Origin: Saccharicrinis aurantiacus
Lineage (GTDB): Bacteria; Bacteroidota; Bacteroidia; Bacteroidales; Marinilabiliaceae
DNA length: 41,227 bases
Assembly: GCF_001660705.2 (NCBI RefSeq)
Contig: NZ_LYBV02000053.1
Span: 1 to 41,227, forward strand
Direction: 5' to 3'
Below the pieces are notes generated by a model. That model worked only from the letters and a program-made list of their open reading frames with translations. It had not been told where the DNA came from and searched no databases. The first letter of the stretch is position 1, and each line of letters opens with the position of its first letter. Positions 1 to 41,227 of this stretch are shown piece by piece. The translations under genes were made by a program, and so were the position numbers.

Positions 1-113
1 AAGCCAAACAGTGTCGCCATCAAACTAAACTTGTATTTCGGTTTGACTATTGCTGGCTTTAAAAATCTCTATATTGCTGTGCATTTATTTAATTATCAAT
101 GTTCAATTACGAG

Positions 114-219
114 TTATCAATTACGAATGATCAATGTACAATTATCAATTACGAATGATCAATGTACAATTATCAATTGCTAATTAGGAATGATTAATTC
201 GTAATTAGCAATTGATAAT
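114..219. repeat. 28-nt tandem repeat and 18-bp inverted repeat
   Basis: Two exact 28-nt copies lie back to back at 114-141 and 142-169, followed by the start of a third. From 169 a perfect 18-bp inverted repeat begins (169-186 with 202-219, 15-nt loop). It ends 13 nt before the hsdR stop codon, so it would form a hairpin just after the hsdR coding sequence on the minus strand. There is no clear T-run, so calling it a terminator is uncertain. Confidence 0.8.
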
Positions 220-232
220 TTGTAATTAAATC

Positions 233-3200
233 TTAAGCTGTGCGTCCGTAAAACTCGTTCATATATTCTTTTACCACCATTGCATTAATGGCTTTGCTTT
301 TGGCAGCATCAATGGCGAGATGGTGTTTGGTTTTAAATTGTTGAATCACTAGGCGGAGTATCATTTTCTCCACATAGTTTTCATTCTCCAGTACTTTTGA
401 TTTTTGTTCTATTTGTGCATCAACTTCTTTTTTAAGGCCTTGCAGCACTTCGAAAAGTTTAGATTCACTATCTGTTAAGGGATCTTTTTCCATTAACCTT
501 TTGTGCAAACGTGCGTATTTTTCGTCGTTGTTATATTTGGCGCGAAGTAAGAGGTTTTTTCGCTCTAATTCACGTGCCTGGTTGTATATTTTTTCGAGTT
601 CGGCAATATTGGCTTCCATCTCTTCTTTTGAGACTTCGTTTAAGTTTTTCTTCTTAAAAAGACGTTCTAATTCCTCTTTTAGCGAGATAAACTCAGGGTC
701 TTTTGGGTCGAAATTACCGCCCAGGGCTTCACGTGTTTTTTGCAGCGTATCTTTGAGTTGATCGGCCAGAATCATTTCTTCCTCCTTTACTTTGGTAAAG
801 GCAAAAATAACGTCTTCTAAGGCTATGTTTAGTAGGTTACTTGTATCGACACTATTTTCGAGACGTTCTTTGGTATTAATGATGGCCAAACGGTTATTGG
901 CATCACGTGATAGAACGGTTAACTTTTTAAAGTCGAGTTTCTGTAGCAATTCGTAATTACCCGAAAGACGTATTAAGTTATACAAGGCCTTGGCGTTATT
1001 TAGTGCCTTGGTAATTTGTAACATGGTGGCCCTGTCGTTTATTTGACTGATTTGTTGGGTAAACACCTCGCCATTTTCAGTATCGAATTGAAATAGTAGA
1101 TCTTTTATTTCAGCAATTTCCGTTTTGATCTCTTCATCTGATTTAAAGAGATTGGTGTAGTGTTGCATTTCGTCGCCCAACTCGGATTGTAACTCGTTGA
1201 AATAATCGCGATTGGTTTTATCAAACTCCTTTTGTATATCGGCAAAATCGACTACATATCCGTACTGAAATGTTTTATAGGTACGGTTTACTCTAGTGAG
1301 TGTTTGAAGCAGGTTATGCGCTTTAATAACACGACCGATGTACAATTTTTTGAGGCGTTTGGCATCGAATCCAGTGAGTAGCATGTTAAATACAAAGAGG
1401 AAATCTATTTTTCCTTTTTTGAAATCTTCGACTAGGTCTTTACGCTCTTGCTTGGTTCCGATGTCGTGCAGAATAACTGCAGCTGTTTTAACGCTGCTAT
1501 CTTGTTTCTTTTGTGCTCCATAACTTACTTTGGAGTCGGCAGCCATAAGCAGTGCATCGTCAATGGGCTGCGCATATTTGTTTTGGAATATTTCGTACAT
1601 CTGCTTGGCCTGTTTGGCCGAGTCGCATACTACCATACCACCAATTGAGTTGTCGTTATTGGCAATACGTGCTTTCTCAAAATCCATCACAATATAATCG
1701 AGCATAGGCTCTACAAACTTATGATGGGCATATATTTCTGTTTTATCGGCATTCCCTTTTAGTATCTCAATTTCTTCGAGGGTTTGCTGCAGCGTAAGCT
1801 TGTATTGTGTTTCTATTTCTTCGCGAATTAAACGCAAGGTATAGCCATCTTTTATGGATGCATTGTAATAGTATTTGTGAATATAGTTCCCAAATAAGGA
1901 TTTGGAATTGTACTCGCTACCTAACAAGGGTGTGCCTGTTAATCCAATCTTTATGGCCTTACTATCGGCTTGCTCCAAGTTTGCTAAGAAACTTCCTTTG
2001 GGATTGTAACTACGATGTACCTCATCCAGGAAGAAAACACGTTGTACGTTTACTTGATAATCTCCGTTTTTGATCACACTAGGATCGTCTTGAAATTTTT
2101 GGATGTTAACCACGGTAATTTCAGCCTTACCTGCACTGTTATGAATTACGGCTGTGGATTTGATATCACGAGCAAAGGCATCGCGAGAATCTATTTCGTG
2201 TACCACCAAACCACGTGCTCTAAATTCTTTACTTGCCTGTATGAGTAGGTCGAGTCTATCGACAATGAAATAAAATTTTGGCACCACACTATTTTTGTGA
2301 AAATATGCTGTGAGGTGTTTTACGTTGTAAAAGGCTAGTGCTGTTTTACCACTGCCTTGGGTATGCCAGATGATTCCTTTTTTAATGCCCTCATCGAGCT
2401 TTTTAGTGATGGCTTTGGTTGCAAATATTTGCGGATATCGCATCACGTGTTTTTCTAGTCCACCATGTTCTTTGACGTAAGCAATGGCAAATTGTAGCAA
2501 GAATGCCAATCGGTCTTTTTGAAAGAGCGAGGTGCAAATACGATTTGTTGGCGTATTGGGGCTTTTATTGGTAACAAATTCTTTGGAGCTTTTAATACTT
2601 AAGAGATTGTTGTCTTTTAAAACCGATGTTTCCGTGGCGTCATCAACAGTGCCAAGTAAGGTTTCTAAATTAAAGGTTTCTTCTTCTCGGAAGTAGTTAA
2701 AGGGTGGCTTTACATATGAAGTAGTAGCATAAAAAGCACCTTCGATGGGTTCTGGCGAATTATCGTCGTACTCCATATTATTGGAGAATACCATGAGTTG
2801 GGTGATGTTTACGAACTTACGAAACTTCTTATTTTTAAAACGACGCTCTATTCTATTGTGCTCGGCTATCACACCATCGCGGTTATTGGGTTTTTTAACT
2901 TCAATAAAGGCTAAGGGCAATCCGTTAATTAGCAATATTATGTCGGGACGGAATTCTTCATCGTCTTTTTTGTAGGTTAACTCGGTAACTACATTAAAGG
3001 TATTGTTGCTGAAATTCTCAAAGTCGATGAGGCGTGTTCCCGATTGGTCTATTAATTTCTCGTAAAAGGCTTTCCCTAAGTCTTCGTTTTCTAAACACAG
3101 TGCTACTTCGTCGTAGGTACGTGAAATGTCGAAGTCATTTAATGTTGGGTTTAAACGTTTGACACTTTCTTTAAATATATTGGTTGACGCGTCCCATGAT

Positions 3201-3289
3201 TGATCGTTTAAAGATAAATAGGTATATCCCAGACGAATGAGATGTAGTATGGTTGGTATTTTTACTCTTGAGTCTTCGTTGAATATCAT
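233..3289 (-). CDS. hsdR: Type I restriction enzyme R subunit HsdR
   Basis: Motor and nuclease subunit of a type I restriction-modification complex: ATP-driven DNA translocation and cleavage of DNA unmodified at the HsdS target. The N-terminal HSDR_N nuclease shows PD-(D/E)xK residues D116, E130 and K132. Superfamily 2 helicase motifs follow: Walker A HTQGSGKT at 309-316, DEVH at 422-425, TGTP at about 451-454, and a motif VI-like QTLTRVNR. The C-terminal third is helical and charged. The length of 1018 residues is normal and no frameshift is seen. It is the last visible gene of the minus-strand run behind the DnaC-like gene. No hsdM or hsdS is in the window; they could lie beyond the left edge. 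An HsdM N-terminal domain at 25459-25767 is too small and too distant to be its partner methylase. Confidence 0.95.
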   Translation of the reverse strand: MIFNEDSRVKIPTILHLIRLGYTYLSLNDQSWDASTNIFKESVKRLNPTLNDFDISRTYDEVALCLENEDLGKAFYEKLIDQSGTRLIDFENFSNNTFNVVTELTYKKDDEEFRPDIILLINGLPLAFIEVKKPNNRDGVIAEHNRIERRFKNKKFRKFVNITQLMVFSNNMEYDDNSPEPIEGAFYATTSYVKPPFNYFREEETFNLETLLGTVDDATETSVLKDNNLLSIKSSKEFVTNKSPNTPTNRICTSLFQKDRLAFLLQFAIAYVKEHGGLEKHVMRYPQIFATKAITKKLDEGIKKGIIWHTQGSGKTALAFYNVKHLTAYFHKNSVVPKFYFIVDRLDLLIQASKEFRARGLVVHEIDSRDAFARDIKSTAVIHNSAGKAEITVVNIQKFQDDPSVIKNGDYQVNVQRVFFLDEVHRSYNPKGSFLANLEQADSKAIKIGLTGTPLLGSEYNSKSLFGNYIHKYYYNASIKDGYTLRLIREEIETQYKLTLQQTLEEIEILKGNADKTEIYAHHKFVEPMLDYIVMDFEKARIANNDNSIGGMVVCDSAKQAKQMYEIFQNKYAQPIDDALLMAADSKVSYGAQKKQDSSVKTAAVILHDIGTKQERKDLVEDFKKGKIDFLFVFNMLLTGFDAKRLKKLYIGRVIKAHNLLQTLTRVNRTYKTFQYGYVVDFADIQKEFDKTNRDYFNELQSELGDEMQHYTNLFKSDEEIKTEIAEIKDLLFQFDTENGEVFTQQISQINDRATMLQITKALNNAKALYNLIRLSGNYELLQKLDFKKLTVLSRDANNRLAIINTKERLENSVDTSNLLNIALEDVIFAFTKVKEEEMILADQLKDTLQKTREALGGNFDPKDPEFISLKEELERLFKKKNLNEVSKEEMEANIAELEKIYNQARELERKNLLLRAKYNNDEKYARLHKRLMEKDPLTDSESKLFEVLQGLKKEVDAQIEQKSKVLENENYVEKMILRLVIQQFKTKHHLAIDAAKSKAINAMVVKEYMNEFYGRTA

Positions 3290-3595
3290 TTCTAGTTAGT
3301 TTGCCTTGGCTTTAGAATTACTAAATTGCTTGCTAATTTTTGGGATGTGTAAGATAGAAAAAAATATGGGTTTTGTTTGGGAGGGATTTAGTGTGGGGGA
3401 TTTAGTTTTGAGGCTGAAGACTGAAGTGATTTACAGTTTTGTTTAGTATCAGGTATCAAGATACAAGTATCAAGATTATTTGCAGCGGTTTGTAAATGAT
3501 AAGTTATCAGTGTTAAGTTATAAACGGTATTTGCAGCTTAGCCGTTTGGGCGAACACGTGAGGACACGTGCACGAGTATTGGATGCGAAAACAAA
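3290..3595. other. Gene-free spacer with repeats, hsdR to dnaC-like
   Basis: 306 nt without a credible gene. It holds one copy of a roughly 76-nt direct repeat (3401-3476; the other copy is 4300-4375) that brackets the DnaC-like gene, and a CACGTG-containing repeat at 3555-3576. The hsdR promoter should lie here, but no good TAnnTTTG match was found. Confidence 0.6.
3401..3476. repeat. 76-nt direct repeat, copy 1
   Basis: Nearly identical to 4300-4375 (a few mismatches by eye). It contains the words GGCTGAAG and a degenerate GTATCAAG tandem. The two copies bracket the DnaC-like gene of element A. Confidence 0.8.
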
Positions 3596-4246
3596 TTACT
3601 TTCTTTTATCCGGTGCATCTTTTGGAAAGGTGATTACATTCATCATTTCGCGCATGCGGCTTCGGACACGTTGGCCGTAAAGTTTTTCTATGTCCTGGGC
3701 ATTGAGGTTGGTGGTGGCGTGTGTGATGAGGCGATTATTGATAAAGAGGTCGTAACGACTAAGTAAGACTTCGGCCAATACATTGCACTCGGTGCCAAAA
3801 TGTTTTATGTTGGATTCGGCTCCCAGGTCATCTAAACAGAATGTTTTGGGTATTCTGCTGCCTTGTTTTATGGTGAAGCTTTTTTTGCTGTATCTATGAA
3901 TGGATTCGAAGCCGTCTTTTTGGAATTCGAAGGTTATATCGCGACATGCCTTAAGGGCATAGCGTTGGTGTGTTTGAAGGATGGTTTGCATGAGTTTCAT
4001 CAATGCGGTTTTGCCACAGCCTACGGGACCGATGAGGAGGATTCCCTTGCGAGGATCCATTTTATGTTGTTGACATCCGTTGGCATCGTTAATGAAATAG
4101 ACGAATAGTTTTTTGATGATGTGCATGTCTTCATCGTACAAGCGGAAGTGCGAACCGTAAGTGAGCTTGCCTTGCTTGGTGATGTAGTCGAGGGACTTTT
4201 GGAAGTCGTAGATGATGGTGTTGTTTTGGATGGTATAAAATTTCAT
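3596..4246 (-). CDS. DnaC-like helicase-loader ATPase (element A)
   Basis: Predicted AAA+ ATPase of the DnaC/IstB type, which in phages and plasmids loads the replicative helicase at an origin. Walker A is GPVGCGKT (residues 73-80) and Walker B is CLDDLG with D139/D140. A Thr-rich sensor region (THATTNL) and Arg-rich end (RVRSRMRE) fit the family. The 216-residue length fits a compact loader. It follows the replication initiator gene (4531-5271) on the same strand after a 284-nt repeat-rich gap, so initiator and loader resemble the lambda O/P pair. The element B copy (32841-33491) differs at only about 18 residues. The start MKFYTIQ is shared by both copies. An IstB-type transposition role is possible but no transposase is present. 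Confidence 0.85.
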   Translation of the reverse strand: MKFYTIQNNTIIYDFQKSLDYITKQGKLTYGSHFRLYDEDMHIIKKLFVYFINDANGCQQHKMDPRKGILLIGPVGCGKTALMKLMQTILQTHQRYALKACRDITFEFQKDGFESIHRYSKKSFTIKQGSRIPKTFCLDDLGAESNIKHFGTECNVLAEVLLSRYDLFINNRLITHATTNLNAQDIEKLYGQRVRSRMREMMNVITFPKDAPDKRK

Positions 4247-4299
4247 TTTAGTGATAAGTGTTAAATGATAAGTTATAAATGGGATTTGCAGCTTGGTGT

Positions 4300-4375
4300 T
4301 TTAGTTTTTAGGCTGAAGGCTGAAGTGATTTACAGCTTCGTTTAGTATCAGGTATCAAGACACAAGTATCAAGAT
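4300..4375. repeat. 76-nt direct repeat, copy 2
   Basis: Second copy of the repeat at 3401-3476, lying upstream of the DnaC-like gene. Direct repeats on both sides of one gene could let it be lost or exchanged by recombination. Confidence 0.8.
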
Positions 4376-4435
4376 GACTTACAGTTATTTGATAATTATT
4401 AATGGTTAATTATAAATTGTTAATGCATGGCGTGG

Positions 4436-4470
4436 CGCCTTGAGATTGCTGCTGCGCGCAATGACGCAAT
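4436..4470. repeat. Interspersed GCCTTGAGATTGCT repeat, copy 1
   Basis: One of four copies in the window of a word that reads roughly GCCTTGAGATTGCT, then a GC-rich middle, then CAATGACGCAAT. The other copies are at 10802-10839, 32709-32745 and 33591-33624. All lie between genes. It resembles the widespread GTCATTGCG...AAGCAATCTC family of intergenic bacterial repeats. Confidence 0.75.
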
Positions 4471-4530
4471 ATCTTGGTATTTGCGGCTAATAATAGCAAT
4501 AGCGTGAGGACACGTGCACGAGCTGTACCT

Positions 4531-5271
4531 TCAAAGGGGTTCATCGTAGTTGTTGGATGAGGGCGGTGGTGATATAGGTCGGAGTTTGACTTTTTGAGTG
4601 TTATTTGGGGCTTTATTTTGGTTTTGGAAGCGCTGTTGTGATACTTCCTTTGCCTTGGTTGTAAACTTTTGAATATTGAGTATCCAATTGCGTGCGGATG
4701 CTTTCCAATCTTTCATGGGTGATTTGCCACCAACTAACCAGCCGTTACTTTCGTAATGATTGAAGAAGCGTTCGGCTTCGGAATCGGATTGTGATTTTTG
4801 TTGGAAATAGATTTTGATGTATTCGATGGGTGGTGGAGTGAATTGTTGTTTTTTCATATCGGTATTTTCTTGTGATACTATTTCTTCTGAGAAAGAATTT
4901 TCTTCTTCTTTAATAGAGAGTGTATTGTTTATATGTTTATTAAAAGGTATCACTTTTGATACAGGTGGTGTACAGGTACCTGTATCAAAAGTGTACATGT
5001 CAACTTTACTTCCTTGATTAGGATCAAAGGATGGATGATAACGTATGAAACCGTATAATTCGAGCGCTTTAAGTGCTTTTGAATAGGTATTTGGGGAGCC
5101 AATCTTAGACATTTTCATAATTTCCATACGTGTAATTATTATGGGGTTCACAAATCGACAACGATTCCATATTCTAAACAAGGCTAGATAAAGACTAATG
5201 TGCAATGGTTTTACCTTAGCATTTGCATCCATCAAGGCGAAAACAGTTGTTTGATGCTTGATGTAGTTCAT
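4531..5271 (-). CDS. Phage O-like replication initiator (element A)
   Basis: Predicted initiator with an N-terminal winged-helix DNA-binding region (residues about 1-95, ending FIRYHPSF), a low-complexity linker, and a C-terminal DnaD/replisome-organiser-like motif EAERFFNHYESNGW with SARNW (residues about 165-200). The tail is basic and Pro-rich. Such proteins bind the origin and recruit the helicase and its loader, which is encoded next. It starts 3 nt after the HTH gene, so the two are probably co-translated. The linker DNA contains a 16-bp inverted repeat (4951-4993) that may be the origin. The C-terminal half is almost identical to the element B protein while the N-terminal half is clearly diverged. 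No family name beyond replication-initiator-like is claimed. Confidence 0.75.
   Translation of the reverse strand: MNYIKHQTTVFALMDANAKVKPLHISLYLALFRIWNRCRFVNPIIITRMEIMKMSKIGSPNTYSKALKALELYGFIRYHPSFDPNQGSKVDMYTFDTGTCTPPVSKVIPFNKHINNTLSIKEEENSFSEEIVSQENTDMKKQQFTPPPIEYIKIYFQQKSQSDSEAERFFNHYESNGWLVGGKSPMKDWKASARNWILNIQKFTTKAKEVSQQRFQNQNKAPNNTQKVKLRPISPPPSSNNYDEPL
4951..4993. other. Candidate replication origin inside initiator gene (A)
   Basis: A perfect 16-bp inverted repeat, CACTTTTGATACAGGT (4951-4966) with its complement at 4978-4993, spaced by 11 nt. A 12-bp palindrome ACAGGTACCTGT overlaps the right arm. It lies in the part of the gene that encodes the linker between the DNA-binding and C-terminal domains, where lambdoid O genes carry their origin iterons. 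Origin function is inferred. Confidence 0.5.
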
Positions 5272-5274
5272 ACC

Positions 5275-5547
5275 TTAGTATGATTGTTTGTTTTTCTGTA
5301 ATAGGTCATTTATCTCACCGTTATCATAGTAAATAGTGCCACCTATTTTGGTAAAAGGCAGGGCACCACTTACTCTCATATGCTGCAAAGTGCCAGGAGA
5401 GATGTTGAGTAATTCTCGTACCTCATAGGATTTGAGCCATCGTTTTTCGGCTGAGTTGTTATTTTGCTTTAGGAGCTTTTGGATGTCTTCTAAAAGCTCA
5501 ATTTTAAATTCTCTTAGATCGTCTGTTGTTAATACTTCTAGTGCCAT
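5275..5547 (-). CDS. Excisionase-type small HTH protein (element A)
   Basis: 90-residue protein with a MerR/excisionase-type helix-turn-helix (RWLKSYEVRELLNISPGTLQ, then a wing ending in YYDNGEINDLL). Such proteins bend DNA at att sites and/or regulate their own operon. The start MALEV is preferred over the upstream extension because the region before it is identical between A and B as DNA but does not stay conserved as protein, and because a 16-bp motif (5552-5567) sits 5 nt upstream. The stop is 3 nt from the initiator start. It is near-identical to 34437-34709. Acting as Xis and as an autoregulator are both inferred. Confidence 0.8.
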   Translation of the reverse strand: MALEVLTTDDLREFKIELLEDIQKLLKQNNNSAEKRWLKSYEVRELLNISPGTLQHMRVSGALPFTKIGGTIYYDNGEINDLLQKNKQSY

Positions 5548-5551
5548 AATA

Positions 5552-5567
5552 TTTGATTGATATTGAT
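5552..5567. promoter_or_regulatory. 16-bp operator candidate, site 1 (A, xis-like)
   Basis: TTTGATTGATATTGAT on the plus strand, 5 nt upstream of the HTH gene start. The identical 16-mer recurs at 8231-8246, 34714-34729 and 37421-37436, always near an HTH gene or integrase start. Confidence 0.6.
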
Positions 5568-5610
5568 TTGACACAAAGGAAAGTAGAAAAACAATACGAA
5601 AACAGTGGCA

Positions 5611-5628
5611 GGGGGTGGTACCACCCCC
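5611..5628. repeat. Perfect 18-bp palindrome GGGGGTGGTACCACCCCC
   Basis: Perfect palindrome in the leader of the HTH gene, downstream of the RteC-like gene. Element B has a different but also pairing G-rich/C-rich stem at the same place (34774-34801), so structure seems to be kept while sequence changes. It could be a terminator, an origin part or a regulator site. Confidence 0.6.
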
Positions 5629-5666
5629 TAACCACCCCATGATTATCAATCACTTATAGGTGCTAT

Positions 5667-6815
5667 TTATTTTTTCAGCTTGTTTGCATTGAACGATTTG
5701 TACAGATTTAATATCATATTTTTTACGACTTCTGCGGAATTTTTATCAATATTATAGTACTTCTTGTAGAGACTATTTCCTGACACTTGTGAACTTGAAG
5801 TTGAATTGAGTATTTGTGAAAATATTTGAAGGGTGTCTTTTTTTGTTTTACCCTGTACAATTTTGGCCTCAATGAATTACCGTAAAAGACATGCTAATTG
5901 AGGAACTGATAGGTTCGTATCAACTTTTTGAAATGATGGTTGGTCTATTATATTATTGGGTTCTTCTGTTATTGAATAATTACAAAAAAGAATTTCCTTT
6001 TCAAGCCAATTAAGTATATTTTTCTTTAAAGACTTATGCTTATTGGTATATCGATATTTCTTATTCTCTATTAATTGAGAGATGTTTTTCTGGAATAATG
6101 ATAATTTATTAGGGTCAAGTTGCTCATTATCAAATTTTGCTTTATCCTCAATATAGGAGATTACATAATTGTATGCTGATATAGAATTGAAATTATTGGT
6201 AATAAATAACGAAACCATATTATAAGTAAGAGTATCGTTATCACTCTTTGAATGCATTACCTTTGCAATTTTAGTTACTAGTTGTTCGAGATAGTGGAGC
6301 TGGGTGAAATTATAATTGTTCTTATTTGCTTTAAGCAAATGGTACAGCGCTCGTTCTAGACCGTATATCTGCTTACATTTTTGAATTACTAGGTTTAATT
6401 GTCTAGAAATATTTATCATCTTTTTGTCGAAGTAAATACCTGGAACAACAGATTTATAGTCGAAGTATTTAGGAAATTGTCGTTCTAAAAACCCCAAAAG
6501 GTTAACGAATATTTCAATATACTCTTCATGGATTAATTTATTACATGTAGCCATTGATTGGCATAATTCATGAGTTCTATAGAAATAGTTTAAGATACGT
6601 ATGGTTCTTTTTTGAAGAGCCCGTATCTGTGTTTTCAGTTTCTTTGGTTCTGCTCCAGAACTAACCAGTTGAAATAGTTCGTTATTTGCTGAGATTTGGA
6701 TTTCGTGCATTTCGTCATGGTGGTTAACTCCAAGTGTCAATAAATAAAACACACAGCTTGAAGACCTAGCTTGTTTTTTGGCTAGGTCTTCCATTTGGTT
6801 GATAAGATTTAACAT
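5667..6815 (-). pseudogene. RteC-like protein, in-frame nonsense (element A)
   Basis: RteC-family protein, named after the regulator of CTnDOT excision genes. It begins MLNLINQMEDL and has a Cys/His-containing middle (HELCQSMATCNKLIHEE). The first open segment is 312 residues (6815 to the TAA at 5877-5879). Reading past this TAA the frame stays open for 69 more codons to a second TAA at 5667-5669, and those codons align with the C-terminus of the intact element B protein (for example NSLYKKYYN against KKSLYNNCN). At the stop, B has Gln after CFIR where A has CLLR-stop, so a single CAA to TAA change would explain it. A truncated product of 312 residues could still be made. A sequencing error cannot be excluded. 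Confidence 0.8.
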
Positions 6816-6890
6816 GTAGATGTAGATTTATTAGAATTTCATATTGAATATAATAAATAAGGGATCCACATTAAAATGAGAGTTAGTGTT

Positions 6891-8165
6891 TTATGACACG
6901 CTTGTATTAATACATGAGTTCGTATCAGCTTTATTGCCTCTGTTTAGTTCTAATTTTTCATTTAGTGCAGACATATCAGCTCCAATTTTATCATTAAGTA
7001 CTTTGGCGTATATCTGGGTTGTATTAAGGCTTGTATGGCCGAGTAATTTACTAACTGTTTCTATGGGTACTCCATTGGCAAGGGTTATGGTTGTTGCAAA
7101 GGTATGCCTAGCTAGGTGAAAGGTTAAGTTTTTTTTGATGCCACATATTTCAGCAATTTGTTTGAGGTAAAGATTTATGCGCTGATTAGTAATTGTAGGG
7201 AAAAGCCTACAAAACCGTTGTGCTTTTGGATGATCTGCATATTTTGCAAGCATTTCTTTTGCCTCTGGGAGCAAAGGAATATGAATAGCTACATTGGTTT
7301 TCTTACGTTTTGTACTGATCCATTGATTACCATCTATTCCTATGATTAAATTCTCCGGACGAAGTGTTATTAAATCAGAATAGGCAATGCCTGTATAGCA
7401 AGAGAATACAAATAAGTCTCTCACAAGTTCGTGTGAAGAGCTTGTAAAACAATATGTTTTAAGTTTTATAAGCTCTGTAGTGGAAAGAAATTCTCGCTCT
7501 GTTTTTGTATAAGTAACTTTATATGCTAAGAATGGATTTTTTTCTATCCACTCCATCTTTAATGCTAAATTTAACATCTTTCTTAATCTGATGAGATGTT
7601 TCATTACCACATTATGTGATAGCTTATTGGTTAGGGAGATTACTTCGTAAGAGCGTAGGAAGGCTTCGAATTCATTTACGAAGCGGTAGTCGATCTTCTT
7701 TAGGCTAATATTGTCTACTTGTCTTATTTTATCCAAAAATTCGAGTAGATATTTTTCTGTTGTTTTGTAATGTTTTAAGGTGCCTGAGCTTAATTGTGAT
7801 GATTGAGTGTTGTAATGGTACTCAATAAGCGATTTTAGTGTGTTGCCCTGGTCTAAGATGCCAAAGAATTTATTCTTTAAAATAATAGGGGTTATAGGTT
7901 CTTTATCGAGTGTTAACTGTCGATAATTTTCAGTTATATTCGACCTGATATGATTGATGTACGAATTTGATTTCCTATAATCTTTGTAATGGTGCGTAAT
8001 TGTTTCTTTCTTCTTATCCCAAGAATTTGTGGGTATCTTTTTTAATACACTAAATTCAATTCTTTTTGAGTTTACAGTAAGTCGACACGAGATGATACTA
8101 TAGTCTGCATCTTTTTTTGTTAATCTAGCAATAAATCTAATTGCAAATGTTTGATTGTCTTTCAT
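6891..8165 (-). CDS. Tyrosine recombinase / integrase (element A)
   Basis: Site-specific integrase of the Bacteroidetes tyrosine-recombinase group, 424 residues. An arm-DNA-binding N-terminal domain (about 1-100) is followed by a SAM-like core-binding domain (about 105-215) and the catalytic domain. Catalytic residues visible: HLAR (H350, R353), H377 in LLGHTS and the nucleophile Y386 in TTQIYAKV; a lysine lies in TKRKKT near 286-289. The usual box I arginine is replaced (YTGIAYSDL), as described for IntDOT. It lies next to the tRNA-derived core at 8451-8474 and should act there. Element B's integrase (36088-37347) has the same layout but is clearly diverged, as are the arm repeats each would bind. 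Confidence 0.95.
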   Translation of the reverse strand: MKDNQTFAIRFIARLTKKDADYSIISCRLTVNSKRIEFSVLKKIPTNSWDKKKETITHHYKDYRKSNSYINHIRSNITENYRQLTLDKEPITPIILKNKFFGILDQGNTLKSLIEYHYNTQSSQLSSGTLKHYKTTEKYLLEFLDKIRQVDNISLKKIDYRFVNEFEAFLRSYEVISLTNKLSHNVVMKHLIRLRKMLNLALKMEWIEKNPFLAYKVTYTKTEREFLSTTELIKLKTYCFTSSSHELVRDLFVFSCYTGIAYSDLITLRPENLIIGIDGNQWISTKRKKTNVAIHIPLLPEAKEMLAKYADHPKAQRFCRLFPTITNQRINLYLKQIAEICGIKKNLTFHLARHTFATTITLANGVPIETVSKLLGHTSLNTTQIYAKVLNDKIGADMSALNEKLELNRGNKADTNSCINTSVS

Positions 8166-8230
8166 GATAATAAATGTTTGATTTTGATGTAAATTCTACG
8201 TTGGCACTAAAGAATTATCATCTTTATGAT

Positions 8231-8246
8231 ATCAATATCAATCAAA
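8231..8246. promoter_or_regulatory. 16-bp operator candidate, site 2 (A integrase)
   Basis: ATCAATATCAATCAAA on plus, the complement of the site at 5552-5567. It lies about 65 nt upstream of the integrase start. Confidence 0.55.
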
Positions 8247-8311
8247 CCTCATCATACAATAGAGATGCAAATGGCGCATAACCCCTTGTAAATGTTATTA
8301 TTTCATTCTAA

Positions 8312-8360
8312 TCGGGAGTAAAATACGAATATTTTATCACTCCCGAATAACTCCCGATTA
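8312..8360. repeat. A-type integrase arm repeats
   Basis: Tandem 11-bp units ACTCCCGAATA (8339-8349) and ACTCCCGATTA (8350-8360) plus an inverted TCGGGAGT (8312-8319). They take the place of the ACTCACT units at the same distance from the core in element B. Arm-type sites are inferred from position and arrangement. Confidence 0.6.
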
Positions 8361-8401
8361 ATTCAATATATATTGGATTATATTGAATTGATAAAAAACA
8401 A

Positions 8402-8435
8402 AAAAGCCTGTAAATCATACGATTTACAGGCTTTT
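8402..8435. terminator. Bidirectional terminator hairpin (A copy)
   Basis: Perfect 14-bp stem AAAAGCCTGTAAAT / ATTTACAGGCTTTT with a 6-nt loop. It is identical to the hairpin after the tRNA genes at 37687-37720. Each element carries a copy at its integrase-proximal end, so tRNA termination is restored after integration. Confidence 0.8.
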
Positions 8436-8450
8436 GATGTTTGTTATTAA

Positions 8451-8474
8451 ATTAACAGTGATCCCGTTAGGATT
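8451..8474. repeat. att core at the A/B junction
   Basis: 24-nt direct repeat shared exactly with 37737-37760. It includes TGATCCCGTTAGGATT, the last 16 nt of tRNA-Arg (complement). Downstream the tRNA sequence stops, so this is a tRNA fragment, not a gene. It is the distal att site of element B and the proximal att site of element A. Confidence 0.85.
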
Positions 8475-8532
8475 ACATCATCGCTTTGTAATAATCGTAT
8501 AATTAGCTAGTTAACTGATTTAAAAAGTAAGC

Positions 8533-8551
8533 TACTCACTGATTACTCACC
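8533..8551. repeat. B-type arm repeats at B's distal end
   Basis: TACTCACTGATTACTCAC (8533-8550) is identical to 37623-37640 near the B integrase and differs from the A-type ACTCCCGA repeats. This marks the DNA right of 8474 as the far end of element B. Confidence 0.65.
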
Positions 8552-8691
8552 TAATAATTGATTTGTATTAACTTAATTAGTAGTCCTTTGACTTTTACAA
8601 AGATACAAAAAAGCATTGCTTTAGTAAACCAATTTAACACAAATTGTATGGGATGAAAATAGAAGTTTAGAGTAGCCAAATAGCATTATGC

Positions 8692-8889
8692 TTAATCGTT
8701 TAGGTATTCTTGCACCAGGCTATTTTGGATACCTGTGTAGTTCGCAAAATCATCAGTTGTAATAAACTGATGCTGCTCTTTACCCATATTGTCTTTAATC
8801 TTTTGCAAGAGTCTCCTACTTGCTTTTTCGCTTTTACCAGTGATGCGTTGTACATCCTTGGGATAAATGCACACTCGTGTCAATTTCAT
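8692..8889 (-). CDS. Small HTH-like hypothetical protein
   Basis: 65 residues, MKLTRVCIYPKDVQRITG followed by a Lys/Arg-rich helix and ending in NYTGIQNSLVQEYLND. A short helix-turn-helix-like pattern (PKDVQRITGKSEKASRRLLQK) suggests DNA binding. As I recall, similar short proteins are common in Bacteroidota and often lie near the kind of protein encoded at 9088-9843. It is divergent from that gene (198-nt gap), so it could regulate the cassette. Function unknown. Confidence 0.6.
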   Translation of the reverse strand: MKLTRVCIYPKDVQRITGKSEKASRRLLQKIKDNMGKEQHQFITTDDFANYTGIQNSLVQEYLND

Positions 8890-9027
8890 AATGCCATTAT
8901 TACTATATCTATACTTTATCCATACTTAAAGTATACTTTATTACACTTTCTAATATACTAAATACAAGGTTTATTCTAGGCCTTTTGGGTCCAAAAATAC
9001 GATAAATGGTCATATAGGACATCGAGA

Positions 9028-9058
9028 TTTGAAAGGCTGAAAAACCACGCTTACATTG
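9028..9058 (+). promoter_or_regulatory. Weak promoter candidate for the phage-like cassette
   Basis: TTTG (9028-9031), a 20-nt spacer and TACATTG (9052-9058), a partial match to the Bacteroidetes TTTG / TAnnTTTG promoter. The coding start is 29 nt further on, with AAAAAAGGGAATT before the ATG. Confidence 0.35.
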
Positions 9059-9087
9059 CTATTATTAATCCATTAAAAAAGGGAATT

Positions 9088-9843
9088 ATGGCAAGGCAAA
9101 AAGGAATTATTAAGTTGGAAGGGCGTGTTGGAGATTTGTCTTTTTACAAAAGTGATGGTCAATACTTAGCACGAACTAAGGGAGGCGTAGATGCGGATCG
9201 TATTAAGAATGACCCGGCTTTTGTGCGTACTCGTGAAAATGGTGCTGAATTTGGCAGAGCTGGTAAGGCCAGTAAATTACTGCGTAATGTTTTTAAAGCT
9301 CCGCTAGCGGTAGCTTCAGATAAAAAAGTAGCGAGCAGATTAACTACTCAGATGTTAAAAGTAGCTCAATCGGATAGCTCTAACATTAGAGGGGAACGTA
9401 CAGTAACCAAAGGTGATTTGGGTTTGTTACTGGGCTTTGAGTTTAATGTGAACACGAGTTTGGAGGATATCATGAAAGTGAGTTCTGCGGTTAGCTTCGA
9501 TAGAGCAACTGGAGCTGCCACTGTAAGTACTGATTTTACCAACCCTAAATTGGAGTTGGCAGAGATTGAAGGTGCTGATGTGGCTCGCATGACCATTGGT
9601 GTGGCAGTGGTTGATTTTGAGAGTGCAGAATTTGAAGTAAATGTGGCACAGTCTGATGCTATTGATATTACTTCGAAGGATGCTTTAACTTCATCTGTAT
9701 CAGCGAATATTTCTGCAGATAGTACGCTTCCTGTTTTTATTGTTTTAGGTATCGAGTATTACCAAAAGGTGAATGACGAATTGTACCTCATCAATAGTCA
9801 AGATAGTAGAGCACTTACTATTGTTGGCGTTGATACTGTATAG
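9088..9843 (+). CDS. MARQKG-type hypothetical protein
   Basis: 251 residues, no signal peptide or membrane segment. The N-terminus (KGIIKLEGRVGDLSFYKSDG, then QYLARTKGG) and the motif PAFVRTRENGAEFGRAGKAS are the parts I recognise from many Bacteroidota hypothetical proteins; the layout recalls DUF6266-type proteins (GKVGNVVG...). The C-terminal half is beta-rich and acidic, reminiscent of an Ig-like or structural domain. A good leader (AAAAAAGGGAATT) supports the start. It heads a plus-strand cassette with a small membrane protein, a holin-like protein and a DUF5675 protein. A virion-like or secreted-particle structural role is only a guess. Confidence 0.75.
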   Translation: MARQKGIIKLEGRVGDLSFYKSDGQYLARTKGGVDADRIKNDPAFVRTRENGAEFGRAGKASKLLRNVFKAPLAVASDKKVASRLTTQMLKVAQSDSSNIRGERTVTKGDLGLLLGFEFNVNTSLEDIMKVSSAVSFDRATGAATVSTDFTNPKLELAEIEGADVARMTIGVAVVDFESAEFEVNVAQSDAIDITSKDALTSSVSANISADSTLPVFIVLGIEYYQKVNDELYLINSQDSRALTIVGVDTV

Positions 9844-9923
9844 TTATTAGCCGTTAGGATGCTTCGCTTTAAGTGTTGGGTTTTACAGCTTAGATATTAG
9901 GGATTGGATATTAGAATAGGGAG

Positions 9924-10118
9924 ATGGAGGATACGGCAATTTCACGGAATGGGAAAGCGGGATTTTTAGGAGGCACTTTTGTGAGTGTGTTGCATGGCGT
10001 TTCGATTGGGGGCATGGTGGAAACTATTGTGTATACCATTTTAGGAACTGTGGTGAGCTTTGGCGTATCGTGTTTTTTGAAATATATCGTTAAAAGGTAT
10101 CTCAAGAGAGGGGCTTAA
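9924..10118 (+). CDS. Small membrane protein
   Basis: 64 residues with a short polar N-terminus, then hydrophobic stretches (GFLGGTFVSVLHGVSIGGMVETIVYTILGTVVSFGVSCFL) and a basic tail KRYLKRGA. Two membrane segments or one long one. It lies 80 nt after the MARQKG gene and is followed by a terminator. A similar small protein often accompanies such cassettes as I recall them. Holin or anchor are possible roles. Confidence 0.6.
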   Translation: MEDTAISRNGKAGFLGGTFVSVLHGVSIGGMVETIVYTILGTVVSFGVSCFLKYIVKRYLKRGA

Positions 10119-10177
10119 AGATTTGGTTGTTTGCTTAGGTTGATTCAGTGGTAATGACTACTGATGGTGTTTGGTGT

Positions 10178-10209
10178 AGCCCTTGGATTCTCAGTCCGGG
10201 GGCTTTTTT
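10178..10209 (+). terminator. Rho-independent terminator
   Basis: Stem AGCCCTTGGA / TCCGGGGGCT (10 bp with two G-U pairs), 7-nt loop, then six T. It separates the MARQKG/small membrane genes from the holin-like gene. Confidence 0.8.
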
Positions 10210-10275
10210 GTTCTATCTCTTAGGACGCTAGGCTTTAGGTGTTAGGTATGATTTTAGAGTTTTTAAGGTTTGATT

Positions 10276-10743
10276 ATGAAGTTATTTGAGAGGATAAGTG
10301 CTTTGTTGGGTGATGGATTGGTGAAGGACGTTGGAGACCTTGTCGATAGGTTTGTGACAACGGGTGCTGAAAAGCAAGAGGCGAAAGCGTTGCTTTTGGA
10401 ACTGCAGCACAAACAGGAAATGGAAGCTTTGAAACTATCCTTGGAAACGGAGCAGGAGTTTAATCAACGAATAAAAGATTTGGAGGGTACTGCGAGTGAT
10501 TTAAGCCAATCGGGATGGATGGGAAAAGTAGTGCTTTTCTTACGTGGAGCACAGCGACCTGTGTGGGGTTACTTTGTGGCTTTTATGGATTATATGGTAT
10601 TTGCCGGGCGTTGGAGTTTAAATGCTAATGAGCGATTGGAATCAGCTTTTTGGATAATTAATTTTTTGGTTCTGGGCTTTTTATTTGGTGAGCGTGCCGT
10701 GAAGAATGTGGGACCATTGGTGAGTAAGATGATGAAGAAGTAG
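10276..10743 (+). CDS. 3TM holin-like protein (GTA holin type)
   Basis: 155 residues from the ATG at 10276; an upstream in-frame TTG adds two residues and is less likely. An amphipathic charged N-terminal half (about 1-85, coiled-coil-like) is followed by FLRGAQRPVWGYFVAFMDYM and a second hydrophobic stretch WIINFLVLGFLFGERAV. The RxxQRPVWGY motif is typical of the 'Holin of 3TMs, for gene-transfer release' family. Such proteins form inner-membrane holes that release endolysin. It lies upstream of a DUF5675 protein, which fits a lysis or wall-remodelling pair. Confidence 0.7.
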   Translation: MKLFERISALLGDGLVKDVGDLVDRFVTTGAEKQEAKALLLELQHKQEMEALKLSLETEQEFNQRIKDLEGTASDLSQSGWMGKVVLFLRGAQRPVWGYFVAFMDYMVFAGRWSLNANERLESAFWIINFLVLGFLFGERAVKNVGPLVSKMMKK

Positions 10744-10801
10744 GTGCTAGGACGCTGCGCTTTAGGTGTTAGGCTTTAGGTATTAGGATGCTTTACGGCT
10801 T

Positions 10802-10839
10802 GCCTTGAGATTGCTTTGCTGTGCGTGCAATGACGCAAT
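10802..10839. repeat. Interspersed GCCTTGAGATTGCT repeat, copy 2
   Basis: Copy of the repeat described at 4436-4470, between the holin-like and DUF5675 genes. Confidence 0.75.
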
Positions 10840-10909
10840 ACCGTGGGATTAGTAAAGAGTTAATAGGCTGAAGATTGAAGGCATAAGTGGATTGATAAAA
10901 AGGTGTGTT

Positions 10910-11371
10910 ATGGAGTTAAAGGTTTTAAGATATAGTGATTCTAAGGGGAGTACATTGGGGCTTTTGTTTATTGATGGTTTGTTTGCTTGTTATACTTTGG
11001 AGGATGAGTATAAAGCAATTAAAGAATACGGCAAAACAAGGATAACTGCAGGCAGGTATCCAATACGATTACGTTGTTTTGGTGGGCATCATTGGAAATA
11101 CTTGAAACGTTTTGGAGCAGCATTTCATAAAGGAATGCTGCAAGTAATGAATGTACCATTATTCTCTGATATCCTGATCCACATTGGTAATGATGCAGAT
11201 GATACGGCAGGCTGCTTGCTCTTGGGCAACGTAGCCAACAATAACCAGGTTAAGAATGGTTTTATTGGTAGCAGCACTATTGCTTATTTACGTATCTATG
11301 CAATGGTTAGGGATGCTTTATTGAGAGGTGAGGAAGTATTTATTACTTATGCTAATGAGTTGCATTTGTAA
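10910..11371 (+). CDS. DUF5675 family protein
   Basis: 153 residues from the ATG at 10910 (AAAAAGG 6 nt before it; an in-frame TTG further upstream is less likely). The sequence MELKVLRYSDSKGSTLGLLF, then CYTLEDEYK, TRITAGRYPIRLR, DILIHIGNDADDTAGCLLLG is typical of DUF5675. This family is found in phage and prophage regions and is often placed where lysis genes sit; its enzyme activity is not known to me. Conserved His (HIGN) and Cys (GCLLLG) resemble L,D-transpeptidase-like HxGx / SxGC patterns, so a wall-active role is plausible but unproven. Confidence 0.8.
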   Translation: MELKVLRYSDSKGSTLGLLFIDGLFACYTLEDEYKAIKEYGKTRITAGRYPIRLRCFGGHHWKYLKRFGAAFHKGMLQVMNVPLFSDILIHIGNDADDTAGCLLLGNVANNNQVKNGFIGSSTIAYLRIYAMVRDALLRGEEVFITYANELHL

Positions 11372-11385
11372 ATCTAGTGAACTAT

Positions 11386-11403
11386 CTCTGGGCAAGCCCA
11401 GAG
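11386..11403. terminator. Hairpin after the DUF5675 gene
   Basis: CTCTGGGC / GCCCAGAG with an AA loop, 15 nt after the stop. It lacks a T-run, so termination is uncertain. Confidence 0.35.
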
Positions 11404-11617
11404 CCATCATTTAAAAAAGAACAGCTTCGCTATTCACTTTACAACAGTATGAACGTAGCAAACCTAAAGAATTAAACCCATGTTAGGTTAATATAACAAG
11501 CCCTAGTATTACTCTATAAAATATATTCTACTTCCGCTAATGGGGTATACCTTAAAATTAGTCGCTCAAAGCTAAAATAGTATGCGATGGTTTTATACTT
11601 GATTACACTTTAAATAT

Positions 11618-14131
11618 TCAATAAGTAACGACTAACTGGACTACCTTACCTGTCCGCTCATTATAAGGTTCACCTTTTAATTTAGCTTGCCCATTTAAAG
11701 CTTGACTTAAATATTCAACTTCTTCTTCTTTTAATGGCTCTGTATCTAGTCTGCTTAAAATATTTTTTGCCAATAAATAACGATAATAATAAATGCGTAT
11801 TTGTCGTGGTGTTGCAGAATTCATTCTCTTTATTGCCTTATCCAATACCTCTTTTTCATATATACTTAACTCAAAGGACTCATTGTTTGCTTTATTAGGA
11901 GATTCAGTACTATTCAGTGATTTATCCGTTATTTCTATTAAATTGGGAGTATTACCACTATCACTAACTTCCATCTTAGTATTCTTTTCTCTATTGGAAT
12001 CCAAATCTACAATTCCCTTTTTCACTTTGCCTTCACTCACAAAATCATTTTGAGATTCTAGCTCCTTTGTCTCAACCCTATCTTTTGTTAATGCTCCAAA
12101 ATAGTCCATCCGTTCTTTAGAACTTAATGTAGATAATTGAATGCCCGAAATGAAAAGTTTATCCATATATTCCTTCTCAAGTTGGACTAACTTATCTTCA
12201 AGTTTATTATCTTTTAAAATGTTGTTTAGATTATCAAAATACTTGTTTTTAATTGCAAATTTTAGTTTATCTTGATCAACAGCAACTAATATTAACATTC
12301 GTTTAATAATAGTTTGCTCCTCAAGCATCACTCGCAAAGCATCAATGACGTGTACCATCTTATCAACCCCACAACGATCTAGGTCATCAACAAATAGCAA
12401 TACCCTTGGAGGTTTACTAAAGAATCGCCTTAATATGAAATTATCATATTTATAATACCAGGCGTTCAACAAGAACACAATTTCATTTTGTATTTCAGCT
12501 TGTAAACCGAGAGTCTCTTTAAAACTTACTCCTTGAGTATAACGTTTAATAATAGTGGTGGCTTTTAGTCCATATTTATTGTAGATATACATTAATGTTA
12601 AACCAAATGTTCCCAATAACGCACTCAACAATTCGGGGATTATCTCAGTCACTTCACTTGGAACTACTTCATACTTATATAATAGATATAAACATGGAAT
12701 AATAACGAATAACGCAAATACTAAAGTTATAAATGTATTAGGGATATGGCGAATTGACTGTAACCAAATTGTATTTAGTATTCTACCAAAATAATTACTG
12801 CCTAAATACTTACTGGATAAACACTCATAAAGGTAAGCCCATACAGCCTCAGTATCCTGATACTTCCAAGCATGGAATTTTACAAAATGAAATGGTTTGT
12901 CTTTTTTCTTCTTATCAAGTTTTTTACCCGTATCATAATTAATATTAAACAAGCTGCACAAGTATTTTATAAAATATGTTTTACCTCGGCCCCATTGCCC
13001 AAATACACCAACCATTTGACCTTCCTCTCTTTGCATACTCTCTAACAGCCTCGCAAACTCCTTAGCAATAACAGGAACGTTAAATACAGGTTCTATTTTA
13101 TCACTTCTAAAATAATTAAACCCATGAAAGAGTTCTGCAAAATTTAGCTCTTCCTCTGCTTCTTCTGCTTCTTTATTCTCCTCTTTAAGTTCACCAGCTG
13201 ATTCTGAGGAATCTGAAGCCAGTGTTTTATTGCGTCTTCCATGAGGACTCCCCTCATAAGAACTAGAATCTGAATACTCATGCCACAACTCTTCACCATA
13301 ATCAATAATATTTGCACCTTTCGGCATTTTTTGAATAAGGAAGCTGTGCATTTTTGATATAGGTGTTTTATTACCAAAATTAGCCCCCCTATTATTTGAC
13401 AAGTAAACAAGAGCGTTTCTGGAGTATATGCTCAATACATTATCTGGAGCATAAATAAAAGCGATTTTCCACTTAACAAATTGATGTATACGAATCTTAT
13501 CAATTTCTTCTAATTGATTTGACTTAGCTTTATTAATAATCTCTTTTATTAGCATACTTACTGTAAGCATGGCTTCCTGCGGAGAATTACCGTTACTTAA
13601 ATACCCTAACCATGAGTATTCTTTATCGTGCTTATACTTCTTCGATACTGCTTTAGGCCCTTTTCTTTTATATATACCAAATTTAAAAGAACTACCCCCA
13701 CGAATGCCACCTAAATCAGAATAACCTACTTCTAAATCATAACAAAAGTATTCGGGATATTCTTTAGAGCCACAGTACATATCGAGTTTCATATTTTGAA
13801 CGACTTCTTCTGGCCACTTTTCTTTAAAGTCTTTTAACCTAGCTGCTTTATCACTTTCAATGTAATTAGTGGTGGTATTTATGTTTGAAACCTCACTTGA
13901 TGCAAGGTATTCAAGATATTTTGAAACAGAACCAAGTTCTAAAATTTGCAATCCCTTTTTTGTTATAGTATACCTGTGAGAATTCTCTTCTTTTAGATAT
14001 CCTTCTTTTGCAGCAAACTCAACAGCCGATTTTTTTTCTATAGGTTCATCTTTTCCGGGTGGGGCATAAAAACCACGTTCATTACATTCTGTCAGGATTT
14101 GAAATATTATATTATCTTGTTTATTGGTCAT
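11618..14131 (-). CDS. KAP family P-loop ATPase with N-terminal sensor region
   Basis: 837-residue membrane-associated STAND-like NTPase. The KAP domain shows Walker A GQWGRGKT (378-385), Walker B FVDDLDRCG (580-588), and two membrane segments inserted between them (about 467-486 and 500-517), the normal KAP layout. The N-terminus holds a winged-helix-like stretch (about 1-70) and a region with FVKWKIAFIYAPDNVLSIYS (218-237) that recalls sensor domains fused to McrB-type proteins. An acidic linker (310-330) precedes the KAP core. KAP proteins include the phage-exclusion protein PifA of F plasmid, so a defence role is likely in this island. It is transcribed alone, towards the phage-like cassette. 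Confidence 0.85.
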   Translation of the reverse strand: MTNKQDNIIFQILTECNERGFYAPPGKDEPIEKKSAVEFAAKEGYLKEENSHRYTITKKGLQILELGSVSKYLEYLASSEVSNINTTTNYIESDKAARLKDFKEKWPEEVVQNMKLDMYCGSKEYPEYFCYDLEVGYSDLGGIRGGSSFKFGIYKRKGPKAVSKKYKHDKEYSWLGYLSNGNSPQEAMLTVSMLIKEIINKAKSNQLEEIDKIRIHQFVKWKIAFIYAPDNVLSIYSRNALVYLSNNRGANFGNKTPISKMHSFLIQKMPKGANIIDYGEELWHEYSDSSSYEGSPHGRRNKTLASDSSESAGELKEENKEAEEAEEELNFAELFHGFNYFRSDKIEPVFNVPVIAKEFARLLESMQREEGQMVGVFGQWGRGKTYFIKYLCSLFNINYDTGKKLDKKKKDKPFHFVKFHAWKYQDTEAVWAYLYECLSSKYLGSNYFGRILNTIWLQSIRHIPNTFITLVFALFVIIPCLYLLYKYEVVPSEVTEIIPELLSALLGTFGLTLMYIYNKYGLKATTIIKRYTQGVSFKETLGLQAEIQNEIVFLLNAWYYKYDNFILRRFFSKPPRVLLFVDDLDRCGVDKMVHVIDALRVMLEEQTIIKRMLILVAVDQDKLKFAIKNKYFDNLNNILKDNKLEDKLVQLEKEYMDKLFISGIQLSTLSSKERMDYFGALTKDRVETKELESQNDFVSEGKVKKGIVDLDSNREKNTKMEVSDSGNTPNLIEITDKSLNSTESPNKANNESFELSIYEKEVLDKAIKRMNSATPRQIRIYYYRYLLAKNILSRLDTEPLKEEEVEYLSQALNGQAKLKGEPYNERTGKVVQLVVTY

Positions 14132-15090
14132 GGTTTAATAAATTAAAGAATCATAGAATGAGGTAACTTATTTTATATTGGAGATGTTGTTCATTTCTTA
14201 TGAGTCATTGTATCTATCTGCTTTTTAATACCCTAGGTGTATTTTGTGAAATTATAATTATAAAAATAATTAACAATAAAAGTATGAATATTTCATTAAT
14301 AATCAGTTGTATGTAGGACGTTAAGTTGATTTTATCTAAATATAATTTTGAGCTTAAAGGCTTAAACAACCCCTTTTTACAAGTTGATAAATGAAGTCAA
14401 GGTTGGAGGTGCTATTTTTTGATGCCCTAACAGGGGTTAGTGCTTAGATGTTGGCTATTAGGGGTTTTACAGTTTGCTTTTAAAAAGTTGCCGATGGCAT
14501 CAATAAAATGGGAACTGCACCCGCAGGGCTTGACCTTTACTATTTATCGGCTTGGGAGAATTTTGTGAGAGGATTTGAGTTTAATTGTTAGGTGTTAGTT
14601 TTTAGGACGCTACGCTTTGGTTGCTAGTTGCTAGTAGGTTGATTTAGGTTTAAGGCTGAAGACTGAGGGCTGAAGTGTTTTACTGCTTGGTTGTTAGCTA
14701 TTGGGGATTTAGATTTAATACAACTGTTTGTTTGCAGAGCTGCCCGGTAGGGCCAGGTGCCTACAGCTAGCGATAGGAATGGAAGCGCAATGAATGGAGC
14801 GCAGCGGAATGGGTTGCGGTGGAATTGTGCGTCGAGCCGACTGCGAGTGGAGCAAGGGTGGCAGATTGGAAGTGAACGTAGTGAATGGGAAATGGCATAT
14901 GTTGCCGCATTAGTTGGCGTGTGTTTTTGTTTGAATAGGTGTTGGTTGGGAGTTATTTGCTATTAGGAATTTACAGCTTGCTTATTGCAATAGGCTTTCT
15001 ACACAAAAACCATGACAACTAATGCGAGCCACACGAGGGGTGCAATAGTTTGAAATACAATGGAGGCTAATGGAGCTGCTCAAAATTTAA

Positions 15091-15119
15091 AAAAGTGTGT
15101 TTTTACACGCTTTTGTTTT
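15091..15119. terminator. Terminator hairpin in gene-free region
   Basis: AAAAGTGTGT TTTT ACACGCTTTT followed by GTTTT. The stem is 10 bp with one G-U pair. Works on paper in both directions. Confidence 0.6.
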
Positions 15120-15159
15120 GGGATGCTGAAAGCTGCTGAGAATAAGTGAAACGTAGTGG

Positions 15160-15190
15160 TAATTGTACTTGCGATAGCAAAGTACAATTA
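15160..15190. repeat. 13-bp hairpin with GATA loop
   Basis: TAATTGTACTTGC (15160-15172) pairs with GCAAAGTACAATTA (15177-15190) with one bulged A and a 4-nt loop. No gene is nearby. Confidence 0.75.
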
Positions 15191-15687
15191 TCATGGAGTG
15201 GAATGTTTTGAAGCGACTTGAGGCATGTACAGTGGAATAGCAGGAATGTATTTTAAACTATTGTGCCACGAAGCCCGCAGCGACTAGCAGGCGAGCCTAT
15301 ATGGGGTAGCGATAAACTGGAGGCTTTTGTTTTGGGAGTTTATGGACAAAGCAAGTGCCTACTGGATAGAGTTAGCTACCCGTGAGGAAGACCGTGGGAA
15401 CGCAAAAGGCATGACAGGCTAGAATTTTAGTGCTTAGTTTGAAGGCAGAAGCCAGTAGTCTGATTTATTGCCTACTTATATGAATATACTACTTTAGTGA
15501 GCAGCTTTATTTAAGTGCCTTTGGGTATAAACTTTTTAAATAATGCTGCGATAGCCTGGCGTGATCTTTTGCTGACGAGGGATGACGAACACCGATGGAC
15601 CTCTACTCTATTTTTGTTATTCATAATTTGTTATGAATGTAGAAATATTTGTATATTGCATACAGGTTAGGTTTGGTTAAAGATTGA

Positions 15688-15723
15688 AAAGCTGCTATCG
15701 TTCTCGCGATAGTGGCTTTTTTT
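15688..15723 (+). terminator. Rho-independent terminator, no upstream gene
   Basis: AAAGCTGCTATCG paired with CGATAGTGGCTTT (two G-U pairs) followed by a T-run. It faces an upstream region without a plus-strand gene, which suggests a short non-coding transcript ends here. Confidence 0.7.
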
Positions 15724-15865
15724 ATTTATAGAACACATTATGAATAAAAGTTGACTTGTTCCTTTTATTAAAAGGCATATATAATCTTAAACACAATTGC
15801 TTAGCTATACTGGAGGGATTATAAGTATAACAAGACTGCTTAATTTTAAAATAGGATTTTCTAGT

Positions 15866-15873
15866 TATCTTTA
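15866..15873 (+). promoter_or_regulatory. Candidate -7 box for the NACHT gene
   Basis: TATCTTTA, one mismatch from TAnnTTTG, 36 nt before the ATG. No clear -33 box. Confidence 0.3.
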
Positions 15874-15908
15874 TACATTAGATTTAAATCTATCCAATAT
15901 AAAAGCCA

Positions 15909-18900
15909 ATGACATTACCTAGAGAAACTTACACTAATGAGATAAGAGACCGCTTAGAAAAAATTTCGGGAGAGATTAAATCGCGCTATAACGGTGGCGA
16001 TAGTACCATTGCTTGGTTGGCAGAACTGCATATACAAGAATTGCTTAATATCATTTTTGAAGACGAGTATAAGTTTTTTAACCTGAACTACAAAAGGAAG
16101 AACTATCCGTCTGTTGATTTGGCAGATGTGGATAAAGGTATTGCCTGGCAAATTACGGTTACTAATAATAGAGAAGGTATTAAGGCGAAGATAAGACACA
16201 CCATAGAGAGTTTTTATAAAAATTTTGATAATGAACGCTACATAGAGCTTTCTAAAATCAAAAAGATTAAAATATTTATCGCCACCGGTATTGAGAGTAC
16301 TTTAAGTCCCAGAGACATACCAGGATGCATTGAAACTAAAAATGGTGTTGTGACCATTAGTGATGAGCTAATGAATCAAAATGATATTTGGGACTTTAGG
16401 CGTTTGATAGATGAGATATGCAAGGTTACAGATATATCGAGATTAGATAAAATACATAAGGCAGTTATAGGGGTTGTAAAACGACCTAAGAGGGTTGTTT
16501 TTGAGTATGACAGATCTTATATAAAAAGAACTATTAGTTCAAGTGAAAATTCAAAAGTACAGTTTCATAAGGATCTTTTTAATAGGGAACGAAAGCATAT
16601 ATTGTTATTAGCAAATGCTGCAGAAGGGAAAAGTACTTATGTTGATATAGTCTGTAGTGAATTAAGTAAGGATGGTAATGTGTTTTGTATTAAAGTGCCC
16701 TTGATTGGCTATGCTAGTAATTTAGAGAATAGCATTGAGGCTGTATGCCAATATTGGCGTAACTATTTTAAGCAACAACAGCTGATTATATTATTTGATG
16801 GTTTAGATGAGGTTAAGGGTGATTTGGTAGATATTGTCTTTAAGGAGATTGAAGAGTTTATCGCATTACACCCTAATACTTATGTAATAACTACCTGCCG
16901 TATGAATTATTCTCCTATCGGGGATCAGTCAAGTCAAGTTTTTAAAGCCGTTCCTTTCTTTCTAGATCCCATTACTTATAAAGAATCTATAGTATTTAGT
17001 AAGAAAACACTAGGGGATAATCTTGATAAATTTGAGTATGAGATTAAGGCATATGACTATAGCAAGCTTATCACTAATCCTTTCTTTCTGAATGAGCTTA
17101 TTGGATTTTATCAAAATGAAGGAGCATTGCCACAAACAAAATCAGCATTGATGGCAGGTATTGTACAAAGACGTTTTGAGTTTGAAGAGGTAAAAGTAGG
17201 TGAAGTAAAAAGTTTCGTAAGCAGAAATAGATATGAGATATTAAAGAACTTACGCTTATTGTCATTGACCATGCAACTCTCAGGAGAGAATAAAGTGACA
17301 GAGATAGAGCTACAACAAACTATCCAAGATAGTAGCATGTGTACAATGGTGAATCGCTTATTCTTAAAACCTATCAAAAATGATAGAAAAGAATGGCGTT
17401 TTGAGCATAATAACTTCATGGAGTATTTTGCTGCACAATGTCTGGTTAATTTGGAATGGAGTTCAATTAAAAAGCTTATTGAAGTGCCTGGAACAAATAA
17501 ATTAAAACCTAGATGGTTAAATACACTATCATTCTATATTGACATAGCCAATGATGAAGCGGATGAGGATGTTTACCGGAAAGTTATTGATTGGCTAGCC
17601 GAATATAATCAAGAATCCTTTGTGAAATTTGAGGCCGACAAGGTTCCGTTTATACAAAGATCTGAGATAGTAAAAGGAATATTTAAAGAAAAGAATAAGG
17701 ATCAGGCTAGAGTTTGGGGAGAGGGTTATGATGTTACAGATCTAGCCAAATTTTCGGATATCGAAAATAATGATAGATTGGTTCTTGACTTATTGGAAAA
17801 GCTTAAACAGAAATTCTATTGTGATTCCATTACCAGAGATATTATTGATTTTATTAATCATAGAGTAAATATTTTATCGGTCAAATCAGCTATTACAAAA
17901 GTTTATTTAGAAATCTATCCAAGTTATTATAAGTTATCTATTGGCTCAAGTATTATTGATGGTTTAGATCAATGGCGTATTTATGATAAAAGCGTTGTAG
18001 AGGCACTGATTAAAGATGGCTCTATCCTAGAGGATGTAGATAGCTTGTTTACAGCATTCAATTATTTATCTGATTCTGGATATCCAATTAATGCTATTTT
18101 GTTACAAAAGGCATTTTTAGCAAGTTACAATAGCAAGAAACAAAGTCATACCTACCCAAGCTTTAGTGGTTTGGTTCGTTTAATTCAATCAGGCGATGTG
18201 CTTCTTTCGTTTATTACATTTATTAGCAACCTGAATGATCATCATTACTGGGATAATGATGTGTTTTTAACAGATTTATTTAAAGCCATTAATAACAAAA
18301 GTATTGAATTACTAGGAGGAAGATTTGAAGATTATAAAACTTATTGCACAAGTGTTAACCGATTGGCTAAGCTTGGCTATTCACCTGAGCGTACTAAAAC
18401 AATACCGTATTTAATTCCATTTTTGGCAAACTGCCCAAAAAAGGATATTATTTTTAAACAATACTTTTTGCACGATGCTATAAAAAATAAGGGTTTTGTT
18501 GGGCTATTTTGTATGGCAGCACTTCTCTATTCTCCTGATATGAATGAATATATTTTCAATTGCATTGACTCAGGAAAGATTACCGATGACAGAGTACATA
18601 GTTTCATAAATGCATTGGCCCTATATAATAGAGGTTTATTAGATTGTTTTGAGTTGGCATTAGCAGAACGATATACTGAACGCTTTATGCAAGAACCTAA
18701 TCCATGGGAAGTTAATAGGAAGGATACTAATGCAATATTGCTAGAGGCTTTGCTCGATAAAACAAAGTTTATAGAGGTTATACAAGTTGGGTTGAAAGCA
18801 TTTAAAAATGTGATTAACTATGATGATTTAACACATCATAAATACTATCATGTAGACAATATCAATACGCCCGAAATTAATATTACTCTTAAACTATTAA

Positions 18901-20129
18901 GATGGTTGATTGGTAACGGCAAGCATAAAACTCATAATGAAATTCTCGAATGGTTTAACAATGACGAAGCTTGGGAATGGTTTGTACTTAATCAGCATTT
19001 AAGAAGTACCAATAAAAATATACTACCAGAAAGAAACAAACAATGGTGCAGAAACTGGTGCTTGAAGGTTGAGAGAGATATTGATTTTGAAGATGCTATA
19101 AAGTATAACGCCATTGAGGGTAAATATAATGTAAACAATTTATTTAATGCTTACATTAGTATTGCACTTACCGTAAATGTTAAACCCATACGAGAGAATG
19201 CTATAAAGCTTGTTAAATATGGCGGATTCTTTGATGATGGAAGTTACATTAATGGAGAAAGAAAAGTTAACTACGATGGGTGGATAATCAGTACTATAGG
19301 AAGAGAGGGGCTAAACAGAGAGTTTTGTAGCATATTAAAAAGAGGTAATATTGAAGGTTCATTGCTTTTGCAAGGCATCGCTAGATACTTAGAGAATTAC
19401 TCTTTAAAAGAGTGTACTGAATATTTACCAAAGTATATTATTAACCCTGATATACAGTACTATATTCGAAACCGATTTTTTGATATTTTTATTTCTTTAG
19501 ATGGTATGTTTACCGATGCGCTTATTGCCTATTTGGATTTGATTGAGAACAATGAGCAAGTAAATTGGTCGATTTTGAAATATCTATATGCAAATGCCCC
19601 TGAAGCATGTTCGGTATGGATAAAGAAAAACTACAAAGGAAAAGAATTAAGTGTAGAAGCAAGCTGTGTCTTATTGGTAGATCAACATACTGAAGATGCT
19701 ATGAAGATGTACTTAAATGAGCTCAAAGAGAGAAAACAACAACTGAGTGATATGTTCTATGACCATGGCAATTTTTTAGAGCTATTAAGTAAAAAGAATG
19801 TTGAGCATATAAAGCTAAAGCAGTTTTATTTTGTTGTGTTAGCTAGCTATGCAGATAAAGATTTTAACTATGTAGAACGTGGAAATGCACTTACCTACGT
19901 ATTCAATGGTCTGCAAAAATTAATTGGAGAGATTACTGATGGTCAGTCTGTTTTTAATGAAACAGAAGCTTTTGTTGATACTCTTTGTCAAGCTCCTTAT
20001 CACCCTGAATTTAAAGATCAAATTTATTACAGCAATATGAAATTTAAGACAGAGGTAATTGCGGCTTTGGACAAAGGGACGCGTTATAGGAAAGCTTTAA
20101 GAGAGGCTGAAAAGGTCATATCTGAGTAA
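15909..20129 (+). CDS. SMEK-NACHT STAND protein, NLR-like
   Basis: 1406 residues. The N-terminus (1-175) matches the SMEK domain seen on bacterial STAND proteins: LAELHIQELLNIIF, then SVDLADVDKGIAWQITVT, where D70 and Q81-T83 look like a degenerate PD-(D/E)xK site. The NACHT ATPase follows with a P-loop ANAAEGKST (235-243; first Gly replaced) and Walker B LIILFDGLDEVKG (292-304). Residues from about 500 on are helical, repeat-like and lack enzymatic motifs, as in sensor domains. Bacterial NACHT proteins are known antiphage sensors; which phage protein this one would detect is unknown. Its 3' end overlaps the convergent mcrC stop by 14 nt. The gene stands alone behind the structured gene-free region. 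Confidence 0.85.
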   Translation: MTLPRETYTNEIRDRLEKISGEIKSRYNGGDSTIAWLAELHIQELLNIIFEDEYKFFNLNYKRKNYPSVDLADVDKGIAWQITVTNNREGIKAKIRHTIESFYKNFDNERYIELSKIKKIKIFIATGIESTLSPRDIPGCIETKNGVVTISDELMNQNDIWDFRRLIDEICKVTDISRLDKIHKAVIGVVKRPKRVVFEYDRSYIKRTISSSENSKVQFHKDLFNRERKHILLLANAAEGKSTYVDIVCSELSKDGNVFCIKVPLIGYASNLENSIEAVCQYWRNYFKQQQLIILFDGLDEVKGDLVDIVFKEIEEFIALHPNTYVITTCRMNYSPIGDQSSQVFKAVPFFLDPITYKESIVFSKKTLGDNLDKFEYEIKAYDYSKLITNPFFLNELIGFYQNEGALPQTKSALMAGIVQRRFEFEEVKVGEVKSFVSRNRYEILKNLRLLSLTMQLSGENKVTEIELQQTIQDSSMCTMVNRLFLKPIKNDRKEWRFEHNNFMEYFAAQCLVNLEWSSIKKLIEVPGTNKLKPRWLNTLSFYIDIANDEADEDVYRKVIDWLAEYNQESFVKFEADKVPFIQRSEIVKGIFKEKNKDQARVWGEGYDVTDLAKFSDIENNDRLVLDLLEKLKQKFYCDSITRDIIDFINHRVNILSVKSAITKVYLEIYPSYYKLSIGSSIIDGLDQWRIYDKSVVEALIKDGSILEDVDSLFTAFNYLSDSGYPINAILLQKAFLASYNSKKQSHTYPSFSGLVRLIQSGDVLLSFITFISNLNDHHYWDNDVFLTDLFKAINNKSIELLGGRFEDYKTYCTSVNRLAKLGYSPERTKTIPYLIPFLANCPKKDIIFKQYFLHDAIKNKGFVGLFCMAALLYSPDMNEYIFNCIDSGKITDDRVHSFINALALYNRGLLDCFELALAERYTERFMQEPNPWEVNRKDTNAILLEALLDKTKFIEVIQVGLKAFKNVINYDDLTHHKYYHVDNINTPEINITLKLLRWLIGNGKHKTHNEILEWFNNDEAWEWFVLNQHLRSTNKNILPERNKQWCRNWCLKVERDIDFEDAIKYNAIEGKYNVNNLFNAYISIALTVNVKPIRENAIKLVKYGGFFDDGSYINGERKVNYDGWIISTIGREGLNREFCSILKRGNIEGSLLLQGIARYLENYSLKECTEYLPKYIINPDIQYYIRNRFFDIFISLDGMFTDALIAYLDLIENNEQVNWSILKYLYANAPEACSVWIKKNYKGKELSVEASCVLLVDQHTEDAMKMYLNELKERKQQLSDMFYDHGNFLELLSKKNVEHIKLKQFYFVVLASYADKDFNYVERGNALTYVFNGLQKLIGEITDGQSVFNETEAFVDTLCQAPYHPEFKDQIYYSNMKFKTEVIAALDKGTRYRKALREAEKVISE

Positions 20130-21357
20130 TTGTTTTATTTGATCTTATTTGTGGCAATTGAATACCAATTTTCCAGAAATCTTCGAATTGAGGGATGCGC
20201 TCTTCTTTTAATGATCTGTTGAGGAAGTTAGGTTTTGCTTCAAGGTTTGGGTAGATGATGCAGCAGGGCAGTAACTCATTGGGAGATGCGTTTAGTTTTT
20301 TTCTGATTTTGCTATCTCTGGCATATCCGCTAATTTGGCGTATGTTTTCTATTTCGTAGCGCTGATCATTGTATAGTAGTTTATACTTTGTGTCGATAAC
20401 TAGTTTTTCATCTAGTTTGAGGAAGTCAGCACTGCCGTATTTTCCTTTAGCCTGGTATTGAATGTTATTGTCATATTCTTCTCTAAGCTTTCCGTATACG
20501 TATATCTCGAATAATAGTGACATGTCAATCCAATAGGGCGGTGTTTTCAGCTTATTAGTGGTGGTTGTCTGTGACATGGTATAGGCAAAGCGTTTTAGTA
20601 TCATTCTGGCCAGCTTTAAGGCTTCTGCATATTCTCTATATATTGGGTTTATACGAACGCTTTTTATTAATACAGCATCTACTTCACTTGAAACATTTTC
20701 GAAGGCAGCTAAACAAAAGTTTATTGTACTGCGAATATTTTTGTTGTTTTTGCCATTGTAATACCGATTCAGGTATGAAGCTACAAAGAGTAAAGTCTTT
20801 TTTAGCAGCTTATTTTCGAGGCAATTGACAGAATATTCCTGGTAGTTGCAATAGTTTTTGTGGTAACGTGCTTTGGCGATATTGTGGTTGAAGTGTCTAG
20901 AGAACTTTATTTTGCCTTTTATTTTTGAGGCCAAGTTCTCTTCTTCCCTTATGTAATCTTTCTTTAAACCTTTTGATACTATTTGCTTTAGTACACTCAG
21001 ATAATGTATCAGGAGCATAGGCGTGATATCAAAAGCTGCATTGTTTATTTCAATGGGAGTGCTATCTAAATCGATATGGTAAATCTCGCTAAGTATATTG
21101 TGTAAGGCTGGCGAATGCAGGCATTCCTGAAACATGGACATCACATCAAGACCTTTAATTTTGGGGTCTACCTTTATGGCAAAGTCTCCTTCCTTGAGCC
21201 AATCTACCCCAATAAAATAGCTTGTACATAAACAGGGATCTAAACATAAAAACTTAACTTGACCTTCTACTATAGAGAAATCAAGATTTAGCTCTTTTAT
21301 CTTTTCTTTAATAGATGGTTCGAAAGAACGGTGTTCAATAGTTTCAAAAACTTCCAT
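20116..21357 (-). CDS. mcrC: 5-methylcytosine restriction nuclease subunit McrC
   Basis: Nuclease partner of McrB; together they cut DNA carrying modified cytosines. 413 residues from the ATG at 21357, which overlaps the mcrB stop as TAATG, so translation is coupled (a GTG six nt upstream would add two residues). N-terminal McrB-binding-type region, then MSLLFEIYVYGKL and the PD-(D/E)xK core ADFLKLDEKLVIDTKYK with D311, D322 and K324. Length and motifs are normal for McrC, so the enzyme looks active. It is the last gene of the operon and converges on the NACHT gene with a 14-nt overlap. Confidence 0.92.
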   Translation of the reverse strand: MEVFETIEHRSFEPSIKEKIKELNLDFSIVEGQVKFLCLDPCLCTSYFIGVDWLKEGDFAIKVDPKIKGLDVMSMFQECLHSPALHNILSEIYHIDLDSTPIEINNAAFDITPMLLIHYLSVLKQIVSKGLKKDYIREEENLASKIKGKIKFSRHFNHNIAKARYHKNYCNYQEYSVNCLENKLLKKTLLFVASYLNRYYNGKNNKNIRSTINFCLAAFENVSSEVDAVLIKSVRINPIYREYAEALKLARMILKRFAYTMSQTTTTNKLKTPPYWIDMSLLFEIYVYGKLREEYDNNIQYQAKGKYGSADFLKLDEKLVIDTKYKLLYNDQRYEIENIRQISGYARDSKIRKKLNASPNELLPCCIIYPNLEAKPNFLNRSLKEERIPQFEDFWKIGIQLPQIRSNKTITQI

Positions 21358-23006
21358 TAGCACTTTAAGTTGTCAAGCAGGTTGTCTACCTCTTCCATCC
21401 TAACAGTTAGGATGCCGTCTTTAATATACTCTACTAATAAGGGCTTTATTTCATATTCTAACTTTAGGTTTAATTCATCGTATGACGATGCCATAAAGTA
21501 GCTATGTCCAACCATGACATCTTTGCATTGGAATTCAGGTGAAGTGTTTGCTTTTACTATATTCTTTACTTCATTGTATAGTTTAACAGCACTTTCAGAT
21601 AAGTCATCAGAATTCTCAATTAGACCATTATAATATTCGGAAATATGCTCTACTTTGGATTCTAAAGAAATAAACCCAAATCTACGACGAACTGCATAAT
21701 CAATGTGACCTAAACTACGGTCAGTTGTATTCATGGTTCCTATGATGTATAAGTTATTAGGAATGCTGAATTCGTCATTTGAATATGGTAAGCTGCATTT
21801 TACCTCATTTATTTGGCCCATGCGTTTATCAGCTTCAAGAAGGGTGATTAATTCGCCAAATATTTTGGATATGTTGCCACGGTTGATTTCGTCGATGATG
21901 AGGACGTAGTTTTTATCTGAATTATCCTGGAGATTGTGGTCTGTTAGCTGAAAATCTTTTTTGAGGTGATTTAAAATTCCCCAAACGTATGATTTATTGT
22001 ATATGCCATCTGATTCTCCTCGGTATAGTTTTTCGATATTTTCAATACTTGCAGGAAAGTCCTGCCCCTCTTTAGCCTGACTTTTAAGTGACCTTACTCT
22101 AAAAGTGATACCTCCTCTATATGTGACAGTAAACTTGCCCTTTTCAATCGTCTCCAATACAATATCATCCGTTACATTTACACATTGCTCCTTGAATTTT
22201 TCAATAGCTGCCTGCAGCTCTTTTAAGGAATCTTTTTGAATGGCTTTTTTACAGATTTTCTTAAAAATACCTGGGACAATATCGTAGGTTATATCTTTGC
22301 CTTCCTGAATTGGTTTAATCCCCTCTATGAATTCTTCGTAGTCCAATGATTGATGAAAGGTTGTAAATACGATTTGTCCTTCATCTACTGCTTTCTGGTA
22401 ACTTTTCATTAACTCCTTTCTGTTGGAAGAATCAATATTGTTATTGTTGATTATCCTTAATGCTAATTCTGCAGTAGCATAGGTTTTACCAGTTCCTGGA
22501 GCTCCTTGAAGAATGATTTGTTTTTTGAGATGGAGGATTTGTTTAATTTGTTCACTTTTCATGCGATTAATATTTTCTATACTTAGAGCATTATAAAGGT
22601 CTGTAGTAGCATCAATTTCTTCTATCTTATTGATCCCATATGAGAAGTTTACACCTTTTACTGTTCCCATTTGACCTGAACCAGGGAGCATATTTTCTTG
22701 TAAACCATGGTAAGATATTCCAATTTCAGCGGATTGTTGGTCATAGAAGTGCCATTCTTTAACTTTAGCTCTTAAATTCCATTCCCTATGATTAGACTGA
22801 AATCGTTTTAGGCATTCACCATAGGCAACTAGCTGTCTATTATATTTTAATAACAGAATATCTCCTTTGTAAATACTATCATATACACCTTTTTGAGTGG
22901 TGTCTTCATGTAAAACAAAAGCATTATCTTTTACTATACGTTTTAAATTATCTTTTACATAATCCTTTCCGAGCTCTCCTACACTGCAGACGAAAAAATT
23001 TCTCAT
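21357..23006 (-). CDS. mcrB: AAA+ GTPase McrB
   Basis: 549-residue GTP-driven motor of McrBC. Walker A GAPGTGKT (168-175), Walker B with the family signature DEINRGN (372-378) followed by SKIFGELITLLEADKR, and the GTP-recognition motif MNTTDRS (425-431) before DYAVRRRFGF. The N-terminal about 130 residues (GDILLLKYNRQLVAYGECL) look like a PUA/EVE-type modified-base reader rather than the E. coli McrB DNA-binding domain; this decides which modification is detected. 157 nt separate it from the upstream 221-residue gene, the only large gap in the six-gene run, so it may have its own promoter. Confidence 0.93.
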   Translation of the reverse strand: MRNFFVCSVGELGKDYVKDNLKRIVKDNAFVLHEDTTQKGVYDSIYKGDILLLKYNRQLVAYGECLKRFQSNHREWNLRAKVKEWHFYDQQSAEIGISYHGLQENMLPGSGQMGTVKGVNFSYGINKIEEIDATTDLYNALSIENINRMKSEQIKQILHLKKQIILQGAPGTGKTYATAELALRIINNNNIDSSNRKELMKSYQKAVDEGQIVFTTFHQSLDYEEFIEGIKPIQEGKDITYDIVPGIFKKICKKAIQKDSLKELQAAIEKFKEQCVNVTDDIVLETIEKGKFTVTYRGGITFRVRSLKSQAKEGQDFPASIENIEKLYRGESDGIYNKSYVWGILNHLKKDFQLTDHNLQDNSDKNYVLIIDEINRGNISKIFGELITLLEADKRMGQINEVKCSLPYSNDEFSIPNNLYIIGTMNTTDRSLGHIDYAVRRRFGFISLESKVEHISEYYNGLIENSDDLSESAVKLYNEVKNIVKANTSPEFQCKDVMVGHSYFMASSYDELNLKLEYEIKPLLVEYIKDGILTVRMEEVDNLLDNLKC

Positions 23007-23163
23007 TAGTTTTTCTATTTTGCTACTTAATAGCGCAGCTATATAATAAATTTATAATTTTACTGATCCTAAAAATGAACTACTATTACTTTATGTTTTA
23101 TTTTAATGCCAAGTATATTGTATTTAAATCATTACATATTGTGGTATACCATAATTTAATTCT

Positions 23164-23829
23164 CTAAAAAATTCTACCTCTATTTTCTGTTCTAAAATTG
23201 AGCTCATCAATACCATTTGATTTACACCATTTTATTATTGAATTGATTAAGCCATCAATTGAATTAACAAACTCGCCATGACTAACTAATGCCTTAGCAG
23301 TAGGTTTTCTCAACTCTATCTTGCGATAAGCGCTGTAGGTAACATTCTCTTGTCGTGCTTCAAAAAGACATAAATTTGATTCTCTTAAATAATCAGTTTC
23401 TTTAAAATCAAATGTAGTATGGTTAGTAAAACAGTTCATTTGATCTACAATTGATTTAGGCATTAAGGGATTTTCAATAAACTTTGCTAATTGAAAAGGG
23501 CTAAGCGTTAAATCTACCATTAGAACTTTTGTATTCTTATCGTATTTAATTTCGCCTTTTTTACAAAGTTTGTGATATCCAAATATACTCCTCTTGTGAT
23601 AAGAAGAATTTACATTTAATGTTTCACTATTTCTTTGATAGTTCAAGTGATACATATCAAAGGAACACTTATTTAAATGTTCTATAAGGTTTAGAACCGT
23701 ATCTAATTGTCTTTTTTTAAGTTCTCCTGGTAATAGCTTTTTGTACACTAAGAATGCAATAATTAATGTTCCCATGCCAATTGCAATCTGGAATATATTG
23801 ACTATGTTTATATTAAGGAATTCGTACAT
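23164..23829 (-). CDS. Membrane-anchored hypothetical protein of defence operon
   Basis: 221 residues. One N-terminal membrane segment (about 8-29, IVNIFQIAIGMGTLIIAFLV), then a soluble cytoplasmic-type region with KKLLPGELKKRQLDTVLNLIEHLNK (amphipathic helix), Cys and His pairs (KLCKKGEIKYDKN, FTNHTTFDF) and a beta-rich end. I do not recognise a family. It begins 21 nt after the AbiC-like gene stop, which points to co-transcription and a shared membrane location with the AbiC-like and 193-residue proteins. Confidence 0.7.
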   Translation of the reverse strand: MYEFLNINIVNIFQIAIGMGTLIIAFLVYKKLLPGELKKRQLDTVLNLIEHLNKCSFDMYHLNYQRNSETLNVNSSYHKRSIFGYHKLCKKGEIKYDKNTKVLMVDLTLSPFQLAKFIENPLMPKSIVDQMNCFTNHTTFDFKETDYLRESNLCLFEARQENVTYSAYRKIELRKPTAKALVSHGEFVNSIDGLINSIIKWCKSNGIDELNFRTENRGRIF

Positions 23830-23850
23830 GATTTATAATCATCAATTGCT

Positions 23851-25452
23851 TTAGTCATTATTGGTTTTCTTATTATTTATATACTTCTCTGTTACCCAGA
23901 ATAGAAGAGGGATTGTAGCAATTAATAATGCCATGCCAATTAGTTGTATGCCTGTTAATTCATTTATACCTAAAGAAAGAGAATATAAAACAAATGATGC
24001 AATCCCCATCATTACTGGTTGTACGGCTTCATCGGGCCCAGGGGTAAAAAGCATATATCCAAGCTCTACAGCTGTTGCAGCTGCTAAGCCTATTGATACC
24101 ATCTGCAGAATGGGCATTTCTGTATATTTAACAACAAAGTTCCAATCGCAATTAGGCCACATAAATAACTCCTGAAATAGTTCATATCCTATAATGCAAA
24201 TCACACCCGCTCCTATGAGGTATTGAAATATATTCTTTACCACCCTTGCCCAAAGCACGAATTTAGTTTCATTATCTTTTTGTTCTTCTTGCTTTAGGAA
24301 TTTAATAAACTCTTTACCTTCCATTTCTACTTTTTTTTTACTTGCTTTTTCTTCCTCGTCCCATTCGAAATCAACCACTGGATAAAAACACTGTGGTTTC
24401 ATTAATGGAATAAATGATTCAGGAAGGTTATTTATTAGGTTATAATCACTAATCAATTTACGATTGTCAATGTTACTATATTCCCACTTTCTACCTAAAG
24501 CTGTTAATGAGTTTATGAATAGTAAAGCTTGCTCGTAGTTAGACATTTGTGCTCGAATAGTCTTTATATAATCATATTTGTCATTTTTTGATAGCAACCA
24601 AGATGGTTGACGGTCTATATATTTTACTGTTTGGTAAAAATGTCTAAAATAATGTCCTAAATGATATTGGTGTCCTCCAAAGAATTTAATCTTAGGTAAT
24701 GATTTTGAACATTTCCAAACTTCATTAAGTGGGGCTTTTTTGCTATAGACTATTTTAGATTTTAAGTTTTTAAGATAATTCTCTTTCTTACCTTCACATT
24801 CATAAACAGCTACTATTTTAGGTGCTTCATTAAGAATGGCCCTTGTTCCTTTATCTATAAGAACTTTTTGTGTATACTTTCTTAGTTCATCATCTATATC
24901 CAAAGGAATTCCCCAGTAAACTAGCATATAAGCCAGTTCATTAATTACATATCTTTTTTTCCATTCTGATTCATCAAGATGAAGGTTCTTTTTAATAACC
25001 GAGTTAGGTATATCGATAGTCTTAAAATATTTCTCATTTTGATTTATTACTTCAAGAACGAGTTTTTGAGCAACCTTATACTGCTCAAAGATCGTTTTTA
25101 TTACTCTTCTTCCAGAAACAAATTCTTCATCCGATTCTCTAGTGTTACTTTTATAGTAAAATGGATTCCTAAAACGCATCTCTGAAATATTCTCACGGTA
25201 ATATTTTACCATTTCAAAGAATTTTGCTTCTACTTGTTGACGACGAAAAGCTCGGATTTGAAAAAGTAAAGTTACGGCTAATAAAAACGAGCCTATAAAC
25301 GAACCAAATTGTCCCCAAAGAACAGGCTCGATATTAATTGTAAGACCTGCCCCTGCTCTTATGAACTGGATAATAATTAATACTATCGCTATGACAAATA
25401 AGGCTAAGACAATATACCAATAGTTTATTCTAGTAGTTTTTTTATTTTTCAT
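23851..25452 (-). CDS. AbiC-like putative phage abortive infection protein
   Basis: 533 residues. Two N-terminal membrane segments (about 11-31 and 43-65) precede a soluble domain with the pattern I associate with the putative phage abortive infection (putAbiC) family: AKFFEMVKYYRENI, GRRVIKTIFEQY, GHYFRHFYQTVKYI (266-279), and IRAQMSNYEQALLFINS (299-315). After about residue 400 it has an extra block of four or five membrane segments (for example IFQYLIGAGVICIIGYELF, FVLYSLSLGINELTGIQLIG) not usual for the family. It lies 6 nt after the HsdM-N gene. AbiC-type proteins block phage growth after infection; the mechanism is unknown. Confidence 0.75.
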   Translation of the reverse strand: MKNKKTTRINYWYIVLALFVIAIVLIIIQFIRAGAGLTINIEPVLWGQFGSFIGSFLLAVTLLFQIRAFRRQQVEAKFFEMVKYYRENISEMRFRNPFYYKSNTRESDEEFVSGRRVIKTIFEQYKVAQKLVLEVINQNEKYFKTIDIPNSVIKKNLHLDESEWKKRYVINELAYMLVYWGIPLDIDDELRKYTQKVLIDKGTRAILNEAPKIVAVYECEGKKENYLKNLKSKIVYSKKAPLNEVWKCSKSLPKIKFFGGHQYHLGHYFRHFYQTVKYIDRQPSWLLSKNDKYDYIKTIRAQMSNYEQALLFINSLTALGRKWEYSNIDNRKLISDYNLINNLPESFIPLMKPQCFYPVVDFEWDEEEKASKKKVEMEGKEFIKFLKQEEQKDNETKFVLWARVVKNIFQYLIGAGVICIIGYELFQELFMWPNCDWNFVVKYTEMPILQMVSIGLAAATAVELGYMLFTPGPDEAVQPVMMGIASFVLYSLSLGINELTGIQLIGMALLIATIPLLFWVTEKYINNKKTNND

Positions 25453-25458
25453 ACTTAA

Positions 25459-25767
25459 TTACTCCTCACTCCAATTATTGGCCAATACCTCAGCTTGTTT
25501 TAAAACTAAATCAATGGCTTCCTGGCTGTATTCTTTATTAGAGTCAAAGTCGTTAGGTAAGTAATTGTCGTGGTTCTCATCTTTTAGGTTTTCTTCAAGT
25601 TGAACTCTACGTTTTTGAAAAGCATCACTGACATATTGTACAAAGATGAGGTCTAATACGGCATGTTTGTATTCTGCATCTGAAGGTCTGGAGCGTAGAT
25701 TATCAGCTGAAGTCCATAGTTTTTTATCTAATTCGTTTAAGAATTGTTGTTCGTGTTGTGATGTCAT
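25459..25767 (-). CDS. Free-standing HsdM N-terminal domain
   Basis: 102 residues that match only the N-terminal helical domain of type I methylase HsdM: QQFLNELDKKLWTSADNLRS, AEYKHAVLDLIFVQYVSDAFQKRR, YLPNDFDSNKEYSQEAIDLVL. The SAM-binding (GxG) and NPPF catalytic motifs are absent and do not follow downstream, where the next gene starts after 6 nt. In HsdM this region contacts HsdS and DNA. The clean spacing (8 nt before, 6 nt after) argues that it is an expressed small protein in this operon and not just debris. It may be a decoy, adaptor or sensor of type I enzymes, or an HsdM remnant. Confidence 0.75.
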   Translation of the reverse strand: MTSQHEQQFLNELDKKLWTSADNLRSRPSDAEYKHAVLDLIFVQYVSDAFQKRRVQLEENLKDENHDNYLPNDFDSNKEYSQEAIDLVLKQAEVLANNWSEE

Positions 25768-25775
25768 ATGGTGTA

Positions 25776-26357
25776 TTATTTTTTTCCTAAATATGCTATC
25801 ATTAAAAAGTTACTTGCTATAAATAGAATGGATATGATGTGATAAAACCAAAATTTTGTTTTTTTCACTTCAAGTCCCATATTCTTTTCATAGGGAATTT
25901 GAATTCGTATATGCCATTTATAAAACCCTAATAATGAAAGAAAGGATCCAAAGAATAAAGCAATGACAAATAGACCAGTTGTTTTTTTTGTATAGTGCCA
26001 TTTATCATTCACACCTTCTTGAGCATTTAACATGAGATCTTTATTCATTACTATATCAGCTTTCAATTTCTGAAAATTGAAGTGTATTTCTTGAGATTGA
26101 TCTGTAAAGTTGGTTTCCAGCTTTTTTTTTGCGACTTCAATTGAGGTACTATCTTCTTTACTTAAAGTAAAGGCATACTGTATCATTTGTATTGAGTCTT
26201 GTTTAATCTTATTGCTAAAAGTAATGGAATCTCTTAGGTAAGCGTTTTTTACTTCGCGGTATTTCACAAACTGACTAACAGCTAAGTTGCCACTAAATAA
26301 ATAGATCAATATACCTGAAATAGCAATGAATTTATATAGATTATCGGTTGGGGGCAT
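25776..26357 (-). CDS. Membrane coiled-coil protein, first gene of McrBC/AbiC operon
   Basis: 193 residues: N-terminal membrane segment (about 7-27), an exposed helical region of about 90 residues (YREVKNAYLRDSITFSNKIK ... QSQEIHFNFQKLKADI), then two membrane segments (TGLFVIALFFGSFLSLLGFY; FWFYHIISILFIASNFLMIAYL). I recognise no family. It lies 8 nt before the HsdM-N gene. The layout (sensor-like loop between membrane helices) fits a membrane sensor or effector. A TATCTTTA box lies 23-30 nt before the start. Confidence 0.7.
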   Translation of the reverse strand: MPPTDNLYKFIAISGILIYLFSGNLAVSQFVKYREVKNAYLRDSITFSNKIKQDSIQMIQYAFTLSKEDSTSIEVAKKKLETNFTDQSQEIHFNFQKLKADIVMNKDLMLNAQEGVNDKWHYTKKTTGLFVIALFFGSFLSLLGFYKWHIRIQIPYEKNMGLEVKKTKFWFYHIISILFIASNFLMIAYLGKK

Positions 26358-26379
26358 GTTGTTTATTTTATTGGAAGGT

Positions 26380-26387
26380 TAAAGATA
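26380..26387 (-). promoter_or_regulatory. Candidate -7 box for the McrBC/AbiC operon
   Basis: On minus TATCTTTA, one mismatch from TAnnTTTG and the same word as before the NACHT gene. No clear -33 box. Confidence 0.3.
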
Positions 26388-26492
26388 ATTAAAAGTGGTA
26401 TAGATTGGTGTGATTTGTAGGGGATATATCGAAGTTGTTTAAAGTTGTATTGAAAATCTGCGAGTAACACCCTGGTTTCATTGATTTTTTCT

Positions 26493-26532
26493 AATTTTAA
26501 TTCCGTAGCATAAGGCTATGCAATTAAAAATT
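26493..26532. repeat. Nested inverted repeat
   Basis: AATTTTAATT (26493-26502) pairs with AATTAAAAATT (26522-26532), around an inner GCATA AGGC TATGC hairpin (26508-26521). Role unknown. Confidence 0.6.
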
Positions 26533-26653
26533 GAACCTTGTCACTGAAAATCAAATTGTAACTCTCGAAATTCCCTTATAACCTTAAATAACTTCATTGT
26601 GAGTTTGTTGTTAATGGATTTAAATAGAGAGGTTTTGAGACAATTTGATAAAA

Positions 26654-26685
26654 AAACTCCCGCTTGATTTCGCAGGCGGGAGTTT
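26654..26685 (-). terminator. Terminator of exported-nuclease operon
   Basis: On minus AAACTCCCGC, 12-nt loop, GCGGGAGTTT and a T-run. The stem is 10 bp. It starts 7 nt after the stop codon of the lipoprotein gene. Confidence 0.85.
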
Positions 26686-26691
26686 ATTAGA

Positions 26692-27381
26692 TTATTTTAT
26701 TTCAATTAAGATTTGCTTATCTATTGAATCAGCATTAGAAATAGGAACCCTTGCAACTATTTGGTATTTGTTTTGCAAGTGGTATGGGTTAGTTAATGTA
26801 ACGGATGCTGCATTATTTTCCGTAATTGCATATGCAGGTAAATCAGGGTATTCTAACAGTGGTGCATTAGGATCGAAAAAGAATCGCACCTTTTGCCCTT
26901 GCGTAATAACGCCATTCTCTTTGAATAACTCTGCTCTTAAAGTTATTTGCCCTAATGTATCTGTACTGTATGGATCGGCTTTCAAAATGAAATCTTCAGC
27001 ATAAGAAGTAGTGAACTGAATTACGGTATCAATACTGTAATTTGCAACCATTGCTGTTAGTAAGACTTTAGATGGTGAATCAGGGTGTAATAAGAATAAG
27101 TGTGCTTCACCAATAGTGTTTATAGTTGTAGCAATTGTGTCGAATCCATTTTCAAAGAGACCAAAGTTTCTTTTAAATGTTACCTGATTGACAGTTGTAT
27201 TAGGATCTGTTTTAACTTTTATAATTGACTTCGAGTAATGATCTGCGATTGAATCATTATCGATGATTACTTCACTAAAACGAATGATCTGATTAAGCTT
27301 ATCCTCGTTTATTTGATAATAATCTTTCTCTGTTTCGCAAGCCCATATAAACATTAAGGTAATTATTAAAATATATCTCAT
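26692..27381 (-). CDS. Lipoprotein, last gene of exported-nuclease operon
   Basis: 229 residues from the ATG at 27381: MRYILIITLMFIWAC then ETEKDYYQ, a signal peptide with a lipobox-like Cys at residue 15. In-frame starts at 27405 and 27411 would only lengthen the n-region. After the Cys the protein is beta-rich with repeated Thr/Val strands and two similar segments (DSPSKVLLTAMVANYSIDTV and DTLGQITLRAELFKENGVIT), like tandem Ig-like domains. No enzyme motif seen. Likely an outer-membrane lipoprotein facing the periplasm or the surface. Confidence 0.7.
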   Translation of the reverse strand: MRYILIITLMFIWACETEKDYYQINEDKLNQIIRFSEVIIDNDSIADHYSKSIIKVKTDPNTTVNQVTFKRNFGLFENGFDTIATTINTIGEAHLFLLHPDSPSKVLLTAMVANYSIDTVIQFTTSYAEDFILKADPYSTDTLGQITLRAELFKENGVITQGQKVRFFFDPNAPLLEYPDLPAYAITENNAASVTLTNPYHLQNKYQIVARVPISNADSIDKQILIEIK

Positions 27382-27504
27382 GTGTTTAATTTTTTTATTT
27401 TTCATTAGCATATACTGTAGGTTTGGCAACCATTTTTTTAAATCTTATACATGATTACATATAAGGCATGATATCTAATAAACCTACTTTAGTTTTACTT
27501 TAAT

Positions 27505-27843
27505 TCAATCATTTTCTATGGCAATATTATAATTGCCATAGGTGTCTACCGTACTGCCATTAACCTTTAATTCGACTTTTATGACAATGTTGGTTGGTGA
27601 AATAGAACTCGGAACACGAATTGTTGATTTGAATGATTTATATGTTTTTGATAATGTTACATCTTGAGGATTTGTACTCGCATATTCAATACCTGAAGGA
27701 GATAATATTTTTGTATTAATCGAAGCTGATTCACTATTGTTTTCTCCTCTTGCTTTTAAATCAATTTCAATTGTAAGTACTTGCCCTTGCTTTTTTATTG
27801 CAGGTTTTGGTGAATGATCTTCTATTTTAATTGTGTATAACAT
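27505..27843 (-). CDS. Small Ig-like hypothetical protein
   Basis: 112 residues, MLYTIKIEDHSPKPAIKKQG then alternating strand residues (VLTIEIDLKARG, SFKSTIRVPSS, IVIKVELKVNGS). It looks like a single beta-sandwich domain. No signal peptide. It starts 11 nt after the 502-residue gene and is probably co-translated. Its location (cytoplasm or exported by another route) is unclear. Confidence 0.6.
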   Translation of the reverse strand: MLYTIKIEDHSPKPAIKKQGQVLTIEIDLKARGENNSESASINTKILSPSGIEYASTNPQDVTLSKTYKSFKSTIRVPSSISPTNIVIKVELKVNGSTVDTYGNYNIAIEND

Positions 27844-27854
27844 ATCGTTTTGTT

Positions 27855-29363
27855 TTAAGGAGTTGGTGTTAATAATTTCTTAAATGTTTTTGCAACATCT
27901 ATATCAATACTAGCATTGACAAAAGGAGAGGCGTATAATTGATAATCTTCAATTGACGGGTTTTTATTAGCGCGTTCGAACAAAAGTACACCACCACCAA
28001 TTTTGAGAAATGGGAGTACTTTGTAACCAAGACCAGCAAATACTCCTTTATCATTAATTATCCCACGACTTTTTCCCTCATTAATGAGTGAAGAAAGAGT
28101 TATACCAAAGAATAAGTTCGTACGAACCCAGAACTTATCACACTTCTTATAATCTGATAAGGGAACTGATTTATTAATGGGTCTGAATGAGAGAGAGATT
28201 GACAGAGTTGGTAACAATTCATTTAAATATGGACTGTATAGGTAACCCAGGTCTGCGGTATAGTAATAACTGGCACGTTTAGTAAAACTACTACTAAATG
28301 TAGGTGATGCTGAAGTTATTTTTGTGGTGTTTTCAATCAATGTATTCGTGAGGAATGTTTGTAAATAGTTATCTAACTCCTTATCTGCATCTGTACTTGA
28401 TTTGTTGTATTTGTCTATGGATTTCTTTAGATCTTTCAGCTCTTTTTTAAGTTCCTTTTTAAAAAAAGATTTATCTTCTGAATCCATGGTAATAGTACTC
28501 GTATCAATATCAGAAAAGGCAGGAAGATTTTTCTCAGGAGAAAATTTTCCTAGGCTATCTAAATATTTTAAAAATTTTGAGGTATCAATCTTTGACTGAT
28601 CCTTAGAAAGAATTAACATGTCTTCAATATTATAACCATCAATCATTTTAAGTAAAATGATACCGCTTTTTTGAATATTCACTGTAAGATTGTTTATATC
28701 TGACATGCTTTGATTTAGCTTGTCAACATTCTGTTTGAGATCAAGATATAGATCATTTTTAAATGAATATTTAACTGAGTTACTATTATTTATTTCTTTT
28801 GAAACTGTTTGGAAAAGATCCGAGAAATATTCAGAAAACTTTCTGGTATCTTGACTTTTCCCATTTTTTGATTGCGTTCTTTCAAAATAATTACGTTTCA
28901 AATATGGTTTATCTATTTTAGCACTAACTGCCGCTTTTAAATGAGCTTTGTCTGCGTTGTCTAAAGATTCCTGGTATTCACTTGTAATCTCAATGTAATA
29001 GTTTGTGCTATGATGCAAGTGGAAAGGAAAACCAATATTCTTATCCACTCCTACATCTATAGCGGAAACCTCATATATTGGTTTTCTCTTGGTGGCAAAA
29101 CCTTTCATTTCTTCCAAGGTGTATTTTGTACTGTCCCTATTGTTTCTGAGGATGGGATAAAATGTAATTTTAAGAGCATCTATGCTTGTACTATCAGGAA
29201 CGTCCTTAAGTTTGATGTTAAATGGTTGATCAAAGGGAAGAGTAGTGTCAGCCTTTGCAGTGGGATAGCTTAAGCCAATTTCGGGAACTTGGGCATAAGC
29301 ATTAATGTTAAATACCAGTAATAAGTTGATAACTAATAAATGGATGCATTTTGTTTTATACAT
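27855..29363 (-). CDS. Exported coiled-coil / beta-barrel-like protein
   Basis: 502 residues. Signal peptide MYKTKCIHLLVINLLLVFNI with a likely cut after NAYA. An Ig-like N-terminal domain (about 25-140) is followed by helical segments (about 165-330: DLKQNVDKLNQSMSDINNL, KKELKKELKDLKKSIDKYN) and a C-terminal part with alternating strands (YYYTADLGYLYSPYLNE, FWVRTNLFFGITLSSL, GLGYKVLPFLKIGGGVLLF) that looks like an outer-membrane barrel. I do not recognise a family. It lies 51 nt after the secreted EEP nuclease gene. It could be a surface or periplasm-spanning scaffold for the nuclease. Confidence 0.7.
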   Translation of the reverse strand: MYKTKCIHLLVINLLLVFNINAYAQVPEIGLSYPTAKADTTLPFDQPFNIKLKDVPDSTSIDALKITFYPILRNNRDSTKYTLEEMKGFATKRKPIYEVSAIDVGVDKNIGFPFHLHHSTNYYIEITSEYQESLDNADKAHLKAAVSAKIDKPYLKRNYFERTQSKNGKSQDTRKFSEYFSDLFQTVSKEINNSNSVKYSFKNDLYLDLKQNVDKLNQSMSDINNLTVNIQKSGIILLKMIDGYNIEDMLILSKDQSKIDTSKFLKYLDSLGKFSPEKNLPAFSDIDTSTITMDSEDKSFFKKELKKELKDLKKSIDKYNKSSTDADKELDNYLQTFLTNTLIENTTKITSASPTFSSSFTKRASYYYTADLGYLYSPYLNELLPTLSISLSFRPINKSVPLSDYKKCDKFWVRTNLFFGITLSSLINEGKSRGIINDKGVFAGLGYKVLPFLKIGGGVLLFERANKNPSIEDYQLYASPFVNASIDIDVAKTFKKLLTPTP

Positions 29364-29414
29364 ATTTTTTGAATTAATAGGTAAGTCTTCTGTTCAAAAA
29401 TGAAGTGGAGCACT

Positions 29415-30389
29415 CTACTTCATTAACAATTCAATGTACATAGGGAAATGGTCGCTATAGGTTGCACGCCACTTTTTAAAGCCTTCATCAGATCTGTCTG
29501 GCGGCAAGTACATGGTCGCTTTAGCTTCACGGATATTATCATGTAGTTGTTTTTTAACCAGAATGTGGTCTATGATACTATTGAAGTTTTTGCTCATTCG
29601 AGTGGATTCGAAGGATTGATCAACATAGTCTTTATAGCCCTTAAGTTCCATGTAGTTGTATAATGTTTGGATAAAAGCTGGTTCCCCATTTGATTTTAAT
29701 TGATGAGGGTTATCATTGAAGTCTCCTAAGATAATACGGTCTTGTTCTCTGTTTGAGATGTGGTTTTGTCCCATGTAGTAGCTTAGATTTTGTTCAACCA
29801 TAACCATTGCTGCAAGGTGGTTTTCGTCGTTATCTTTTCCGGAGGCTAAATGTAAATTGACAATTACGAAACCTGGGTTCTTCACTTTGCTATTTGTTGA
29901 TTTAAAATAGCCCACTAGTGGAACACGATCGAATAAGGACTTAGGACCAACATTATAATCTGGTACAGGCATTTCAAATACCGAGGCGAGCTCTACTTTT
30001 GCGGTGTTATAGATAAATGCATTCTGCATATCAGGTTCTCTTATTTTAGGATCGACAGATGCTAGATAATAATTCCAATCGTCTCCGAGTGCTTGAGTGA
30101 TTTGATATAACTCATTTGAATATGATTTGCCGTTATAAGTTTTACTTAGTGATACTTCTTGAATAGCAACTATGTCAAGATTAAGCGTGTCCTTTATAAG
30201 GCTTGCTATAGCATTTAGTTGCTCATCTGTTCGCATGGGAAATTGATTGTATATTTCCGGGAAGCCTCGACCAGCATCTCCTAGATGTTCTATATTCCAG
30301 GTAGAAACTTTGAGTTTTTGCTTTTGGGCATTAAGGTTACAGAAAGTAATAAGTATGTAGGTTAAACTGAGTAAAAACGAGATTTTCAT
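29415..30389 (-). CDS. Exported endonuclease/exonuclease/phosphatase-fold protein
   Basis: 324 residues with a signal peptide (MKISFLLSLTYILITFCNLN, cut near AQK). The EEP (DNase I-like) catalytic set is complete: WNIEHLG (N32, E34), AIQEVS (E78), NLHLASG (H180), GDFND (D223, N225) and YSDHFP (D313, H314). Family members cut DNA or RNA, or act on phosphoesters such as inositol lipids; the QEV/GDFND/SDH set plus export suggests a secreted or periplasmic nuclease. It starts 9 nt after the 140-residue exported protein, in the middle of an operon of envelope proteins. Substrate not determined from sequence. Confidence 0.85.
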   Translation of the reverse strand: MKISFLLSLTYILITFCNLNAQKQKLKVSTWNIEHLGDAGRGFPEIYNQFPMRTDEQLNAIASLIKDTLNLDIVAIQEVSLSKTYNGKSYSNELYQITQALGDDWNYYLASVDPKIREPDMQNAFIYNTAKVELASVFEMPVPDYNVGPKSLFDRVPLVGYFKSTNSKVKNPGFVIVNLHLASGKDNDENHLAAMVMVEQNLSYYMGQNHISNREQDRIILGDFNDNPHQLKSNGEPAFIQTLYNYMELKGYKDYVDQSFESTRMSKNFNSIIDHILVKKQLHDNIREAKATMYLPPDRSDEGFKKWRATYSDHFPMYIELLMK

Positions 30390-30398
30390 AATGTCGAA

Positions 30399-30821
30399 TC
30401 AGGGCGTTATAGAATTATTTACATTTATTGACTTGTTAAGCTCATCTTGTAATTTCATATTATCTTCAAAAAGCTTTAATAATAATTCATCCTTTTCATA
30501 ATTTACAAATACACTTGGATTTAATTGGTTGGTTGGTATCTTATCTAAGCTAAATACCCATGGAAGAATATCTGTTGAGTAACTAGATTTTACTGCTGCG
30601 AAATAATCAACAACCTCCTTATTGATCGGATATTGAGCGTTAATTGCATCAAAAGTATTTTTGAATAAAGTTATGTTCGCTGTATTATCTGTATCAATTG
30701 CATTGTTAGTCAAGAACATTAAAGTTCTGCATGCAATATCAATATCATTCTGGTTTAGAAGCCTTGAATTTTGTGCAAATAAATTTACAGAGGTGAAAAG
30801 TAGAAATATGATTACTTTCAT
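30399..30821 (-). CDS. Small exported hypothetical protein
   Basis: 140 residues. Signal peptide MKVIIFLLFTSVNLFA, cut before QNSR. The mature part is helical and polar (DIDIACRTLMFLTNNAIDT ... LLLKLFEDNMKLQDELNKSI). No known motif. It lies between a membrane protein and the exported EEP nuclease with gaps of 11 and 9 nt, so it may be an inhibitor or partner of the nuclease; this is inferred from position only. Confidence 0.65.
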   Translation of the reverse strand: MKVIIFLLFTSVNLFAQNSRLLNQNDIDIACRTLMFLTNNAIDTDNTANITLFKNTFDAINAQYPINKEVVDYFAAVKSSYSTDILPWVFSLDKIPTNQLNPSVFVNYEKDELLLKLFEDNMKLQDELNKSINVNNSITP

Positions 30822-30832
30822 AATATATTATT

Positions 30833-31348
30833 TTATGGAATTGTTGGTTTCTTGGATTTATCTAGTACTTGAGGAACTGGAGGTTTCTTAGATTTGTCTA
30901 ATACTTGTTCTATATTTTGATAATTAGAACCATATACTGGAAATACATCTTTACTATCAATGGATTTGATTATTAAAATAGATCCTATTATTAATGCGAC
31001 TATACCCGGTGAAGCGGTTGCAATTTGCGCACTAATGCCTGCTGATTCGGCTTTAATTTTGGTAATATCTTTCATGGTAAAGAAAGAAACTCCTAGACCT
31101 AAAAACATTATTGCGAAACCTGAGAATAAGCCAATTGACCTTTTAATCATGCTCAAGTGAAGATGATAAGCATAGAAGCGATAGTTTGGGTCATTTATTT
31201 CTCTAATAGATTCATCAAATACACTATCCTTAAACCATTGTATATTTAGAACAAGTGTAATCCCAATTATAACAAGAACTATAGAGCTTGCTATAGTTAA
31301 GAACCAGGGCACAAAACTATTCCAATTATTGATTCCGTCATCTTTCAT
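30833..31348 (-). CDS. Three-segment membrane protein with KKP repeats
   Basis: 171 residues from the ATG at 31348 (a TTG two codons upstream is less likely). Three membrane segments (FLTIASSIVLVIIGITLVLN; IGLFSGFAIMFLGLGVSFFT; ATASPGIVALIIGSILII). The tail has two copies of the 12-residue unit QVLDKSKKPPVP / QVLDKSKKPTIP. First gene of the exported-nuclease operon. No family recognised. The Pro/Lys tail could be a binding peptide. Confidence 0.65.
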   Translation of the reverse strand: MKDDGINNWNSFVPWFLTIASSIVLVIIGITLVLNIQWFKDSVFDESIREINDPNYRFYAYHLHLSMIKRSIGLFSGFAIMFLGLGVSFFTMKDITKIKAESAGISAQIATASPGIVALIIGSILIIKSIDSKDVFPVYGSNYQNIEQVLDKSKKPPVPQVLDKSKKPTIP

Positions 31349-31556
31349 ATGCAATTCACTATTTTTGGGTTTATTAGATTAAAACAAGATTTCTATTTGT
31401 ATAATACGGTTGAACTTTACACAAGTCTTGTTATTAGTTCAGCTAGCAATAATATAACGTTATATTTATAAAGTCAATAAAACGGGCAAATTAACTTTCA
31501 TTTATTTGATGGTTCAATAGGTAAGTAGTGATTCAATAAGCCAATTCACTTATGAG

Positions 31557-32411
31557 CTACGATTGATTTTGATGGTGACGGCAATAGCCGTTGGCATTAT
31601 TGGTTTTAGATTTGCAGCGGTGACCAGTGCTCTTGGCAGTTCCTTTGCACTGATTGCTACTTACTGCTGGTTTTACATTATTAGGAGCTGATTTTGTTGA
31701 GGTACGAGACCAGTCGTTGATATTTCCTTTTTGGCTTTCTAGTTTAGCTTCTAGCTGATCATCTACTTGTGAAAAGAAATTGATACCTGTTAAGGATTCG
31801 ATGCTGTCTACAGGTAATATAAATTCAGATAATGCTTTCTCTGATTTTTCGTTTGGTAGCACAAAGCCAATCATAAGCTGTGATGAGGGTTGGTAAATTA
31901 CCTTATAATAAGAACCAGGTACAGTTACTTTGTTACTGCCAATTGCTCCCATATTATCTTTAAATATAGGACCAGTTACTACATGGGTTTCTGTGCTCCA
32001 TCCCCACTCACGTACTAAAGCTTCTAGGTTTTTCCAAATGCCTCTATTGAAATTAGGCTTTTGAGGGCTCATGTTTGACATGTAGAAGGTTTGGCTCATG
32101 GCGGTATGATTTACTTTCATAGCTGCAGCTGGACATAAATGGCCACGGTCGTATCCAGAACCTTTGTAGTCTTCCAGGGAAGCAGAGCTTGTGGATACTT
32201 TTGGGTCGGGACGGAAATCATCTGTACGCTTAGCATTGCCAGCATTTATGGTGTAATAGACCCACTCAGCTTGTTCGTGGTCTTCAATATAGGATAGTGA
32301 ATAGTAAGCATGTTCAACCAACTCGCCATTTATGGTTGGTTGGTATTGGGCGAATACCAATAATGAGGATAGGCTTAGGGTGATGGATAGAATGTACTTC
32401 TTTAAGGGCAT
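31557..32411 (-). CDS. Exported DNA/RNA non-specific endonuclease
   Basis: 284 residues. Signal peptide MPLKKYILSITLSLSSLLVF, cut after AQ. The beta-beta-alpha-metal nuclease domain has DRGH (88-91) and the metal-binding Asn in FNRGIWKNLE (N122), as in Serratia nuclease and EndoG-like enzymes. The C-terminal tail (about 253-284) holds a Cys/His motif CKGTAKSTGHRCKSK ... YCRHH likely to bind zinc or nucleic acid; this tail is common on Bacteroidota nucleases. It stands alone (202-nt gap from the neighbour) but is a second exported nuclease next to the EEP operon. It could degrade extracellular DNA for nutrients, block DNA uptake or attack phage DNA. Confidence 0.9.
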   Translation of the reverse strand: MPLKKYILSITLSLSSLLVFAQYQPTINGELVEHAYYSLSYIEDHEQAEWVYYTINAGNAKRTDDFRPDPKVSTSSASLEDYKGSGYDRGHLCPAAAMKVNHTAMSQTFYMSNMSPQKPNFNRGIWKNLEALVREWGWSTETHVVTGPIFKDNMGAIGSNKVTVPGSYYKVIYQPSSQLMIGFVLPNEKSEKALSEFILPVDSIESLTGINFFSQVDDQLEAKLESQKGNINDWSRTSTKSAPNNVKPAVSSNQCKGTAKSTGHRCKSKTNNANGYCRHHQNQS

Positions 32412-32840
32412 AACTAGAACTTTTTAGCAATTAAAACTGCATGTGTTATTGATAAATTTTAGGGGCTGCGAAAGTAGTGCTCACTTGAGTGATCGACAAT
32501 GATAAATGTGAGGTTTAGTATGAAGATTATTGGATGAACGCAGAGACACGGGGGCACGGGGTTTCATTTTAAATATCAAGAGAATTTACTATCATTTGAT
32601 AAAGGTTAATCCTGCCTCACGACAAACAGGTATTGTTATTAGTTTGCATTGCAGCCTTTAGGAGTGATAAGCTATAAACGTGATTTACTTCTTTTAATTA
32701 AGCATGAAGCCTAAGATTGCTTTGCTATGCGCGCAACGACGCAATATCGTGAATTGGCAGCTTGGAGAACAGCCAGGGTCAATTGCACGAGGGTTGAGTG
32801 CAAATTTTGCACATACCACATCTATTTTAGTAAACATTAA
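32412..32840. other. Gene-free spacer between cargo and backbone of B
   Basis: 429 nt without a credible gene. It holds one interspersed repeat (32709-32745) and drifted fragments of the same words seen near the A backbone. It marks the cargo/backbone border of element B. Confidence 0.6.
32709..32745. repeat. Interspersed GCCTTGAGATTGCT repeat, copy 3
   Basis: Slightly drifted copy of the repeat at 4436-4470, downstream of the DnaC-like gene of element B. Confidence 0.7.
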
Positions 32841-33491
32841 TCATCTCCTTTTATCTAGTGAATCTTTTGGAAATGAGATTACATTCATCATTTCACGCAT
32901 CCGGCTGCGGACTCGTTGGCCGTAAAGTTTTTCGATGTCCTGGGCATTGAGGTTGGTGGTGGCGTGGGTGATGAGACGGTTGTTGATGAAGAGGTCGTAA
33001 CGACTGAGTAAGACTTCTGCCAATACATTGCACTCGGTGCCAAAATGTTTGATGTTGGATTCGGCTCCTAGATCGTCGAGGCATATGGTTTTGGGTATTC
33101 TTCGCCCAGGAACATTGGTGAAGCTTTTTTTGCTGTATCGGTGAATGGCTTCGAAGCCGTCTTTTTGGAATTCGAAGGTGATATCGCGGCAAGCCTTGAG
33201 GGCATAGCGTTGGTGGGTTTGTAGGATGATTTGCATCAATTTCATCAAAGCGGTTTTGCCACAGCCTACTGGTCCGATGAGGAGAATGCCCTTTCGGGGA
33301 TCCATATTGTGTTGTAGACATCCACTATGGTCGTTGATGAAATAAACGAATAGCTTTTTGATGATGTGCATGTCTTCATCGTACAAACGAAAATGTGAAC
33401 CGTAGGTGAGCTTGCCTTGATTGGTAATGTGATCAAGAGACTTATGGAAGTCGTAGATGATGGTGTTGTTTTGGATGGTATAAAATTTCAT
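32841..33491 (-). CDS. DnaC-like helicase-loader ATPase (element B)
   Basis: 216 residues from MKFYTIQ (33491). An upstream in-frame extension exists but is not shared with element A. Walker A GPVGCGKT and Walker B CLDDLG are conserved; about 18 residues differ from the A copy over the whole length. The strong identity contrasts with the diverged integrases and suggests recent exchange between the two elements or tight constraint. It lies after the initiator gene (204-nt gap). Confidence 0.85.
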   Translation of the reverse strand: MKFYTIQNNTIIYDFHKSLDHITNQGKLTYGSHFRLYDEDMHIIKKLFVYFINDHSGCLQHNMDPRKGILLIGPVGCGKTALMKLMQIILQTHQRYALKACRDITFEFQKDGFEAIHRYSKKSFTNVPGRRIPKTICLDDLGAESNIKHFGTECNVLAEVLLSRYDLFINNRLITHATTNLNAQDIEKLYGQRVRSRMREMMNVISFPKDSLDKRR

Positions 33492-33590
33492 TTTAGTGAT
33501 AAGTGTTAAATGATAAGTTATAAATGGGATTTGCAGCTTTTGTTTTAGTATCAAGTATTAAGATGATTTTTAGCTTTAATTGATCGTGTC

Positions 33591-33624
33591 GCCTTGAGAT
33601 TGCTACTGCGTGCAATGACGCAAT
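33591..33624. repeat. Interspersed GCCTTGAGATTGCT repeat, copy 4
   Basis: Copy in the initiator-loader gap of element B, the same location as copy 1 in element A. Confidence 0.75.
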
Positions 33625-33659
33625 GGCGTGGGATTGTGGCTCAGAACAGCTGTAGCTAA

Positions 33660-33681
33660 CACGTGGGGACACGTGCACGAG
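33660..33681. repeat. CACGTG repeat, element B copy
   Basis: CACGTGGGGACACGTG then CACGAG, 15 nt downstream of the initiator stop. Similar copies are at 3555-3576 and 4502-4522 (the first CACGTG is degraded in the latter). Confidence 0.65.
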
Positions 33682-33695
33682 CATTATAGCATTTA

Positions 33696-34433
33696 TCAGA
33701 GGGGTTCATCGTAGTTGTTGGATGAGGGCGGTGGTGATATGGGTCGGAGTTTTGTTTTTTGTGTTCCGTTTGGGTTTTTATTTTGGTTTAAAAAGCGTTG
33801 TTGTGATATTTCCTTTGCCTTGGTGGTGAACTTTTGAATATTGAGTATCCAATTACGTGCAGATGCTTTCCAGTCTTTCATGGGTGACTTCCCTCCCACT
33901 AACCACCCGTTACTTTCGTAGTGATTGAAGAAGCGTTCGGCCTCGGAATCGGATTGTGCTTTTTGTTGGAAATAGATTTTGATGTGCTCAATGGGAGGTG
34001 GAGTGAATTGTGTATTTTTCATATCGGTATTTTCTTTTGGCTTTAATTCTTCTGATAAAAAGTTTTCATCCTCTTTAATAGAGAGTGTTGTTTGTATGTT
34101 TATAGAAGGTATCATTTTTGATACTGAAGGTGTACAGGATATAGTATCAAATCTGTACAGGATAATGAGGCTTCCTTTTGTTTTATCGTAGGATGGATCG
34201 TAACGAATAAATTGGTGTTTGTGCAAATCTTTTAATGCTTGCACATAAGTATTTGGAGAGCCTATTCGTGATAGGTTCATGGTTTCACTCCTGGATATAC
34301 TTATGGGATTTTTAAACCGATTGGTATTCCACATTCTAAAAAGTACTAGGTACAAACTGATATGATAAGCCTTGAGGCTCTTTATCTGATCCATCAAAGC
34401 GAAAACATTAGTTTGATGCTTGATGTAGTTCAT
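33696..34433 (-). CDS. Phage O-like replication initiator (element B)
   Basis: 245 residues, same layout as 4531-5271: N-terminal winged-helix region, linker, C-terminal EAERFFNHYESNGW / SARNW domain. The N-terminal half is clearly diverged from A (for example KALELYGFIRYHPSF against KDLHKHQFIRYDPSY) while residues from about 145 to the end differ at only a few positions. The switch in identity falls at the linker with the origin candidate (34117-34164). The gene starts 3 nt after the HTH gene stop. Confidence 0.75.
   Translation of the reverse strand: MNYIKHQTNVFALMDQIKSLKAYHISLYLVLFRMWNTNRFKNPISISRSETMNLSRIGSPNTYVQALKDLHKHQFIRYDPSYDKTKGSLIILYRFDTISCTPSVSKMIPSINIQTTLSIKEDENFLSEELKPKENTDMKNTQFTPPPIEHIKIYFQQKAQSDSEAERFFNHYESNGWLVGGKSPMKDWKASARNWILNIQKFTTKAKEISQQRFLNQNKNPNGTQKTKLRPISPPPSSNNYDEPL
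34117..34164. other. Candidate replication origin inside initiator gene (B)
   Basis: Inverted repeat TTTGATACT (34117-34125) / AGTATCAAA (34143-34151) and an exact direct repeat TGTACAGGATA (34131-34141, 34154-34164). Same position in the gene as the 16-bp inverted repeat of element A, with a related TTTGATAC core but a different outer sequence. Confidence 0.5.
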
Positions 34434-34436
34434 ACT

Positions 34437-34709
34437 TTAGTATGATTGTTTGTTTTTCTGCAAGAGTTCATTTATCTCACCGTGATCGTAGTAGATGGTA
34501 CCTCCTATTTTAGTAAAAGGCAGTGTACCGCTTACTCGCATATGCTGCAAAGTACCAGGAGAGATGTTAAGTAACTCTCGCACTTCATAGGATTTGAGCC
34601 ATCGTTTTTCTGGAGTATTGGAGTTTCGATTTAAAAGCTTTTGAATGTCTTCTAAAAGCTCGATTTTGAATTCTCTTAGATCGTCTGTTGTTAATACTTC
34701 TAGTGCCAT
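34437..34709 (-). CDS. Excisionase-type small HTH protein (element B)
   Basis: 90 residues, nearly identical to 5275-5547 (differences mainly in the QNNNSAEK / RNSNTPEK stretch and a few other sites). MerR/excisionase-type HTH. The start at 34709 is supported by the conserved leader with the 16-bp motif (34714-34729) 5 nt upstream. Probable Xis and autoregulator, co-transcribed with the initiator. Confidence 0.8.
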   Translation of the reverse strand: MALEVLTTDDLREFKIELLEDIQKLLNRNSNTPEKRWLKSYEVRELLNISPGTLQHMRVSGTLPFTKIGGTIYYDHGEINELLQKNKQSY

Positions 34710-34713
34710 AATA

Positions 34714-34729
34714 TTTGATTGATATTGAT
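34714..34729. promoter_or_regulatory. 16-bp operator candidate, site 3 (B, xis-like)
   Basis: TTTGATTGATATTGAT, identical to 5552-5567 and in the same place relative to the HTH gene. Confidence 0.6.
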
Positions 34730-34885
34730 TTGACACAAAGGAAAGTAGAAAAACAATACGAAAACAGTGGAAAAGGGTGGATTCACCCCTCTCCACCCAC
34801 TGATATTCAACTCGTTACAAGGGTGAAATTTATTAAAATTACCGTATTTAGACCATTAGATAATCATTTTTGACACTACGTTAAG

Positions 34886-36025
34886 TTAAATAGATTGATA
34901 TAACTTTTGGAATAGTTCTTTGGTTATTCTTTTGGATCTTTCATCAGGATCATTACAATTATTGTAGAGACTTTTCTTAGAAATATTGCTACTCTTTTTT
35001 GAGGTGAAAGATTTTGAGAATAGCTCAAGTAAGTCTGGCATGTACTTTTTATCAATTAAAGTAACTTCAGTCAATTGGCGAATAAAGCAAGCCATTTGCC
35101 CCACTGTGAAATTGGTTTCAATTTTTGGGAGCTTTTGATCGGGTTCAATGTGTATGGCTTGTGTGTTGCCATGTTCCTTAAAATGTGTAATCTCGTTGTT
35201 TAACCAATTTAGGATATTTTGCTTTAAAGAATCATGCTTGTCTGTATATTTGAATAGCTTGTTTTCTATTATTTGAGCAATATTTTTTTTGAAGCTAATT
35301 AGTACATCTATTTCTTTGCTCCTCTCATGGTGGGATAAGGAACTATCTTTAATGTAATCTACAATAAAAGCATAGGCCGATGATGAATTGTGATTGTATG
35401 TTATTAATAAAGAGATGAGACTATAAACATTGACCGTAGATTCATTTGCGGCATTAATAACCTGCACCATCTTTTGTAATAGTGATTGAAAATATTTGAT
35501 TTCATTAAAGTTATGGGTACTATACTCATTACTGAGAAACCCAGTAAAGGGTTTAAGAACTAAGTTGAAGTTAGTGATATGCCTTGTGCTATCAATAACC
35601 TTTTTTATGTGCTCAGAAATAACTTGTTTCTTTCTGCTGGCGTAAATATGTGGTGCGATTGCTTTACCATCGAAGTATCGGGAAAACTGACGTTCCAAGA
35701 ATACTAAAAGGTTAAACACCATATCCACTAGTCTTTCGTGAAATATTAACTTACAGTTCTTATGATGTTGGCATCGTAGGTTGACTGAATAAAAGCAATC
35801 GAGTATCAGGATCAGTCTTTTTTGTAAGGTGCGAATTTGAGTTTTTAAGGCTTTGGGTGATTCCTTGGTAGCTACAAATTGAAAGAGTTCATTTTTAGCT
35901 TTGGTCTGAATATTATTTATTTTAAGTGAGGTATTCAGTTCGTTGGACAATAAAACAAATAAGCAATTTGAAGACTCGGTGTCTTTACAAACCAAGTCTT
36001 CAATTTGAGTAACAAGACTAAACAT
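34886..36025 (-). CDS. RteC-like protein (element B, intact)
   Basis: 379 residues, helical, with a Cys/His cluster CQHHKNCKLIFHE (about 104-116). RteC-family; in CTnDOT, RteC activates the excision operon by binding upstream of it. Here the gene lies between integrase and HTH gene on the same strand, so it may drive the HTH-initiator-loader transcript. It is the most diverged backbone gene compared with A, whose copy carries a stop codon at the position equal to the Gln after CFIR. B is therefore the only element in the window with a full-length copy. Confidence 0.8.
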   Translation of the reverse strand: MFSLVTQIEDLVCKDTESSNCLFVLLSNELNTSLKINNIQTKAKNELFQFVATKESPKALKTQIRTLQKRLILILDCFYSVNLRCQHHKNCKLIFHERLVDMVFNLLVFLERQFSRYFDGKAIAPHIYASRKKQVISEHIKKVIDSTRHITNFNLVLKPFTGFLSNEYSTHNFNEIKYFQSLLQKMVQVINAANESTVNVYSLISLLITYNHNSSSAYAFIVDYIKDSSLSHHERSKEIDVLISFKKNIAQIIENKLFKYTDKHDSLKQNILNWLNNEITHFKEHGNTQAIHIEPDQKLPKIETNFTVGQMACFIRQLTEVTLIDKKYMPDLLELFSKSFTSKKSSNISKKSLYNNCNDPDERSKRITKELFQKLYQSI

Positions 36026-36087
36026 ATGGTTGTGATTAGTTTATATTCAATATTGAATATAATAATAAATCTTATTAAACAGTGATT

Positions 36088-37347
36088 TTAAATTACTATT
36101 GTGTCTGAATTGGAACCCTTCTGTCTTTGACTAAGTACCTGTTCTAAGTTTGACATATCACTACCAATTTTATCTTGAAGTACTTTGGCATAAACCTGTG
36201 TTGTTGTTAGGGTTGTGTGGCCAAGTAATTTACTTACCGTCTCGATAGGCATACCATTTGCTAGTGTTATAGTAGTAGCAAAAGTATGTCGCGCTAGGTG
36301 GAAAGTCATGTGTTTGTCAATTCTACATAATTTTGCAACTTGTTTAAGATAAATGTTCACCCTTTGGTTTGTAATAGGAGGAAATAAACGACAAGCTCTA
36401 AGGGCTTTGGGATGATGGGAGTAGGCATTGAGAATTCTAATTGCTTCTGGTAACAAGGGAATTTGTAAGGTAATATTTGTTTTTTTACGTTTGGTATGAA
36501 TCCATTGTTTACCATCAATACCTATAACAACATTCTCGGGGCGAAGCGAAATAAGATCTGTATAAGATATTCCGGTATAACATGAAAAGATGAATAAATC
36601 ACGAACTAAAGTATGATATTGAGTGGTGAACTTACATTGGCTCAATGTTGCTAATTCTTTAGTTGTGAGGAATCCACGTTCTACTTTAGTATAGGTGACT
36701 TTATAGTTCTCAAAAGGGTTTTTATCTATCCATTCTAATTTTACGGCAAGGTTCAATATTTTTCTTAATCGAATGAGGTGCTTCATAATTACATTATGAG
36801 ATAGATTATTGGTTACCGAGTTAACCTCATATAATCGCAAGAAAGCCTCAAATTCATTAACAAACTTGTAGTCTATTCGCTTAATAAAAAAGTCTTCAGT
36901 TCCTTTCTTGTTTTTTAGGAATTCAAGTAGATATCTTTCTGTTGTTTTGTAGTGTTTTAAAGTTCCTTCGCTTAATTGAGAAGATTGTGTTTGGTAATGG
37001 TAGCTTATTAGCGATTTTAATGTTTCGCCTTGTTCTGCAATTCCTAAAAAGCGATTCTTAAGTATCATAGGAGAAATGAGTTCTTCATTCAATACAGTCG
37101 CCCGATGTAAATCGTATATTTTAGACTTAACTCGCTGAATATGTAAATTACATTTTCGAAACTCGGAATAGTTGGCTGTTAACTTTTCTTTAGAAGAGTT
37201 CCATGAATTAAGGGGTACATCTTTAAAAATGGAGAACTCGGCTCTTTTGCTATTTACAGATATCCTACAGTAAATAGATACTTGCTCTTTATTACTTTTG
37301 TTTATTCGAGTAATAAAGGAAACGGAAAATGATGTTTTGTTGGTCAT
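36088..37347 (-). CDS. Tyrosine recombinase / integrase (element B)
   Basis: 419 residues with the same domain order as 6891-8165. Catalytic HLARHTFAT, LLGHTTLTTTQVYAKV (His and Tyr nucleophile) and TKRKKT lysine are present. The box I arginine is missing (YTGISYTDL). It lies 389 nt from the tRNA gene whose 3' end it targets. Divergence from the A integrase goes along with different arm repeats (ACTCACT against ACTCCCG), which suggests that each integrase recognises its own arms while sharing the tRNA core. Confidence 0.95.
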   Translation of the reverse strand: MTNKTSFSVSFITRINKSNKEQVSIYCRISVNSKRAEFSIFKDVPLNSWNSSKEKLTANYSEFRKCNLHIQRVKSKIYDLHRATVLNEELISPMILKNRFLGIAEQGETLKSLISYHYQTQSSQLSEGTLKHYKTTERYLLEFLKNKKGTEDFFIKRIDYKFVNEFEAFLRLYEVNSVTNNLSHNVIMKHLIRLRKILNLAVKLEWIDKNPFENYKVTYTKVERGFLTTKELATLSQCKFTTQYHTLVRDLFIFSCYTGISYTDLISLRPENVVIGIDGKQWIHTKRKKTNITLQIPLLPEAIRILNAYSHHPKALRACRLFPPITNQRVNIYLKQVAKLCRIDKHMTFHLARHTFATTITLANGMPIETVSKLLGHTTLTTTQVYAKVLQDKIGSDMSNLEQVLSQRQKGSNSDTIVI

Positions 37348-37420
37348 GACTTTTGTATTTGATTGTTTTTAAATGCACTAGTTCTCTTGTATGGCTGCAA
37401 AAGACTTTGCTACTAATTCA

Positions 37421-37436
37421 ATCAATATCAATCAAA
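37421..37436. promoter_or_regulatory. 16-bp operator candidate, site 4 (B integrase)
   Basis: ATCAATATCAATCAAA, identical to 8231-8246, 74 nt upstream of the integrase start. Confidence 0.55.
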
Positions 37437-37465
37437 AAATATGACCTAAATAAGAAGGCGCGCTC

Positions 37466-37642
37466 ACTCACCTAAATTACTGTCTGTCAGCCCCTAACAA
37501 TATTACGGTGAGTAAAACACTCTATTTACTCACCAAAAATTGATATTACCAGGCTTACATAGAGCAGATTTTGGAGCTTTATAAAAGTTCGAATCCACTA
37601 CCTAAATGTATAAAATTAATTTTACTCACTGATTACTCACTG
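37466..37642. repeat. B-type integrase arm repeats
   Basis: ACTCACC at 37466-37472 and 37528-37534, inverted GGTGAGT at 37507-37513, and tandem ACTCACTGATT / ACTCACTG at 37624-37642. TACTCACTGATTACTCAC (37623-37640) recurs exactly at B's distal end. Confidence 0.65.
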
Positions 37643-37686
37643 CAAATTCAATATATATTGCTTTATATTGAATTGATAAAAAACAA

Positions 37687-37720
37687 AAAAGCCTGTAAAT
37701 CATACGATTTACAGGCTTTT
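37687..37720 (-). terminator. Terminator after the tRNA-Arg pair
   Basis: 14-bp perfect stem AAAAGCCTGTAAAT / ATTTACAGGCTTTT and a T-run on minus, 25 nt beyond the tRNA 3' end. Same hairpin as 8402-8435. Confidence 0.85.
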
Positions 37721-37736
37721 GATGTTTGCTATTTTC

Positions 37737-37760
37737 ATTAACAGTGATCCCGTTAGGATT
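37737..37760. repeat. att core at the tRNA-Arg 3' end
   Basis: Exact 24-nt copy of 8451-8474, overlapping the last 16 nt of the proximal tRNA-Arg gene. Insertion site of element B. Confidence 0.85.
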
Positions 37761-37818
37761 CGAACCTAAGACCCTCTCCTTAGAAGGGAGATGCTCTATC
37801 CAGCTGAGCTACGGGACC
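37745..37818 (-). tRNA. tRNA-Arg (UCU), att-proximal copy
   Basis: 74 nt, no encoded CCA. The acceptor stem GGTCCCG / CGGGATC closes with one G-U pair; the anticodon arm TCTCC-CTTCTAA-GGAGA gives anticodon TCT; the T arm has GGTTCGAATCC. Its 3' end is supplied by the element end after integration and remains intact. Confidence 0.95.
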
Positions 37819-37845
37819 ATCCTTTTTATTACATTCATTAATATG

Positions 37846-37919
37846 TGATCCCGTTAGGATTCGAACCTAAGACCCTCTCCTTAGAAGGGAGATGCTCTAT
37901 CCAGCTGAGCTACGGGACC
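37846..37919 (-). tRNA. tRNA-Arg (UCU), second copy
   Basis: Identical in sequence to 37745-37818, 27 nt upstream in the same transcript. A spare copy makes damage to the target tRNA less costly. Confidence 0.95.
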
Positions 37920-37958
37920 ATCATTATTTTTGATGTTTGCCTTTCTTTTAAAGCGCTG

Positions 37959-37991
37959 CAAAGATAAACAATTATTATTCGTTAAAACAAA
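37959..37991 (-). promoter_or_regulatory. tRNA-Arg promoter
   Basis: On minus TTTG (37988-37991), 21-nt spacer, TATCTTTG (37959-37966). Both boxes match the Bacteroidetes consensus exactly. Confidence 0.75.
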
Positions 37992-38201
37992 TAATCAACA
38001 ATAAAAAATAGATGTTTTTTTAAGCGCATTTGATACAATATTGTATATCATATATTTGACATAAGCGATTGTGTGTTTTTATTAATTTTACGACCCAAAT
38101 TATAAACTAAAAATGATAAACCCTTTATAATTTCTAGGATATCTGTAGTTGAGCACAAAATTGAGTTAAACTATAACATTATAGTACCTTAGTCACTATT
38201 T

Positions 38202-38236
38202 TTTGTTGGAGTGATAAAAAGAATGTCCTATTTTTG
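38202..38236 (+). promoter_or_regulatory. Promoter of the SPOR lipoprotein gene
   Basis: TTTGTTG (38202-38208) and TATTTTTG (38229-38236; full TAnnTTTG match) 20 nt apart. The start codon is 50 nt downstream. Confidence 0.6.
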
Positions 38237-38285
38237 AAAGAATTTTAAATCTCGAATAAATAACTTTTATACTTAAATAATTATT

Positions 38286-38738
38286 ATGAATAAGTGGATA
38301 ATAGGCATACTTGCAGTTGGCACACTATCATTTACCTCTTGCAAATCGTTACAAAAAACAGGTTCCTCTAGCTTTGATGATAGCGAATCACCCTATGTTG
38401 AAGAAGAGCCTGTAGTAAAAGAAACAGAACCCAAATCGGATGCCAAACCAATTATAGTTAAAGAGGAAAAGGTTAAAGTTATTGAAGAAAAAAATACAGA
38501 ATCCTTTAAGTATTATGTAATTATTGGTTCTTTTAAGGTTTTAGAAAATGCTAGAAATTACAAAACCGATTTAACCCAACAAGGTTTTACTCCGGTTATA
38601 CTTGAAAATACAGAAGGTTTATATCGTGTTTCTGTTTCAGCATACAATAAAGAAACTAGTGCACGAAACAAGATTGCCAATATTCGTCATCAATACGAAA
38701 AGTATAGTGATACATGGCTTTTAAAAGCAAAACAATAA
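38286..38738 (+). CDS. SPOR-domain lipoprotein
   Basis: 150 residues. Lipoprotein signal MNKWIIGILAVGTLSFTSC with Cys19. An acidic/Lys-rich linker (about 30-70, EEEPVVKETEPKSDAK) leads to a C-terminal SPOR domain (about 74-148, FKYYVIIGSFKVLENARNY ... GLYRVSVSAYN), which binds peptidoglycan stripped of stem peptides at division sites. Likely attached to a membrane and acting in cell wall or division processes. Single gene with its own promoter; part of the host chromosome rather than of the elements. Confidence 0.85.
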   Translation: MNKWIIGILAVGTLSFTSCKSLQKTGSSSFDDSESPYVEEEPVVKETEPKSDAKPIIVKEEKVKVIEEKNTESFKYYVIIGSFKVLENARNYKTDLTQQGFTPVILENTEGLYRVSVSAYNKETSARNKIANIRHQYEKYSDTWLLKAKQ

Positions 38739-38770
38739 AGTAAGCATAGTAATATTTAAAACTAAAACTT

Positions 38771-38778
38771 TATTTTTG
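38771..38778 (+). promoter_or_regulatory. -7 box of flavodiiron gene
   Basis: TATTTTTG, full match to TAnnTTTG, 41 nt before the start. No clear -33 box. Confidence 0.45.
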
Positions 38779-38818
38779 GCATCATATTACCTAAATAAAA
38801 TAGATAACATCATATAAA

Positions 38819-40009
38819 ATGTACAAACCAGTTAATTTATCAACCGATATATACTATGTTGGTGTAAACGACAGAAAAACTAGTCTTTTTGAGAATATGT
38901 GGCCTTTAGATAAAGGGGTTTCATATAATTCGTATGTAATTGCCGATGAAAAGGTAGCCATAATTGATACTGTTGAAGCAGGACAATTTGAAAAATGGTT
39001 GGCCAAAGTTAGAGCAATTCTGAATGGAAGAAATGTAGATTATCTTGTGGTTAACCATATGGAACCAGACCACTCTGGCGCTATTCGAATTCTTACTGAG
39101 CTATATCCAGAAATGGAAATAATTGGTAATAAAAAAACAATCCCTATGATTGAGGGATATTATGGTATAACTGAGAACTGCAAGCTTGTAAAAGAGGGTG
39201 ATTCAATTGAACTAGGAAATAATAAACTTTCGTTCTATCAAGTACCAATGGTACATTGGCCAGAGTCGATGGTTTGCTTTGAAGAAAATAATCAAATTCT
39301 TTTTTCATCCGATGCCTTTGGTAGTTTTGGTACTTTAGACGGTGGAATTTTTGATGATGAATTAGACTTTGATTCATATATTGATGAGATGCGTCGTTAC
39401 TACTCTAACATAGTTGGTAAATATGGTAACCCTGTACAAAAAGCTTTACAAAAGTTAGGTGGTTTAAATATCAAGATGATTGCTCCCTCACATGGTCCTA
39501 TCTATCGCGAGAATATAGAGCGAATGATAAAAATGTACGACCAATGGAGTAAATATGAAGGAGAAGAAGGCGTAGTTATTGCCTATGCCTCAATGTATGG
39601 AAATACAGAGGAAATGGCAGAAGTAACAGCAAGAGCCATTGCCGAAGAAGGTATTAAAAATATCAAAGTATATGATGTTAGCAAAACGCATCCATCGTAT
39701 ATAATATCAGATATTTTTAAATATAAAGGACTTATTTTAGGTAGCCCTACTTATAGCAACGAGCTTCATCCAAACATGGAGTCACTAGCACTTAAAATAC
39801 AACACATGGGCATTAGCAACCATTATTACGGTGTTCTGGGTTCGTTTACTTGGGCAGGAGCCGCTGCTAAAAAATTAAATGTAGTTGCCGAAACATTAAA
39901 ATGGGAGGTTGTTGCTGAAGCGGTTGAAGAAAAACATGCTTTAAAGGCTGATAAATATGAAGCTTGTAGAGAACTTGGTAAGGCTATGGCCGAAAAGTTA
40001 AAAGCTTAA
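38819..40009 (+). CDS. fprA: Flavodiiron protein (FprA family, class A)
   Basis: 396-residue cytoplasmic enzyme that reduces O2 to water and/or NO to N2O, protecting anaerobic metabolism. The metallo-beta-lactamase domain carries the diiron ligands HMEPDH (H80, E82, D84, H85), H146, D165 and H225. The flavodoxin domain has the FMN phosphate loop SMYGNTE (258-264). Length is normal for class A, with no extra C-terminal rubredoxin. Terminator follows at 40022-40061. It fits an anaerobic or microaerobic lifestyle. Confidence 0.93.
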   Translation: MYKPVNLSTDIYYVGVNDRKTSLFENMWPLDKGVSYNSYVIADEKVAIIDTVEAGQFEKWLAKVRAILNGRNVDYLVVNHMEPDHSGAIRILTELYPEMEIIGNKKTIPMIEGYYGITENCKLVKEGDSIELGNNKLSFYQVPMVHWPESMVCFEENNQILFSSDAFGSFGTLDGGIFDDELDFDSYIDEMRRYYSNIVGKYGNPVQKALQKLGGLNIKMIAPSHGPIYRENIERMIKMYDQWSKYEGEEGVVIAYASMYGNTEEMAEVTARAIAEEGIKNIKVYDVSKTHPSYIISDIFKYKGLILGSPTYSNELHPNMESLALKIQHMGISNHYYGVLGSFTWAGAAAKKLNVVAETLKWEVVAEAVEEKHALKADKYEACRELGKAMAEKLKA

Positions 40010-40021
40010 TTCTAGATAAAG

Positions 40022-40061
40022 AAAAATCCCCGTTTGAACTTAGCTCAAACGGGGATTTTTT
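40022..40061 (+). terminator. Terminator of flavodiiron gene
   Basis: AAAAATCCCCGTTTGA, short loop, TCAAACGGGGATTTTTT: a long perfect stem and T-run, 13 nt after the stop. Confidence 0.9.
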
Positions 40062-40179
40062 ATGCAATAAAAATAGCTTTCAGCCCACACTGTATTTTAT
40101 CATGGCAAATACAATACTGCCTACTTGGTGTAAAACAAAAAATGAATAGCTATTATATCACCAACTCAGATAAATCCCT

Positions 40180-40187
40180 TATTTTTG
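40180..40187 (+). promoter_or_regulatory. -7 box of the DUF493 gene
   Basis: TATTTTTG, full TAnnTTTG match, 13 nt before the ATG, giving a very short leader. Confidence 0.4.
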
Positions 40188-40200
40188 CAAAAAAGTAATT

Positions 40201-40473
40201 ATGGCAAACAAAGATTATGACCAACTAAAGGCAAAGTTGGAAGAAAACAAAATATGGCCCTTATTATACATGTTTAAATTTATTGCTCCTAATGAAGATG
40301 GCAAAGTAAAACAAGTGGAATCTTTACTACCTAAAGGTGGAGAGATATCGCATAAACATACGAAGAACTTAAAATACGTATCGGTTAGTTGTAAGGTTAA
40401 AATGCCTAATGCTCAAAGTATTGTTGATGTAATGGAGCGCATTACTAAAATTGAAGGTATCATCAGCTTATAA
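40201..40473 (+). CDS. DUF493 family protein (YbeD-like)
   Basis: 90 residues. WPLLYMFKFIAPNEDGKVKQV and YVSVSCKVKMPNAQSIVDVMERI are typical of the DUF493/YbeD family, a small ferredoxin-like (ACT-type) fold. Function is poorly known; a regulatory ligand- or partner-binding role is assumed. Single gene with own promoter and terminator; chromosomal. Confidence 0.85.
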   Translation: MANKDYDQLKAKLEENKIWPLLYMFKFIAPNEDGKVKQVESLLPKGGEISHKHTKNLKYVSVSCKVKMPNAQSIVDVMERITKIEGIISL

Positions 40474-40500
40474 CTATCAAATCGACATCATTTAACACTT

Positions 40501-40534
40501 AAAACCTCTAATTTAACACAATTAGAGGTTTTTT
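40501..40534 (+). terminator. Terminator of the DUF493 gene
   Basis: AAAACCTCTAATT, 6-nt loop, AATTAGAGGTTTTTT. The stem is 13 bp. Confidence 0.9.
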
Positions 40535-40601
40535 GCATTGAAATTACCATATCTTTACGTTCTCTGGCGAGCATTAATCATTACAATAATCTTATAAATG
40601 A

Positions 40602-41036
40602 ATGGTTATGAAAGAAACAAAGTTTTGGCAAGATCAAGAAAAGGATTGGAAATTCTATTTTGATGAAGGTAAAAGCTATTTAAAAACTTGTAATAAACTC
40701 ATTAATAAAAAAGGAGTATTTGATAATGAGTTTATCTATAATTTAGCGGTTTTAGCGGGCGAACGAATAACGCTAGGCATGCTCTTAAGCTATAACTATA
40801 TTCCGGCATCTACAAGTTTATCGGGCATGCTAAAAGAGGGTAAAGAATTATATCCATTGGCAACCGAACTTATTGTTGGGGCAAGAATTATTAATCGTTT
40901 TCAAGCATTTTGCTCACTTGATGTTGTACCACTAACAGCACCAAAAGATGATGAACTTATTGAAGTGGTAAAGTACATAAACTCTGTTGATGCATTTTGC
41001 TCAGAACATCTGAATCAAGAAGTTTCAGTGATATAA
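40602..41036 (+). CDS. Small helical hypothetical protein, HEPN-like
   Basis: 144 residues (an internal ATG at 40608 could also be used). All-helical: WQDQEKDWKFYFDEGKSYLK, FIYNLAVLAGERITLGMLLS, ELIVGARIINRFQAFCSLD, INSVDAFCSEHL. Size and helix pattern resemble HEPN-type domains, but the RxxxxH motif is not obvious, so the call is tentative. Chromosomal, no operon partner in the window. Confidence 0.6.
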   Translation: MVMKETKFWQDQEKDWKFYFDEGKSYLKTCNKLINKKGVFDNEFIYNLAVLAGERITLGMLLSYNYIPASTSLSGMLKEGKELYPLATELIVGARIINRFQAFCSLDVVPLTAPKDDELIEVVKYINSVDAFCSEHLNQEVSVI

Positions 41037-41227
41037 AATTTTTATTACACCCCAAATTGCACATAAATAATCTCTCGATAGTCCTATTGAGGGATTGTTT
41101 TTATATTGAAGGCTACTCCCCTATTGCAATCATTACTTCCCTTTAATTACAATTACCCCGAAACTACCATAACTTAATAGCTCCACACATTTATTATCAA
41201 GTTCTCATTACTTATTTAGGATACTCC

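What the first reader, a model, noticed from the sequence alone, without database searches (positions are those of the whole stretch)
20116..26357. Six-gene operon joining McrBC to AbiC-like and HsdM-N membrane module
Order on minus: membrane coiled-coil protein, HsdM N-terminal domain, AbiC-like protein, membrane-anchored protein, McrB, McrC. Gaps are 8, 6, 21 and 157 nt, and mcrB/mcrC overlap as TAATG. I know of no described system with this set. It may be one system where a membrane complex acts when McrBC or a type I enzyme is blocked, or two systems side by side (four-gene membrane module plus McrBC).
Basis: partly seen in the sequence, partly recalled or inferred. Interest (0 to 1): 0.75.

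Follow-up and report, generated by a model that had tools for sequence, protein, structure and literature searches.

The report
Scar of a deleted restriction operon
The row of six genes is the remainder of a larger bacterial anti-phage operon whose type I restriction enzyme genes were cut out, leaving a small fused stub next to an AbiC-like gene and an apparently intact McrBC enzyme; it is not a new six-part defence system.

Summary
All six ORFs, their gaps and the mcrB/mcrC overlap are as described. The second gene, however, is not a small HsdM-N protein. It is an in-frame fusion: residues 1 to about 83 are the start of HsdM, and the last 20 or so are the end of HsdR. The parental layout survives in Marinifilum sp. 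D714 (L118): hsdM, hsdS, a SIR2-like gene, hsdR, 7 nt, then the closest AbiC relative found (50% identity). In the window the stub ends 6 nt before the AbiC-like gene. About 7 kb was therefore probably lost; no intact copy was found in the same genome. McrBC beside or inside type I operons occurs in relatives (L212, L215, L167) and is described in print (PMC11090510). Other collapsed hsd operons turned up, some with intact cargo genes. The two small membrane genes have no recurrent partner. Best reading: a decayed hybrid type I / type IV restriction operon, leaving a probably working McrBC plus AbiC-like and membrane cargo. The 'one new membrane system' reading is not supported; the type I, AbiC and McrBC association behind it is real but not frequent.

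The parts
   Evidence: HsdM residues 1-84 match at 25767-25519 (69%, E 9e-30); HsdR residues 1028-1047 of 1048 match at 25527-25468 (65%, E 0.003), same frame. Tail score 70, against at most 50 in 2000 shuffles, and 33 for the next best of 105 window ORF tails.
25519..25527 (-). breakpoint zone between the hsdM part and the hsdR part
   Evidence: The two tblastn matches overlap here; GAAG is shared by window, L118 hsdM and L118 hsdR at the join.
25776..26357 (-). 193-aa small membrane/coiled-coil protein, first gene of the row, 8 nt before the scar; former leading cargo of the operon (inferred)
   Evidence: Intact ORF; no Pfam family above its cut-off; two weak relatives in 394 other phylum genomes, with no hsd, mcrB or mcrC match in the stretches read around them.
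23851..25452 (-). AbiC-like membrane protein, 533 aa, 6 nt after the scar
   Evidence: putAbiC E 3e-18; best relative L118, 50% in the best segment over residues 12-389, lies 7 nt after hsdR.
23164..23829 (-). 221-aa orphan protein with a hydrophobic N-terminal stretch (read by eye)
   Evidence: No family; no convincing relative.
21357..23006 (-). mcrB: AAA+ GTPase of the McrBC type IV restriction enzyme
   Evidence: AAA_5; solved McrB structures, best E 1e-47 (6ut3), and McrB 6hz4, E 8e-34.
20116..21357 (-). mcrC: nuclease subunit of McrBC
   Evidence: PF10117 E 1e-31; 36-43% relatives in five other genomes of 75, plus one weak match in a sixth.
26659..26676 (-). terminator-like stem before the row starts
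   Evidence: Consensus scan only.

Best explanation
This is a decayed hybrid restriction operon. Shown by sequence: the 102-aa gene joins the first ~83 codons of hsdM in frame to the last ~20 codons of hsdR, ends where HsdR ends, and lies 6 nt before an AbiC-like gene, as hsdR lies 7 nt before the closest AbiC relative in Marinifilum. Inferred: the parent operon ran 193-aa gene, hsdM, hsdS, cargo, hsdR, abiC, 221-aa gene, mcrB, mcrC. One deletion of about 7 kb, perhaps through a 4-nt microhomology (GAAG), removed most of hsdM, all of hsdS and nearly all of hsdR together. Losing methylase and nuclease at once leaves no restriction without protection. What remains does not depend on self-methylation: McrBC should still translocate on and cut incoming DNA with modified bases (from knowledge of the family). 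The AbiC-like membrane protein may still act as an abortive-infection effector, now without a type I partner, its translation perhaps still coupled to the stub's stop codon. The stub product has no catalytic part and is most likely inert.
For: HsdM part: 70% identity over residues 1-83 to HsdM of L118. The next best relatives among 395 phylum genomes are N-termini of full-length HsdM (G241 56%, G213 55%, G352 52%, G162 52%, frames of 563-586 aa), and these four stop matching at residues 82-86. HsdR part: tblastn of residues 71-102 against plasmids found 38 records; 25 carry a gene name there and all 25 are type I restriction subunit R, 13 have no listed gene; each match alone is weak, E 2-10. 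In the five HsdR proteins of plasmid operons that I fetched, the match falls on the last residues. Against L118 HsdR the tail scores 70; the best of 2000 shuffles is 50; the best other tail of 105 window ORFs is 33. Parent layout: L118 PDDEXK-hsdM-hsdS-SIR2_2-hsdR-abiC. Other collapsed hsd operons: of 19 short HsdM frames inspected, 5 keep the HsdM start and only a C-terminal piece of HsdR (L117, L219, L220, L227, L231). In L220, L227 and L231 an intact Fic or Schlafen-AlbA_2 cargo gene stands between the two remnants. Constraint: the stub differs at 2 of 15 near-invariant HsdM positions; 42 of 47 rows differ at none. McrBC with type I operons: L212, L215, L167.
Against: The HsdR part is only about 20 residues. 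No relative found carries the whole inferred parent operon: L118 lacks the 193-aa gene, the 221-aa gene and mcrBC in the stretch read, and its AbiC has a different C-terminus. None of the other 19 short-frame loci is a fused HsdM-HsdR ORF like the window's, and none carries AbiC or the 193- or 221-aa gene. The stub has stayed open for 102 codons, which selection for translational coupling could also explain. The 2-of-15 constraint signal is weak: L196, counted as an intact HsdM, differs at 5 of 16. AbiC is mostly not near hsd genes (8 of 80). Activity of McrBC and of the AbiC-like protein was not testable. Nothing shows that mcrBC, 157 nt downstream, shares the transcript.
Confidence: 0.88

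Rival explanations
1. One new six-gene system: HsdM-N, AbiC-like and membrane proteins form a complex that guards or backs up McrBC.
For: Tight spacing and shared strand; AbiC, type I genes and mcrBC occur in line in L167.
Against: Gene 2 is a deletion scar. The 193- and 221-aa genes were found beside 0 of 80 AbiC relatives and 0 of 23 earlier neighbourhoods. No second genome with the set was found in these searches.
Confidence: 0.03
2. Two intact systems side by side: a four-gene membrane module plus McrBC.
For: 157-nt gap before mcrB. Three of five fetched McrBC loci of relatives stand without hsd genes in the stretch read (L213, L214, L216).
Against: The four-gene module contains the scar and was not found elsewhere.
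Confidence: 0.04
3. The in-frame fusion has been kept by selection, as a translational relay that keeps abiC coupled or as a small protein that still binds a type I enzyme or AbiC.
For: The frame is open over 102 codons, with the stop and the short spacing to abiC preserved (6 nt against 7 nt in L118). In L220, L227 and L231 a collapsed hsdM is likewise in frame, keeps its own end, and overlaps the start of an intact cargo gene.
Against: Of 11 collapsed hsdM loci whose frame I could judge, window included, 4 are in frame (window, L220, L227, L231) and 7 are not (L117, L217, L219, L221, L222, L224, L233): about the one in three that chance gives. L220, L227 and L231 come from one genus. 2 of 15 near-invariant HsdM residues are changed.
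Confidence: 0.07
4. Assembly artefact: an intact hsdM-hsdS-hsdR collapsed by the assembler.
For: The genome is a draft of 69 contigs.
Against: No other contig holds the missing HsdM or HsdR; two near-invariant HsdM residues have already changed. That hsdM and hsdR are not repeats of each other is general knowledge, not tested.
Confidence: 0.02

Closest known systems
Type I restriction-modification operon with AbiC after hsdR, Marinifilum sp. D714 (L118, NZ_JALPNU010000007.1)
   Same: HsdM start 70% identical; HsdR end matches the stub's tail; AbiC 50% identical at nearly the same spacing after hsdR.
   Different: Marinifilum has full hsdM, hsdS, SIR2-like cargo and hsdR, no mcrBC match in the stretch, and other flanking genes.
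McrBC branch associated with type I restriction systems in potential single operons (Bell et al. 2024, PMC11090510; section 6 read, passages)
   Same: McrB with an NxxD-type signature (MNTTDR, read by eye from the translation) in a row that once held type I restriction genes on the same strand.
   Different: Here the type I enzyme is reduced to a stub, and an AbiC-like and a small orphan gene stand between it and mcrB. Placement in that branch was not tested by a tree.
Type IV system embedded in a type I cluster (TgvAB, PMC11411939; abstract seen, section 10 read)
   Same: A modification-dependent enzyme and a type I enzyme in one gene cluster.
   Different: TgvAB is GmrSD-like, not McrBC, and its type I enzyme is active.
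putAbiC family, PF16872
   Same: The 533-aa protein passes the family cut-off.
   Different: It carries a C-terminal membrane segment that the seven other relatives aligned lack; residues 430-528 matched one plasmid record of 72,556.

Membership tests
Type I restriction-modification system (HsdM/HsdS/HsdR) | HsdM with complete N-terminal and N6-methylase domains | tested here: not met
   Only HsdM_N positions 1-61 of 135, no N6_Mtase in the 102-aa protein; no further HsdM match in the locus with E below 0.1.
Type I restriction-modification system (HsdM/HsdS/HsdR) | HsdR with nuclease and motor domains in the same operon | tested here: not met
   Only the last ~20 residues remain; the HsdR at 233-3289 is a distant one (24-29%).
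Type I restriction-modification system (HsdM/HsdS/HsdR) | HsdS specificity subunit | tested here: not met
   No match to L118 HsdS in the window with E below 1; HsdS proteins vary much, so this rests on one query.
McrBC type IV restriction enzyme | McrB AAA+ GTPase with McrB-specific similarity | tested here: met
   Solved McrB structures, E 1e-47 to 4e-33.
McrBC type IV restriction enzyme | McrC subunit gene directly after mcrB | tested here: met
   PF10117 E 1e-31; start overlaps the mcrB stop. Transcription itself was not tested.
McrBC type IV restriction enzyme | N-terminal modified-base recognition domain on McrB | tested here: inconclusive
   Residues 1-140 have no family hit above its cut-off and one weak relative besides the window's own in 198 genomes.
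McrBC type IV restriction enzyme | Cuts modified DNA | not testable with these tools
   Needs a biochemical or phage assay.
putAbiC (PF16872) | Profile match above the curated cut-off | tested here: met
   66.5 bits against a cut-off of 22.
putAbiC (PF16872) | Abortive infection phenotype | not testable with these tools
   Needs phage challenge.
Recurrent six-gene system | The same genes together in a second lineage | tested here: not met
   0 of 80 genome loci and 0 of 23 earlier loci carry a recognisable 193- or 221-aa gene beside AbiC; some of these loci have short flanks.

The most novel reading that the evidence does not exclude
The in-frame hsdM'-'hsdR stub has been kept because it works: it keeps abiC translationally coupled, or its HsdM-like helices still dock on AbiC or on a foreign type I enzyme. 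More widely, collapsed hsd operons (window, L220, L227, L231) may be kept as expression carriers for their cargo (AbiC, Fic, Schlafen-AlbA_2), so that a restriction operon turns into a stand-alone cargo defence.
Probability: 0.07. Interest if true: 0.55.

Novelty: new member of a known kind. Interest (0 to 1): 0.3.

Why it matters
It shows how a hybrid type I / type IV restriction operon can lose methylase and nuclease, probably in one step, while keeping its accessory genes, and it gives a search signature (HsdM start with HsdR end) for finding such relics; 5 of 19 short HsdM frames inspected carry both ends. It also ties one AbiC-family protein to the position just after hsdR, so the question of whether AbiC backs up a blocked type I enzyme can be tested in the intact Marinifilum operon. 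As a claim of a new six-part system it should be dropped.

Tried and rejected
A free-standing HsdM-N gene. From I first read three short frames: L071 is the first part of an hsdM broken into two frames; L072 and L074 run off the end of their sequence. Five run off a contig end (L218, L223, L226, L229, L230). Five keep the HsdM start and a C-terminal piece of HsdR only (L117, L219, L220, L227, L231). L228 keeps HsdM 7-72 and a nearly full HsdR. The others are broken or shortened hsdM genes, or continue as HsdM. None is a fused ORF like the window's. Matches beyond the printed list were not seen.

Relatives of the 221-aa protein: 3 short matches in 395 genomes lie in unrelated long proteins; nothing in plasmids, genome contigs or viral contigs. 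Its structure prediction without an alignment failed (mean pLDDT 34.7).

AbiC counts: 2 of 71 family genomes and 20 of 395 phylum genomes, own included. In viral contigs: none. In phages: one weak match, E 6e-4. McrC in PDB sequences: none. McrC in plasmids at E 1e-20: none. PADLOC on the tail alone: none. Tail against PDB sequences: chance matches. Literature: no paper with PF16872 or putAbiC in the library searched; searches for AbiC with type I restriction and AbiC with Lactococcus phage capsid gave listings that were not followed up.

Counts against my reading: among 80 AbiC relatives 8 lie within 350 bp of a co-oriented hsd-like gene (L118, L136, L138, L142, L149, L167, L195, L196; L149 weak, 66 bits), and 1 is beside mcrB. 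So AbiC is not generally a type I cargo, though many of these loci have short flanks. Among the 23 earlier neighbourhoods L038 has an hsdR-like gene 110 bp upstream, and L039 and L040 have hsd-like genes further off. Of 7 genomes with an McrC match, own included, 5 loci from 4 genomes were fetched; 2 of those 5 join hsd genes. The fragments in G026 and G041 were not fetched.
Full report
Check of the observation. McrB and McrC are clear. The 533-aa protein passes the putAbiC cut-off. The 193- and 221-aa proteins match no family above its cut-off.

What the 102-aa gene is. Pfam matches only positions 1-61 of the 135-position HsdM_N profile. Its relatives are mostly N-termini of full-length HsdM, and no listed row matches past residue 92 (searches list only part of their matches). 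The remaining tail, searched alone against 72,556 plasmid records, hit 38 records; all 25 that carry a gene name at the match are type I restriction subunit R (each E is 2-10, so the consistency counts, not the single score). Several of the same plasmids also gave the best HsdM matches, for example NZ_CP065043.1, with hsdM at 95413 and hsdR ending at 103722. In the five HsdR proteins of fetched plasmid operons the tail aligns to the last residues. Against HsdR of L118 the tail scores 70, against a maximum of 50 in 2000 shuffles and 33 for the next best of 105 window ORF tails. A tblastn of L118 HsdM and HsdR on the window puts HsdM residues 1-84 at 25767-25519 and HsdR residues 1028-1047 of 1048 at 25527-25468, same frame. 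The gene is thus an in-frame hsdM'-'hsdR fusion. At the join the window, L118 hsdM and L118 hsdR share GAAG.

The parent layout. A scan of the genome collection (84,980 species by the tool's description) with an AbiC alignment kept the best 80 loci of 149. The best, Marinifilum sp. D714 (L118), has PDDEXK-hsdM-hsdS-SIR2_2-hsdR-abiC on one strand, with 7 nt between hsdR and abiC; in the window 6 nt separate the stub and abiC. Its HsdM start is 70% identical to the stub and its AbiC 50% to the window's. If the window's parent was alike, about 7 kb was lost. I found no other copy in the window's genome: HsdM of L118 finds only the stub and a 26% relative on another contig, and HsdR finds only the distant HsdR at 233-3289.

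Age and recurrence. The stub differs from the other 46 aligned HsdM starts at 2 of 15 near-invariant positions; 42 of 47 rows differ at none, though L196 differs at 5 of 16. This hints at relaxed constraint and an older event. I then inspected 19 other short HsdM frames. Five are cut by contig ends. Five keep the HsdM start and a C-terminal piece of HsdR only: L117 (HsdM 12-233, then HsdR 976-1043, 4 nt apart), L219, L220, L227 and L231. In L220, L227 and L231 the hsdM has collapsed in frame with its own end kept, and overlaps an intact Fic (L220, L231) or Schlafen-AlbA_2 (L227) gene. So loss of the type I enzyme with survival of cargo is not unique to the window. Of the 11 collapsed hsdM loci whose frame I could judge, window included, 4 are in frame, about what chance gives, so there is no evidence of selection on the frame. 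L219, L220, L227 and L231 come from one genus (g80), and their independence was not tested.

The neighbours. Among the 80 AbiC loci, 8 have a co-oriented hsd-like gene within 350 bp (one weak), 1 has mcrB-mcrC next (L167: hsdR-hsdS-abiC-mcrB-mcrC, hsdM further on), and 0 have a recognisable 193- or 221-aa gene. Among 23 earlier neighbourhoods none had any of the window's other genes, and one had an hsdR-like gene directly upstream of AbiC (L038). From the McrBC side, 7 of 76 related genomes, own included, have McrC. Of 5 loci fetched from 4 genomes, 2 have mcrBC in line with hsd genes: L212 mcrB-mcrC-hsdM-hsdS-x-hsdR, and L215 hsdM-x-hsdS-x-x-x-mcrB-mcrC-hsdR. Bell et al. 2024 (PMC11090510, section 6 read) describe frequent association of one McrBC branch with type I systems, often as a potential single operon. 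TgvAB inside a type I cluster is a similar nesting (PMC11411939, abstract and section 10).

How it most likely works. Shown: the fusion, its position, and the domain content of mcrB and mcrC. Inferred: the single deletion, the parent order, and the present functions. McrBC should restrict DNA with modified bases without needing a methylase. The AbiC-like protein is probably a membrane-bound abortive-infection effector, now without a type I partner. The stub is most likely inert, at most a relay for translation into abiC.

Novelty. Type I operons with cargo and McrBC are known; this is a decayed member. I saw no paper on this arrangement in the listings, which cover open-licence PubMed Central only.

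Noticed in passing
window 15909-20129 (+): 1406-aa protein with an N-terminal SMEK domain and a weak STAND-NTPase match, converging on mcrC with a 14-bp overlap. In two Chryseobacterium loci (L187, L197) a relative follows AbiC at 120 nt.
   Followed up: partly
window 11618-14131 (-): 837-aa KAP-family NTPase whose residues 85-285 resemble PD-T4-1 and whose NTPase part resembles QatA.
   Followed up: no
window 233-3289 (-): A second, distantly related type I HsdR at the left edge of the contig.
   Followed up: no
window 36088-37347 (-), 6891-8165 (-), 37744-37919 (-): Two tyrosine recombinases, one close to two near-identical tandem tRNA-Arg (tct) genes, as in an integrated defence island.
   Followed up: partly
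L220 2912-4828 (-), L231 2389-4846 (-), L227 3133-5083 (-): Collapsed hsd operons of one genus: an in-frame shortened hsdM overlaps an intact Fic (L220, L231) or Schlafen-AlbA_2 (L227) gene, followed by only the C-terminal piece of hsdR.
   Followed up: partly
L117 10093-10861 (-): Another hsdM'-'hsdR relic: HsdM residues 12-233, then HsdR residues 976-1043 4 nt later, in another frame.
   Followed up: partly
L228 728-4573 (-): HsdM reduced to residues 7-72 upstream of a nearly full-length HsdR: a nuclease subunit that seems to have outlived its methylase.
   Followed up: no
L044 7992-8312 (+): The C-terminal membrane segment of the window's AbiC-like protein matches an unannotated short ORF on a Pantoea plasmid, 34.7%.
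   Followed up: no
window 31557-32411 (-): DNA/RNA non-specific endonuclease with a DUF5763 C-terminus.
   Followed up: no
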